NCBI GenBank assembly: GCA_003598975.1
Contig: QZIJ01000142.1
Span: forward strand, 1-46,388
DNA length: 46,388 bases
Direction of reading: 5' to 3'
Source: Anaerolineaceae bacterium
Lineage (GTDB): Bacteria; Chloroflexota; Anaerolineae; Anaerolineales; Villigracilaceae
This document shows positions 1 to 46,388 of the stretch, piece after piece. A program made the position numbers and the translations under genes. A model generated the notes under the pieces. The model saw only the letters and a program-made list of their open reading frames with translations. It was not told the origin of the DNA and did not search any database. Positions within the stretch are counted from its first letter, which is position 1, and each line of letters begins with the position of its first letter.

Positions 1-85
1 GGCGGGGAGTTCGTTCTTCTAACCCAACGCGTTTCCTCTACCTTTGTTTGGACTTTTCAGTTTCCAATTTCACCCACCGCTTATG

Positions 86-148
86 TTACAAACACCAAGT
101 ACATCTATTGTGTACATCCCCGCGCCATCCGCAGGGACAGGGGTTCAT
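86..148 (-). pseudogene. Possible ComM-like remnant (20 codons)
   Basis: The minus strand has an ATG whose first bases overlap the restored stop of the neighbouring helix-turn-helix gene (ATGA). It encodes [11 protein letters not shown] followed by HNRCTWCL and then a stop. The NPCPCG-x-x-GD pattern with later cysteines is characteristic of the cysteine motif in ComM/YifB-type Mg-chelatase-like ATPases. Nothing beyond the stop resembles the rest of that family. I read it as a scrap of such a gene, or a tiny cysteine-rich ORF. The match is short, so chance similarity is possible. Confidence 0.3.
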
Positions 149-572
149 CGCGGCAACAAGTTGACATCCGAATTTCTCTGATCCAAGAATTCGTTTAATT
201 TTTCAGCCTCAATGATGCTCCCTAATCCTGGTAGATTGAGTGCTTCAAGTTTCCCTTTGCGGATCCAGCTCGGATCTGTTTAGACGTGGCCTCGCAAACC
301 TGTGCTGCCTGATAAACCGTGAAATAACTGCCACGTGGGATCGAGGTCGGCATGAGCCTTGGTTCTCTGGTTTTGATCAGATCTCTGTCTCCATTTCCTT
401 CCCGTACTTTTCTGCCATAAGCAGCGATTAGCCGGTAAACCTTGTTGATGTCTTGTTTTGCATCTTCTTTGTCGTACGATGAAATACTTTTCAACAAACT
501 CTCTTTTTCTGAGAGAAACTTGACAAGAGTTTGTGTTTGATCTGCGCTAAGTTCTATTTGGTTTTTCAACAC
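145..572 (-). pseudogene. Frameshifted helix-turn-helix (MerR/excisionase-like) protein
   Basis: A GTG at 572 follows a strong ribosome site (GGAGG, 6 bases upstream) and opens a 116-residue frame that stops at 222. Its end, YFTVYQAAQVCEATS, looks like the start of an HTH_17 excisionase-type DNA-binding domain. Just after that the natural continuation, SWIRKGKLEALNLPGLG and onward, is in another frame and runs to a stop at 145. A one-base change near 265-285 therefore splits the domain. The restored protein would be about 142 residues, with an N-terminal region rich in charged helices (residues 1-75) and a C-terminal DNA-binding domain. It lies 37 bases after the 94-residue gene at 610-894, so the two were probably one small operon. 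A sequencing error is an alternative to real decay. Confidence 0.6.
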
Positions 573-609
573 CCAATCTCCTCCCAACTTTGTCGATGGA
601 GTGTTTGCA

Positions 610-894
610 CTACTTAGTTGGAATTTGGAAAGCCGGCGAGCCGATGCCCAGACCTTCCATCTTCCACGCAGTATCGTTGTGCAGGTGTTCAAGAAGTTCA
701 AGTCCATAACTTGCATACAGATGAGCAACGATGCGATGATCTGCATACCATAGGATAACGCCTCGCCGCTGCCAATCTTGCTGCTGAAGTTGAGTAAGCC
801 AGGAGGGAGGATTCGGTGGGGATGCGAAGTACCCCTCGAAGTTGAGATGGATTCCCCACATGGTCTGATCTAGAACGGTTGAATAATTCTGCAT
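610..894 (-). CDS. Hypothetical protein, 94 aa
   Basis: The frame is open, starts with ATG after a weak purine stretch (AGGCAGG), and encodes 94 residues with many aromatic and histidine residues in the middle (ILWYADHRIVAHLYASYGLELLEHL). No signal peptide, membrane segment or known motif is visible. It stands directly upstream of the frameshifted helix-turn-helix gene on the same strand. A small protein paired with a DNA-binding protein would fit a toxin-antitoxin or similar accessory pair, but no family is recognised and this is only a guess from context. Confidence 0.5.
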   Translation of the reverse strand: MQNYSTVLDQTMWGIHLNFEGYFASPPNPPSWLTQLQQQDWQRRGVILWYADHRIVAHLYASYGLELLEHLHNDTAWKMEGLGIGSPAFQIPTK

Positions 895-1197
895 AGGAAC
901 CTGCCTGTAGTGATGAATTGACAGGATCAGTTTAAGGCATGTAATCTCTGGGATCGGGCAAACTGTTGGTGGATGGGAAAAGTGGATTGATTGTTTACAG
1001 GAATGGATTAAATGAAAATACCCCTATATGTAGGGTATTCATTCGTTTTTGGCTTTATGTTCTCTATATGGCGGGCATAAACCGGGCGGGCCTGAATTTA
1101 TACCCGTATACCAGATATATACCGCGCGGGACAGATAGTTTTCAGCCTGTAACTTTCTCATTCACCATTGAGCCCGCACTTCGATTATAGTTAATCC
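895..1197. promoter_or_regulatory. Divergent intergenic region with short repeats
   Basis: This 303-base AT-rich gap separates the minus-strand small genes from the sensor kinase. It contains an inverted repeat AATACCC...GGGTATT around 1018-1040 and three copies of TATACC at 1099, 1107 and 1118, followed by CGCGCGGG. These look like regulator binding sites for the kinase/regulator operon, possibly autoregulation, but the spacing does not fit the classic NarL 7-2-7 arrangement. No gene is seen here. Confidence 0.35.
1186..1191 (+). promoter_or_regulatory. -10 box of a probable leaderless promoter
   Basis: TATAGT lies exactly 6 bases before the ATG at 1198, and no ribosome binding site is visible. 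With the usual 6-7 base distance from the -10 box to the first transcribed base, transcription would begin at or next to the A of the start codon. No good -35 box is seen. The same geometry occurs before the genes at 7749, 38934 and 46174. Confidence 0.45.
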
Positions 1198-2979
1198 ATG
1201 TCTTTGCGCACGCGGCTGATCATCTTTGTTCTGCTGTTTGGCTCCACGGTTCTGGTCAACGTTTCGGCGGTGATCTACCTGGCTCGTTCCATTTCGCAAT
1301 CGTTGAACGCCATCGAGTTGATCCGCCAGCGGCAGTTGGTGACGGTACAGATGAATGCCCACCTGCGCGATGCCGAGGCGGCCTTATATCGTTACCAGAT
1401 CAATGGAGAAGCAGGATTCAAGATCCAATTTCATGAACAATTGGAACGGTTTTCCAGCGAGATTGCACAATACCGCCTGCTGGCCAGCCAGCCTAACGAA
1501 CAGCAATGGGCGTCCGAACTGGAACGCGCTCACCAGCAGGCGTTGACCACTGGCAATGACCTGATCGACCTGCACGACAAACAGTCTGCCCAGATGGATA
1601 GTTTTATCGCCACACAGTCTGAACTCTCGGCGTTCCTGTCCAGCGAGGCGACCTCCAGCCGACCTGACAATCCCGCCTACCAGGCCAGCGTAGCGGAAAT
1701 GCATGAAGCCTCCCGTTCCATGCTGACCGCGGTGACGGGCTACCTCGCTTCTCCTGACGAAACCAAGCGCGGGCAATTCACAGACGCGGTCGTGTCCTTC
1801 CAACAGGGCATGAACGATTTTTCATCCATTATCCAAACACAGAAGGAAAAATCTTGGGCGGTGGACATCCTTTCGCGGTTCAATCAATTGAAGTTGCTCG
1901 GAACTAGCCTTATCGGCGGACGCGATTTGCAACAATCGCTCTACGCCAACTTCATTTCCATCGTATTCAACGCGGGGCAACAGACCATTGTTGGGAAGAT
2001 CCAGCCATACGAAACGAGCAGGTTCGCACAGGAACGGCAGGCCCTCTTGAACGCGGTCAGCGCGGCGAGCATGGCAAGCATCCTGGCCACCGTCGTCATT
2101 TCAGTGTTTGCCATTTTATTCATGTTTCAACTTTCACGGCAGGTCAATTCACGCGTTACAACTTTGCTCGATGGCGCGGCGCGTGTCACAGCAGGAAATT
2201 TGGAGGAACCTGTAACCATCCCTGGCGAGGATGAGTTCGGTCGGTTGGCGGTTTCTTTCAATGAAATGATGGTCGGCCTGTCCAGCCGCGAGGAACGCCT
2301 GCGCGCCTTGATCGGCAGGCTGGCGCACATCCAGGATGAAGAACGCCGCCTCATCGGTCTCGACTTGCACGACGGCCTGACGCAACTCATCATCTCCGCT
2401 AATATGCACTTGAACGCTCTGAACTCGCAGATCGGATCCAAACTGAACGCACAGTCGCTTCAATCCCTGGACGTCAGTCGGACTCTCGTTAAACAGGCCA
2501 TTGACGAGGCCCGACGCGTTATCTCCGAACTGCGCCCGACGATGGTGGATGACCTCGGCCTCGAGCAGGGACTCCGCCAGTACGTGAACGAGATTTGCGA
2601 GGAGCGCCATTGGAAGGCGGAAATCGTCACCGACACGCGCGGGTTGGAGATCGCGCCCGCGGTGCAGGCGGCCATCTTCCGCATCGCGCAGGAGGCGTTG
2701 ACCAATGTCCGCAAGCACGCGCACACGGAGCGGGTGCGGGTGGAACTTACAGCGGACGATCAAAGCCTGATGCTGCGCGTGCAGGATTGGGGTCAGGGTT
2801 TCGACGCGAATTTTATCGGTCAGGATGAAGCCCAGCATTTAGGATTAGTCAGCATGAAAGAACGGGCGCAGATGATCAATGGCGTCTGCACGATCACGAG
2901 CGAGGTGGGCAGGGGGACGCGCGTCGAGGTTCGAATCCCATTGGAGTTTTTAACGCCGAGGAGCGAACATGGAAAATGA
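1198..2979 (+). CDS. NarX-type sensor histidine kinase
   Basis: This is a 593-residue membrane sensor kinase. A first membrane helix at about 7-27 and a second at about 295-311 enclose a 270-residue extracytoplasmic helical sensor region. A HAMP segment (about 312-365) follows, then a HisKA_3 dimerisation domain with the phospho-acceptor motif RLIGLDLHDGLTQ near residue 390, and a HATPase domain (about 480-590) with DWGQGFD and GLVSMKERA. It should autophosphorylate on the H-box histidine and pass the phosphate to the regulator encoded next, with which it overlaps by 11 bases. The signal sensed is unknown. The downstream tricarboxylate transporter genes and binding protein are plausible targets. 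The ATG has no ribosome site and probably starts a leaderless message. Confidence 0.9.
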   Translation: MSLRTRLIIFVLLFGSTVLVNVSAVIYLARSISQSLNAIELIRQRQLVTVQMNAHLRDAEAALYRYQINGEAGFKIQFHEQLERFSSEIAQYRLLASQPNEQQWASELERAHQQALTTGNDLIDLHDKQSAQMDSFIATQSELSAFLSSEATSSRPDNPAYQASVAEMHEASRSMLTAVTGYLASPDETKRGQFTDAVVSFQQGMNDFSSIIQTQKEKSWAVDILSRFNQLKLLGTSLIGGRDLQQSLYANFISIVFNAGQQTIVGKIQPYETSRFAQERQALLNAVSAASMASILATVVISVFAILFMFQLSRQVNSRVTTLLDGAARVTAGNLEEPVTIPGEDEFGRLAVSFNEMMVGLSSREERLRALIGRLAHIQDEERRLIGLDLHDGLTQLIISANMHLNALNSQIGSKLNAQSLQSLDVSRTLVKQAIDEARRVISELRPTMVDDLGLEQGLRQYVNEICEERHWKAEIVTDTRGLEIAPAVQAAIFRIAQEALTNVRKHAHTERVRVELTADDQSLMLRVQDWGQGFDANFIGQDEAQHLGLVSMKERAQMINGVCTITSEVGRGTRVEVRIPLEFLTPRSEHGK

Positions 2980-3622
2980 GATCACACTGTTAATTGCCGA
3001 CGATCATCCGATGGTACGGGCAGGCTTGCGGAGCATGTTGGCGGATTCGCGCATTCGTATTGTCGGCGAAGCCAGCAATGGACGCGAGGCGCTGGAGATG
3101 GTGTCCACGCTCAAGCCTAAGGTGGCACTGATGGACATCCGTATGCCAGACATGGACGGCATTCAGGCGCTGGAGGCGATCAAGGCCGCCAAGTTGGAGA
3201 CGCGCGTCATCATGGTCACCACGTATCGAAGCACGGCGTATCTGTTGCGGTCGCTTTCGGCGGGCGCGGCGGGATTTGTGTTGAAGGATATTTCGCGCGA
3301 GGAATTATTGGCGGCGTTGTATTCCGTGGCGCAAGGGACTTCGCTGGTGGACAGCCAATTCTTGCAGGACGTGTTGCGCAGTCTCGAGAGCGCGGAGAAA
3401 ACGGATGAATCGCCTGAGGCGCTGGTGGAACCGCTCACTGCGCGTGAGATGGACATCCTGCGCCTGATGGTGGAGGGACTGACCAACCAAGCCATCGGCG
3501 ATGTGCTGGGTCTCAGCGCAGGGACGGTGAAGGGCTATGCTCAAACGGTGATGCATAAGTTGGGCACGAACGACCGTACGCAGGCGGCGGTGAAGGCGAT
3601 ACGGATGGGGTTGGTGAAGTAG
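2969..3622 (+). CDS. NarL/FixJ-family response regulator
   Basis: The 217-residue protein has an N-terminal receiver domain with acidic residues D11 and D12, the phospho-acceptor D56 in VALMDIRMPD, and a conserved lysine in FVLKD. A LuxR-type helix-turn-helix follows (about 150-217: LTAREMDILRLMVEGLTNQ). The ATG overlaps the kinase gene and has GGAG upstream, so the pair is translationally coupled. It is a DNA-binding transcription factor activated by the kinase. Its target sites are not identified in the window. The TATACC repeats upstream of the kinase are candidates. Confidence 0.92.
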   Translation: MENEITLLIADDHPMVRAGLRSMLADSRIRIVGEASNGREALEMVSTLKPKVALMDIRMPDMDGIQALEAIKAAKLETRVIMVTTYRSTAYLLRSLSAGAAGFVLKDISREELLAALYSVAQGTSLVDSQFLQDVLRSLESAEKTDESPEALVEPLTAREMDILRLMVEGLTNQAIGDVLGLSAGTVKGYAQTVMHKLGTNDRTQAAVKAIRMGLVK

Positions 3623-3623
3623 T

Positions 3624-3675
3624 GCCTTCACCCTGACCCTCTCCCGTCCCTCATTAGGGGAAGGGCTGGGGATGA
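3624..3675. repeat. C-rich/G-rich imperfect inverted repeat
   Basis: Downstream of the regulator, a C-rich run (CCCTGACCCTCTCCC) is followed by its imperfect complement (AGGGGAAGGGCTGGGG). This composition is typical of short dispersed intergenic palindromes in many bacterial genomes. Only one copy is seen in this window, so membership of a repeat family is not shown. Confidence 0.3.
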
Positions 3676-3685
3676 GAAAAATTCC

Positions 3686-3727
3686 ACTCCCAAACGGAAG
3701 GGAAGAATCCAGCCGTTTGGGAGTTTT
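3686..3727 (+). terminator. Rho-independent terminator
   Basis: The 12-base arms ACTCCCAAACGG and CCGTTTGGGAGT pair perfectly around a 15-base loop and run into TTTT, then GGTTTT. It closes the two-component operon just before the lyase gene. Confidence 0.75.
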
Positions 3728-3759
3728 GGTTTTAATCCCCTGCCAGTATCCTATACACA

Positions 3760-4647
3760 ATGAAAGCAAAGGCTCTTCGCAACCTTCTTTCCCAGCCTGG
3801 AATTCTGGTTGTGCCTGGCGCGACGGACGCGCTATCTGCCCGCATCGTGGAGGATGTGGGATTTGGCGCGGTCTATGTCAGCGGTGCGGGCATCGCCAAT
3901 GTGCAATTTGCCCTGCCCGACATCGGCCTGCTGACTCTGACGGAAATGCTCGAGCCGATCCGCCGTATCGTCGAGGCGGTCAATATTCCCGTCCTGGCGG
4001 ATGCGGACACGGGCTATGGCAACGCCGTTAATGTGACGCGCACCGTCCAGGTCTATGAAGACGCGGGCGTGGCGGCCATCCAACTCGAAGACCAGGTGAC
4101 GCCCAAACGGAGCGGCCACTTCAACGGCATGGAAATCATCCCCGCCGAGGAGATGATCCTGAAAATCAACGCGGCAGTGAAGGTGCGCAGGAAAATGCTG
4201 ATCATTGCCCGCACGGACGCCATCGCCACGAACGGTATGGACGAAGCCGTGCGCCGCGCCAACCTCTACGCCCGCGCGGGCGCAGACATCCTCTTCGTCG
4301 AAGCGCCCACGCAAAAAGAACAGATTGCCGAACTGCCGCGCAAAATCCAAGCCCCCCTGCTTTTCAATATGACCGAAGGCGCGAAGACGCCCATCATCTC
4401 GCACGATGAACTGCAAGGGATGGGCTATCGCATTGTGATTCATCCGAACCTGGCGATGCGCGTGGCATCGCGCGCCATGCAAGGCGCCCTCGCTGTGTTG
4501 CAAAAAGCGCGTTCCAGCGAACTGCTGATCCCCTCTATGCTGGAGTGGAACGAACGACAGCGCCTCGTCCGTCTGCCCGAGTGGGAGGCGCTTGACAACG
4601 AATTGAGCCGCTTCAAACCAGCGGATTCAAGAAATTCAATTCACTAA
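3760..4647 (+). CDS. Isocitrate lyase/PEP mutase-family enzyme
   Basis: The 295-residue protein is a full-length member of the isocitrate lyase/phosphoenolpyruvate mutase superfamily, a TIM-barrel family that makes or breaks C-C or P-C bonds in 2-oxo-acids and methylcitrate-like substrates. Metal and substrate motifs are visible: DADTGYG at 82-88 and LED at 109-111. The loop that in methylisocitrate lyases carries the catalytic cysteine (KRCGH) reads KRSGHF here, with Ser at 118. This makes true lyase activity less likely and an oxaloacetate decarboxylase-like or other activity more likely. It sits 13 bases before tctC, so it probably works on the acid imported by the TctABC system. No clear ribosome site precedes the ATG. 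Confidence 0.8.
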   Translation: MKAKALRNLLSQPGILVVPGATDALSARIVEDVGFGAVYVSGAGIANVQFALPDIGLLTLTEMLEPIRRIVEAVNIPVLADADTGYGNAVNVTRTVQVYEDAGVAAIQLEDQVTPKRSGHFNGMEIIPAEEMILKINAAVKVRRKMLIIARTDAIATNGMDEAVRRANLYARAGADILFVEAPTQKEQIAELPRKIQAPLLFNMTEGAKTPIISHDELQGMGYRIVIHPNLAMRVASRAMQGALAVLQKARSSELLIPSMLEWNERQRLVRLPEWEALDNELSRFKPADSRNSIH

Positions 4648-4660
4648 AGGAGAAGAAAAA

Positions 4661-5644
4661 ATGAATCGTAAGTTGAACGTGTTCCTGTCCCTGGCGCTCG
4701 CGCTCGCCTTCGTGCTGGCCGCTTGCGCCCCTGCCGCAGGCTCGGCAGTCACGTATCCTACAGAGACAATCAATATCATGGCACCTGCATCACCGGGCGG
4801 TGGCTGGGATGGAACAGCCAGGGCCATGCAACCTGTCATTGCAAGTGTTACAGGACAGACCGTCCAGGTCTATAATGTTTCTGGCGCGGGCGGCACGGTT
4901 GGCCTGGCGCAATTTGTCAGTGAGGCGAAGGGCAATCCCCACGAATTGATGGTGGGTGGCCTGGTGATGGTTGGAGCGATCCAAACCAACAAATCACCGG
5001 TGAACCTGACACAAGTTACGCCCATTGCGCTTTTGACCGCTGAGGCAGAGGCCATTGTTGTGCCAGCCGATTCGAAATATGAGACCCTCCAACAACTCGT
5101 TGACGACTTCAAAGCCGACCCCACAGCCATCAGTTGGGGCGGAGGCTCGGCTGGCGGAACGGATCACATCCTCGTCGGTTTGATTGCCAAGGAAGTTGGC
5201 GTTGACCCGGACAAGATCAACTACATTGCCCATTCCGGTGGCGGCGAAGCGGTTGCGGCCATCCTTTCGGGGGCGGTTACCGCTGGAGTGTCTGGACTCT
5301 CCGAATTTACGGATCAGGTGGAAGCGGGAACGATGCGCCTTCTGGCTGTATCCAGCGAGGAGCGTCTGGCAGGCGTGGATGCTCCAACCATCAAAGAGGC
5401 AGGTGTGAATGTCGCGCTCATGAACTGGCGCGCAGTCTTTGGCGCCCCGGACCTCACCACCGAACAGCGTGATGCGGTCGTGGCGGTCATCGAAAAGATG
5501 CACGACAGCCCAGAATGGCAACAGGCCCTGGAGACGAACGGCTGGTCCGATTTCTTCAAGTCTGGCGATGAATTTGATGCCTTCCTTACTGCCGAGATCA
5601 CGCGCATCGAAGGTGTGCTGCGTGATATTGGACTGATCGAATGA
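4661..5644 (+). CDS. TctC-type periplasmic binding lipoprotein
   Basis: This 327-residue protein starts with a lipoprotein signal (FVLAAC, modified Cys near residue 21) and then has the Bug/TctC fold. The conserved start of mature Bug proteins, YPTETINIMAPASPGGGWD, and the later GGG and HSGGGEA substrate loop are visible. It captures a carboxylate (tricarboxylate-like or related) for the tripartite tricarboxylate transporter. The ATG follows AAAGGAGAAG at good spacing. Its stop overlaps the tctB start (ATGA), and the partner membrane genes follow. The substrate cannot be told from sequence. Confidence 0.88.
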   Translation: MNRKLNVFLSLALALAFVLAACAPAAGSAVTYPTETINIMAPASPGGGWDGTARAMQPVIASVTGQTVQVYNVSGAGGTVGLAQFVSEAKGNPHELMVGGLVMVGAIQTNKSPVNLTQVTPIALLTAEAEAIVVPADSKYETLQQLVDDFKADPTAISWGGGSAGGTDHILVGLIAKEVGVDPDKINYIAHSGGGEAVAAILSGAVTAGVSGLSEFTDQVEAGTMRLLAVSSEERLAGVDAPTIKEAGVNVALMNWRAVFGAPDLTTEQRDAVVAVIEKMHDSPEWQQALETNGWSDFFKSGDEFDAFLTAEITRIEGVLRDIGLIE

Positions 5645-6156
5645 CGTCGGGTAACGACTCGAAACCCGCATTCTCAACCCGTGCGCTATTCAGTCTGCGC
5701 GCTGTGGCATTGACTGTGATCATCCTGGGTGGGATTATTCTCACCCAGGTATCACAGATTGGAACGGGTGCAGGTTTCATCGTAGTGGGACCACGCGTTT
5801 TCCCAACAGCCATTGGGATCGGTATCCTGATTCTCGGTTTCCTGTTTTTACTGAGGACCACAGTTGTGTTGGACAACGATCTCGTGGCGGATGTTGTGTC
5901 TGAAAACGCAACTACAGACTGGACCACGACCATGCTGACCCTGCTTTCGCTCGTGGCGTACGCCTCCCTGCTTCATCCGCTGGGTTATGCCATTGCCACT
6001 GCCTTTTTTTTTCCAGTCATTGGGCGCATTCTGGGCAGTACCCAATTGAGACGCGATATCATTGTGGGCGTGGCGCTGGGACTTGTCATCTACCTGGCTT
6101 TCACCCGTGTTCTCGGCGTGCGACTCCCAGCCGGGTTACTCACAGGCATCTTGTGA
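5641..6156 (+). CDS. TctB-type small membrane subunit
   Basis: The 171-residue protein has four hydrophobic segments (about 14-32, 40-62, 92-110, 118-160) and the position between tctC and tctA expected of TctB, the poorly conserved small subunit of tripartite tricarboxylate transporters. The [20 protein letters not shown] segment after the first helix fits the family pattern. The start overlaps the tctC stop. It assembles with TctA in the cytoplasmic membrane. Confidence 0.85.
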
Positions 6157-6166
6157 GGATCTCATT

Positions 6167-7705
6167 ATGGATGTCTTGACCAACCTATTACACGGTTTTG
6201 CCAGCGCGTTAACCCTCCAGTATCTGCTTCTGGCGGCTCTCGGCGTTACGCTGGGAACCGCCATTGGCGTTCTGCCGGGCATCGGTCCCGCCTTGACCGT
6301 GGCATTGCTGTTACCGCTCACCTACAATTTCGACCCGACCGGCGCGCTCATCATGTTTGCGGGCATCTACTACGGCGGGATGTACGGCGGTTCCACCACA
6401 TCCATCCTGTTGAACACGCCCGGCGAATCGGCTTCGGTGGCGACCACGTTCGAGGGATTTGCCATGGCAAAGTCGGGACGCGGCGGCGCAGCTCTAGCCA
6501 CCGCCGCGATTGGCTCCTTCGTTGCGGGGACCATCTCCACCCTGTTACTGACATTTGTGGCCCCGGTCATTGCCAGACTCGCCCTGCTGTTCCAGCCCGC
6601 CGATTATTTTTCATTGACAGTGCTGGCCTTCATGAGTGTTACAGCGCTGGTGGGAAAATCCTTCTTGAGAGGAATGGTCAGCCTATTCATCGGTCTGTTC
6701 ATTGGGCTGATCGGCATTGATGTGTTGACAGGCCAGCCGCGCCTAACCTTTGGCCTGACCGAACTCCTGGATGGCATTGATGTTGTTGTGGTGGCTGTAG
6801 GTCTCTTCGCGGTCGGCGAGGCGTTGTATGTTGCCTCTCAAATGCGGCATACCAAAGAAGAAATCCTACCCGTAAAAAGCCGCGTCGGGATGACCCGCGA
6901 AGAATGGCGGCGGTCATGGCCTGCCTGGCTGCGCGGCACGCTGATTGGGTTCCCGTTCGGAGCCTTACCCGCGGGCGGTGCTGAAATTCCAACTTTCCTG
7001 AGTTACACCACCGAAAAGCGTCTATCGAAGAATAAAGCAGAATGGGGACATGGGGCTATCGAGGGTGTGGCTGGACCCGAAGCGGCCAACAATGCAGCAT
7101 TCTCCGGCGTGCTTGTCCCGTTGCTCACGCTGGGTCTCCCCACCTCCGCCACTGCCGCCATCCTGCTGGTTGCATTCCAGATTTATAATCTACAGCCCGG
7201 GCCGTTGCTGTTCCAAAAATCACCGGAACTGGTCTGGGCGCTGATTGCCAGTCTTTACATCGGAAATGTGATGTTGTTGATCCTGAACCTGCCATTGATC
7301 CGCATCTGGATCAAGATTCTGGCGATCCCGCGGGCTGTGCTCTATGCAGGGATTCTTGTGTTTGGCACCTTGGGAGTGTACAGCATCTCCAACAGTTTCA
7401 TGGATGTGATGATCATGTACGCGATCGGCGTGTTGGGCTTTTTTATGCGCCGCTACGGATTCCCGGTCGGGCCGACCATCCTCGGCGTGATCCTCCTGCC
7501 GATGGCCGAAGCCCAATTCCGCCGCGCCCTCTCGATCAGTCAAGGCGACCCGAGCGTGTTCTTTACCCGTCCCCTCTCGCTGGGGCTTCTGCTGGCCGCC
7601 ACGGCCGCTGTCATCCTGCCGTACATTCCAGCGCTGATTGCGCGGCTCAGGCGGAAACCGGTCAAGGTAGACCGCGTAGTCTTTGGAGATGGACAGGAGG
7701 ATTGA
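6167..7705 (+). CDS. TctA-type large membrane transporter subunit
   Basis: The 512-residue protein has about 12 membrane helices and the family signature loops: [20 protein letters not shown] near the N-terminus, then [20 protein letters not shown], and later [17 protein letters not shown]. It is the transport channel of a TctABC system. I chose the ATG at 6167 because a GAGG ribosome site stands 8 bases upstream and the family starts with this segment. An open extension to 6062 would overlap tctB and lacks family similarity. Secondary, ion-driven uptake of the ligand bound by TctC is expected. Confidence 0.92.
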
Positions 7706-7736
7706 GACCAGGGTAGCAGTTATTGCGGCAAGCAGA

Positions 7737-7742
7737 TAGAAT
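7737..7742 (+). promoter_or_regulatory. -10 box of a probable leaderless promoter
   Basis: TAGAAT stands exactly 6 bases before the ATG at 7749. No ribosome binding site is present in the gap after tctA, so the gene may be read from its own leaderless transcript. No -35 box is obvious. Confidence 0.4.
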
Positions 7743-7748
7743 CAAAAT

Positions 7749-9164
7749 ATGCAAAACTCTTATCCAACCCGCAAGATAAGCCAGGTCGTTCTGGGTTTCC
7801 TGATGTGGACTTTGCTGGCGTCTTGCGCGCCTGTTGTGACCTCTCCGCTTCCGACTCCGACCGCGCCAGTCTCCGTTTCGACGGATTCATCCTCCCCGAA
7901 AATCATCCCGTTCTTCACCACCGAAAGCGACCCCAACCAACTGGCGATCCTGCAAACGCTGATCGTAAAATACCAATCCCAGCGCCCCAATGTTGAAGTG
8001 GATATCGTCATGGCGTCGCCTGCCTCACGCGGGCGACGCCTCATTAGCGCGCTCGCATCGGGCGCGGACCTCGGCATCTTTGAGGTGGAGCCCACGCTCA
8101 TGCCGCAGTGGGTGGAATCAGGTTACCTACTCCCGCTGAATGACATCGTCGCGAACATCGGTGAAGATGATTTTGTAGCGGGCAGTCTCTACGCGCAGAA
8201 TGGACAGGTGTATGCCGTCCCGTACGCGGTCAGCGTGTATGGCTTGTGGGTGCGCAAGGACCTGCTCGAGCAGGCGGGACTTCCCATCCCAACAACGTAT
8301 GAAGAAGTTCTGAATGCCGCCCGTGTCCTGACGCAGGGTGATATGTACGGCATCGCCCTGCCCGCGGGCCAGAACATTGCCACGGTCAATTATTTCTCCA
8401 TCTTCTTGTGGCAAAACGGTGGGGATTATTTTACCTGCGATGGCGAGCTTGCTTTTGGGCAACCACAGGCATTACAAGCCGTGAAGCGCTGGGCGGAATT
8501 GGCGCAATATGCCCCATTTGGCTACAGCACATGGAGTTACCGCGAACAAATCGACGCGTTCCTCAATCAGCGGGTGGCAATGTCCATGTATGGCGGACGC
8601 TTGGGGGTCCAATTGGAAGAGACGCATCCTGAACTATCCGATAAAGTGACGGTAATTTTTCCTCCCTTTGGCGATATCAAAGTCACCCTCGGGGTGCGGA
8701 ATCGGTTTGCCATTGCCAAGGGTACCAAGAATCAACAGGAAGCCAAGGATTTCCTGCAATGGCTGGTCAGCGGCGACCAGTTACTGGATTATGATCTAAC
8801 TGTGCCGGGACACATGATCCCGCCGCTTAAGTCGGTGAGAGAAAAGGCGCTGGTCAGCCCCGACCCGTTTTCCAGCAGTCACCCGGATTGGATTCATTCC
8901 TTTTACGATTGGTCTGCCTACGCCAATCATCCCGCCATGAACATGGGCTCGGTGGCGAACGGACAATTCCAACGCTCCGACGTTGTGCCGCCCTGGGCGT
9001 GGGAAGTCTTCGGCACGCCAGGCATTGTGGACACCATGCTTCAGGATATTGCCAATGGAAAAATTCCTGATCAGGCCTGGCAGGAAGCCGTGACCAAAAT
9101 GGAACAAGCAGTCGCTACGTGGAAGTCCATGCACCCTGCGTGGAAGTCGGAGGGGTGTCATTAA
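7749..9164 (+). CDS. Extracellular solute-binding lipoprotein (family 1)
   Basis: This 471-residue protein has a lipoprotein signal (LLASC, Cys at 26), a Ser/Thr/Pro-rich linker and a sugar-type binding fold: IIPFFTTESDPNQLAILQTL at the start of the domain, GIFEVEPTLMPQWVESGYLLPLND, and a C-terminal helical region. Such proteins normally bind sugars for an ABC importer, but no permease or ATPase gene is nearby. As an orphan it may feed a transporter elsewhere or act as a ligand sensor for the kinase at 1198. It ends before a strong terminator. Confidence 0.85.
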   Translation: MQNSYPTRKISQVVLGFLMWTLLASCAPVVTSPLPTPTAPVSVSTDSSSPKIIPFFTTESDPNQLAILQTLIVKYQSQRPNVEVDIVMASPASRGRRLISALASGADLGIFEVEPTLMPQWVESGYLLPLNDIVANIGEDDFVAGSLYAQNGQVYAVPYAVSVYGLWVRKDLLEQAGLPIPTTYEEVLNAARVLTQGDMYGIALPAGQNIATVNYFSIFLWQNGGDYFTCDGELAFGQPQALQAVKRWAELAQYAPFGYSTWSYREQIDAFLNQRVAMSMYGGRLGVQLEETHPELSDKVTVIFPPFGDIKVTLGVRNRFAIAKGTKNQQEAKDFLQWLVSGDQLLDYDLTVPGHMIPPLKSVREKALVSPDPFSSSHPDWIHSFYDWSAYANHPAMNMGSVANGQFQRSDVVPPWAWEVFGTPGIVDTMLQDIANGKIPDQAWQEAVTKMEQAVATWKSMHPAWKSEGCH

Positions 9165-9190
9165 TTCCATGTTCGACCATGGTCCCTATT

Positions 9191-9228
9191 ATCAAAAACG
9201 GCAGAGATAAACATCTGCCGTTTTTGAT
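9191..9228. terminator. Strong, probably bidirectional terminator
   Basis: Two perfect 15-base arms, ATCAAAAACGGCAGA and its complement, enclose an 8-base loop. The arm itself carries T5 on the plus strand and, read on the minus strand, also T5. It ends the binding-protein gene and could also stop minus-strand reading from the decayed helicase. Confidence 0.8.
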
Positions 9229-9242
9229 CTCAACCTGCGCGA

Positions 9243-9378
9243 CTATTGTTTTTTAATCCAAACATACTCGAAATGTAATGCTTTTCTGCCGCCTACGTTT
9301 TTAGTGGTCGGCGCTTTCGGGTCTAAGCACTTGATTTGGTAAACGTAGTCGAGATAGGTGGATATGGCTAACTGAACA
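9243..9378 (-). pseudogene. Orphan coding-like fragment
   Basis: On the minus strand a frame without a start reads [18 protein letters not shown], then a segment ending ALHFEYVWIKKQ and a stop at 9243. Its amino-acid balance (aromatic, Lys, alternating hydrophobic) looks like real protein rather than random sequence. It begins inside the end of the helicase remnant in a different frame. I do not recognise the family. It is probably the tail of a lost gene. Confidence 0.3.
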
Positions 9379-10804
9379 AGTCCTTCACATCATCCCGCGT
9401 CAGCGACTTGAAGAAACTGGCTTCGGTGGAGATCAGGTTTTTGACGAGGACGCGTTTCTTTTCCTGCAATTGCAGAATCTTTTCCTCCACGGTGTCGCGG
9501 GCAATCAGCTTGTAAACGAAGACGGGTTTGTCCTGGCCGATGTGATGGGCGCGGTCGCTGGCCTGCATTTCCACGGCGGGATTCCACCACGGGTCGAGGT
9601 GGATGACGTAGTCGGCGGCGGTCAGGTTCAAGCCCACGCGGCGCAAATAGGTTTCGCGGAAAAATTTGGCTTCGCTCTCTGGAATGGAAATGGGGAACGA
9701 AGAAAGAAGGGCAAGGCGGCTGGAATTACGCAGGTGAAAGAGCAGATTGTCCATCAACAACCAGGGCAGGTTGTAGGAAACCACCTCCACTTTTGATTTG
9801 CAGGGCGCGAAAATTTTGTTTTTCAAAGCGGCTTGCAGGTTCTAATTTCCCTGCTCGTGGGTGAATGCGATCTCAAGGTCCGTAGGCTGGGCGATGACCT
9901 GAACGCGCTGGCGGATTTTCCGCCTCTCGTTGCTGGTGAGGAAAACAGGTACATTCAATTGCGCCAACATGGGCAGGTAAGTCACCACTCCCGATATGCT
10001 GCTGTAGTAGAAGCGTGATACTTGCCCGAGAAAATTCAGGAGGTTGATGGCTTCGTTGGATAAGTTAAGACAGCCTGTTGAGTTGGCGTTATCGCGCAAT
10101 TCGGCGCTGTATTTGATCCATTCGCGATTTTTGTCGTGCAGGTCGTTGATGTCGGGAATTTGGGATTGCGCCATCGTTTGCAGAATTGCCCAATCCCTTG
10201 CCCTGATGATGTAGGGCTTGAGTGAGTACCCGCTTTGATCATAGTACATCTCTTTCGAAAGCAAAATAACCGCCGCATACTTTTGAACGTGCGCGCCGAC
10301 GCTGGCCGTGCGTAGAATCTGGAGCAGGGCGTTTTCGAGTTGCTGTCTCCACCTCTTCAATGAAGATGACAGACTGGGCGGGTAGTTCAAATTTGCCTGG
10401 GCATTGGGACGGATAATGGTATTTTCGTCTTCTTCATCTTCTTCCCAGTCGTTTTCCTCGTCATCCCAATCCTCTTCCTCTTCGTTATCCAATTTCTTCC
10501 CGTCTTTTAAATATTCGCTCACAGCCAGCGAAGCGGCGATCATGTGTTTGCAGAAGTTGCCCTCTTCGGCGTAGGGACAGTCGCACTCGAAGGTAAGGTT
10601 TCTCGATTTTTTATCCGCTTCGATCTCGACCGTGTATTCACCCGTATTGCCATTCACGAGACAGAGCGCCCTGCTTTCGGTGATCATGTTCATGTCCCAG
10701 GCGCGGCCTTCTTTTTAGTAGTCGCGTCCGCGCTGGATAGAGCGGGAGTCGGCGTATTGGATGTAGGGGAATCGGTCAATGAGTTGGGATGTGAGGGCGG
10801 TCAT
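9368..10804 (-). pseudogene. Decayed SWIM-domain SNF2 helicase
   Basis: An ATG at 10804 opens MTALTSQLIDRFPYIQYADS and continues as RGRDY, then a stop codon at 10715-10717, then KEGRAWDM in the same frame. This is the usual start of SWIM-domain proteins interrupted by one nonsense codon. The frame runs on to 9842 with a SWIM zinc motif (ECDCPYAEEGNFCKH) and an acidic stretch, then stops. A second frame carries only the end of a SNF2 motor from 9637 to 9368 ([31 protein letters not shown]), motifs V and VI. The region normally between them, including motifs I to IV, is missing, so some hundreds of codons were deleted. SNF2 proteins are ATP-driven DNA translocases. This one cannot work. Confidence 0.8.
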
Positions 10805-10961
10805 GGCGGAGGATAGTATATCCAATAATGGACCTCTTGCAACAGGACCGTAAACCACAGGTTTACTTTTCGGGCATGATGTAATGGCTAAGCAGGGATT
10901 TTTAAACCAAATCTGTGTAAAGCATTTTTCATTAGATCTCTTGCATAAGTGGATTTGGATT

Positions 10962-11006
10962 CCTAATGTTGAACTTCAGGAGGTGTTCCAAAAGTAGAAC
11001 ATTTGG
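10962..11006 (-). repeat. Double palindromic repeat, copy B
   Basis: Two adjacent imperfect palindromes, CCTAATGTTGAACTTCAGG at 10962-10980 and CCAAAAGTAGAACATTTGG at 10988-11006, match in reverse orientation the double palindrome at the end of dsrN (28556-28605), about 17 of 20 and 15 of 19 bases. It lies in a gap of about 240 bases (10805-11045) in which no gene is seen. Confidence 0.5.
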
Positions 11007-11045
11007 CATGCTGCGCCCAATTTTCGGACATTTGCAGGAGGTCTA

Positions 11046-11429
11046 TTATTTGGATGAAGGAAATACTTCGGAATCGACCAACGAAGTCAGCATCGGATGG
11101 AAATAATTGAATTGGGGGCAGGCCATGATGATTTTTTCAATCAATTCAGGAGCTCGCCAACATACCCCGCCTGACTCTTCATTGGCTAACCAGAACAAAC
11201 GTAGAATGTAATTGCGAACGAATTCTGGATCGTGCCGGGCGATGTGTTCCGCCGCCAGCCCGGTTGCTTCTATTGCACGATCACTCACCTGCGCGTCCGG
11301 ATCATAGGTCAATGCTGTGAGGAGGCTCAGGATGCGTTTTTGTCGGTGTGCAATTTCCAGGATGGATGAAAAGTCACCTTGTAATAACCAGTTCCGCACA
11401 ACGTGTAAATTCATTGAAGTGATTTTCAT
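11046..11429 (-). CDS. HEAT-repeat protein, DVU0298-like
   Basis: The 127-residue protein consists of helical repeats: SLLTALTYDPDAQVSDRAIE, then RHDPEFVRNYILRLFWLANE with ESGGVCWRAPELIEKII. The pattern of a repeat with paired helices followed by NEESGG-x-x-W-x-APE is one I recall from the DVU0298 family of HEAT-like proteins found in sulfate reducers and other anaerobes. Function is unknown. It is short compared with my memory of the family, so the C-terminus may be truncated. I chose the ATG at 11429. An open extension to 11537 overlaps the promoter of the divergent gene. Confidence in the family name is moderate. Confidence 0.6.
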   Translation of the reverse strand: MKITSMNLHVVRNWLLQGDFSSILEIAHRQKRILSLLTALTYDPDAQVSDRAIEATGLAAEHIARHDPEFVRNYILRLFWLANEESGGVCWRAPELIEKIIMACPQFNYFHPMLTSLVDSEVFPSSK

Positions 11430-11503
11430 AATATTGCCAGCATTTTCATTTGGATTATACTGTACGGGCATTTTACCCTCGCAGTATGCAATTGGAGCAG
11501 GCG

Positions 11504-11911
11504 ATGACAAAGAAAACCACTTCGAAATCCAAGTCAACCGGTCCAGCCCGAAAATCCACGCCCGGCAGAAATTTGTTACTGACGCTCACCCTGGTGCCGT
11601 TAATCATTGGCATTTTATTGATTGGCGCCTGGGTTTTGGAGATTGACATATTCGATGAACCGCAACTTCACGTGACGGTGGGTATCCTGTTTTTCCTGCT
11701 CAGCTTTGCCATTTCCAATGTGTTGCAGAAGCGCTGGATGCTGGCAGCCGGTTGGGGACTCTTGATGGGCGCGGATATCATCATCCTGGCTTGGCTGCAT
11801 GTGTGGGCGCAGGCGGCGGCCATCGCGGTAGGCGCGGTGGGTCTTGTTTTTCTTGGGATCGAATTTTACAGGCAATACCAGGTGAACCGAAAGGAAAGTT
11901 TAAAGAAATGA
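11504..11911 (+). CDS. Small membrane protein with four helices
   Basis: This protein of about 135 residues begins with a basic, Lys/Ser-rich stretch (MTKKTTSKSKSTGPARKS), followed by four hydrophobic segments (LLLTLTLVPLIIGILLIGAW; VTVGILFFLLSFAISNVL; MLAAGWGLLMGADIIILAWL; AAAIAVGAVGLVFLGIEFY) and a charged tail. I chose the ATG at 11504 because GGAG lies 8 bases upstream. An ATG at 11486 is possible. A TATACT box at about 11456 could be its promoter. No family is recognised. It ends just before the dsr regulatory region, but no terminator is evident between them. Confidence 0.6.
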   Translation: MTKKTTSKSKSTGPARKSTPGRNLLLTLTLVPLIIGILLIGAWVLEIDIFDEPQLHVTVGILFFLLSFAISNVLQKRWMLAAGWGLLMGADIIILAWLHVWAQAAAIAVGAVGLVFLGIEFYRQYQVNRKESLKK

Positions 11912-11924
11912 TGCATGGATCCGC

Positions 11925-11961
11925 CTAAGACTTTTCTTAGGCCACTTAAAACAAGTCTTAG
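11925..11961 (+). promoter_or_regulatory. Double operator of the dsr promoter
   Basis: Two tandem 16-base palindromes: O1 CTAAGACTTTTCTTAG (11925-11940), with perfect CTAAGA/TCTTAG arms, and O2 (11946-11961), which read on the minus strand matches O1 at 13 of 16 bases. Their centres are 21 bases apart, two helical turns, so bound dimers would lie on one face of DNA. O2 ends 22 bases before TATAAT, placing the centres near -42 and -63 of the expected transcription start, typical activator positions. The same element occurs upstream of the Hmc-like operon. The 7-2-7 geometry fits a NarL-type regulator. A CRP/FNR-type protein is the alternative. Confidence 0.75.
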
Positions 11962-11983
11962 ATATACCACTTCCCAAATTTCC

Positions 11984-11989
11984 TATAAT
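11984..11989 (+). promoter_or_regulatory. -10 box of the dsr operon promoter
   Basis: A perfect TATAAT at 11984-11989 has no recognisable -35 box at the right distance (GATATA instead). The double operator occupies the upstream region. This is what an activator-dependent promoter looks like. The expected start is near 11996, giving a leader of about 220 bases before the first small gene. Confidence 0.65.
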
Positions 11990-11998
11990 GTAGCAGTG

Positions 11999-12025
11999 TT
12001 GACTGTCATTAACAATGACAGTCAA
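11999..12025 (+). promoter_or_regulatory. Perfect hairpin at the 5' end of the dsr leader
   Basis: TTGACTGTCATT and its exact complement flank AAC, making a 12-base-pair hairpin about 3 bases after the predicted transcription start. It is not followed by a T run, so it is a poor terminator. It could stabilise the 5' end of the long dsr message, or be the operator of a second, repressing regulator. Confidence 0.5.
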
Positions 12026-12217
12026 TTCGTTTAAAGACCCTTTTAGTCGTTTCACGGCTTATTACAATCATCCCAATATGAAAGGAGGCGCAACCGACAA
12101 TAGACCCCTCACGAGCATGGATCTCAAGAACAAACGCTCGGGGTCGTAGTGATCTTTCTGTTTGCATCGCTTGGTCCACAACATATCCTGTCAAACGTAG
12201 ATTTAAGGAGAAGAAGG
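12026..12217 (+). promoter_or_regulatory. Unassigned dsr leader
   Basis: About 190 bases between the hairpin and the first gene. It holds a 23-codon frame at 12078-12149 without a ribosome site, and an isolated AAAGGAGG at 12081-12088 that has no start codon at usable distance. No known riboswitch fold is recognised. It may be an RNA regulatory leader, but nothing decisive is visible. Confidence 0.3.
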
Positions 12218-12322
12218 ATGAATATCAAAATCAATGAGGATTGGCTTGCCACAATCATTGCCTTTGTCTTGCTAATCTTGGCCATGGTCAATATCATCAA
12301 TCCCGCGTGGGTCAAATTCTAA
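12218..12322 (+). CDS. 34-residue single-helix membrane peptide
   Basis: The ATG follows an excellent ribosome site (AAGGAGAAGAAGG) and opens a 34-residue frame ending 13 bases before the YeiH-type gene. The peptide has a short polar start (MNIKINEDW), one hydrophobic helix (LATIIAFVLLILAMVNIIN) and a PAWVKF end. The strong ribosome site, coupling and composition argue for a real gene. It may be a small accessory subunit of the transporter encoded next. No family is known to me. Confidence 0.65.
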   Translation: MNIKINEDWLATIIAFVLLILAMVNIINPAWVKF

Positions 12323-12335
12323 AAGGAGAGTCACA

Positions 12336-13436
12336 ATGACTACCTCAACGATTAAACAAGAACAAAAAGCCGGCCCAGGGGTGTTGAATTTCCTGGTTGG
12401 CTTGGCCATTGTCGTTGCGCTGGCTTTCCTGGCGCGCTGGTTCAAAGACCAGGTTTACGGAATCAAAGACCTGGGCGGATTGGGTATTCCGGGCAAGGTG
12501 TTGGAATTCCCGATTTGGGCTGCGCTTTTGGGGTTGATCTTCAACTACATCCTGAAGGCTATCAAGTTCTTCGAGTATCCGAAGCCTGGTTTCCGCACCG
12601 AACTGTTCCTGAAGATTGGTCTCGTCCTGCTTGGCGCAGGCATCAGCTTCAAGGTGATTGTCACAGCCGCCTCGGGCGCGATCATTCAGGGCATCATCAT
12701 GGTTGCCGCAGTGTATATGTTTAGTTGGTGGTTGGGCGGCAAGTTTGGCCTGCCGGATACCCTGCGCGCAGTCATGTCTACTGCGGTCTCGATCTGCGGC
12801 GTCTCGGCCGCCATCGCCGCCGCGGGTTCCGTGCTGGCGAAGAAAGAAGAGATCACCTACGTTACCGCTCTGGTCATCGTCACAGCGCTGCCTTTGATGG
12901 TGATTGCGCCGCTGATTGCCGGTGCGCTGAACATGCCCGAAGCAGTGGCAGGCGCCTGGTTCGGCGGCAACGTGGATACGACCGCCGCAGTGGTCGGCGC
13001 GGGCACCATCTACGGTGAGACTGCCCAGCAGATCGCCAGCATCGTCAAGCAGACCCAGAACGTCCTGATTGGCGTGGTGGCCTTCCTGCTGGCGTTGTAC
13101 TTCACCACCGTGGTGGAAGGGAAGAAGGAAAAACCCAGCGCCGCCATCATCTGGCAACGCTTCCCCAAATTCGTTTTGGGCTTCCTGGTCGCGTCCCTGA
13201 TCTTTACCTTAGGTTGGATCAATTCTGATACCGCAGGTAAAGCCATCGGCGGGATGAAAGACTGGGCCTTCTGTCTGGCCTTCGTCTGCATGGGACTCGA
13301 ACTTGAGATCTCTGGCTTCAAGAAGATGGGTTGGGCGCCGGTCATTGTGTACCTGATCGTGACGATCTTCAACACCCTGCTGGCTCTGGGTGTCTCCTGG
13401 CTGATCTTTGGCTGGCTCTTCCCCGTCAGCCTGTAG
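12336..13436 (+). CDS. YeiH-family putative sulfate/sulfite transporter
   Basis: The 366-residue protein has about ten membrane helices and the conserved loops of the YeiH/UPF0324 family, often annotated as putative sulfate exporters: IGLVLLGAGISFKVI, SWWLGGKFGLPDTLRAVMST with VSICGVSAAIAAA, AVAGAWFGGNVDTTAAVVGAG, and CMGLELEI. Placed directly upstream of dsrAB and probably in the same transcript, it is a good candidate for moving sulfite, sulfate or sulfide across the membrane. The biochemical substrate of the family is not firmly established. AAAGGAG precedes the ATG. Confidence 0.85.
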   Translation: MTTSTIKQEQKAGPGVLNFLVGLAIVVALAFLARWFKDQVYGIKDLGGLGIPGKVLEFPIWAALLGLIFNYILKAIKFFEYPKPGFRTELFLKIGLVLLGAGISFKVIVTAASGAIIQGIIMVAAVYMFSWWLGGKFGLPDTLRAVMSTAVSICGVSAAIAAAGSVLAKKEEITYVTALVIVTALPLMVIAPLIAGALNMPEAVAGAWFGGNVDTTAAVVGAGTIYGETAQQIASIVKQTQNVLIGVVAFLLALYFTTVVEGKKEKPSAAIIWQRFPKFVLGFLVASLIFTLGWINSDTAGKAIGGMKDWAFCLAFVCMGLELEISGFKKMGWAPVIVYLIVTIFNTLLALGVSWLIFGWLFPVSL

Positions 13437-13494
13437 CAAGTTCGGATCTTTGCCTGTGCAAATCGATCATTCGTTGACCGACTGAAAAGAGACT

Positions 13495-13529
13495 GGTAGG
13501 AAAGCGGCAGACCATGTCGCTTTCCCACC
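13495..13529 (+). other. Hairpin between the transporter and dsrA
   Basis: GGAAAGCGGCA (13499-13509) pairs with TGTCGCTTTCC (13515-13525), with one G-U pair, around a 5-base loop, and the stem extends by three more pairs after one mismatch. There is no T run, so full termination is unlikely. It may be an RNA processing or stability element that lets dsrAB transcripts differ in level from the transporter transcript. Confidence 0.5.
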
Positions 13530-13563
13530 GTCAAATTTTATCAGCGGTCACAAGGAGAAAATA

Positions 13564-14751
13564 ATGGCTAAGGACTCCAAAACCCCTTTGCTGGATCAAC
13601 TTGAAGAAGGGCCCTGGCCAAGCTTTGTGACAGAGATCAAGCGCGCCGCCGAAAAGAAGGATTCGGCCAAGGATTTACTGCACCAGCTTGAACGTTCGTA
13701 TATGGACCGGATCGGACATTGGAAACATGGCGGTATTGTCGGGGTAAAAGGATACGGTGGCGGTGTCATCGGACGTTATTCTGACCTGCCCGAGGAATTC
13801 CCGGCTGTGGCAGAGTTCCACACCTTGCGGGTCAACATGCCCTCCGGCTGGTTCTATACCACGGAAAAACTGCGCGAGCTTTGCGATGTGTGGGACAAGC
13901 ACGGCAGCGGCCTGACCAACATGCACGGAGCCACCGGCGATATCATCCTGCTCGGAGCTCCCACAAATGCTTTGCAGCCCTGCTTCGACGATCTGGCTGA
14001 GATCGGCTTCGACCTCGGCGGGTCGGGTAGTGACATGCGCACGCCCTCCTGCTGTGTGGGACCGGGACGCTGCGAGTATGCTTGCATCGACACCCTGGAC
14101 CTGCTTCACAGCGTCACCATGGAATTCCAGGATGAATTGCACCGCCCGATGTTCCCTTACAAATCCAAGATCAAGATATCCGGTTGCCCGAACGACTGCG
14201 TGGCCTCGGTGGCCCGCTCCGACTTTTCGGTGATCGGAACCTGGCGCGACAGCATCCGCGTGGATTCCGGTGAAGTGACCAACTATGCCAACGAAGGCAT
14301 GGATATTCAAGCGGAAGTTGTGGACCTGTGCCCGACCGGCTGCATGAAATGGGACGCGGGCGCCAAAAAACTGTCCATTGACGATGGCGAATGCAACCGC
14401 TGTATGCACTGCATTAACCTGATGCCCAAAGCCCTGCGGCCCGGCAAGGAAAAAGGTGCCACCATCCTCGTCGGTGGAAAAGCCCCAATCGTACGCGGCG
14501 CCCTGCTCTCGTGGGTGATTGTCCCCTTCATGAAGATGGAGCCACCGTACACCGAGTTCAAGGAACTGGTCCGCAAGATTTGGGAATGGTGGGATGAGAA
14601 CGGCAAGATGCGCGAACGCCTGGGTGAGTTGATCAACCGTCTGGGCATGCGCGCCTTCCTGAAGGCCGTGGACCTGCCACCCGTACCGCAGATGATCCGC
14701 GCCCCGCGCGCCAATCCCTATTACTTCTGGGATCCCGAGGAGGTGAAATAA
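13564..14751 (+). CDS. dsrA: Dissimilatory sulfite reductase alpha subunit
   Basis: The 395-residue protein is DsrA, which with DsrB forms the cytoplasmic siroheme enzyme that reduces sulfite, handing the product to DsrC. Siroheme/[4Fe-4S] ligands appear as C-x5-C (C164-C170, CVGPGRC) and C-x3-C (C208-C212, CPNDC). The inserted ferredoxin domain has C256, C260 and C277-x2-C280-x2-C283 ([15 protein letters not shown]). Length is close to the usual 400-430. AAGGAGAAAATA precedes the ATG. Its stop overlaps the dsrB start (TAATG), so the subunits are made in equal amounts. Confidence 0.97.
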
Positions 14752-15812
14752 TGGCTGGCAAAACTGACTTCGGCCCTCCTTTCTACAAGGACTTGCTGCC
14801 GCCAGTGATCTTGAAGAATTACGGGCAGTGGAAATATCACGAACGCGTGAAACCTGGCGTTCTCAAGCACGTGGCTGAATCCGGGGATGAGTTGTACACC
14901 ATCCGCGTTGGCTCTGGCAGACTGGTCAGCACCGACTGGATCCGCGATGTATGCGGCATTGCCGACCAATTTTGCGGCGGGCATCTGCGCTTTACCAGCC
15001 GCCACAACCTGGAATTCCTGGTCTCTGATAAGAACCAGGTGGAACCGCTGATCGCTCATTTGAATAAGGAAGGCTATGCTGTCGGTGGGACCGGTCATGC
15101 CATCAGCAACCCGGTCCACACCCAGGGTTGGATCCACTGCCACACGCCCGCCACCGACGCGTCCGGGATCGTCAAGGCGGTGATGGACGATCTCTACGAG
15201 TATTTCGCGGACTCGAAACTTCCGGCGTATTGCCGAATTTCACTGGCGTGCTGCTTGAACATGTGTGGTGCGGTGCACTGCTCGGACATTGCGATCTTGG
15301 GCATCCATCGCAAACCGCCTCACGTCAACCATGACACGGTACGCGCCAAGTGCGAGATCCCCAACGTGATCGCGGCCTGCCCGACCGGCGCGATCCGCCC
15401 CGACCCGAAGGAAAAGTCCCTCACGGTGAACGAGGACAAGTGCATGTACTGTGGCAACTGCTACACCATGTGCCCGGGCATGCCGCTGGCCGATCCCATC
15501 GGTGACGGCGTCTCCATCTGGGTGGGGGGAAAGATCTCCAGCGCCCGCACGCCGCCCAAATTCTCCCGCCTGGTCATCCCGTTCCTACCCAACAATCCGC
15601 CGCGCTGGCCGGAAGTGACCAGTGCTGTGCGCAACATCGTGGAGATCTGGGCTACACACGCCCACAAGCACGAGCGCATGGGCGAGTGGATTGACCGCAT
15701 CGGCTGGGAACGCTTCTTCGACCTGACCGGCATCCCGTTCACGGTCCAACTCATTGACGACTTCACCCTCGCCTCCGAAACGTTCCGTTCCACGCCCACC
15801 TTCAAATGGTAG
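14751..15812 (+). CDS. dsrB: Dissimilatory sulfite reductase beta subunit
   Basis: The 353-residue DsrB carries the catalytic siroheme site in the alpha2-beta2 enzyme. The typical motif SLACCLNMCGAVHCSDI lies at about 164-180, and the ferredoxin domain shows CPTGAIRPD and CMYCGNCYTMCPGMPLADP. The start overlaps dsrA by one base and uses GAGGAGG inside dsrA as ribosome site. The following dsrD and dsrC and the lack of dsrEFH and dsrL here point to the reductive type of enzyme. A tree of DsrAB would settle that. Confidence 0.97.
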   Translation: MAGKTDFGPPFYKDLLPPVILKNYGQWKYHERVKPGVLKHVAESGDELYTIRVGSGRLVSTDWIRDVCGIADQFCGGHLRFTSRHNLEFLVSDKNQVEPLIAHLNKEGYAVGGTGHAISNPVHTQGWIHCHTPATDASGIVKAVMDDLYEYFADSKLPAYCRISLACCLNMCGAVHCSDIAILGIHRKPPHVNHDTVRAKCEIPNVIAACPTGAIRPDPKEKSLTVNEDKCMYCGNCYTMCPGMPLADPIGDGVSIWVGGKISSARTPPKFSRLVIPFLPNNPPRWPEVTSAVRNIVEIWATHAHKHERMGEWIDRIGWERFFDLTGIPFTVQLIDDFTLASETFRSTPTFKW

Positions 15813-15823
15813 AGAGGTGCATG

Positions 15824-16033
15824 ATGAGCGACGAAGTAACTGAGGAACTAAAGACCCAGATTGTCGAGTTCTTCAAGCAAAAAGGGAAGATGATGACCCA
15901 CCGTGATGTGGCGGGCGGACTTGGCCTGGATCAGAAGCTGGTCAAGAAAGCACTCACCGAGCTGGTCAACGCGGGCACGTTGGAGTTCACATCCTTCGGC
16001 GGCGCCACGTTCATCAAACTCCCCGAGGCGTAA
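15824..16033 (+). CDS. dsrD: DsrD, activator of sulfite reductase
   Basis: A 69-residue winged-helix protein of the DsrD family, slightly shorter than the usual 75-80. Visible are the N-terminal helix (EELKTQIVEFFKQKG), the recognition-like region (LDQKLVKKALTELVNAG) and the wing (TLEFTSFGGATFIKL). DsrD is known as an allosteric activator of DsrAB in sulfate reducers and is a marker of reductive dsr clusters. I chose the second of two adjacent ATGs (15824), which has GAGAGG at about 6 bases. 15821 is equally possible, and 15806 would overlap dsrB. Confidence 0.88.
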   Translation: MSDEVTEELKTQIVEFFKQKGKMMTHRDVAGGLGLDQKLVKKALTELVNAGTLEFTSFGGATFIKLPEA

Positions 16034-16076
16034 ACGGCCTGAGGTCAGAATTGAACTATCAAGCAAGGAGGTAGGT

Positions 16077-16394
16077 ATGCCTGTATTGAATTTAGATGGT
16101 ATTCAGGTGGATGTGGACGAGGATGGTTTCATCCAAGATCCGGCGACCTGGAACGAGGACCTCGCGGTCGCGATTGCGAAGCTGGAGGATGTTACGAACC
16201 TCACCGAGGATCACTGGAAAGTGATCAAGTATCTGAGGAATTACTTCCAGCAGTTCGGGATCGCTCCCATGATCCGTAAACTGTGCAAGGAAACCGGCTA
16301 CGATCTCAAGACGATCTACGAGATGTTCCCCAGCGGCCCGGCCAAGGGCGCATGCAAGATCGCAGGACTGCCCAAACCGACCGGCTGCGTTTAG
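16077..16394 (+). CDS. dsrC: DsrC sulfur-carrier protein
   Basis: The 105-residue protein is full-length DsrC/TusE. The flexible C-terminal arm carries both functional cysteines, C93 (GPAKGACKIAGLPKPTGCV) and the penultimate C104, exactly 11 residues apart. DsrAB loads sulfur onto these to form a trisulfide that the membrane DsrMK module later reduces. This separates it from TusE- or RspA-type relatives that lack the first cysteine. The start has a strong AAGGAGG site. A large hairpin follows the gene. Confidence 0.96.
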   Translation: MPVLNLDGIQVDVDEDGFIQDPATWNEDLAVAIAKLEDVTNLTEDHWKVIKYLRNYFQQFGIAPMIRKLCKETGYDLKTIYEMFPSGPAKGACKIAGLPKPTGCV

Positions 16395-16424
16395 TTCCTG
16401 TCCGAGTTTCGTCACCGACAATCA

Positions 16425-16479
16425 GGGATGGGAGGGGATGGATGCGCATGAACGTGCCATCTCACCAACCTCCCATCCC
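16425..16479 (+). other. Intercistronic hairpin after dsrC
   Basis: GGGATGGGAGG (16425-16435) and its exact complement CCTCCCATCCC (16469-16479) enclose a 33-base loop that can itself pair (GATGG/CCATC). No T run follows. The hairpin probably protects the 3' end of dsrC-containing transcripts or partly blocks reading into dsrM, which would yield more soluble DsrC than membrane complex. Confidence 0.6.
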
Positions 16480-16500
16480 TTCGCTTACCTTTGAGGCGCT

Positions 16501-17244
16501 ATGGAAGCAAGCGAAATCACCTGGACACTGCTGTCATTATTCTTCATTGGCCTGGCATATTTTTCGGCGTTTGCCTTTGTGGCCGGCCTGCTGTGGAAAC
16601 TGGCTGTTTACCTGCGGACGCCCATGCCGTATCCGCACTCGCTAACGCCGGGAGCCAAGACAGAAGGTCAGGCCATCCTGCGGGTGCTGGGGGATGTGAC
16701 CATCTTCCCGAACTTGTTCAAGGCCGATAAATGGCTGTGGGCCGGGGCGTGGGTTTTTCACGCCGCGCTGGCCTCCGTTCTCTTCAGACACCTGCGTTAC
16801 TTCACCTATCCCGTGCCCGGTCTGGTTTTGTATATGGAACCAGTGGCCCTGTTCTTTGGTTCGCTGTTTGGCGCGGCGATCCTCTTTCTCTTCTGGAGGC
16901 GGCTTGGCCTGCCGCGCACGCTCTACATTTCCAACATCCCGGACTATTTCGTCCTCGTTCTGCTCGGCCTGGTTGCCGCGACGGGGCTGGCTGTCAGTTA
17001 CTGGCTGCACGTCAACATCGTGGACGTAAAAGGCTTCATCGTGGGGTTGATGACCTTCCATCCCGTCGAAATTCCCCGCCACCCCCTGTTCCTTTTGCAC
17101 TTATTCTTTGTGCTTGTGTTGATGCTGTATTTCCCGTTCAGCAAACTTTTGCACGTTGGCGGCATCCTCTTCAGCCCCTCGCGCCACGAACCGTTCACGG
17201 TGCAGGGAAACGGAAGTCGTTCTCCCGATTTCATGAAACGGTAA
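16501..17244 (+). CDS. dsrM: DsrM-like membrane diheme cytochrome b subunit
   Basis: The 247-residue NarI-type protein has five to six membrane helices and histidines placed to bind two b hemes (FHAALASVLFRHLRYF; LLHLFFVLVLMLYFPFSKLLHVGG). It would exchange electrons with menaquinol and pass them to DsrK. Its position before dsrK identifies it as DsrM. It is shorter than the roughly 330 residues of well-studied DsrM, lacking the extended N-terminal part. GAGG stands upstream of the ATG. Confidence 0.88.
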   Translation: MEASEITWTLLSLFFIGLAYFSAFAFVAGLLWKLAVYLRTPMPYPHSLTPGAKTEGQAILRVLGDVTIFPNLFKADKWLWAGAWVFHAALASVLFRHLRYFTYPVPGLVLYMEPVALFFGSLFGAAILFLFWRRLGLPRTLYISNIPDYFVLVLLGLVAATGLAVSYWLHVNIVDVKGFIVGLMTFHPVEIPRHPLFLLHLFFVLVLMLYFPFSKLLHVGGILFSPSRHEPFTVQGNGSRSPDFMKR

Positions 17245-17264
17245 TTTAATCCAGTGAGACGCCG

Positions 17265-18710
17265 ATGTCCAAATTCGATGAGACTCCCATCATTAAAGAC
17301 CCCGCCATAAACGGTGTGTTGAAGCCGCCCAAACTTCGCGAACACGCCTCGGCCGAAGTGCGCTGTTATCCGAGCAAGCCCAAGGATACCGCCGCCATTG
17401 ACCTGCCCACCGAGCGCGTCCCCGATTGGCAGGAGCGCGCCATCGCCAAATTTGGTGAACTGCTCGAAAAGAACCAGGCCTTGCGCGTGTACATGGATAT
17501 TTGCGCCCGCTGCGGCGCCTGCACCGACAAATGCCAGTTCTATCTGGGGACCGGCGACCCGCAGAATTTCCCCGTCGCCCGCGCCGAATTGCTGCGAAAA
17601 GTGTACCGCCGCTACTTCACCCCGGCGGGTCTCTTCCCGGACCTCGGGGACGCGGCCGACCTCGACGAGGAGATGCTCCAGAAGTGGTACACCTACTTCT
17701 ATCAATGCTCCGAGTGCCGCCGCTGTTCGGTCTTCTGCCCGTACGGGATTGACACCGCCGAGATCACCATTGCCGCCCGCGAGATCATGGCCTCGATTGG
17801 CGTCTCCACCAAGTACGTCACCGAAGTGGTGGCGAAGGTCTATCAGACTGGAAACAACCTCGGCATCCCGCCCGCCGCGTGGAAGGACAATTGCGAGTTC
17901 CTCGAAGAAGACGTCCAGGCTGAGACTGGTCATCCCATCCGCTTCCCCGTGGACGTGCAGGGGGCAGACGTGCTCCTCGTGCCTCCCTCCGCTGATAACT
18001 TCGCCAACACCGACACGATGATCGGCTATGGAAAATTGTTCCACTACCTCGGCGTCAATTGGACCACCAGCACCTACTGTAACGAGGGCGGCAATTTCGG
18101 CCTGTTCCTCAATTTTGCCAACCTGAAAAAGGTCAACGCCCGCATCCTGCAAGCCGCCCGCGATTTGGGTGTGAAGACCATCATCTGGGGCGAGTGCGGA
18201 CATGCCTGGCGCGCGGGTATCATGACGCCTGCCCTCAACGGCCCGATGGACGCGTTCGACCCGCCCTATCCCTATCACATCAGCCAGTACATCGTGGACA
18301 TGCTTCACAAGGGCGCATTCGACGGGCGGATTGATAAATCGGCCAACGACGACTACCTCGTCACGTATCACGACCCGTGCAACTCGGCGCGGGCGGGCTA
18401 CCTCATCGAAGAGCCGCGCGAGATTATCCGTGCCGTCTGCAATCGCTTCGTGGAAATGCCCGAAGGGACGATCCGCGAGAAAACCTTCTGTTGCGGCGCG
18501 GGCAACGGCCTGCTGACCGACGAGATCATGCCCATCCGCATGGCGGGCGGAAAGCCGCGCGCCCTGGCCGTCAAGCACACGGGCGCGAACTACCTGGCCA
18601 CGGTCTGCGCGATCTGCAAGGCGCAACTGCCCGAATCCATGCACTACTGGGATGTGCCCGTCAAGGTCGGCGGCGTGATTGACCTGCTGGCGCGCGCCCT
18701 CAAACTGTAA
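17265..18710 (+). CDS. dsrK: DsrK, HdrD-like iron-sulfur subunit
   Basis: The 481-residue cytoplasmic protein has two [4Fe-4S] motifs, CARCGACTDKC (C80, 83, 86, 90) and CSECRRCSVFCPYG (about 147-158). CCG-type domains follow: GECGHAWRAG, HDPCNSARAGYL, TFCCGAGNGLL and CAICKAQLPES. These bind the unusual noncubane cluster of heterodisulfide reductase HdrB/HdrD. DsrK is the proposed site where the DsrC trisulfide is reduced. The related protein at 37387-38757 has the same architecture. The ribosome site is weak. Confidence 0.94.
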   Translation: MSKFDETPIIKDPAINGVLKPPKLREHASAEVRCYPSKPKDTAAIDLPTERVPDWQERAIAKFGELLEKNQALRVYMDICARCGACTDKCQFYLGTGDPQNFPVARAELLRKVYRRYFTPAGLFPDLGDAADLDEEMLQKWYTYFYQCSECRRCSVFCPYGIDTAEITIAAREIMASIGVSTKYVTEVVAKVYQTGNNLGIPPAAWKDNCEFLEEDVQAETGHPIRFPVDVQGADVLLVPPSADNFANTDTMIGYGKLFHYLGVNWTTSTYCNEGGNFGLFLNFANLKKVNARILQAARDLGVKTIIWGECGHAWRAGIMTPALNGPMDAFDPPYPYHISQYIVDMLHKGAFDGRIDKSANDDYLVTYHDPCNSARAGYLIEEPREIIRAVCNRFVEMPEGTIREKTFCCGAGNGLLTDEIMPIRMAGGKPRALAVKHTGANYLATVCAICKAQLPESMHYWDVPVKVGGVIDLLARALKL

Positions 18711-18724
18711 TCTCGGAGCCGATC

Positions 18725-19033
18725 ATGCGAAAAGCAGCCTTATCTCTGGTCGCCATCGGAATCCTGCTCCTGGTCGTTGCCTGGTATCCGCAATATGTGG
18801 AAAAACCTGTCAAGGATGGGAAGGGGCCGCTGGCGGTTTACCTCGATCCCAGCCTGCCCGCTCCCGAATATCACAGCCCGTTGGATTGGTGGCAGGCCAA
18901 TCACAAAAACGTGGTCAATCGCGGCGACCTGGAGAAATCCGACTGTCTGCAATGTCACGACCCTGCGACCTCGTGTAACAACTGCCACAACTACGCTGGC
19001 GTGGACGAGATCGTCCCCGCCTCCCCCGAATGA
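18725..19033 (+). CDS. dsrJ: DsrJ-like periplasmic cytochrome c, two hemes
   Basis: The 102-residue protein has an N-terminal anchor/signal helix (ALSLVAIGILLLVVAWYP), then a soluble part with two heme sites, CLQCH and CNNCH, followed by NYAGV. This end resembles the C-terminus of DsrJ. Canonical DsrJ has three hemes and about 130-150 residues. Here one CXXCH, perhaps that of the unusual His/Cys-ligated heme, is missing. It lies between dsrK and a Rieske gene and probably accepts or donates electrons on the periplasmic side. Confidence 0.82.
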   Translation: MRKAALSLVAIGILLLVVAWYPQYVEKPVKDGKGPLAVYLDPSLPAPEYHSPLDWWQANHKNVVNRGDLEKSDCLQCHDPATSCNNCHNYAGVDEIVPASPE

Positions 19034-19046
19034 CGCGGTGCAACCC

Positions 19047-19496
19047 ATGTCCACTTCCCCTTCTCCAACAACGAGACCATCCGTCTTCCAGACCCGCCGC
19101 CAGTTCATCCAACTGGGATTGGCAACCCTCGGCGCGGCCTGGCTGGGGACGCTGTTGCAGTGGCGTCTCTTCCCATCTGCCAGCGCGGCGCAGGAAGCCC
19201 AGCCCGTCTCCTTCCCGCTCGCGGATTTGCCGGTCGGCGGGACGAAGGCCATCGCCTACGGCGGAGTCCCTGCGATCGTGGTGCGGACTCCCGAAAGCCT
19301 GCGCGCCTTCTCCCTGATCTGCACGCATCTCGGCTGTACCGTGCAGTGGCAATCCGACAAAAAGGAATTCTACTGCCCCTGTCACGATGGCCGCTTCGAC
19401 GAGTTCGGCGATGTGCTGGCAGGCCCTCCGCCGATCCCGCTGGAACAGATCCCTGTCCGTGTGGAAGGGGAGACCGTCACTGTGGGCGAGGTGTAG
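19047..19496 (+). CDS. Rieske [2Fe-2S] protein, Tat-exported
   Basis: The 149-residue protein has a twin-arginine leader (TRRQFIQLGLATLGAAWLG) and a Rieske domain with both ligand loops, CTHLGC and CPCHDGRFDEFG, followed by GPPPIPL. Rieske proteins take electrons from quinol in bc-type complexes. No cytochrome b gene is adjacent. Instead it sits between dsrJ and the Qrc/ACIII-like subunits, a combination I do not know from described Dsr loci. The ATG at 19047 lies 13 bases after dsrJ. The ribosome site is poor. Confidence 0.88.
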   Translation: MSTSPSPTTRPSVFQTRRQFIQLGLATLGAAWLGTLLQWRLFPSASAAQEAQPVSFPLADLPVGGTKAIAYGGVPAIVVRTPESLRAFSLICTHLGCTVQWQSDKKEFYCPCHDGRFDEFGDVLAGPPPIPLEQIPVRVEGETVTVGEV

Positions 19497-19498
19497 CC

Positions 19499-19873
19499 AT
19501 GAAAAAATATCTCATTCTCCTCGGCGCTTTGATGCTGTGCGCGTCCATCCTCCTTTTGCTGGCGATGCCAGAACCCGCGCATGCCCTGCCCGAATACGCC
19601 GCGCAGACGGGCGAACCGTGCTCCAGCTGCCACATCAGCCCATCGGGCGGCGGACCGCGCGGACCACGCGGACAGGCCTGGGTGGCCGCGGGCAAGCCCG
19701 GCGCGATCCCCGATTTAACGGAGTCGCTGTCCCTGCTGGGAGTCGAATTGAGCGTGGATGAGGCCTATTTCACGGTGACCGCCCCCGAGGTCCCGGAGGC
19801 GGAAGCGCCCGCCGTGGCTCCCGCGCAAAGTCAGAAGTTATTCCATTGGTTGAGTCAATACGATGGCAACTAA
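19499..19873 (+). CDS. Monoheme cytochrome c-like protein
   Basis: The 124-residue protein has a cleavable signal (about 1-26, ending EPAHA) and one heme site, CSSCH, followed by a Gly/Pro/Arg-rich segment (ISPSGGGPRGPRGQAWV). The rest is Ala/Pro/Glu-rich and probably extended. A GAGG site precedes the ATG, and the stop overlaps the start of the next gene by 11 bases. It is likely the periplasmic electron shuttle or docking subunit of the neighbouring complex, comparable in role to the small heme subunits of alternative complex III. Confidence 0.75.
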   Translation: MKKYLILLGALMLCASILLLLAMPEPAHALPEYAAQTGEPCSSCHISPSGGGPRGPRGQAWVAAGKPGAIPDLTESLSLLGVELSVDEAYFTVTAPEVPEAEAPAVAPAQSQKLFHWLSQYDGN

Positions 19874-22235
19874 TCCAAAATCCAGCACGACCAACACCGG
19901 CCTTTCCCGCCGCGATTTCCTCAAACTCGGCGCGGTGACCGTCGCCGCGGGCGCGGGGCTGACCGCGTTGAAATCGGTGGACGCGCCGCAGTCGCCGCAG
20001 GCCGCGGCCGCCGAGGAGAGAATCGTCAAGACGACCTGCGCGCTGTGCCCTTCGGGTTGCGGGCTGGACGTGCGCGTGGTGAATGGCAAGGCCGTGAAGG
20101 TGGAGGGCAACCCGCTTCACCCGCTGAATCAGGGTGTGTGCTGTCTGAAGGGGCAGACCGCGCTGGAAATGCTGTACAGCCCCGAGCGGATCCAACACCC
20201 GCGCCTGCAAATGGGTGAGCGCGGCTCGGGCGATTGGAAGGAAATTCCGTGGGACGAGGCGCTTGGCCTGCTGTCCGATAAATTGACCGAGTTGCGCAAG
20301 GCGGGCAAGGCGCACACAGTCGCGCTCCTGCACGGCGAATTGCGCGGACAGATGCGGCAGACCGTCCAGCGTTTCATGCGCGCCTACGGCTCGCCGAATA
20401 TGATCTCGCGAGACAGTTTGGGCGAAGGCGCGGCGCGCATGGCGCTGTGGCTTTCGCAGGGCATCAACGGACTGCCCGTTTACGATATCAACAACGCCAA
20501 TTACGTGATGACCTTCGGCGGCAACCTGCTCGAATCGAGCCGCAACGTGATCGGTTATCTGGGCGCGACGGCTTTCATGCGCCGCGGTCGCCCGCAGCGC
20601 GGCAAACTGGTGGCGGTTCACCCGCGCCTTTCCGCGACGGGCGCCAAAGCCGACGAGTGGATTCCGATCCGCCCGGGCACGTACGGCGCGCTGGCGCTGG
20701 GCATGGCGAACGTCATCATCAACAGCGGACTGTACGACGCGGACTTCGTCCGTGATTTCACTTTTGGTTTCGACGATTTCGAAGACGCCGATGGAAATAA
20801 ACACCAGGGTTTCCAGTCGCTCGTGCTCGAGTCCTACACGCTCGAACGCGTTTCGAATATCACGGGCATTGCCACCGAGATCATCGCGCGGCTGGCGGGT
20901 GAGTTTGCCACCAACCGCCCTGCGATTGCCGTCCTGCCTACTGAAGCGGGCGAACTCTCCAGCGGCAACGCGCTTTACACCGCGCTGGCCATCCACGCTT
21001 TGAACGCGCTGGTCGGTTCGATTGACGCGTTGGGCGGTGTGATTGTCCAACGTTTTCCCGAACTTAAAGATTGGCCGACCTATTCGCTCGATGCCGCCGC
21101 GCGGACGGGCGAGTCCAAAGAACGGATTGACGGCGCTGGCATGCAATTCCCGCTGGCGCTTTCGGCGTATCAAAATGTCCCTGAGCGCGTTTTGTCGGGC
21201 AAGCCGTATCCGCTCGAAGTTCTCCTGCTCTTGAACGCCAATCCACTTTACGATATGCCGAACGACGGGCGGACGCTCGAAGCACTGACGAAGGTCCCGT
21301 TCATCGTCAGTTTTGCCTCCACCCTGGACGAAAGCGCGGCGCATGCCGACCTCATTTTGCCTGCCAGCACCTTCCTCGAAATCTGGGGCGACGACTATCT
21401 CGAAGGCACAGGCTACGCGGGCATCTCTCTGCGCCGACCAGTTGTGGAACCCGTCCACGATACGCGCAACCCAGGCGACGTTCTGCTCGACCTTGCACAC
21501 CGCGTCGGCGGACCCCTGGCGAAAGCCCTGCCCTGGAAGGATTACCAGGAACTGATTAACTATCGTCTCTCCAACTTCGATTGGGAAAAATTGGAAGCCA
21601 ATGGCAACTGGTCGGAGATGATCTATTTCAACGCCGCGCCTGGCAGTCAGGCGTGGAAGGATGTTTTGGGACGCGATCGTCTGAACGCCCCACAGGATGG
21701 ACGCTTCGACTTCTTCTCGCGCGAACTCTTCGCCCTGCTCGGTTCGGACTCCGACCTGGCCTGCCTCCCGCACTTCGAGGTTCCCGCAACCCTGACGGAT
21801 TCCACCGCCGAGGCGCTCGACTATCCCTTCCTGCTCGTGACCCAGCCGATCATCACCCAGTCTGCACAATGGCAGGGAATCATCCCCACCTTGCAGGAAT
21901 GCTACGGCCTGCAGGGATATGTCAAATGGGACAGTTGGGTGGAGATCGGTCAAAAGGCCGCGGAGGCCCTCGAACTGCACAACGGCGACCGGGTCTGGAT
22001 CGAATCGAAGATGGGACGCGTCCAGGCCGCGGTGCGAGTCCGTGCTGGGATGTGGCCGAACGCGATCTTCCTTCCGCCCGGTCAGGGACACCACACCTTC
22101 GTCCGTTGGGGCCGCCATGCAGACGACGCGTCTGTCGTGGGCGCGAATCCCAACGCGTTGAGCGGGTTCAGCACTGAACCATTGAGCGGACTGGCCGTCT
22201 GCGGCCCAACGCGCGTCCGAATTTCCCGGGTTTGA
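19863..22235 (+). CDS. Molybdopterin-fold oxidoreductase, Qrc/ACIII-like
   Basis: The 790-residue protein has a twin-arginine leader (SRRDFLKLGAVTVAAGAG), a [4Fe-4S] motif (C59, C62, C66, C93 or C94) and the complete molybdopterin oxidoreductase fold (FGGNLLESS, EWIPIRPGTYGALALGMA, LILPASTFLEIWGD, and a C-terminal dinucleotide-binding domain). At the position where Psr/Phs/Nar enzymes carry the molybdenum ligand cysteine the sequence reads GSPNMISRDSLGEG (about 176-189), without Cys. This resembles QrcB and ActB, which have lost molybdenum, although a serine ligand is possible. With the next two genes it forms a CISM-type complex. It is exported with the ferredoxin subunit. Confidence 0.85.
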   Translation: MATNPKSSTTNTGLSRRDFLKLGAVTVAAGAGLTALKSVDAPQSPQAAAAEERIVKTTCALCPSGCGLDVRVVNGKAVKVEGNPLHPLNQGVCCLKGQTALEMLYSPERIQHPRLQMGERGSGDWKEIPWDEALGLLSDKLTELRKAGKAHTVALLHGELRGQMRQTVQRFMRAYGSPNMISRDSLGEGAARMALWLSQGINGLPVYDINNANYVMTFGGNLLESSRNVIGYLGATAFMRRGRPQRGKLVAVHPRLSATGAKADEWIPIRPGTYGALALGMANVIINSGLYDADFVRDFTFGFDDFEDADGNKHQGFQSLVLESYTLERVSNITGIATEIIARLAGEFATNRPAIAVLPTEAGELSSGNALYTALAIHALNALVGSIDALGGVIVQRFPELKDWPTYSLDAAARTGESKERIDGAGMQFPLALSAYQNVPERVLSGKPYPLEVLLLLNANPLYDMPNDGRTLEALTKVPFIVSFASTLDESAAHADLILPASTFLEIWGDDYLEGTGYAGISLRRPVVEPVHDTRNPGDVLLDLAHRVGGPLAKALPWKDYQELINYRLSNFDWEKLEANGNWSEMIYFNAAPGSQAWKDVLGRDRLNAPQDGRFDFFSRELFALLGSDSDLACLPHFEVPATLTDSTAEALDYPFLLVTQPIITQSAQWQGIIPTLQECYGLQGYVKWDSWVEIGQKAAEALELHNGDRVWIESKMGRVQAAVRVRAGMWPNAIFLPPGQGHHTFVRWGRHADDASVVGANPNALSGFSTEPLSGLAVCGPTRVRISRV

Positions 22236-22255
22236 CCCGATTTTTGGAGGTAGAC

Positions 22256-22942
22256 ATGCCCCGCTGGGGAATGGTAATCGATCTGGATAAATGCTTCGCC
22301 TGTCAGAGCTGTACCGCCGCCTGCAGGATGGAGAACAACACGCCCGTCGCCGGGCAAGACCAGGCGGAAATGGGACGCGCCATTTTGTGGAACGAGGTCC
22401 TGCCGTTCGTGGAGGGGGAGTATCCGAACATCGTTGAGACGATGATTCCCCGTCCGTGTATGCACTGCGACAACCCCGCCTGCATCAAGGTTTGCCCGGT
22501 ACAGGCCACCTTCAAGAACGAGGAAGGCGTTGTGCTGGTTGATTATGACCGCTGCATCGGCTGCCGTTTATGCACGGTGGCCTGTCCGTACACGGTGCGC
22601 TATTTCAATTGGTACCAACCCGAATGGCCCGAGGCGCTCAAGGAACATTTGAATCCCGAACCCGAAGTGAAACCGCGTCCCAAGGGCGTGGTGGAAAAAT
22701 GCACCTTCTGTACCCAGCGTCTCCGCAAGGCCCGCGAGGAAGCGGAGGCGGCGGGACGCGTCTTCAACGCCACCGACTACATCCCCGCCTGCGTGCAGAC
22801 CTGCACCGGGCATGCCCGCTACTTCGGCGACCTGGACGATCCCAACAGTCTGGTTTCCAAACTGGCGCACAGTCCGCGCGCCTTCCGCCTGTTCGAGGAA
22901 CTGGGTACCCAGCCGAAGGTCTATTATTTGAAGCAAGGATAG
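22256..22942 (+). CDS. Four-cluster ferredoxin subunit (DsrO/QrcC/PsrB type)
   Basis: The 228-residue protein holds four cysteine groups for [4Fe-4S] clusters: CFACQSCTAACRMEN, CMHCDNPACIKVCP, CIGCRLCTVACPY and CTFC with a later CVQTC. It forms the electron wire between the catalytic-fold subunit and the membrane subunit. Unlike canonical DsrO it has no signal peptide of its own, as in QrcC/PsrB, which ride out with the Tat-exported partner. The ATG at 22256 has a GGAGG site. An extension to 22232 overlaps the previous gene. Confidence 0.9.
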   Translation: MPRWGMVIDLDKCFACQSCTAACRMENNTPVAGQDQAEMGRAILWNEVLPFVEGEYPNIVETMIPRPCMHCDNPACIKVCPVQATFKNEEGVVLVDYDRCIGCRLCTVACPYTVRYFNWYQPEWPEALKEHLNPEPEVKPRPKGVVEKCTFCTQRLRKAREEAEAAGRVFNATDYIPACVQTCTGHARYFGDLDDPNSLVSKLAHSPRAFRLFEELGTQPKVYYLKQG

Positions 22943-22946
22943 AGCC

Positions 22947-24284
22947 ATGCCTATCACGAACCGACACGAACAAACCATCCTTGCCCCTATCCGCCGCGTC
23001 GGCATGGGCGATTATTTGCTATGGGGTTCCCTGCTCGTCCTGATGCTGGCCGGCCTGGGCGCGTGGATCTGGCAATACATCGAGGGACTGGGAATCACCG
23101 GCATGAACCGCCCGGTCTACTGGGGAGTCTACATCACCAACTTCGTCTTCTTCATCGGCCTGGCGCACTCGGGGACGTTCATCTCCGCCATCCTGCGCGT
23201 GGCCGGTCAGAGTTGGCGCGCCCCGCTCACCCGTGCCGCTGAAGCGATCACCCTCTTCAGCCTGCCGTTCGGCGCGGGCTCCATCCTGATCGATATGGGA
23301 CATCCCGAGCGCATCCTGAATCTGATTTTCTACGGACGCTTCCAATCGCCGATCATGTGGGATGTGACCGCTGTCGGGTTGTACATGCTCTCCAGCATCG
23401 TCTTCTTTTACCTGTCCCTCCTGCCCGACATCGCCCTGTGCCGCGACCGCCTGACCGACGTCCCGAACTGGCAAAAGCGCATGTACAAAGTCCTCGCCCT
23501 CGGTTGGAAGGACAGCCCCGAGCAATACCACCGTCTCGAAAAAGTGCTGGACGGCATGGCGGTCTTCATGACCATGCTGGTCGTCACCGTGCATACCGTC
23601 GTCTCGTGGCTGTTCGGCATGACCGTCCAGCCTGGCTGGCACACCGCCCTCATCGGTCCGTTCTTCCTGCTGGGCGCCATCCTTTCAGGGACGGCGGCGG
23701 TCGTCATTGCCCTGGCATTGCTTCGCAAAGTCTATCATCTCGAAGAAGTCTTGCACAACGGCCTCTTCAACTCGCTTCGTAAACTGCTCATCACCTTCAT
23801 CCTTGGCTGGTTGTACATGATGATCGCCGAACACCTCACCATCGGTTACGCCAGCATGCACGAGGAAATGGTAGTGCTGAACGACAAGTTCAGCGGCACG
23901 TATTCGCTCGTCTTCTGGAACATGACCGTGCTGGTATTCTTTGTCCCGCTCCTCATCTTCATCTTCAAAGGCAAGAACAACGTCGGCTGGATGGTCTTCG
24001 CCTCCGTGCTGATCAACATCGGCATGTGGATGGAACGCTACATTGTCATCATCCCCACCGAAACCAGCCCGCGCCTGTTCCACGAAATGGGAGGCGGAAG
24101 TTACCTGCCCGCCCTGCCCGAAGTCCTCATCACCATTGCCTGTTTCGCGGGGCTGGTCTTCCTCTACGCGTTGTTCACCCGCTTCTTTCCGATCATCCCC
24201 ATCTGGGAAACGGCGGAGTCTCTGCCCGGCCACGCGCACAATGCGGAGCCTGCACCCGTCTCCTCGACGGCGACAGGCGATTAG
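22947..24284 (+). CDS. NrfD-family membrane subunit (QrcD/ActC/DsrP-like)
   Basis: The 445-residue protein has about ten membrane helices. Features close to ActC/QrcD are NRPVYWGVYITNFVFFIGLA, the HSGTFISAILRV motif, WRAPLTRAAEAITLF, and the late MERYIVIIP loop. NrfD subunits exchange electrons and protons with menaquinone. It occupies the position of dsrP in the cluster, but the HSGT motif and the molybdopterin-fold partner fit Qrc or alternative complex III better. The gap to the previous gene is 4 bases. The tail is Pro/Ala-rich and polar. Confidence 0.88.
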   Translation: MPITNRHEQTILAPIRRVGMGDYLLWGSLLVLMLAGLGAWIWQYIEGLGITGMNRPVYWGVYITNFVFFIGLAHSGTFISAILRVAGQSWRAPLTRAAEAITLFSLPFGAGSILIDMGHPERILNLIFYGRFQSPIMWDVTAVGLYMLSSIVFFYLSLLPDIALCRDRLTDVPNWQKRMYKVLALGWKDSPEQYHRLEKVLDGMAVFMTMLVVTVHTVVSWLFGMTVQPGWHTALIGPFFLLGAILSGTAAVVIALALLRKVYHLEEVLHNGLFNSLRKLLITFILGWLYMMIAEHLTIGYASMHEEMVVLNDKFSGTYSLVFWNMTVLVFFVPLLIFIFKGKNNVGWMVFASVLINIGMWMERYIVIIPTETSPRLFHEMGGGSYLPALPEVLITIACFAGLVFLYALFTRFFPIIPIWETAESLPGHAHNAEPAPVSSTATGD

Positions 24285-24298
24285 CGCAGGAGTTTGAC

Positions 24299-24478
24299 AT
24301 GGACATTGGCGGATTGGTTCACACATTTTTCAACAATGCCGGTCCCGGCGGCGTGGTGGTCATGCTGATCTTCGGCACGGCCTGCACCATTTATTTCTTC
24401 CTCACCCGCTGGATCGTGTCGGGCGGACGCGACGAAGCGGCCATCCCCGACGAGCAATCTGTGAGCGTGGACGCATGA
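24299..24478 (+). CDS. 59-residue single-helix membrane protein
   Basis: An AGGAG site stands before the ATG at 24299. The protein has a short N-terminal part (MDIGGLVHTFFNNAGPGG), one helix (VVVMLIFGTACTIYFFLTRW) and an acidic cytoplasmic tail. Its stop overlaps the next gene (ATGA). It is probably a small structural subunit of the Qrc/ACIII-like complex. No named family is recognised. Confidence 0.7.
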   Translation: MDIGGLVHTFFNNAGPGGVVVMLIFGTACTIYFFLTRWIVSGGRDEAAIPDEQSVSVDA

Positions 24479-26538
24479 CACGACGAATCCTGATTCCCTC
24501 CCTGATCCTCCTCGCGATTTTGGCGTTCGCGGTCTCTTCGGCCGCCGCTTCTTCCCTGACCGATAACGGGGCGCCGTCCCACGAAGCGATTCTCGTCCCG
24601 GGCAACTACTGCATCTCCTGCCACCAGGCGGACGACCCGCGCCTCGCCAGCGTCACAGAATGGAAAGGTGCCATCGGACGCGATGTCAACAGTCCCTGCC
24701 CCGCCGCGACGACCATCCACGAGGAACTGGTTTACACCGAGCGGCTGATGCTGATGATTGACCGTTCCCAGCAGAGCGTCGGGGCGCTGACTGAAAAATC
24801 CCAGGCGCGCCTCGACGGCTACACCCAGCGCTACAGCCGCATATTGGACGCGCCCGTCACAAGTTTGGACGCCTTCGTCAGCGAAGCGCAAACGACGCGC
24901 TACCAGTTGAACAAAATCTACACCGCGTTGAACGACCTGGCCGATACCACCAAAAAGCAGACGGTGTTGATTTACGCCGTGTTGGTGACGCTGGTCGTGC
25001 TTGGCTCGCTGGCGTGGGGACTGTACAACACGCGCATGGTCAAATCTGGTTCTGGCAAACGGAAATCTGGGTTAACGTCTGTTTTGATCATCCTCATCGT
25101 GCTGGGACTCTTCACCCTGCCTATCTTCCGCGTCCCAGCGGCAGAGGTGACAGTGACCACTGTCGAACAGCAGGAGGCGCAGGCCGTTCTCGATACCGCC
25201 GACCGCGCCGCTACTACATCAGACCGCGCCCAGGCGCGCGCATGGATGCTGGCGCGTCTCGCTGCGAAGTGGAACGCGACCGATCCCGCGCAGGCGCAGG
25301 CCATCCTCGATGAGTCACTGGCCGCGTTGGCGCAGGTGGACGGAAACGACACCGCCCTGTGGGGCCAGTCGCTGGCCGTGCAGGAGGCCATGATTGGCGT
25401 CCCGATCGACATGGAAAAAGCCGACCTGGTGGCCGTGGATGTGAACGCGGCGCGCGCCCGCCTGTGGAGTCTGCCGTTGATCGCCATCGAGTGGAACGCG
25501 GTGGATCCCGTCCGAGCCGCGGTGTTGTTGCAGTCCGAGCAGGATCGAATCGAATCTGAAACAGGAATCTACCGCGACCTCCAGATGCGCGGCGTGGCAT
25601 TGGCCTGGAATGAGATTCAGCCGTCGAACGCGGTGACCGCCGCGAGGTCCATTGAAGATGCGTCCATTCGGGTGTGGACTCTGCGCGAGTTGGGAAAATT
25701 CGATCTGGCCGCGGATGCCGCGCGTCAAGTGTCCGATCCCGTTCAGCGGGCGCGGGCTTTGCGCGAAGTGGCCGCGGCTTCGGGCGACAAACAACTTTTC
25801 GATGAAGCGTTGTCCGCATTGGATGGCGTTTCGGGCGAGTCGCTGGCTTATGCCTTGAGCGACCTGGCCGCGGCTTCGGGTGACGCGTCGTTGGTCGGGA
25901 AAATTGACGCCGCGTATCCCGAAGCGAAGACCGCCGCGTTGTTGTATCTGGGCGAATTCCAATCCGCGTGGGACGCCTCGCTTGCCATCGCTGACCCGTA
26001 CGAGCAGGCGCGGGCGCAGGCCGCCATCGCCGCCGCGTGGGAAAACGCCGAGGCCGCCACGCAGATTCAGGCGCCGCTGTATCGTGACCTGGCCTTGCGC
26101 GATGTCATCCGCAAAAGCGGCAATGCATCACTGGTGGATTCGATCCAATCGCCCTATTATCGAGTGCAGGCGCTGACCGCCCTCGGCGAGTACGCGGCCG
26201 CCGCGGAACTGGCGGGTCAGTTGGTCAACTCGTATCCGCTGATGGAATTGGCGGCCGCGCTGGCGAAGACCGACCCGCAATCGGCGCTGGCGCTCGTGGA
26301 CGAGATGAGCAGTGAAGCCGATAAGGCGGGTGCCTTGCGCGCTCTGGCAACAAAAGACCCGTCGCTGTTCGAGCAGGCGCAGGGGATGGCGCTGGCGGCG
26401 CGCGTCCAGGGTGACGCGCTCGCGCCGTCCGTGGCGTTGACCAACCTCGCGGACGCGTTCTGGACGATCAACCTGTCGGATGCTGAATCCGCCCTCCGTC
26501 AGGCGTATGAAGCGGTGTTGCGGATCGCGGTCAAATGA
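24475..26538 (+). CDS. Membrane monoheme cytochrome with large helical-repeat domain
   Basis: The 687-residue protein has a signal peptide (1-26), one heme site CISCH (46-50), a helical coiled region (80-160), a membrane helix at 164-183, a basic loop (MVKSGSGKRKSG) and a second helix at 200-218. By the positive-inside rule the loop is cytoplasmic, so both the heme domain and the long C-terminal part face outward. Residues about 230-687 are an Ala-rich helical solenoid of repeats with recurring RA-x-ALR and A-x-AAWN-like helices, TPR/HEAT-like. It follows the NrfD gene with overlap and is probably a scaffold or docking subunit. I know no described protein with this layout. Confidence 0.75.
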   Translation: MTRRILIPSLILLAILAFAVSSAAASSLTDNGAPSHEAILVPGNYCISCHQADDPRLASVTEWKGAIGRDVNSPCPAATTIHEELVYTERLMLMIDRSQQSVGALTEKSQARLDGYTQRYSRILDAPVTSLDAFVSEAQTTRYQLNKIYTALNDLADTTKKQTVLIYAVLVTLVVLGSLAWGLYNTRMVKSGSGKRKSGLTSVLIILIVLGLFTLPIFRVPAAEVTVTTVEQQEAQAVLDTADRAATTSDRAQARAWMLARLAAKWNATDPAQAQAILDESLAALAQVDGNDTALWGQSLAVQEAMIGVPIDMEKADLVAVDVNAARARLWSLPLIAIEWNAVDPVRAAVLLQSEQDRIESETGIYRDLQMRGVALAWNEIQPSNAVTAARSIEDASIRVWTLRELGKFDLAADAARQVSDPVQRARALREVAAASGDKQLFDEALSALDGVSGESLAYALSDLAAASGDASLVGKIDAAYPEAKTAALLYLGEFQSAWDASLAIADPYEQARAQAAIAAAWENAEAATQIQAPLYRDLALRDVIRKSGNASLVDSIQSPYYRVQALTALGEYAAAAELAGQLVNSYPLMELAAALAKTDPQSALALVDEMSSEADKAGALRALATKDPSLFEQAQGMALAARVQGDALAPSVALTNLADAFWTINLSDAESALRQAYEAVLRIAVK

Positions 26539-26939
26539 TGGAGACGAAATTGAATCCGAAAGACGAATACGCAGGCAAGCGGGTTTTGGTGGTTGCCACC
26601 TTTGGCTCGGCGAATCCCGAGCGTTGTCCCGCGTCGTTCATGTTCGCGAGCGAGGCGGTCAAGGCGGGCGCGGAGGCAGGCATCTGCTTTGTGTTGCAAG
26701 CGCCCCTACTCCTCAAGCGCGGCGTGGCCGAGACTCTGCGTCCCCGCGAGGGCGGGCGGACGATCCGCGAATTCATTGACGAGGCGCTCGGGCTGGGCGT
26801 CAAATTCTTCGTATGTGACGCCGCTCTGCAACTCTGCCAGATGACCCCCGAGGATTTGATTGACGAAGTGGAAAAACTGGTCGGACCGAGTTTTCTGGTT
26901 AAGCAAGGTTTTAAGTCCGACCTGGTGCTTTCGTTCTAA
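26535..26939 (+). CDS. DsrE-like protein
   Basis: The 134-residue protein has the DsrE/DsrF fold: KRVLVVATFGSANPERC at the start, then AGICFVLQAPLLLKRG, GVKFFVCDAALQLCQMTPEDL with two cysteines, and a C-terminal strand. DsrE-type proteins are small sulfur-relay or sulfur-binding proteins. There is no DsrF or DsrH partner, so this is not the DsrEFH complex of sulfur oxidisers. The stop of the previous gene overlaps (ATGATG). It might carry sulfur between Dsr components or to the membrane complex. The family assignment is good, the role uncertain. Confidence 0.75.
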   Translation: MMETKLNPKDEYAGKRVLVVATFGSANPERCPASFMFASEAVKAGAEAGICFVLQAPLLLKRGVAETLRPREGGRTIREFIDEALGLGVKFFVCDAALQLCQMTPEDLIDEVEKLVGPSFLVKQGFKSDLVLSF

Positions 26940-26960
26940 CCCTATCCGTTTGGAGACCCC

Positions 26961-27158
26961 ATGTTCATCATCACCATTGACATCGAAAAATGCAAGGCCT
27001 GCGGCGATTGCGTCGAGAATTGTCCACAACAGGCGATCACCATGGTCGAAGAGGACGGCAAGAAATATGCCATGTTCAGCGGCAGTCCCGATGACTGCAT
27101 CGGCTGTGGTTCGTGTGAGACCTGCGAAGAGAGCGCGGTGACCGTCACCGAAATTTAA
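26961..27158 (+). CDS. 2[4Fe-4S] ferredoxin
   Basis: The 65-residue protein carries two motifs: CKACGDCVENCP and CIGCGSCETC. The second lacks the usual Pro after the last cysteine but has all four. It is a soluble cytoplasmic electron carrier. The same kind of small ferredoxin accompanies dsrN and dsrAB in some dsr clusters. GGAG precedes the ATG, and its stop is directly followed by the ATG of dsrN. Confidence 0.88.
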   Translation: MFIITIDIEKCKACGDCVENCPQQAITMVEEDGKKYAMFSGSPDDCIGCGSCETCEESAVTVTEI

Positions 27159-28589
27159 ATGGTGCCAGAGGTCAACCGCCTGCCGCGCCTGGTCATTGCC
27201 GCGCCTCAGGGACGAAGTGGGAAAACGACGGTCACCCTGGGTTTGTGCGCGGCGTTGCGTGCGCGCGGGCTGACCGTTCAGCCTTATAAAAAAGGCCCCG
27301 ATTACATTGACCCCTCGTGGTTGAGCGAAGCGGCGGGATGTGCCTGCCGTTCGCTCGACCCTTTTTTTTACGACCAGCCCGAAGACCTGCGCGCGGCCTT
27401 CGCGCGTTCCGCCCGCCGCGCCGACATCAGTCTGATCGAAGGCAACCACGGCATTTTCGATTCCTTCGATGAGACGGGCGTCGGAAGCACGGCGGCGGTG
27501 GCGCGGACGCTCGACGCGCCTATCCTGCTGGTGGTCAACGCGACCCGCGTCGGGCGGAGCGTGGCGGCCATCGTCCACGGCTGTCAGACCTTCGAGGCGG
27601 GGACGAACATTGCGGGCGTGGTGCTCAACAACGTGGCGCAGGGACGTCACGAAGCGCGCATGCGGACCGCCATCGAATCTCATTGCAACATTCCAGTCGT
27701 CGGCGCGATCCCGCGTGACGAACGGCTGACCATCCCCGACCGCCATCTGGGACTCGTCCCGCGCGGCGAGGGGGAGACGCTTCTCTCCGCCATCACGACC
27801 TGCCAACAGGCCATCGAGCGTTATCTTGACCTCGACCTTGTTCTGCGTATAGCAAGTTCGGTTTCTCCGCTTCCTGCCTCGGATGATTTGGGCGGGATAT
27901 CATCCCGCCCCACAGACTCCCATCCCAAAATCGGCGTGATGCGTGACCGCGCCTTCACCTTCTATTATCCCGAAAACCTGGAAGCCCTCGAAGAGGCGGG
28001 CGCGGAGTTGGTCTTTGTCAATGCCTTTACCGACGCCACCTTGCCCGATCTCGACGCGCTCTACATCGGCGGCGGCTTCCCCGAAATCTTCATGGATGAG
28101 TTGTCCGCCAACGCAGCGATGCGCACGTCGGTCCGTCAGGCTATCGAACGCGGGCTGCCCGTCTATGCCGAGTGCGGCGGGATGATGTATCTCTCGCGGC
28201 GCATCGTCTGGGGCGAAAAATCCGCCGAGATGGTCGGTGTGCTTCCCTGCGAGATCGAGATGACGAACAAACCGCAGGGACACGGTTACGTCACCGCCAA
28301 AGTGGATGCAGAGAATCCCTTCTTCCCGATGGGAACCGTCCTGCGCGGACATGAATTTCACAACTCGCGCGCCGCGGCTGATTCCTCGAAAACTGCCTAT
28401 CGCCTCTTGCGCGGCAACGGACTTGGCGGCGGGCGGGACGGATTTGTGCTGCACAACGTCCTCGCTTCCTACACTCACCTGCATGTCGGCGGTTGCGCGG
28501 TGTGGGCGGAAGGATTAGTGAAGCGGGCGCGGCTCTATCGCGAATCCCGTCAGGATTCCGAAAGTTCTACTTTCGGAGTACACGCCTGA
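27159..28589 (+). CDS. dsrN: DsrN, siro(heme)amide synthase (CobB/CbiA type)
   Basis: The 476-residue protein is a cobyrinic acid a,c-diamide synthase homologue: an N-terminal ATP-binding domain with APQGRSGKTTVTLG and KKGPDYIDPSWL, and a C-terminal glutamine amidotransferase domain with YIGGGFPE and the catalytic-cysteine motif YAECGGMMYLSR (Cys near residue 339). In dsr clusters this protein amidates siroheme to sirohemeamide for DsrAB. No other cobalamin genes are adjacent, which supports that reading over cobalamin synthesis. The linker between the domains holds a 21-base palindrome (27890-27910), and the C-terminus runs into a double palindromic repeat. Confidence 0.88.
   Translation: MVPEVNRLPRLVIAAPQGRSGKTTVTLGLCAALRARGLTVQPYKKGPDYIDPSWLSEAAGCACRSLDPFFYDQPEDLRAAFARSARRADISLIEGNHGIFDSFDETGVGSTAAVARTLDAPILLVVNATRVGRSVAAIVHGCQTFEAGTNIAGVVLNNVAQGRHEARMRTAIESHCNIPVVGAIPRDERLTIPDRHLGLVPRGEGETLLSAITTCQQAIERYLDLDLVLRIASSVSPLPASDDLGGISSRPTDSHPKIGVMRDRAFTFYYPENLEALEEAGAELVFVNAFTDATLPDLDALYIGGGFPEIFMDELSANAAMRTSVRQAIERGLPVYAECGGMMYLSRRIVWGEKSAEMVGVLPCEIEMTNKPQGHGYVTAKVDAENPFFPMGTVLRGHEFHNSRAAADSSKTAYRLLRGNGLGGGRDGFVLHNVLASYTHLHVGGCAVWAEGLVKRARLYRESRQDSESSTFGVHA
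27890..27910. repeat. Palindrome inside dsrN
   Basis: GGGCGGGAT and its exact complement ATCCCGCCC flank ATC. The element encodes the low-complexity linker between the two DsrN domains (around DDLGGISSRPTDS), where an insertion would be tolerated. Confidence 0.5.
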
Positions 28590-28605
28590 AGTAGAACTTC
28601 AGGAA
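28556..28605 (+). repeat. Double palindromic repeat, copy A
   Basis: Two adjacent perfect palindromes, CCGAAAGT-TCT-ACTTTCGG (28558-28576) and CCTGAAGT-AGA-ACTTCAGG (28585-28603), share the core AAGTTCTACTT in opposite orientations. They overlap the end of dsrN and supply its last codons (SSTFGVHA). A diverged, inverted copy is at 10962-11006, which suggests a dispersed REP-like element. Confidence 0.55.
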
Positions 28606-28617
28606 TTCAAATCACTC

Positions 28618-29910
28618 ATGCAAACCACATCACACCCCCTCATCCTGATGATCGGACTCAACCACAAAGTCGCACCCGTGGACGTGCGCGAGCGCCTGGC
28701 GTTCAGTGCAGAACGCGTCCCACAGGCATTAAATGAATTATTGAATAGAGGGGGAGACGGCGAAGGTATTATTAAGGAAGCCGTCCTGCTCTCCACCTGC
28801 AATCGGACGGAAGTCTATGTTCAGGCTAATGAGTTTGCGCAGGCCGAAGCGCGCTCGCAGGAATTTTTGGCGCGGCACGGCGGCCTGACGGTGGAACAGT
28901 TGCGGCGCATGGTCTATGTGACGCGCGGGGAGGAAGCCGCCCTCCATTTGATGCAGGTCGCGGCGGGATTGGATTCGCTGGTGCTGGGCGAGAATGAGAT
29001 CCTCGGCCAGGTGCGTTCCGCTTCCGAGATGGCGCAGGAGGCAGGCGCGAGTGGGCCGATCCTTTCGGCACTGTTCCGCTTTGCCATTCAGGCGGGCAAG
29101 CGCGCCCGCACTGAGACCGAAATCGGGCGGGCGGAAATTTCCGTCGCCAGCGTGGTGGTCGAATTGGCGGAGCAGGCCTTCGGTCCGCTGAACGACCGCA
29201 TGGCGCTGTTGATCGGCGCGGGGAAAATCAGTTCCATCACCGCGCGTGCGCTCGTCAAGGCAGGTTTGCGTTGCATCATGGTCGCCAACCGCACTTTCGA
29301 GCGCGCACAGAAACTCGCGCAGAACCTGAACGGGACAGCCGTCCACTTCGATGCGCTGGATGAGAGCCTGGCCCGCGCCGACATCGTGATCTGCTCCACA
29401 GGCGCACCGCACATTGTCCTCCACGCCGAAGCGGTGGCGAAGGCGCAGCAGGCGCGCGGCAACCGTCCGCTTTTGGTGGCCGACCTGGCCGTCCCGCGTG
29501 ATGCGGACCCGCTGATCGCCGCGCTCCCCAACGTTCGGCTGGCAAACATTGACGATCTCGCAAGCGTCGTGACGTCCCATCCGCTGGCTGTTTCGGTTTG
29601 CGAGACAGTGGAAGTTATCGTGCGGCAGGAGTTGGAAAATTTTTGCCAGTGGTGTGCGGCGCGGCGTTGTGTCTCCGTCATCCAGTCCATGCACGCCAAA
29701 GCCGAGAGCATCTCACAAAACGAAGTGGAAGCGACCCTGCGGCGCATGGGCCCGCTCACGCCGCGTCAGCAGGAGATCATGCAGGCGATGGGCAAAGCCA
29801 TCGTCAATAAACTGTTGCACGAACCGACCGTCCATCTGCGCGAATTACCGCGCGACAAAGATGTCTCATCCTATATCGAAGTTGTGCAGGAACTTTACGG
29901 CCTCCAATGA
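28618..29910 (+). CDS. hemA: Glutamyl-tRNA reductase
   Basis: The 430-residue protein reduces glutamyl-tRNA to glutamate-1-semialdehyde, the first committed step of tetrapyrrole synthesis by the C5 route. Visible are the N-terminal GLNHKVAPVDVRERLAF, the catalytic cysteine C61 in LLSTCNRTEVY, the GENEILGQVR motif, the NADPH domain (LIGAGKISSITARAL) and the C-terminal dimerisation helix (PLTPRQQEIMQAMGKAIVNK). Its place after dsrN links precursor supply to siroheme demand. A weak AGGA lies upstream. It overlaps the next gene (ATGA). Confidence 0.95.
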   Translation: MQTTSHPLILMIGLNHKVAPVDVRERLAFSAERVPQALNELLNRGGDGEGIIKEAVLLSTCNRTEVYVQANEFAQAEARSQEFLARHGGLTVEQLRRMVYVTRGEEAALHLMQVAAGLDSLVLGENEILGQVRSASEMAQEAGASGPILSALFRFAIQAGKRARTETEIGRAEISVASVVVELAEQAFGPLNDRMALLIGAGKISSITARALVKAGLRCIMVANRTFERAQKLAQNLNGTAVHFDALDESLARADIVICSTGAPHIVLHAEAVAKAQQARGNRPLLVADLAVPRDADPLIAALPNVRLANIDDLASVVTSHPLAVSVCETVEVIVRQELENFCQWCAARRCVSVIQSMHAKAESISQNEVEATLRRMGPLTPRQQEIMQAMGKAIVNKLLHEPTVHLRELPRDKDVSSYIEVVQELYGLQ

Positions 29911-31028
29911 AAATCCCGTTCCTTCCGAATCTCGCGAATTTTTTCCCCAAGCCTCCAGCCGATAAAAAAGTGGATCGGCCATTCAAGGTGGCGCAGATCG
30001 AAGTCACCAGCCGTTGCAGTACGGGCTGTGTGTTCTGTCCGCACGACGCCCTGTCTCACCGCTGGGCGGATGGCGATATCAGCCTCGAAACGTATCGCGA
30101 ACACATCGCGCCTCACCTCGGCCTGTTCGACCTGGTCTACCTGCAAGGCTGGGGCGAACCCATGTTGCATGAAGGGCTTTGGGAGATGCTGGGCATGGCG
30201 CAGGCCAAGGGATGCCGCACGGGATTCACCACCAACGGGACGTGGCTTCTGGAAGAACAGAATCGCAAACTGGTGGACATGGGCGTGGACATGATCTCCG
30301 TCTCTTTCGCAGGGACGGCGGCTCCCGTCCATCAGGCTTTGCGCACCAACTCGAAGTTTGCCGACCTATGCCGCAACTTCGAGAGTCTCGCCAACCTGAA
30401 AAAACAAACGGGGAGCGCCCGCCCCTGGCTGGAATTGCACTTCCTGATGACGCGCGCCAACCTGGACGAATTCCCCGCGCTGGTGGAACTGGCCGCCTCC
30501 CTCGGCGCGGACGAGGTGGTGGCGACGAACCTTGCCTATTCCCCTAGCCTCGAGTTGGACGGCAAGCACGTCTTCGGCGACCCGCCGCTGGAGGAGGATC
30601 TTGCCATCGTTGCCCGCGCCAAAGCGAATGCCGAACAGCTGAACATCCCGATACGGGCCTATCCGCTTCAGACCGAACCCAACACCCTCGTCTGTGACGC
30701 CGACCCCGTCAATACGGTTTACATCAACCACCGCGGCGAGGTGACTCCCTGCGTCTATCTGGGGCTGACCGTGCACGGACAGGTGCCGCGTTATTTCCAC
30801 GGCGAGGCGCGTCCTTTCGACACGCTGTCCTTCGGTAATGTCCGTGATGGACTGCCACAGGCTTTGCAGGGCAGGGAGCGGAGCAAGTTCATCGAGCCGC
30901 TTAAACGCCGAAACGCGAGCGCCAGTCCACTGGCGTTGTTCTCGTATATGACCGAACAGAATGGCGGGGATGGGTTGTCGAATCCGCCCGCGGCCTGCCA
31001 ATCCTGTTACAAAATGCTGGGGATCTAA
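29907..31028 (+). CDS. Radical SAM/SPASM-type enzyme
   Basis: The 373-residue protein has the radical SAM cluster motif in EVTSRCSTGCVFCPHDAL (C-x3-C-x2-C), the GWGEPMLH glycine-rich motif, and C-terminal cysteines (VTPCVYLG; ACQSCYKML) typical of an auxiliary-cluster (SPASM/twitch) domain. It overlaps hemA, so it could modify a tetrapyrrole, as NirJ/AhbC/AhbD enzymes do, or mature a peptide of the Dsr or cytochrome system. Sequence alone does not decide. It is the last gene of the long dsr run, and no clear terminator follows. Confidence 0.8.
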   Translation: MKIPFLPNLANFFPKPPADKKVDRPFKVAQIEVTSRCSTGCVFCPHDALSHRWADGDISLETYREHIAPHLGLFDLVYLQGWGEPMLHEGLWEMLGMAQAKGCRTGFTTNGTWLLEEQNRKLVDMGVDMISVSFAGTAAPVHQALRTNSKFADLCRNFESLANLKKQTGSARPWLELHFLMTRANLDEFPALVELAASLGADEVVATNLAYSPSLELDGKHVFGDPPLEEDLAIVARAKANAEQLNIPIRAYPLQTEPNTLVCDADPVNTVYINHRGEVTPCVYLGLTVHGQVPRYFHGEARPFDTLSFGNVRDGLPQALQGRERSKFIEPLKRRNASASPLALFSYMTEQNGGDGLSNPPAACQSCYKMLGI

Positions 31029-31067
31029 GTTTGGATACTGCTTAAATTCTCAACGAAGAGGCTATCA

Positions 31068-33989
31068 ATGCAAAACAAGGATCAAACCAATCAGAATGTA
31101 AAAATCGAAACCGAGGCCTGGCACGCACTATCGGCTGAAGAGGTACTCAAGAACCTGGAAGTCCACGAGAATGGCCTGACCACGGAACAAGTCGCCCAGC
31201 GTGTGGTCCAGTATGGGCAGAATCAACTACAGGAAGCGCCGCGGCCTGGTTTCCTGCAAATGTTGTGGGAACAACTGAATAACTTTGTGGTGATCCTGCT
31301 GATTGTCGCTTCGATCGTCTCGGCCTTCCTCGGCGATTACGTGGAAGCCGCAGCCATCATGGCCATCGTGGTTTTGAACGCGGTGCTGGGCATCGTGCAG
31401 GAGCAACGCGCCGAGGAGGCGCTGGCCGCCCTTAAACGATTAGCCGCGCCCGACGCGCAAGTGTTACGCGACGGACATCGCCAGTCGGTCCCCGCGCGCG
31501 ACCTGGTGCCTGGGGACATCGTCTTTCTCGAAGCGGGGAACTACATCCCTGCGGACGTGCGCTTGCTGGAGGCGGTCAACCTGCGGGTTGAGGAGGCCTC
31601 GCTGACGGGTGAGTCCCTGCCTGTGCAGAAGAACGCGGCCTCAGTCCTGGAAAGACACGTCCCGCTTGGGGACCGCAAGAACACAGCCTTCATGGGCACG
31701 CTGGTTTCCTATGGGCGCGGTCGCGGGGTGGTCGTCAGCACGGGGATGCGCACCCAGTTGGGTTTGATCGCCACCATGCTCCAGACCGTCGAGACGGAGG
31801 AGACGCCGCTCCAGCGCCGCCTCGACCAGTTGGGCAAGACCCTGAGCATCGCTTCCCTGATTTTGGTCGCCATCGTCTTCATCGTCGCGCTGATCAATTA
31901 CACCGACATCGGCGGGTTGTTCAGCGGGCCTCTGGAATATTTCAAGGAATATGCCAACGAGGTGACCGAGGTTTTCATCATCGCCATCAGCCTGGCAATC
32001 GCCGCCGTCCCCGAGGGACTGCCAGCAGTCGTGACCATCAGCCTGGCCCTCGGGATGCGTGAGATGATCCGTCGCCACGCGCTGATCCGCAAATTGTCCT
32101 CGGTCGAGACGCTTGGTTCGGCCACCGTCATCTGCTCCGATAAAACGGGGACGTTGACCCAAAATGAGATGACCGTCACGCGCATGTGGGCCGACGGGCA
32201 ATACATTGATATCACGGGCACGGGCTACGTCCCGCACGGCGATTTCCTGGTGGATAAGCAGCCTGCCGACATCACCCGCTATCCCGCCGCGCTGACCGCT
32301 CTCTGGCTGGGTGTACTCAACAACGACGCCGAGATCGAGATCACCGGTGAATCCGACAGCCAGCAGACCTATCGCATCGTCGGCGACCCGACCGAGGGCG
32401 CATTGTTGGTTGCGGCGGCCAAGGCGGGGGCATTGCCCGTCAATGTGAAACAGGCCTACCCGCGCGAGAACGAAGTCCCGTTCGACTCGGAACGCAAGCG
32501 CATGATCACCATCCACGAGGTGAGCGAACCAAATCCCGAGGACATCTCTCCGTTTTATACAGACGAAGTCCGCAACTGGGGCGTGGTCGCTGTCAAGGGC
32601 GCACCCGATCTCGTGCTGGACCTGTGTACGCGTTACCAAAAAATGGACGACCAGTCCGCGCCGCTGACGGACGAACAGCGCCAGCGCATCCTGGACGCCA
32701 ACGACATATTGACGAAGGACGCCCTGCGCGTGCTGGGTGTGGCTTACCGCGTCGAGAAAAATGTGCATGATCTCAAGGGTGAAGTTCAGGCGGATGAACT
32801 CGAACACGATCTGGTCTTTGTCGGCCTGCTCGGTATGATCGATCCCGCCCGTGCCGAGGTCAAACCCGCACTTGCCATTGCCAGCGAAGCGGGCATCCGC
32901 ACGGTGATGATCACGGGCGACTATCCCAACACCGCCCGCGCCATCGCCAAGGCCATCGGACTCCTGCGCCCGGGCCACAAGGTCTCCACGGGCGCGGAGT
33001 TGGACAAGATGGACAACGCCACGCTCCAGCGCGAGATTCAGCACACGGATGTGTTCGCCCGCGTCTCGCCCGAACATAAAATGCGCATCGTGGACGCGTT
33101 GCAGGCCAACGACGAAGTGGTGGCAATGACGGGCGATGGTGTGAACGACGCGCCCGCCATCAAACGCGCCGACATCGGCGTGGCGATGGGCATCACTGGC
33201 ACCGACGTGGCGAAGGAAACCGCCGACATGGTGCTGACCGACGACAACTATGCCAGCATCGTCGCCGCGGTGGAGCAGGGACGCATCATCTACTCGAACA
33301 TCCGCAAGTTCGTGTTCTTCCTGCTTTCCTCCAACGTGGCCGAGATCATGATCATCTTCCTTGCCACGCTGGCAGGCCTGCCCGCCCCGCTGACCGCCAT
33401 TCAATTGCTGTGGTTGAATCTTGTCACCGACGGCGCACCTGCGCTGGCGCTCGCCATGGAAAAGGGCGATCCCGACATCATGGACCAGAAGCCGCGCTCC
33501 AAGCGCGAGCCGATCATCAACCGCAGTATGGGACTGGGAATCGTGGTGCAGACCATCACCCAGACCAGCGCCGTGCTGACCGCCTTCGCGCTCGGTCTGT
33601 ACTGGCACATTGACCAGGCATTGCCCGCAGGAGTCAATCCCATCGTGGGCTTGATCCAGCACGATTGGCGCGGCGTTGACGTGCAAACCGCCGAGACGAT
33701 GGCCTTCCTGACCCTCTCGCTGTGCGAACTGTTCCGCGCTTACACCGTCCGCTCGGAGCGCGCTTCGCTGTTTACGATCGGCGTCTTCTCCAACAAATAC
33801 ATGCAATACGCGGTTGGACTTTCCATTACCCTGCTCCTGCTGGTCACTTCCGTCCCGTTCCTCCAGCCGATCTTCAACACCCACTTCCTCGCCCTGAACG
33901 AATGGCTGATCGTCGTCGGCCTGGCCCTCGTCCCTGCCGCGTCGGAGGAGGTCACCAAGTTCTACCTGCGACGGAACGAGAAGAAGTAA
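31068..33989 (+). CDS. Cation-transporting P-type ATPase, P2 (Ca2+-like) type
   Basis: The 973-residue protein has the full P2-type layout: N-terminal cation ATPase domain (WHALSAEEVLKNLEVHENGL), helices M1-M2, actuator domain with LTGESLPV, helix M4 with AAVPEGLPAVVTISLALG, phosphorylation site SDKTGTLTQNEMTV, hinge MTGDGVNDAPAIKRADIGVAMG, and C-terminal helices M5-M10. It pumps Ca2+ or a similar cation out of the cytoplasm. It starts 39 bases after the radical SAM gene with GAAGAGG upstream, and ends at a strong terminator. There is no obvious link with sulfite reduction. Confidence 0.92.
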   Translation: MQNKDQTNQNVKIETEAWHALSAEEVLKNLEVHENGLTTEQVAQRVVQYGQNQLQEAPRPGFLQMLWEQLNNFVVILLIVASIVSAFLGDYVEAAAIMAIVVLNAVLGIVQEQRAEEALAALKRLAAPDAQVLRDGHRQSVPARDLVPGDIVFLEAGNYIPADVRLLEAVNLRVEEASLTGESLPVQKNAASVLERHVPLGDRKNTAFMGTLVSYGRGRGVVVSTGMRTQLGLIATMLQTVETEETPLQRRLDQLGKTLSIASLILVAIVFIVALINYTDIGGLFSGPLEYFKEYANEVTEVFIIAISLAIAAVPEGLPAVVTISLALGMREMIRRHALIRKLSSVETLGSATVICSDKTGTLTQNEMTVTRMWADGQYIDITGTGYVPHGDFLVDKQPADITRYPAALTALWLGVLNNDAEIEITGESDSQQTYRIVGDPTEGALLVAAAKAGALPVNVKQAYPRENEVPFDSERKRMITIHEVSEPNPEDISPFYTDEVRNWGVVAVKGAPDLVLDLCTRYQKMDDQSAPLTDEQRQRILDANDILTKDALRVLGVAYRVEKNVHDLKGEVQADELEHDLVFVGLLGMIDPARAEVKPALAIASEAGIRTVMITGDYPNTARAIAKAIGLLRPGHKVSTGAELDKMDNATLQREIQHTDVFARVSPEHKMRIVDALQANDEVVAMTGDGVNDAPAIKRADIGVAMGITGTDVAKETADMVLTDDNYASIVAAVEQGRIIYSNIRKFVFFLLSSNVAEIMIIFLATLAGLPAPLTAIQLLWLNLVTDGAPALALAMEKGDPDIMDQKPRSKREPIINRSMGLGIVVQTITQTSAVLTAFALGLYWHIDQALPAGVNPIVGLIQHDWRGVDVQTAETMAFLTLSLCELFRAYTVRSERASLFTIGVFSNKYMQYAVGLSITLLLLVTSVPFLQPIFNTHFLALNEWLIVVGLALVPAASEEVTKFYLRRNEKK

Positions 33990-34020
33990 TTGGTTGTCAA
34001 CAGAATTTTAAGAGGATACA

Positions 34021-34053
34021 AAAAGACAGTCACTTCCAAAGTGACTGTCTTTT
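34021..34053. terminator. Bidirectional terminator
   Basis: Arms AAAAGACAGTCACTT and AAGTGACTGTCTTTT pair perfectly around CCA and run into T8 on the plus strand. Read on the minus strand the stem also ends in T5. It separates the converging ATPase gene and the Hmc-like operon. Confidence 0.9.
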
Positions 34054-34071
34054 TTTTGATTTTTTATCGTC

Positions 34072-35871
34072 TCAGGGCAAATTCGTCTGTAACTGATCGC
34101 TCTCGTAATACGTGTGGCACGTGCTGCACAATGCCAGTTCGGGCTTGTCCAATTCCACGGCTTTCTGTTCATGGCAGTTCAGACAGCGTCTGTGCAAGGC
34201 GTCTTTGTAGGAGGACGCGAACGGATTGAACACGGATTCCCCTTCCTGCGCGGTCATCGTCTCATGGCAATCCTGACAGATCGCCGCGGACTGGCGGACG
34301 TGTTCCGTCTCGTGGCATTCAACGCAACTGACATTTCCGCCCAAAGACTTTTGGTGGACAGTGTGATTGAAGATGGAAATGGGCTGGTAATAGTCCGTGT
34401 GGCATTGCGAGCAGGACGTGGCCTCGTCATCGGGATAGTTCAAGTGATGACAGGTCGCACAGGCGGATTCCTTCGAGCCGAGTTGCTCGGTCAGCCTTTC
34501 CTGATGTTCTACATGCGGAAAGTCCACGATGTAGCCCGTTTGATTCCCATCGATGCGAAGCGTCTCCCAGCCGATGGCGGGTTGCACCGCATTGGCGGAT
34601 GTGTCGCTGATGGGCAGATTCAGCATGGCAGGCAGGATCAACGCGATGGCGAAGGTTGCCAGTCCGCTGCGGCGCGCGAAAATGATGCGCCCAGGGGTAT
34701 CCTGGCTGAACATCCACAGCGGACGGAGTTTTGCGGTGGCTTGCGGGTTGGGAATCTCATCTCCCAACAGGGCCAGGTTCTCGGCGAAGAACAGATAGAT
34801 GAGGAGCGCGGCCGCGGGGATGCCGAAGGCGATCAGCGTCTCTGCCAGGGAGGGGGAGTAGTCCAGCCCCGTGGATTGGCGCATGGCGAACATGCTCAAC
34901 GACATGCGCTGGCTGAGGATGCCTGCGATGATCAGGATGGCGCTGGTCAACAAACCTTCGCGGCTTTCGCGGACCTTTTTGATTGCCAGCAACCCGATGG
35001 GCAGGATTCCGCAAACGAGGATCTCTGTCAGGAACAGGATGCTTTGCCATGAACCGTCCAGCGCGCCTGGCAAAACGCCGCGCAGGAACAGGTCGCTCAG
35101 GCGCAGAAGCAGGTACAGTCCCAGTGGCAGAGGCACCCACGCGCCCAGCCGTTCCAGTAGGTCGAAGTGCATCCCGCGCTTGAACCAGCGCTCCACGAGA
35201 AAACCTTCCACAACCAGGGCCATCATCCCAGCCGCAATGGCACTGGTGAAGAACAGGTAGGGAAGCCACGGGCTGTACCACAGTGGGTGGACGCGGTGCG
35301 GCATGATGAGGAACAACGCCCCCAGCGAGGATTGATGCAGGGTGGAAAGCACAATGCCCAGAATCACCAGCGGCAGGATAGCCTTGTGAAGTCCGTGCAG
35401 AATGACCTGGAAGAATTTGTGTTTGAAAAGAGGATGTTCAAGGATGACGGGCGAAAATTCCAGCACCAATACCGAGAAATACAGCATCACGCACCAGGCG
35501 ATCTCGAACATTACAGAATGGTGCTGCCAACTGATAATGGGCATGTAAATATGCCAGGGCAGGCCCAGGTCGAAAATCAGCGAGACGATGAAGGAGCCAT
35601 AACCAAGCAAGGCCATCAGGATGGCGCGCCGCAGAATGGGGCGGAAACGCTCGAGATGGAAGATGTAAACGACCGCCGCCAGCGTGAACCCGCCCCCGGC
35701 CAACGCGACGAATCCCAACTTGAAGGCGATCCACATCCCCCAGGGGGTCGCGTCGTTCAGCCCGGACCCGGCTCCGAGTCCGACCACGAAGCGGATGACC
35801 GCCGCCACGACCGCGGCAAACACGATCGCCCAAAGCCCGTCTTTGATCCAGGTACGAAGCATGTTGTTCAC
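34072..35871 (-). CDS. NrfD/HybB membrane subunit fused to hexaheme cytochrome c
   Basis: This 599-residue fusion protein begins with a NrfD/HybB-type membrane domain of about ten helices (1-385; DATPWGMWIAFKLGF, PWHIYMPIISWQHHSVMFE), followed by another helix near 410-430 and a periplasmic domain with six CXXCH sites (CATCH 471, CSQCH 487, CVECH 516, CQDCH 532, CLNCH 563, CSTCH 582). In Hmc complexes the membrane HmcC and the multiheme HmcA are separate proteins. Here they are one chain. The start is GTG, with GAGGAGA 6 bases upstream and right after the previous stop. It would join periplasmic electrons to quinone and to the FeS subunits. Confidence 0.85.
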   Translation of the reverse strand: MNNMLRTWIKDGLWAIVFAAVVAAVIRFVVGLGAGSGLNDATPWGMWIAFKLGFVALAGGGFTLAAVVYIFHLERFRPILRRAILMALLGYGSFIVSLIFDLGLPWHIYMPIISWQHHSVMFEIAWCVMLYFSVLVLEFSPVILEHPLFKHKFFQVILHGLHKAILPLVILGIVLSTLHQSSLGALFLIMPHRVHPLWYSPWLPYLFFTSAIAAGMMALVVEGFLVERWFKRGMHFDLLERLGAWVPLPLGLYLLLRLSDLFLRGVLPGALDGSWQSILFLTEILVCGILPIGLLAIKKVRESREGLLTSAILIIAGILSQRMSLSMFAMRQSTGLDYSPSLAETLIAFGIPAAALLIYLFFAENLALLGDEIPNPQATAKLRPLWMFSQDTPGRIIFARRSGLATFAIALILPAMLNLPISDTSANAVQPAIGWETLRIDGNQTGYIVDFPHVEHQERLTEQLGSKESACATCHHLNYPDDEATSCSQCHTDYYQPISIFNHTVHQKSLGGNVSCVECHETEHVRQSAAICQDCHETMTAQEGESVFNPFASSYKDALHRRCLNCHEQKAVELDKPELALCSTCHTYYESDQLQTNLP

Positions 35872-36648
35872 TTATTTCTCCTCGGGCGTTTGGTTTGTCT
35901 GCTGTTGCGCCAGTTTTGCCTGCATGCGGCGTCCGATGATCCAGAACAGGCCTGTCGCCAGTGTGGCGGTGCCGAGGGAGACAACGGGGAATTTTTCCAG
36001 CCAGTTCCAGGTCAGTTCGGGATACGGCTCGTCGCCCGTTGCCCCGTTGAATCCCAAAAAGTCCAACGAAACATCGGAGATATACAGCAGGGCGGTGCCT
36101 CCCGCTTCGAATTCACCGAACACGGTGGGGAGATATTTCTGCGGGAATTTGGCAATCCGTTCGTGGGCGATGGCGAGCAGGTCACTGCGCTCGCCAAAGG
36201 TAAGCACCTGTTCGGGACAGGTCTCCACGCAAGCGGGCAGTTTGCCTTCGGACAGGCGCTCGTTGCACAGGAAACATTTCCCGACGACGGGCATGGCCGA
36301 GTCCCACTCGTAGCGCGGGATGCCAAAGGGACAGGCCATCATGCAATAGCGGCATCCCATGCATTTGTCCTGATCGTATAGCACGATCCCCTCGGGTGAG
36401 CGGTACATAGCCTCCACTGGACAAGCGGAGACGCACGCCGCGCTCAGGCAGTGGCGGCAGGATTTTCGCACGAAACTCCCCTCGGGGCTCTCGGTGATCG
36501 CCAGCCAGCGATGAACGGAGAGACCGTCGGATTCCTGTTGCGGGATGTGCTTTGGGTCACCCAACTGGTTGGCGTTTACGCAGGCGTCCACGCACTTGTT
36601 ACAGCCGGTGCAACGCGTGACATCCACCAGAATGGCGGCTTGTTTCAT
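35872..36648 (-). CDS. Membrane-anchored four-cluster ferredoxin (HmcB/HybA-like)
   Basis: The 258-residue protein has four cysteine groups: CTGCNKCVDACVNAN, CRHCLSAACVSACPVEAM, CMGCRYCMMACPFG and CFLC with CVETCP. One C-terminal membrane helix follows (about 222-242, VVSLGTATLATGLFWIIG). No signal peptide is visible. It would pass electrons between the NrfD-cytochrome fusion and the other subunits. It overlaps the preceding NarI-like gene by four bases (ATGA) and abuts the next gene. The C-terminal anchor is a feature of HybA-like proteins. Confidence 0.88.
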   Translation of the reverse strand: MKQAAILVDVTRCTGCNKCVDACVNANQLGDPKHIPQQESDGLSVHRWLAITESPEGSFVRKSCRHCLSAACVSACPVEAMYRSPEGIVLYDQDKCMGCRYCMMACPFGIPRYEWDSAMPVVGKCFLCNERLSEGKLPACVETCPEQVLTFGERSDLLAIAHERIAKFPQKYLPTVFGEFEAGGTALLYISDVSLDFLGFNGATGDEPYPELTWNWLEKFPVVSLGTATLATGLFWIIGRRMQAKLAQQQTNQTPEEK

Positions 36649-37349
36649 ATCTTCCTCCCTTCGAGACCATGCAGGGTCTCGATCACGTCCCTGCCGCCGC
36701 GCGGACTAAGGTGCCAGCTCACCTCGCTCCCCAGTCGGATGAGCGGATAGAGGACGCAGTGTGCCACTTTTGAGAACGGGCTGACCAGCAGGAGTCCCAT
36801 CCCGTTCAGGGTGTGGAACAGCATCAGCCCGTCGTAGGGGATCGGATTCCAGGCGCGTCCCGCCACGTATCCCGAGACGAAAATGTTCAAGAGCAGGATC
36901 AACAACAGGTAATCAGATAAACGGCTCAGGTGTCGCGAGTCGGCGCGGTAGAGTCGTGTAAACAGCAGGATGGCTGCGCCGACAATGCTTGCCAGTGTCA
37001 ACACATCCAAAATCGGCTTGGAGATCGCCCACCAGGAGAAACCGATGTCGTCCCGCAGGATGTCCAGGTGGTTGCGCAGGAACAGGGCGGTAAGCAGGAA
37101 GGCAATGTGAAATCCGTAGGAGGCGTAACTGTAGAAGCCGCGCAAACGGTGTAACTTGTGGAAGGGAAATATCCAGGAGAGGGTCTGCCGCACAACCTGG
37201 CCGTAAGGCAGGCGCTGGTCTCCCGCGCGGCGGATGGCCGCGGCAATGTCCCAGACGGTGAGAACGACCAGGCGCAATAAACCGACTACGAATACGACCA
37301 GTATGAAGTAGAAGGCAGGACCTTTGGCAAGGAGCAACCAGGTTGGCAT
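36645..37349 (-). CDS. NarI/DsrM/HmcE-like cytochrome b membrane subunit
   Basis: The 234-residue protein has five to six membrane helices and histidines suited to b-heme binding (GFYSYASYGFHIAFLLTALFL; GLMLFHTLNGMGLLLVSPFSKVAHCVLYP). It is the cytochrome b partner of the CCG-domain iron-sulfur protein encoded just upstream, as DsrM is for DsrK. It starts 37 bases after that gene. Together the four genes make an Hmc/Tmc-like complex that links periplasm, quinone and cytoplasmic thiol-disulfide chemistry. Confidence 0.85.
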   Translation of the reverse strand: MPTWLLLAKGPAFYFILVVFVVGLLRLVVLTVWDIAAAIRRAGDQRLPYGQVVRQTLSWIFPFHKLHRLRGFYSYASYGFHIAFLLTALFLRNHLDILRDDIGFSWWAISKPILDVLTLASIVGAAILLFTRLYRADSRHLSRLSDYLLLILLLNIFVSGYVAGRAWNPIPYDGLMLFHTLNGMGLLLVSPFSKVAHCVLYPLIRLGSEVSWHLSPRGGRDVIETLHGLEGRKI

Positions 37350-37386
37350 AATTGGACGGGCCTCCTAAGGGGAATGATTCGGACTG

Positions 37387-38757
37387 CTAGAATTCCATCG
37401 CGCGTAAAACCAGGTCATGCACGCCGACCACTTGCATTGGCAGTTTATAAAAATCGACCAGTTCCCGCAATTGTTTTTTGCAGTTGGCGCAGGGCGTGGC
37501 GACGATCTGCGCACCGCAGGCGCGCAACTGTTCGGCCTTGGATTTGCCTGAAATTTTCATGCGGAATTCATAGGTCTCATCCAGCGAGACCAGGCCGCTT
37601 CCGCCTCCACAGCAGTAATTTGCCTTTCCGTGTGGCGTCAGTTCCACAAAGTCCTTGACGAAACTTTTCAGGATTTGGCGGGGCGGATCCAACAACCAGC
37701 CCGAGCGGGCGATGTTGCAAGGATCGTGGTACGTGACGCGTTCGGTGATCGTGTTGGGATTCAATTTCAGTTTGCCCTCTTTGATCGCCTTGTTGGTCAG
37801 GTCCAGGACGCTGACCACGGGCAGGGACTTGTCCCCGGCAAAGGCAGGGATGAACTGGCGGGCGGTGCGGGCGGCGTGTCCGCACTCGCCGACCAGGACT
37901 TTTCTGGCGTTCAAGCGGTGGGCTTCCCCAACCAGTTTTTCGATAATGCGTTCCAGCACCCAGTCGTTATAGAACAGTCCGTAGTTGATGCCATCGAAGT
38001 ATTGCGAGCCGATGGTCCAGGTTGTCCCCGTGGCGTGCAAGACGGCGGCGTTACCCATCAGGGTGTCAGCCTCCATCAGGTAATCACTGACCGCAGGATA
38101 GAAGATGTATTCCGCATCCTGTTGATCGACGGGAAACTTGACCTCTATCCCTTTTGTGTCGCGCAGTTCGTCCTGGAGAAATTCAAGGTTGTCCAGTAGG
38201 GCGGGCAGGGGAATAGCGGATGTGTTTCCGCTGGCGCCTTCCAGTTGCTCACGCACCGAAACGACCAGCCCCTTGGGCGCGATGCCCGCCTCACTGAGGA
38301 TGTACCGCCCCAGATGGGTGATCAGGCCGTGGTCGAGACCCATCGGACATTCCAGCGTACAACGGCGGCAGGCCAGACAGCGATAGAAGCATTCGGCCAT
38401 GTCGTCGATCTTATCCTCGCTGAGCGATTCGCCCTCCAGTATTCTGGTCAGGAACTGCCCGCCAGGGGTGAAGTATTGACGGTACACATCCAGCAGTAGA
38501 TGGGTGCGGTGGCAGGGGATGTCGCGCGGCTCGCCCGAGGCCTGATACACCTGGCAACTCGCTGAGCAGCGTCCGCATTTGGCACTGGTGATGGAGAACA
38601 GTTCAACGATGAAACGATAGTTGCTATTTTGCAGGATGGCAGCAAAGGCTTTCAGAAATTTTTCCGCCCGGTCGCCGGTCTCGCCAATCGGCTCCACGTG
38701 ATAAAAGTATGGACTTTCTGATTTCGAGGAATTTTTGGGGTCTGAAGAGACTGCCAT
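37387..38757 (-). CDS. DsrK/HmcF-like iron-sulfur (CCG-domain) protein
   Basis: The 456-residue cytoplasmic protein has two [4Fe-4S] motifs (CGRCSASCQVY; CLACRRCTLECPMG) and CCG elements (VGECGHAARTA, YHDPCNIARSG, YCCGGGSGLV, CANCKKQLREL), like DsrK and heterodisulfide reductase HdrD. It probably reduces a disulfide or trisulfide such as DsrC. I chose the ATG at 38757, which has AGGTGA upstream. An extension to 38838 would begin next to the predicted transcription start. It is the first gene of the four-gene minus-strand operon. Confidence 0.9.
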   Translation of the reverse strand: MAVSSDPKNSSKSESPYFYHVEPIGETGDRAEKFLKAFAAILQNSNYRFIVELFSITSAKCGRCSASCQVYQASGEPRDIPCHRTHLLLDVYRQYFTPGGQFLTRILEGESLSEDKIDDMAECFYRCLACRRCTLECPMGLDHGLITHLGRYILSEAGIAPKGLVVSVREQLEGASGNTSAIPLPALLDNLEFLQDELRDTKGIEVKFPVDQQDAEYIFYPAVSDYLMEADTLMGNAAVLHATGTTWTIGSQYFDGINYGLFYNDWVLERIIEKLVGEAHRLNARKVLVGECGHAARTARQFIPAFAGDKSLPVVSVLDLTNKAIKEGKLKLNPNTITERVTYHDPCNIARSGWLLDPPRQILKSFVKDFVELTPHGKANYCCGGGSGLVSLDETYEFRMKISGKSKAEQLRACGAQIVATPCANCKKQLRELVDFYKLPMQVVGVHDLVLRAMEF

Positions 38758-38846
38758 GTTGTTCACCTGTGTTGGAGTCCGGAATCGTATTACGCCACGG
38801 CAATACAAAACAAATTGGCTGTCTCCTGGAACAGTCAATCGTCCTC

Positions 38847-38852
38847 ATTATA
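38847..38852 (-). promoter_or_regulatory. -10 box of the Hmc-like operon promoter
   Basis: On the minus strand a perfect TATAAT (38852 to 38847) stands 22 bases after the double operator, exactly the spacing seen at the dsr promoter. No -35 box is present. The predicted start is near 38840, giving an 83-base leader. Confidence 0.65.
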
Positions 38853-38874
38853 GGGATTTTGGAAAGGGGGAAGC

Positions 38875-38911
38875 CTAAGACTTGTTTTAAACGGTCTAAG
38901 AAAAGTCTTAG
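38875..38911 (-). promoter_or_regulatory. Double operator of the Hmc-like promoter
   Basis: Read on the minus strand, O1 CTAAGACTTTTCTTAG (38911 to 38896) is identical to O1 of the dsr promoter, and the rest, to AAGTCTTAG at 38883-38875, differs only at a few spacer bases. The centres fall near -42 and -63 from the predicted start. On the plus strand the same sites lie at about -30 and -52 of the SRPBCC gene, where a bound protein would tend to block RNA polymerase. Confidence 0.75.
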
Positions 38912-38921
38912 GCGATTGCAG

Positions 38922-38927
38922 TACAAT
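38922..38927 (+). promoter_or_regulatory. -10 box of a probable leaderless promoter
   Basis: TACAAT lies 6 bases before the ATG at 38934. There is no ribosome site. The double operator overlaps the -35 region of this promoter. Confidence 0.45.
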
Positions 38928-38933
38928 AACATT

Positions 38934-39695
38934 ATGCAAAGAGTTGACGATCTGGTGGATGTCGAAGCCCCGTGCGAGGATGTGTTTGGTATCGTGGTCG
39001 ATATCGAACGCCGCATGCAACTCAGTCCACTATGGGGATTGAGCATTTTGCTTGGAGTGGCTGCCAACTATCCGAAGCCGGGCAGCAGTTACCGGGTCCG
39101 CGTGACCGACGCGCCTTTCGGTATCGCGGGCGGGACCTCCCAATCCGTGCAGAGCGCCTTCGCGGGACTCGTGCAGGTCATCTCCTGGAAGATCGGGCAA
39201 TCCGCCACCCGCGCGGACTGGGAGCCGGATTCTGTTGCCGAGCGCAGGTCCGCCCCGGATGCCATCCAGGCGCAAACGACCGTGGTTGAAAAGGAACAGG
39301 AATATATCGTCGCGGAATATGAACCGCCACGCAAGTTCATCTATTACCTGAATGCGGATTGCAGGACGATCGTCACCTGGAGATTCCAAAGCATCCCGCG
39401 CGGTACCCGCATCAATTATGAGGAAGTGTTCTGTGATGAAAACGCCGGTGGGGAGGATTTCCTCCCCACCGTGCGTGGTGTGATCCGCGAATGGCTGGTC
39501 AATATCAAACGTTATGGCGAATTGCGCGGCAGCCGCGGCCGCCTGTTTCTGAAATGGTTCCTGGACCGCTTCTTTCTGAAACTGCGTCCCGATCAGCGCC
39601 GCACCGTGCTGCTGATCCTGTTTATGCAGGCGGTCGCGCTAGTCACGTTCGTGGTGGCGGCCATCGGCTTGGGGATCGCGGGTCTGCTCTTCTGA
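38934..39695 (+). CDS. SRPBCC-family protein with C-terminal membrane helix
   Basis: The 253-residue protein has a START/polyketide-cyclase-like fold: VDVEAPCEDVFGIVVDIERR at the start, YRVRVTDAPFGIAGG in a central strand, and PPRKFIYYLNADCRTIVTWRF late in the domain. A hydrophobic C-terminus follows (about 226-253, MQAVALVTFVVAAIGLGIAGL). Such domains bind hydrophobic ligands. Its target is unknown. It diverges from the Hmc-like operon, shares its operator region and converges on the SUMF1 gene with only 2 bases between stops. A 26-base palindrome lies within the gene (39446-39471). Confidence 0.75.
   Translation: MQRVDDLVDVEAPCEDVFGIVVDIERRMQLSPLWGLSILLGVAANYPKPGSSYRVRVTDAPFGIAGGTSQSVQSAFAGLVQVISWKIGQSATRADWEPDSVAERRSAPDAIQAQTTVVEKEQEYIVAEYEPPRKFIYYLNADCRTIVTWRFQSIPRGTRINYEEVFCDENAGGEDFLPTVRGVIREWLVNIKRYGELRGSRGRLFLKWFLDRFFLKLRPDQRRTVLLILFMQAVALVTFVVAAIGLGIAGLLF
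39446..39471. repeat. Perfect palindrome inside the SRPBCC gene
   Basis: CGGTGGGGAGGA and its exact complement flank TT, a 12-base-pair stem. It encodes part of a loop (around AGGEDFLPTV). A stem of this length inside a gene is unlikely by chance, so a small palindromic insertion is suspected. Confidence 0.5.
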
Positions 39696-39697
39696 CC

Positions 39698-40495
39698 TTA
39701 ATCTTTCGGCTCGTAGCAGCAGCGGAAGCCGGTATCTTCACTGCGATGCATGGGCGCCGCCCAGGAGCGATAGGCGCAACGTGCCTGGAAACGCGACTCG
39801 CGCCACGAGCCGCCGCGGATGACCGATTTTCCCATCGAGGCTTCATCCGATTCAATCTTGGATGTGCAGCCCGTTTCAATCAGTTTTGGCAGCAGATCCC
39901 GGTTGTGCAGATCGTACACGTGCGCCTCGCGGCCGTCCGTGGGATCGTAGGGATAGGGACCGAACAGGGATGAGCACCACTCCTGCACGTTCCCGCCCAT
40001 ATCGGCCACGCCATATGGGCTGTCGCCTTGTGGGGAGAATTTTCCAACGGGGGAGGTTCCGTTCAGTTTTTCCTCGTCAATGTTGCTGGCGCCTTTTTTC
40101 CATTCCTTTCCCCATGGATATATGCTGCCTTCCGAGCCGCGGGCCGCTTTTTCCCATTCCGGTTCGGTGGGCAAACGCACCGGCAGTCCGGTCTCCTGCC
40201 CGGCCCAGGCACAGAACGCGATGGCGTCGTAGTACGAGACGCCGACGACGGGATGGTCGGGCTTATCGGCGGGGTAACCCTTCGTCCAGAAGAGTGGAGC
40301 ACGGTGTCCCGTTGCCTGGATGAATTGGTGGTATTGGGCATTCGTGACCGGATGGCGCATAATGTAATAGTCGGTCACTCGCAGGGAGTGCGCGGGCATT
40401 TCATCTTCATGAGCCTTTGGATCGCTGCGGCGGTCGCTGCCTATGGTAAAGTCGGAAGCTGGTATGAGGACGAAGTCGAGTTGAATCTTGGACAT
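39698..40495 (-). CDS. SUMF1/formylglycine-generating-like domain protein
   Basis: The 265-residue protein has the SUMF1/EgtB-like fold: YYIMRHPVTNAQYHQFIQAT, HPVVGVSYYDAIAFCAWAG, RLPTEPEWEKAARG, DMGGNVQEWCSS, VIRGGSW and DTGFRCCYE. In true formylglycine-generating enzymes a pair of active-site cysteines follows GGS. Here that stretch (RESRFQARCAYRS) keeps only one cysteine, so sulfatase activation is doubtful. It is the last gene of the siroheme/two-component operon, 46 bases after the regulator, with an AGGAGA site. It may be an accessory of the sensing system, but this is inference. Confidence 0.78.
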   Translation of the reverse strand: MSKIQLDFVLIPASDFTIGSDRRSDPKAHEDEMPAHSLRVTDYYIMRHPVTNAQYHQFIQATGHRAPLFWTKGYPADKPDHPVVGVSYYDAIAFCAWAGQETGLPVRLPTEPEWEKAARGSEGSIYPWGKEWKKGASNIDEEKLNGTSPVGKFSPQGDSPYGVADMGGNVQEWCSSLFGPYPYDPTDGREAHVYDLHNRDLLPKLIETGCTSKIESDEASMGKSVIRGGSWRESRFQARCAYRSWAAPMHRSEDTGFRCCYEPKD

Positions 40496-40541
40496 GATGT
40501 TCTCCTGTGAAGGTGTGGTGCAATGTTGTTTCTGCTTATTC

Positions 40542-41204
40542 TCAGAGCAATTTTGCTGTGATCTCCATGCCGACTAGGTGGTTGCTGGTGGCGTATCGAA
40601 TCAGTTCAATCGTATTCTGTACATTAAACTTGGTCATGATGTTGGTGCGATGAACGGAAACCGTCTTGGGGCTGATGCCCAATTCGCTGGCGATTTCCTT
40701 GTTGCTTTTTCCTTCCACGATCAGTCGCAGCACCTGCTGCTCTCGTTCGGTTAGGTGGTGTTCCTCGGTCTTATGGTGACCCCCCTCGCTGGAGTACTCC
40801 TGCAGGAATTCCCGGGTGACATTGCTCGTCAGGTAAGCGCCCTGTTCGTAGACCTGGCGCAAGGCGTTCAACATTTCGCGCCTGCCTGAGCGCTTCAGCA
40901 CGTAGCCCGCCGCGCCCGCCTGCAGGGCAGGGGTGATGTATTCGCGGTTATCGTGCTGGGTCAGGATCAATACTTTTACTTTTGGAAATTGTTCCTTGAT
41001 GATGCGCGTGGCTTCCAGCCCGTTCATGTGGGGCATGGAGATGTCCATCAGGACGATATCCGGATGCACTTTTCGAACGAAGTCAATCGCGTCTGCACCG
41101 TTGTCAGCCTCGCCCACAACGATGATATCCTCCTGGCTTTCCAGCAGCGAGCGGATGCCATCGCGCAGGATGGCGTGGTCGTCGATCACCAGGACCCTAA
41201 TCAT
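40542..41204 (-). CDS. NarL/FixJ-family response regulator
   Basis: The 220-residue protein has a receiver domain (IRVLVIDDHAILRDGIRSLL, phospho-acceptor D54 in DIVLMDISMPHM, K in YVLKRS) and a LuxR-type DNA-binding domain (LTEREQQVLRLIVEGKSNKE, then ISPKTVSVHRTNIMTKF). The ATG at 41204 overlaps the end of the kinase gene by 8 bases and has AAAGGAG upstream. Being co-transcribed with siroheme genes and next to the Hmc-like operon, it is the best candidate in this window for binding the CTAAGAC-N2-TTCTTAG double operators, whose 7-2-7 geometry suits NarL-type dimers. That link is not proven. Confidence 0.92.
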   Translation of the reverse strand: MIRVLVIDDHAILRDGIRSLLESQEDIIVVGEADNGADAIDFVRKVHPDIVLMDISMPHMNGLEATRIIKEQFPKVKVLILTQHDNREYITPALQAGAAGYVLKRSGRREMLNALRQVYEQGAYLTSNVTREFLQEYSSEGGHHKTEEHHLTEREQQVLRLIVEGKSNKEIASELGISPKTVSVHRTNIMTKFNVQNTIELIRYATSNHLVGMEITAKLL

Positions 41205-43674
41205 AAACAAGACTCCTTTCACGCAGCGGGACAAGGATGTGAATCTGCGTTCCGCTTCCCGGGGCAGTCAGGATCTCGAGTTCGCCGCCCAGCAGCTCGA
41301 TCCGTTCCTGCATACCCATGATGCCCAGGCCTCGCGTGTTATCGGGCTGCGTCCCATCCATTTCCTCGAGGTCCTTTATGGCGGATGTGTTCAATTCTGT
41401 CAAGTCGAAGCCGATGCCATCATCCCGGATGTCCACTTTAGCGGTCTCTTCAGTAAGTTTCAGGTTGATCTCCACGTTGCGCGCCGCTGCATGGCGGGCG
41501 ATGTTGTTGATCGCCTCCTGGACCACGCGGTAGAGTGTCGTCTCGATCTCAGGGGCTAGACGATGTGAGTCTGTCTCGTTGTCCGCAGGTTGGGAATTGG
41601 AACCGTCATTCACCGCGACACGTACGCCTCTGGTCTCCAACCGTGTTTCGGCCAGCCAACGCAGCGCGGGGATCAACCCCAGCTGGTCCAGCATGGACGG
41701 ACGCAGGTCGAAGATCAGTTTATGGATGTTGTTCAACGTATGCTGGGTCAGGTCACAGATGCTCTGCAGCCGCTCTCGGGTGGATGATGAAGGATGGCTA
41801 TCCATTTCCAGGCCATCCTCGGCTTCGTAGAGCAGGGCGGTGAGAGACTGGCTTATCTCGTCATGCAGTTCGCGGGCGATGCGTTTGCGTTCTTCCTCCT
41901 GCGCTGCCAGAGCCTGGGTGAATAATTCGCCGCGCAGGCGTTCCCTGCGTTGCACTTCCGCATACAAGCGGGCGTTCTCGACCGCAATGGCGATCTGGTT
42001 GCCGATTGCCGTGAGCAGGCTTTGTTCGTTGCTGTCGAATTGCAGGTGCTGGCGTGTGCCCACACACATGCTTCCCAGCGCGCAGCCTTTGGTGATCAGG
42101 GGCACGTGCATCAGGGCCTGGATGTGTTCCTTCTTCAGGGATTGTGCGCCTCGTCCGCGATACGGTGACAGGTCGGGCACGACCACCGATCTTCCCAATT
42201 CCATCACACCGCCGCAGGAACTATCCAACAAACCCACCTGATAGGCCAGGCGAGCGGCGTTTTCTGAAAGTCCGCGTGAGGCGCTCAGTTTCAATTGGCC
42301 CTTGTTCGTATCCTGCAGGAAAATAGCAACGATGTCGATGCCGGTCAGCTGAAGTACTTCATCCAGGGCGCGGTTAAGAATATCCTTCAGGTTTAGGGAT
42401 TGGTTAACGGTCAGCGCCACGGCATTCAGGATGGAAAGTTGCTGTGTGCGCGACTGCACGCGCTTATCCAGATCATGGTTCAAGGACCGGATTTCATCCA
42501 TGGAAAGTTGCAGGCGTGTGCACATGGTGATGAAGCTGTTGGAGAGGAGACCGATCTCGTCCCGGCGGCGACCGGTTTGTTTTGCCAGCGAGTCGGCCAG
42601 GGTGCTTTTCACCGATTTTAATGTGGTGGCATTGAACTGCACCTCGCTGATTCTTCGGGTGGCATCCGTCAGCATTTGAACGGGCGCGATCACACTCTGT
42701 GTTGTGACGAAGACGAGGAAGAATGCTCCCAGAATGGCAAGCGCTCCAAGGATCGCGGTCTGCTTGGCGAGCTGGCGCACAGGGGCGAACAGGACATCTG
42801 CATCGTGCCAGATTACGACACCCCAAGGAACCTGGGAAAGCGGGGCAAACGCAATGACCGTGCCGGTTTCTTGCATCTCGTCTCCGGTACAACCCAGACA
42901 AGCTTCCACCATCGGTTTCCCCTCGACGTAAAGGTGGGTAAGGATCTTGTCGATGGTCTCAATGGTCAGCACCTGTTCTGTCGATGTGCTGCCTAATACC
43001 TGCCCGGAACCGTCCAGGATTTGCAGAGTGCCGATGTGGTCGGCGTTTAGGGAACCGCTTGATAAGAAGATGTCGGGATTGGAGAGGTCCAGTACCGCCG
43101 CGAGGACTCCCACGGGTGTTTGGCTAGCACCTCGCTTGACAGGAACAACTATGATTGCATAAGGACGCGGTAGCCCCTTGGTTGAGATAGCGCGCGCTGG
43201 AATTTCGGGAGAGATTTTCAGGGAGGGGACCTGCTTCCAATCGATGCTGGGCAGGTCGCTCGTGGCTGCTATCAGGTTGGATTGCTCATCGAAAAGGTAA
43301 ACGCCCCGCACAGAGTGGAAATCCTGCTTAATGACACCTTTCCATTCATCAAGATTGCTTTGCGGCATTTCCATGTCGATTTGCGAGGATAGGATGGTGA
43401 GCAAGCCGGAAATCTGGCCCAGCGTCGTATCCAGGTTTTCGGCAAGGATGCGGGCGCGCAGAACGTGTTCGTTCAGGAATTGTTGAGTCGTCTGCCGGAC
43501 GGTGGTGATTCCGATGAAGGCGAAGATGGCGATCAACCCGGTCAAGCCAACGGCCACCAATGCTCCCATCTTACTGCGCAGACCTACATCGAACCATTTC
43601 TGGGTGATGAGTCGGTCGAGCCAGTTGCGGAAAATCTGTTTCCAACGGAGGGGGACTTTTGAATCTTCGTTCAT
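41197..43674 (-). CDS. Membrane sensor kinase, dCache-HAMP-GAF-HisKA_3
   Basis: The 825-residue protein has a membrane helix at about 33-55, an extracytoplasmic dCache-like sensor domain (about 60-300, FHSVRGVYLFDEQSNLIAAT, VPWGVVIWHD), a second helix (about 308-328), a HAMP-like linker, a GAF domain (about 430-580), a NarX-type HisKA_3 domain with RIARELHDEISQS, and a HATPase domain (VREAINN-like VVQEAINNIARHAAA, DDGIGFD, GLGIMGMQERI). The sensor domain contains CLGC (EACLGCTGDE), a possible redox or metal site. It overlaps its regulator and starts 6 bases after the SDR gene. It probably senses a sulfur anion or redox state. Confidence 0.92.
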   Translation of the reverse strand: MNEDSKVPLRWKQIFRNWLDRLITQKWFDVGLRSKMGALVAVGLTGLIAIFAFIGITTVRQTTQQFLNEHVLRARILAENLDTTLGQISGLLTILSSQIDMEMPQSNLDEWKGVIKQDFHSVRGVYLFDEQSNLIAATSDLPSIDWKQVPSLKISPEIPARAISTKGLPRPYAIIVVPVKRGASQTPVGVLAAVLDLSNPDIFLSSGSLNADHIGTLQILDGSGQVLGSTSTEQVLTIETIDKILTHLYVEGKPMVEACLGCTGDEMQETGTVIAFAPLSQVPWGVVIWHDADVLFAPVRQLAKQTAILGALAILGAFFLVFVTTQSVIAPVQMLTDATRRISEVQFNATTLKSVKSTLADSLAKQTGRRRDEIGLLSNSFITMCTRLQLSMDEIRSLNHDLDKRVQSRTQQLSILNAVALTVNQSLNLKDILNRALDEVLQLTGIDIVAIFLQDTNKGQLKLSASRGLSENAARLAYQVGLLDSSCGGVMELGRSVVVPDLSPYRGRGAQSLKKEHIQALMHVPLITKGCALGSMCVGTRQHLQFDSNEQSLLTAIGNQIAIAVENARLYAEVQRRERLRGELFTQALAAQEEERKRIARELHDEISQSLTALLYEAEDGLEMDSHPSSSTRERLQSICDLTQHTLNNIHKLIFDLRPSMLDQLGLIPALRWLAETRLETRGVRVAVNDGSNSQPADNETDSHRLAPEIETTLYRVVQEAINNIARHAAARNVEINLKLTEETAKVDIRDDGIGFDLTELNTSAIKDLEEMDGTQPDNTRGLGIMGMQERIELLGGELEILTAPGSGTQIHILVPLRERSLVYD

Positions 43675-43680
43675 AGCATG

Positions 43681-44769
43681 CTAGCCATCTGAATGATTCT
43701 CCTGCGATGGGGGCGGCCAGGTGCAATACCGCTTCTGCTTGCAGAATTTGCAGGTGCCATCTTTGTCGAGATCTTCATAAATATGTTCGAATTCGCCCAT
43801 GGCTTCGTACCATTCGTAGGTCCGGCCGATGGTGGTTCGCAACGGGGTCGTGGGTATGGAAAAAACCGCACGCGACTTGGTTGTGTCGTAATAAAAGAAT
43901 TGCGATTCCAATCGCAGGCGGGTGCCTGTCAACGGCACGGGGCCGCTGGTCTGTGGCTGTAACATGTCGGTCAGCCCGGCGATGAAGGCCACCTGCCAGC
44001 GCGGCATGGCCTTGAGCTTCATGCCACAGCCGACCACGTGCGCGATGGTCTGATACAGTTGCACGTGGGTCATGTTCTCCCCGCCCAGGATGTAACGTTC
44101 ACCCACACGTCCTTTGATCGCGGCTTCGATGTGTCCTTGCGCGGCGTCGCAGATCGGGACGATGTTGATGCCGCCCGGCGGGATTAACGGTGGTGCGCAA
44201 TGCTTGACCACCTCCACCACCATGCCGCTCGAAACCTTCCGAACGTCGCGCGGACCGATGACCGTGGTTGGGTTCACGATTACGGCGGGCAGTCCCTTGC
44301 GGACGTATTCGTCCACGATCTCCTCTGCCTGGAATTTGCTGTGTCCGTACACGAAGCGTTCGGGTTTTACGTTGAACGTGTACGACTCATCCACCAATAC
44401 ATCGGGGTGGATGCCCATGGCCGCGGTCGAACTAGTGTGGACGACCCGCTCCACCCTTGACCGAAGAGCGGCCTCCATTACGTTTCGCGTGCCCTCCACA
44501 TTGACCTGATACATGCGCTCCACGCCCTGCTTCCAATAATCTACCACCCCTGCGGCGTGGAAGACCACATCAATGCCGCACAGCGCGGGCGGGAGCGTTT
44601 CCGGTTCCAGCACGTCGCCGGTCACAAATTCGAAAGGCCCGCCCTCCAACAGTTCACGCGACGCGCCGGGTCGTTCCAGGATACAGACGTCCCAATGACG
44701 TTCCGCCAATCGCAGGGCGATGTTCGAGCCGATGAAACCGGTCCCACCGGTGATGAGCGCGCGTGTCAT
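43681..44769 (-). CDS. Extended-SDR NAD-dependent epimerase-like protein
   Basis: The 362-residue protein starts with the Rossmann motif GGTGFIGSNIALRL and has the SDR catalytic pair Y-x3-K (YGHSK near residue 142) with STAAMG before it, as in extended SDRs (dihydroflavonol reductase/HpnA-like). The C-terminus has an unusual cysteine motif, CKFCKQKRYCTW, which looks like a small metal site. It lies 9 bases after SUMT and 6 bases before the kinase. The substrate is unknown. A role on a sugar nucleotide, hopanoid-like or other carbonyl compound is possible. Confidence 0.8.
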   Translation of the reverse strand: MTRALITGGTGFIGSNIALRLAERHWDVCILERPGASRELLEGGPFEFVTGDVLEPETLPPALCGIDVVFHAAGVVDYWKQGVERMYQVNVEGTRNVMEAALRSRVERVVHTSSTAAMGIHPDVLVDESYTFNVKPERFVYGHSKFQAEEIVDEYVRKGLPAVIVNPTTVIGPRDVRKVSSGMVVEVVKHCAPPLIPPGGINIVPICDAAQGHIEAAIKGRVGERYILGGENMTHVQLYQTIAHVVGCGMKLKAMPRWQVAFIAGLTDMLQPQTSGPVPLTGTRLRLESQFFYYDTTKSRAVFSIPTTPLRTTIGRTYEWYEAMGEFEHIYEDLDKDGTCKFCKQKRYCTWPPPSQENHSDG

Positions 44770-44778
44770 GAGCAGGTC

Positions 44779-45591
44779 TCACTTTGAAGCAGGCGCAGGG
44801 TCAAACCATTTCAATGTATCATGCAGGCTGACCACTTCTCCAACAACAATGATGGAGGGAGGCTGGATCTCCATTGCCTTTTCCTGAATATCCGACAGCG
44901 TTCCCACGATGACCTTTTGCCGGGGCGATGTGCCGCGTTCGATCACCGCCACCGGTGTGCCCGTGGGACGGCCTGCCTCCATCAAGGAGGCAATAATCAC
45001 AGGCAGGCTTTTCACTCCCATCAGAAAGACCAGGGTATCCACACCCTGGGCCAATGCCTGCCAGTTCAGATCGAGTGGCTCGGAATCCGCGCTGTGACCG
45101 GTGATAAAGGCCACGCTGCGCGCCATCCCGCGTTGCGTGACGGGGATTCCCGCGTATGCAGGCACGGCAATCGCGCTGGTCACGCCGGGTACGATTTTGA
45201 ATCGGATTCCAGCCTCTGCCAGGGCTTGTGCCTCCTCCCCGCCGCGTCCAAATACAAACGGGTCGCCACCTTTCAGGCGCACGACTGTTTTTCCAGCGCG
45301 CGCTTTTTCCACCAGCAGGGCGTTTATCTGTGTCTGCGGGATGGGGTGGTGGTCCGGAAGTTTGCCAACATCGATCTGTTCCGCCTGGGGCGCGTACGCC
45401 AGCAATTCATCATTGGAGAGACGGTCGTGCACCACCACATCGGCGCGCTTGAGGCAGTCCAAGCCGCGCAAGGTCAAAAGACCAGGGTCACCCGGCCCTC
45501 CGCCAACCAGATAGACCACCCCACTGGGATGTTTGTTATTACTTTCGGTGTAATCGTTCCCGTGCATAGTACAGTGCCGCGTCTCTTCCAT
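44779..45591 (-). CDS. cobA: Uroporphyrinogen-III C-methyltransferase (SUMT)
   Basis: The 270-residue protein (262 if it starts at 45567) methylates uroporphyrinogen III at C2 and C7 to precorrin-2 using SAM. Motifs are VYLVGGGPGDPGLLTLRG, VVVHDRLSNDELL, VRLKGGDPFVFGRGGEE and GVTSAIAVPAYAGIPVTQRG. The start is unclear. Both ATGs overlap the preceding precorrin-2 dehydrogenase gene and neither has a good ribosome site, so translation is probably coupled. With that gene it makes siroheme, the DsrAB cofactor. Confidence 0.93.
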   Translation of the reverse strand: MEETRHCTMHGNDYTESNNKHPSGVVYLVGGGPGDPGLLTLRGLDCLKRADVVVHDRLSNDELLAYAPQAEQIDVGKLPDHHPIPQTQINALLVEKARAGKTVVRLKGGDPFVFGRGGEEAQALAEAGIRFKIVPGVTSAIAVPAYAGIPVTQRGMARSVAFITGHSADSEPLDLNWQALAQGVDTLVFLMGVKSLPVIIASLMEAGRPTGTPVAVIERGTSPRQKVIVGTLSDIQEKAMEIQPPSIIVVGEVVSLHDTLKWFDPAPASK

Positions 45592-46174
45592 GATTTTGTA
45601 TGATGTTCAGGATGTCCGAGTCCACCACCCTGAGCGCGGCATGAAGCCGCTCTTTCCCCTCCGGGAAATCGGCGATCAGTTCAGGTCGCAATTCGCCCAG
45701 CAGTTCCGCCAACACACCGTATTCAGGTCCAATTTCCTGCTCGATGCGCTCGCGCAGCCTGCGTGCCAGCGCCGGGCTATTTCCACCGGTGGAGATGGCG
45801 AGGCTTATTTCGCCTCTTCGCACCACTGCCGGCAGGATGAAATTGCTGTGCTGCGGATCGTCGACCACGTTGACGAGGCAGCCGCGTCGCTCCGCCTCGG
45901 CCCACACCGACTGGTTGACAACCGGGTCGTCGGTGGCGGCGATGGCCAGGTAAGCGTTCTCCAGATCGCCTTCCTGATAAGGACGCTGCAAAACCTCAAC
46001 ATAACCCGAATCAGCCATCTGCTGCAGTTCAGGTGTAAGTTGTGGACTAATTACCTTTACCTGCGCACCGGCTTCCAAAAGCCCTTCCACTTTTCGGGCG
46101 GCTACTGCGCCTCCCCCAAGCACAATTGTTTGCCGCGAGGGTAATCCTACCAAGCAAATTGTGTAATATTTCAC
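45539..46174 (-). CDS. Precorrin-2 dehydrogenase/sirohydrochlorin ferrochelatase
   Basis: The 211-residue protein is the CysG N-terminal/Met8-type enzyme that oxidises precorrin-2 and may insert iron to form siroheme. The NAD-binding segment IVLGGGAVAARKVEGLLEAGA, IAATDDPVVNQSVW, the RRGCLVNVVDDPQHSNF motif and STGGNSPALARRLRERIE are visible. I chose the GTG at 46174. The family starts at this point, and a perfect promoter ends 6 bases before it, so the message is probably leaderless. A longer frame from 46255 would start upstream of that promoter. It leads a six-gene minus-strand operon. Confidence 0.9.
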   Translation of the reverse strand: MKYYTICLVGLPSRQTIVLGGGAVAARKVEGLLEAGAQVKVISPQLTPELQQMADSGYVEVLQRPYQEGDLENAYLAIAATDDPVVNQSVWAEAERRGCLVNVVDDPQHSNFILPAVVRRGEISLAISTGGNSPALARRLRERIEQEIGPEYGVLAELLGELRPELIADFPEGKERLHAALRVVDSDILNIIQNHGRDAALYYARERLHRK

Positions 46175-46180
46175 TAGATT

Positions 46181-46209
46181 TTTATATCCCAGTGTGATAA
46201 AAAAGTCAA
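46181..46209 (-). promoter_or_regulatory. Promoter of the siroheme/two-component operon
   Basis: On the minus strand TTGACT (46209-46204), a 17-base spacer and TATAAA (46186-46181) form a near-consensus promoter. The GTG start codon follows after 6 bases, so the transcript should begin at the start codon. Confidence 0.75.
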
Positions 46210-46289
46210 ATGATGGATGTAACAAATTTTTTGGGCAGTTTTCATAACGTGACAAAGTTCATTGTATTTTGCTGAAAGCGTTCTCTGCC

Positions 46290-46388
46290 ATGAACCTGAC
46301 CTTCGCCACCCGTCCCTCCGCTCTTGCCCGCTGGCAAACCAATTGGGTGATTAATGAATTGAAAAATATTCATCCCGATTTGGAATGC
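46290..46388 (+). CDS. hemC: Hydroxymethylbilane synthase, 5' part
   Basis: The first 33 codons are present and run off the window end. MNLTFATRPSALARWQTNWV matches the N-terminus of porphobilinogen deaminase, whose family begins with a similar R-x-SxLA-x-Q-x-x-x-V strand and helix. It polymerises porphobilinogen to hydroxymethylbilane, upstream of uroporphyrinogen III. It diverges from the siroheme operon, and other tetrapyrrole genes probably follow outside the window. No ribosome site is obvious. Confidence 0.88.
   Translation, partial: MNLTFATRPSALARWQTNWVINELKNIHPDLEC

Follow-up and report, generated by a model that had tools for sequence, protein, structure and literature searches.

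A probable NarL-type double operator shared by the dsr and Hmc-like operons of an Anaerolineales bacterium, and a candidate two-component system for its control

The consensus heptamer of the response regulator NarL is TACYYMT, and CRP-type sites read approximately TGTGA-N6-TCACA. Escherichia coli NarL binds as a dimer to sites of 7-2-7 architecture; napF and yeaR are activated through sites near -40 to -49 (PMC4549865), and an ogt derivative is activated by NarL from a site at -44.5 (PMC9314961). The motif of the LiaR-family regulator CesR, TCAGHCTnnAGDCTGA, spans 16 bp in a 7-2-7 arrangement (PMC4447274). A sulfate-reduction regulon has been predicted by comparative genomics for HcpR in Desulfovibrio and relatives; HcpR is a CRP/FNR-type protein, and DsrAB was reported to be absent from its predicted Desulfovibrio regulon (PMC545781). 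For dsr or Hmc-like targets in Chloroflexota, no named regulator was found in the literature searched, which makes the system described here of interest.

The window, i.e. the whole stretch of 46,388 nucleotides that was analysed (contig QZIJ01000142.1), stems from an Anaerolineales bacterium (Chloroflexota) with dsrAB, and the close relatives of its dsrA belong to Anaerolineales and other Chloroflexota, including Candidatus Desulfolinea nitratireducens. The original prediction held that a double palindromic element lies upstream of dsr at 11925-11961 and, inverted, upstream of an Hmc-like operon at 38911-38875, that the copies differ in about four bases and have unrelated flanks, and that one dimeric regulator activates both operons. 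Both copies were found at these positions. The dsr copy (copy 1, plus strand) reads CTAAGACTTTTCTTAG-GCCAC-TTAAAACAAGTCTTAG and the Hmc-like copy (copy 2, minus strand) reads CTAAGACTTTTCTTAG-ACCGT-TTAAAACAAGTCTTAG. Each 37-bp element consists of two 16-bp palindromes and a 5-bp linker, the distal operators occupying 11925-11940 and 38896-38911 and the proximal operators 11946-11961 and 38875-38890, with centres 21 bp apart in both copies. The near-identity was confirmed but not the count of differences, as all 32 operator bases are identical and the copies differ at three positions, all confined to the linker. The 60 bp upstream of the two copies are indeed unrelated, with 18 of 60 positions identical.

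Both copies end 22 bp before a perfect TATAAT (11984-11989, plus strand, for dsr; 38847-38852, minus strand, for the Hmc-like operon), and 14 of the 22 spacer positions are identical. Neither GATATA nor GGCTTC, the hexamers found 17 bp upstream of the two TATAAT boxes, resembles the -35 sequence TTGACA, and no conservation of the -35 hexamer position was seen across eight related promoters. Assuming that transcription starts 7 nt after TATAAT, at approximately 11996 (dsr) and 38840 (Hmc-like), the proximal operators would be centred near -42.5 and the distal operators near -63.5, in agreement with the anticipated geometry of two centres near -42 and -63, a -10 box and no -35 box. With an operator at or over the -35 position, both promoters resemble class II-like, activator-dependent promoters, given these predicted starts.

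Each palindrome has the 7-2-7 architecture, with inverted 7-bp half-sites around a 2-bp centre (CTAAGAC-TT-TTCTTAG; consensus CTAAGAC-NN-GTCTTAG). Inverted heptamers, the 2-bp centre and an activating site near -42 to -45 are shared with the NarL sites of napF, yeaR and ogt, and RR2, a response regulator encoded in the window, is homologous to NarL over its length. However, the half-site, approximately (C/A)TAAG(A/G)C, does not fit the NarL heptamer, and the half-site CTAAGAC, the tandem or triple sites at 21-22 bp, the sulfite reductase targets and a different sensor are the element's own. The element thus appears to work like a NarL-family site, yet not to be a NarL site. The cell-envelope stress regulators VraR, LiaR and CesR are similar in that VraR is the nearest solved relative of RR2 and the CesR motif has the same 16-bp layout, but targets, sensor and half-site sequence differ, and we know of no role in sulfur metabolism within this group. 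HcpR is comparable as a regulator with a predicted sulfate-reduction regulon, but it is a CRP/FNR-type protein whereas RR2 is of the NarL type, and the common element, CTAAGAC-N2-GTCTTAG, is not a CRP-type site. By these features, the system would belong to NarL-family two-component control.

Downstream of copy 1 lies a gene for a YeiH/TIGR00698-like permease (12336-13436, plus strand), which matches PF03601 but scores below the TIGR00698 cut-off, followed by dsrA, dsrB, dsrC, a dsrM-like gene and dsrK (13564-18710, plus strand). Beyond dsrK, the cluster continues with genes for a Rieske protein, for molybdopterin, iron-sulfur and NrfD-type subunits and for a cobB-like amidase, then hemA and a radical-SAM gene. 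The Rieske, QrcB/PhsA-like molybdopterin, QrcC/DsrO-like and DsrP-like subunits following dsrMK occupy 18777-24284 (plus strand), in the place expected for DsrJOP. Copy 2 lies ahead of an Hmc/Tmc-like complex of four genes. Its first gene (37387-38757, minus strand) encodes a DsrK/HmcF/TmcB-like iron-sulfur protein that stays below all three curated cut-offs, with 186 bits (cut-off 750) and 190 bits (cut-off 735) in the HmcF or TmcB models and 291 bits in the DsrK model (cut-off 400). The rest of the complex (34072-37349, minus strand) comprises an HmcE/TmcC-like membrane subunit, a 4Fe-4S protein and an NrfD-cytochrome c3 fusion.

In the host, whose assembly is 84% complete, and in six other dsr-bearing Anaerolineae, aprA was not found by a search that was positive in two control genomes. 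Its absence from these seven genomes suggests that they are sulfite rather than sulfate reducers, and sites upstream of sulfur genes such as sat, apr and qmo, which had been named as possible support for the original prediction, are inapplicable as proposed. Moreover, dsrA was present in 17 of 396 sampled genomes of the class, and none of the seven other examined genomes of the host's genus has dsr, the operator or a close RR2. This patchy distribution suggests transfer or repeated loss of dsr.

A 171-bp query around copy 1 yielded related elements in three other genera. In a genome-wide scan of 23 distinct dsr-bearing and 23 dsr-lacking genomes, allowing at most one mismatch, the double pattern occurred in 10 of the former and in none of the latter, and all matches were located at dsr, with additional matches at hmc in G000 and G010. 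Six further dsr-bearing genomes have weaker sites upstream of dsr; these were found by deliberate inspection of that region and are therefore less independent. Six dsr-bearing genomes of family f53 showed no TAAG-type operator, and the contig of one more (G275) is too short to judge. Upstream of dsr, the same element was seen in G035, G030, G010 and G078 and, in weaker form, in G525; the distance to a TATAAT-like box was 22 bp in every case. Families f30, f45 and f59 have sites of the forms ATAAGG...CTTAT and CTAAGG...CCTTAG, which lie before TACAAT and come up to three in a row with a 21-22 bp period. In most of nine loci with promoters of this type, TGTGA was noticed about 10 bases ahead of the TACAAT or TATAAT box and may be a regulator site or an additional promoter element.

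Taken together, the element is real and very probably an operator pair that Anaerolineae have conserved for their dsr regulon. The proposed coupling of dsr to the Hmc-like operon fared less uniformly. G010, which belongs to a second genus, carries the element at both dsr and hmc, with about 26 kb between the copies, but most relatives carry the operator at dsr only, and the Hmc-like operons of G030 and G452 lack it. The operator would thus belong primarily to dsr, and the latter two genomes indicate that the Hmc-like operon joined or left the dsr regulon within the group. In G030, two apparent XRE-type regulator genes (read by eye, approximately 11600-13100 of its locus L173) lie before hmcF in the operator's place.

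RR2 (40542-41234, minus strand; recognition helix SPKTVSVHRTNIM) is a NarL-type (GerE/LuxR) response regulator (PF00072, 3.4e-32; PF00196, 5.4e-25), and its closest solved relatives are VraR (E 2.5e-45) and NarL. The gene just upstream encodes HK2 (41197-43674, minus strand), the presumed cognate sensor kinase, with a TM segment, an extracytoplasmic domain, a second TM segment, and GAF, HisKA_3 and HATPase domains. An extracytoplasmic CLGC motif (CxxC; C259 and C262) and the GAF residues C487 and C537 are invariant in 15 orthologues of HK2. Judged by identity and gene order, RR2 orthologues (52-76%) are found in dsr-bearing genomes beside the sirohaem genes met8 and cobA and beside HK2. The gene order is met8, cobA, (epimerase), HK2, RR2, and an FGE-type gene often comes next. 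In G010 RR2 adjoins the operator and hmcF, and at two loci (L059 and L074) it lies just ahead of the YeiH-dsr operon. No clear orthologue was seen in the dsr-bearing genome G275. G070 is an exception of another kind, as its 98%-complete assembly contains HK2-RR2, with RR2 at a contig edge, and lacks dsrA and hmcF. Beside the RR2/HK2 genes themselves, no double TAAG-type operator was found in 20 relatives, except for the hmc site in G010.

The recognition helix of RR2 varies together with the operator. In genomes with the TAAG-type operator it reads KTVSVHR or KTASVHR, and in dsr-bearing f53 genomes without this operator KTVMVHR, KTVMAHR, KTILAHR or KTVITHR; the position that varies, S193 in RR2, corresponds in the alignment to the lysine of TVKVH in NarL. 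Upstream of TATAAT, three f53 dsr promoters have another motif in common, CACC[C/T]TAC...TAGG, a candidate operator for RR2 variants that carry the alternative recognition helix. In these promoters, at loci L187, L188 and L074, the motif (CAAACACC[C/T]TAC...TAGG) lies between RR2 and the YeiH gene. From linkage, co-occurrence and recognition-helix variation, RR2 is the best and a strong candidate for the likely binder of the double operator. The host genome has 13 GerE-domain matches, so that another NarL/LuxR-type regulator could bind these activator operators instead, either one encoded elsewhere or RR1 (2969-3622), a LuxR-type regulator beside its kinase within the window. This is unlikely, as matches to RR1 near dsr in relatives are at about 35-40% and mostly RR2 itself, and linkage, co-occurrence and helix variation that tracks the operator were seen for RR2 only. 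RR1 was rejected as the regulator because it is not linked to dsr in relatives.

We consider it probable that HK2-RR2 controls both operons, with phosphorylated RR2 dimers binding the double operators and activating dsr and the Hmc-like genes. Each 37-bp element would then comprise two NarL-type operators on the same face of the DNA, separated by two helical turns. HK2 would sense a signal, possibly relating to sulfite or redox state, and phosphorylate RR2, whose dimers would bind both sites, with the proximal site near -42.5 replacing the -35 box. Bound RR2 would recruit RNA polymerase to TATAAT and thereby turn on the dsr operon and, in the host lineage, the Hmc/Tmc-like complex together. 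The opposite sign of control, in which the double palindrome is a repressor operator that keeps both promoters shut until sulfite or a related signal is present, is improbable: tandem palindromic sites are also typical of repressors and NarL-family proteins can repress, but the sites lie upstream of the -10 box, near -42 and -63, at promoters without a -35 box, which should need an activator. The shared activation by one dimeric regulator that had been predicted is thus supported, as far as sequence comparison goes, by the exact repeat, the promoter geometry, the uniqueness of the element, its conservation at dsr and the pairing in G010.

The two promoters have more in common than the operator. 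A perfect inverted repeat at the start of the predicted dsr leader (11999-12025, plus strand) could form an RNA hairpin, and the Hmc-like transcript would begin with a similar hairpin with one stem mismatch (38813-38840, minus strand). A stem-loop within a few bases of the predicted start was found at both window promoters and in G035, G030, G010 (hmc) and G078. The -10 box and leader hairpin common to both promoters suggest that the Hmc-like operon received a copy of the entire dsr promoter cassette, and such copying is compatible with co-regulation. That the likeness mainly reflects copying, without maintained co-regulation, would accord with a cassette that includes the -10 box, the hairpin and a partly identical spacer, but is very improbable, as the 32 operator bases have stayed identical while linker, spacer and flanks diverged, which is expected under selection, and G010 retains both copies. 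Regarding the hairpin, the loop is of variable length and, among six sequences, two pairs have changed on both sides, which is modest evidence for a possible RNA role such as transcript protection; the inverted repeat may also be a further operator at the DNA level. An Rfam search of the dsr leader gave nothing near the gathering score.

Pattern searches of the host assembly (3.94 Mb, 149 contigs), in which the missing 16% of the genome is unseen, returned the exact sequence CTAAGACNNTTCTTAG only twice, as copies 1 and 2. The double pattern TAAGN6CTTAN7TAAGN6CTTA with up to three mismatches added two chance-like places, with two and three mismatches. A scatter of the motif inside genes would have spoken against the original prediction; in this 84%-complete assembly, the double site was confined to the dsr and Hmc-like loci. 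The single-palindrome pattern with three mismatches occurs at chance level within the window, and the significance of the element therefore lies in its exact, doubled and conserved form. Despite this chance-level occurrence of loose single sites, the view that the palindromes arose by chance or are a dispersed repeat without regulatory function can practically be dismissed, given the uniqueness of the element in the assembly, its conservation at dsr across genera and a best ungapped 37-bp match of 34/37 between the two promoter regions, compared with a maximum of 24 among 200 simulated pairs.

Activation by HK2-RR2 leads to a broader proposal, which is put forward tentatively and as a whole. 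HK2-RR2 might be a dedicated sulfite-respiration switch of dsr-bearing Anaerolineae, in which HK2 detects sulfite or the redox state by means of the extracytoplasmic CxxC and the cysteines of the GAF domain; the pair might spread and be lost with the dsr cluster, and helix and operator might have changed together between families (TAAG type against CCTA-TAGG type). The system provides a candidate dedicated regulator of sulfite respiration for Anaerolineales. With a candidate regulator named, an operator defined and a short list of targets at hand, dsr control in uncultured Anaerolineae becomes testable without culturing, and the operator can serve to detect co-regulated genes in further metagenome-assembled genomes.

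Two further features were observed in the long dsr leader. An invariant ribosome-binding-like sequence, AAGGAGG, at approximately 12080-12090 (plus strand) has no obvious long gene downstream and lies about 130 bases before a small open reading frame. The latter, 34 codons at 12218-12322 (plus strand), encodes a probable membrane microprotein (MNIKINEDWLATIIAFVLLILAMVNIINPAWVKF); in G035, G030 and G078, this reading frame and its ribosome-binding site are conserved ahead of the YeiH-like gene.
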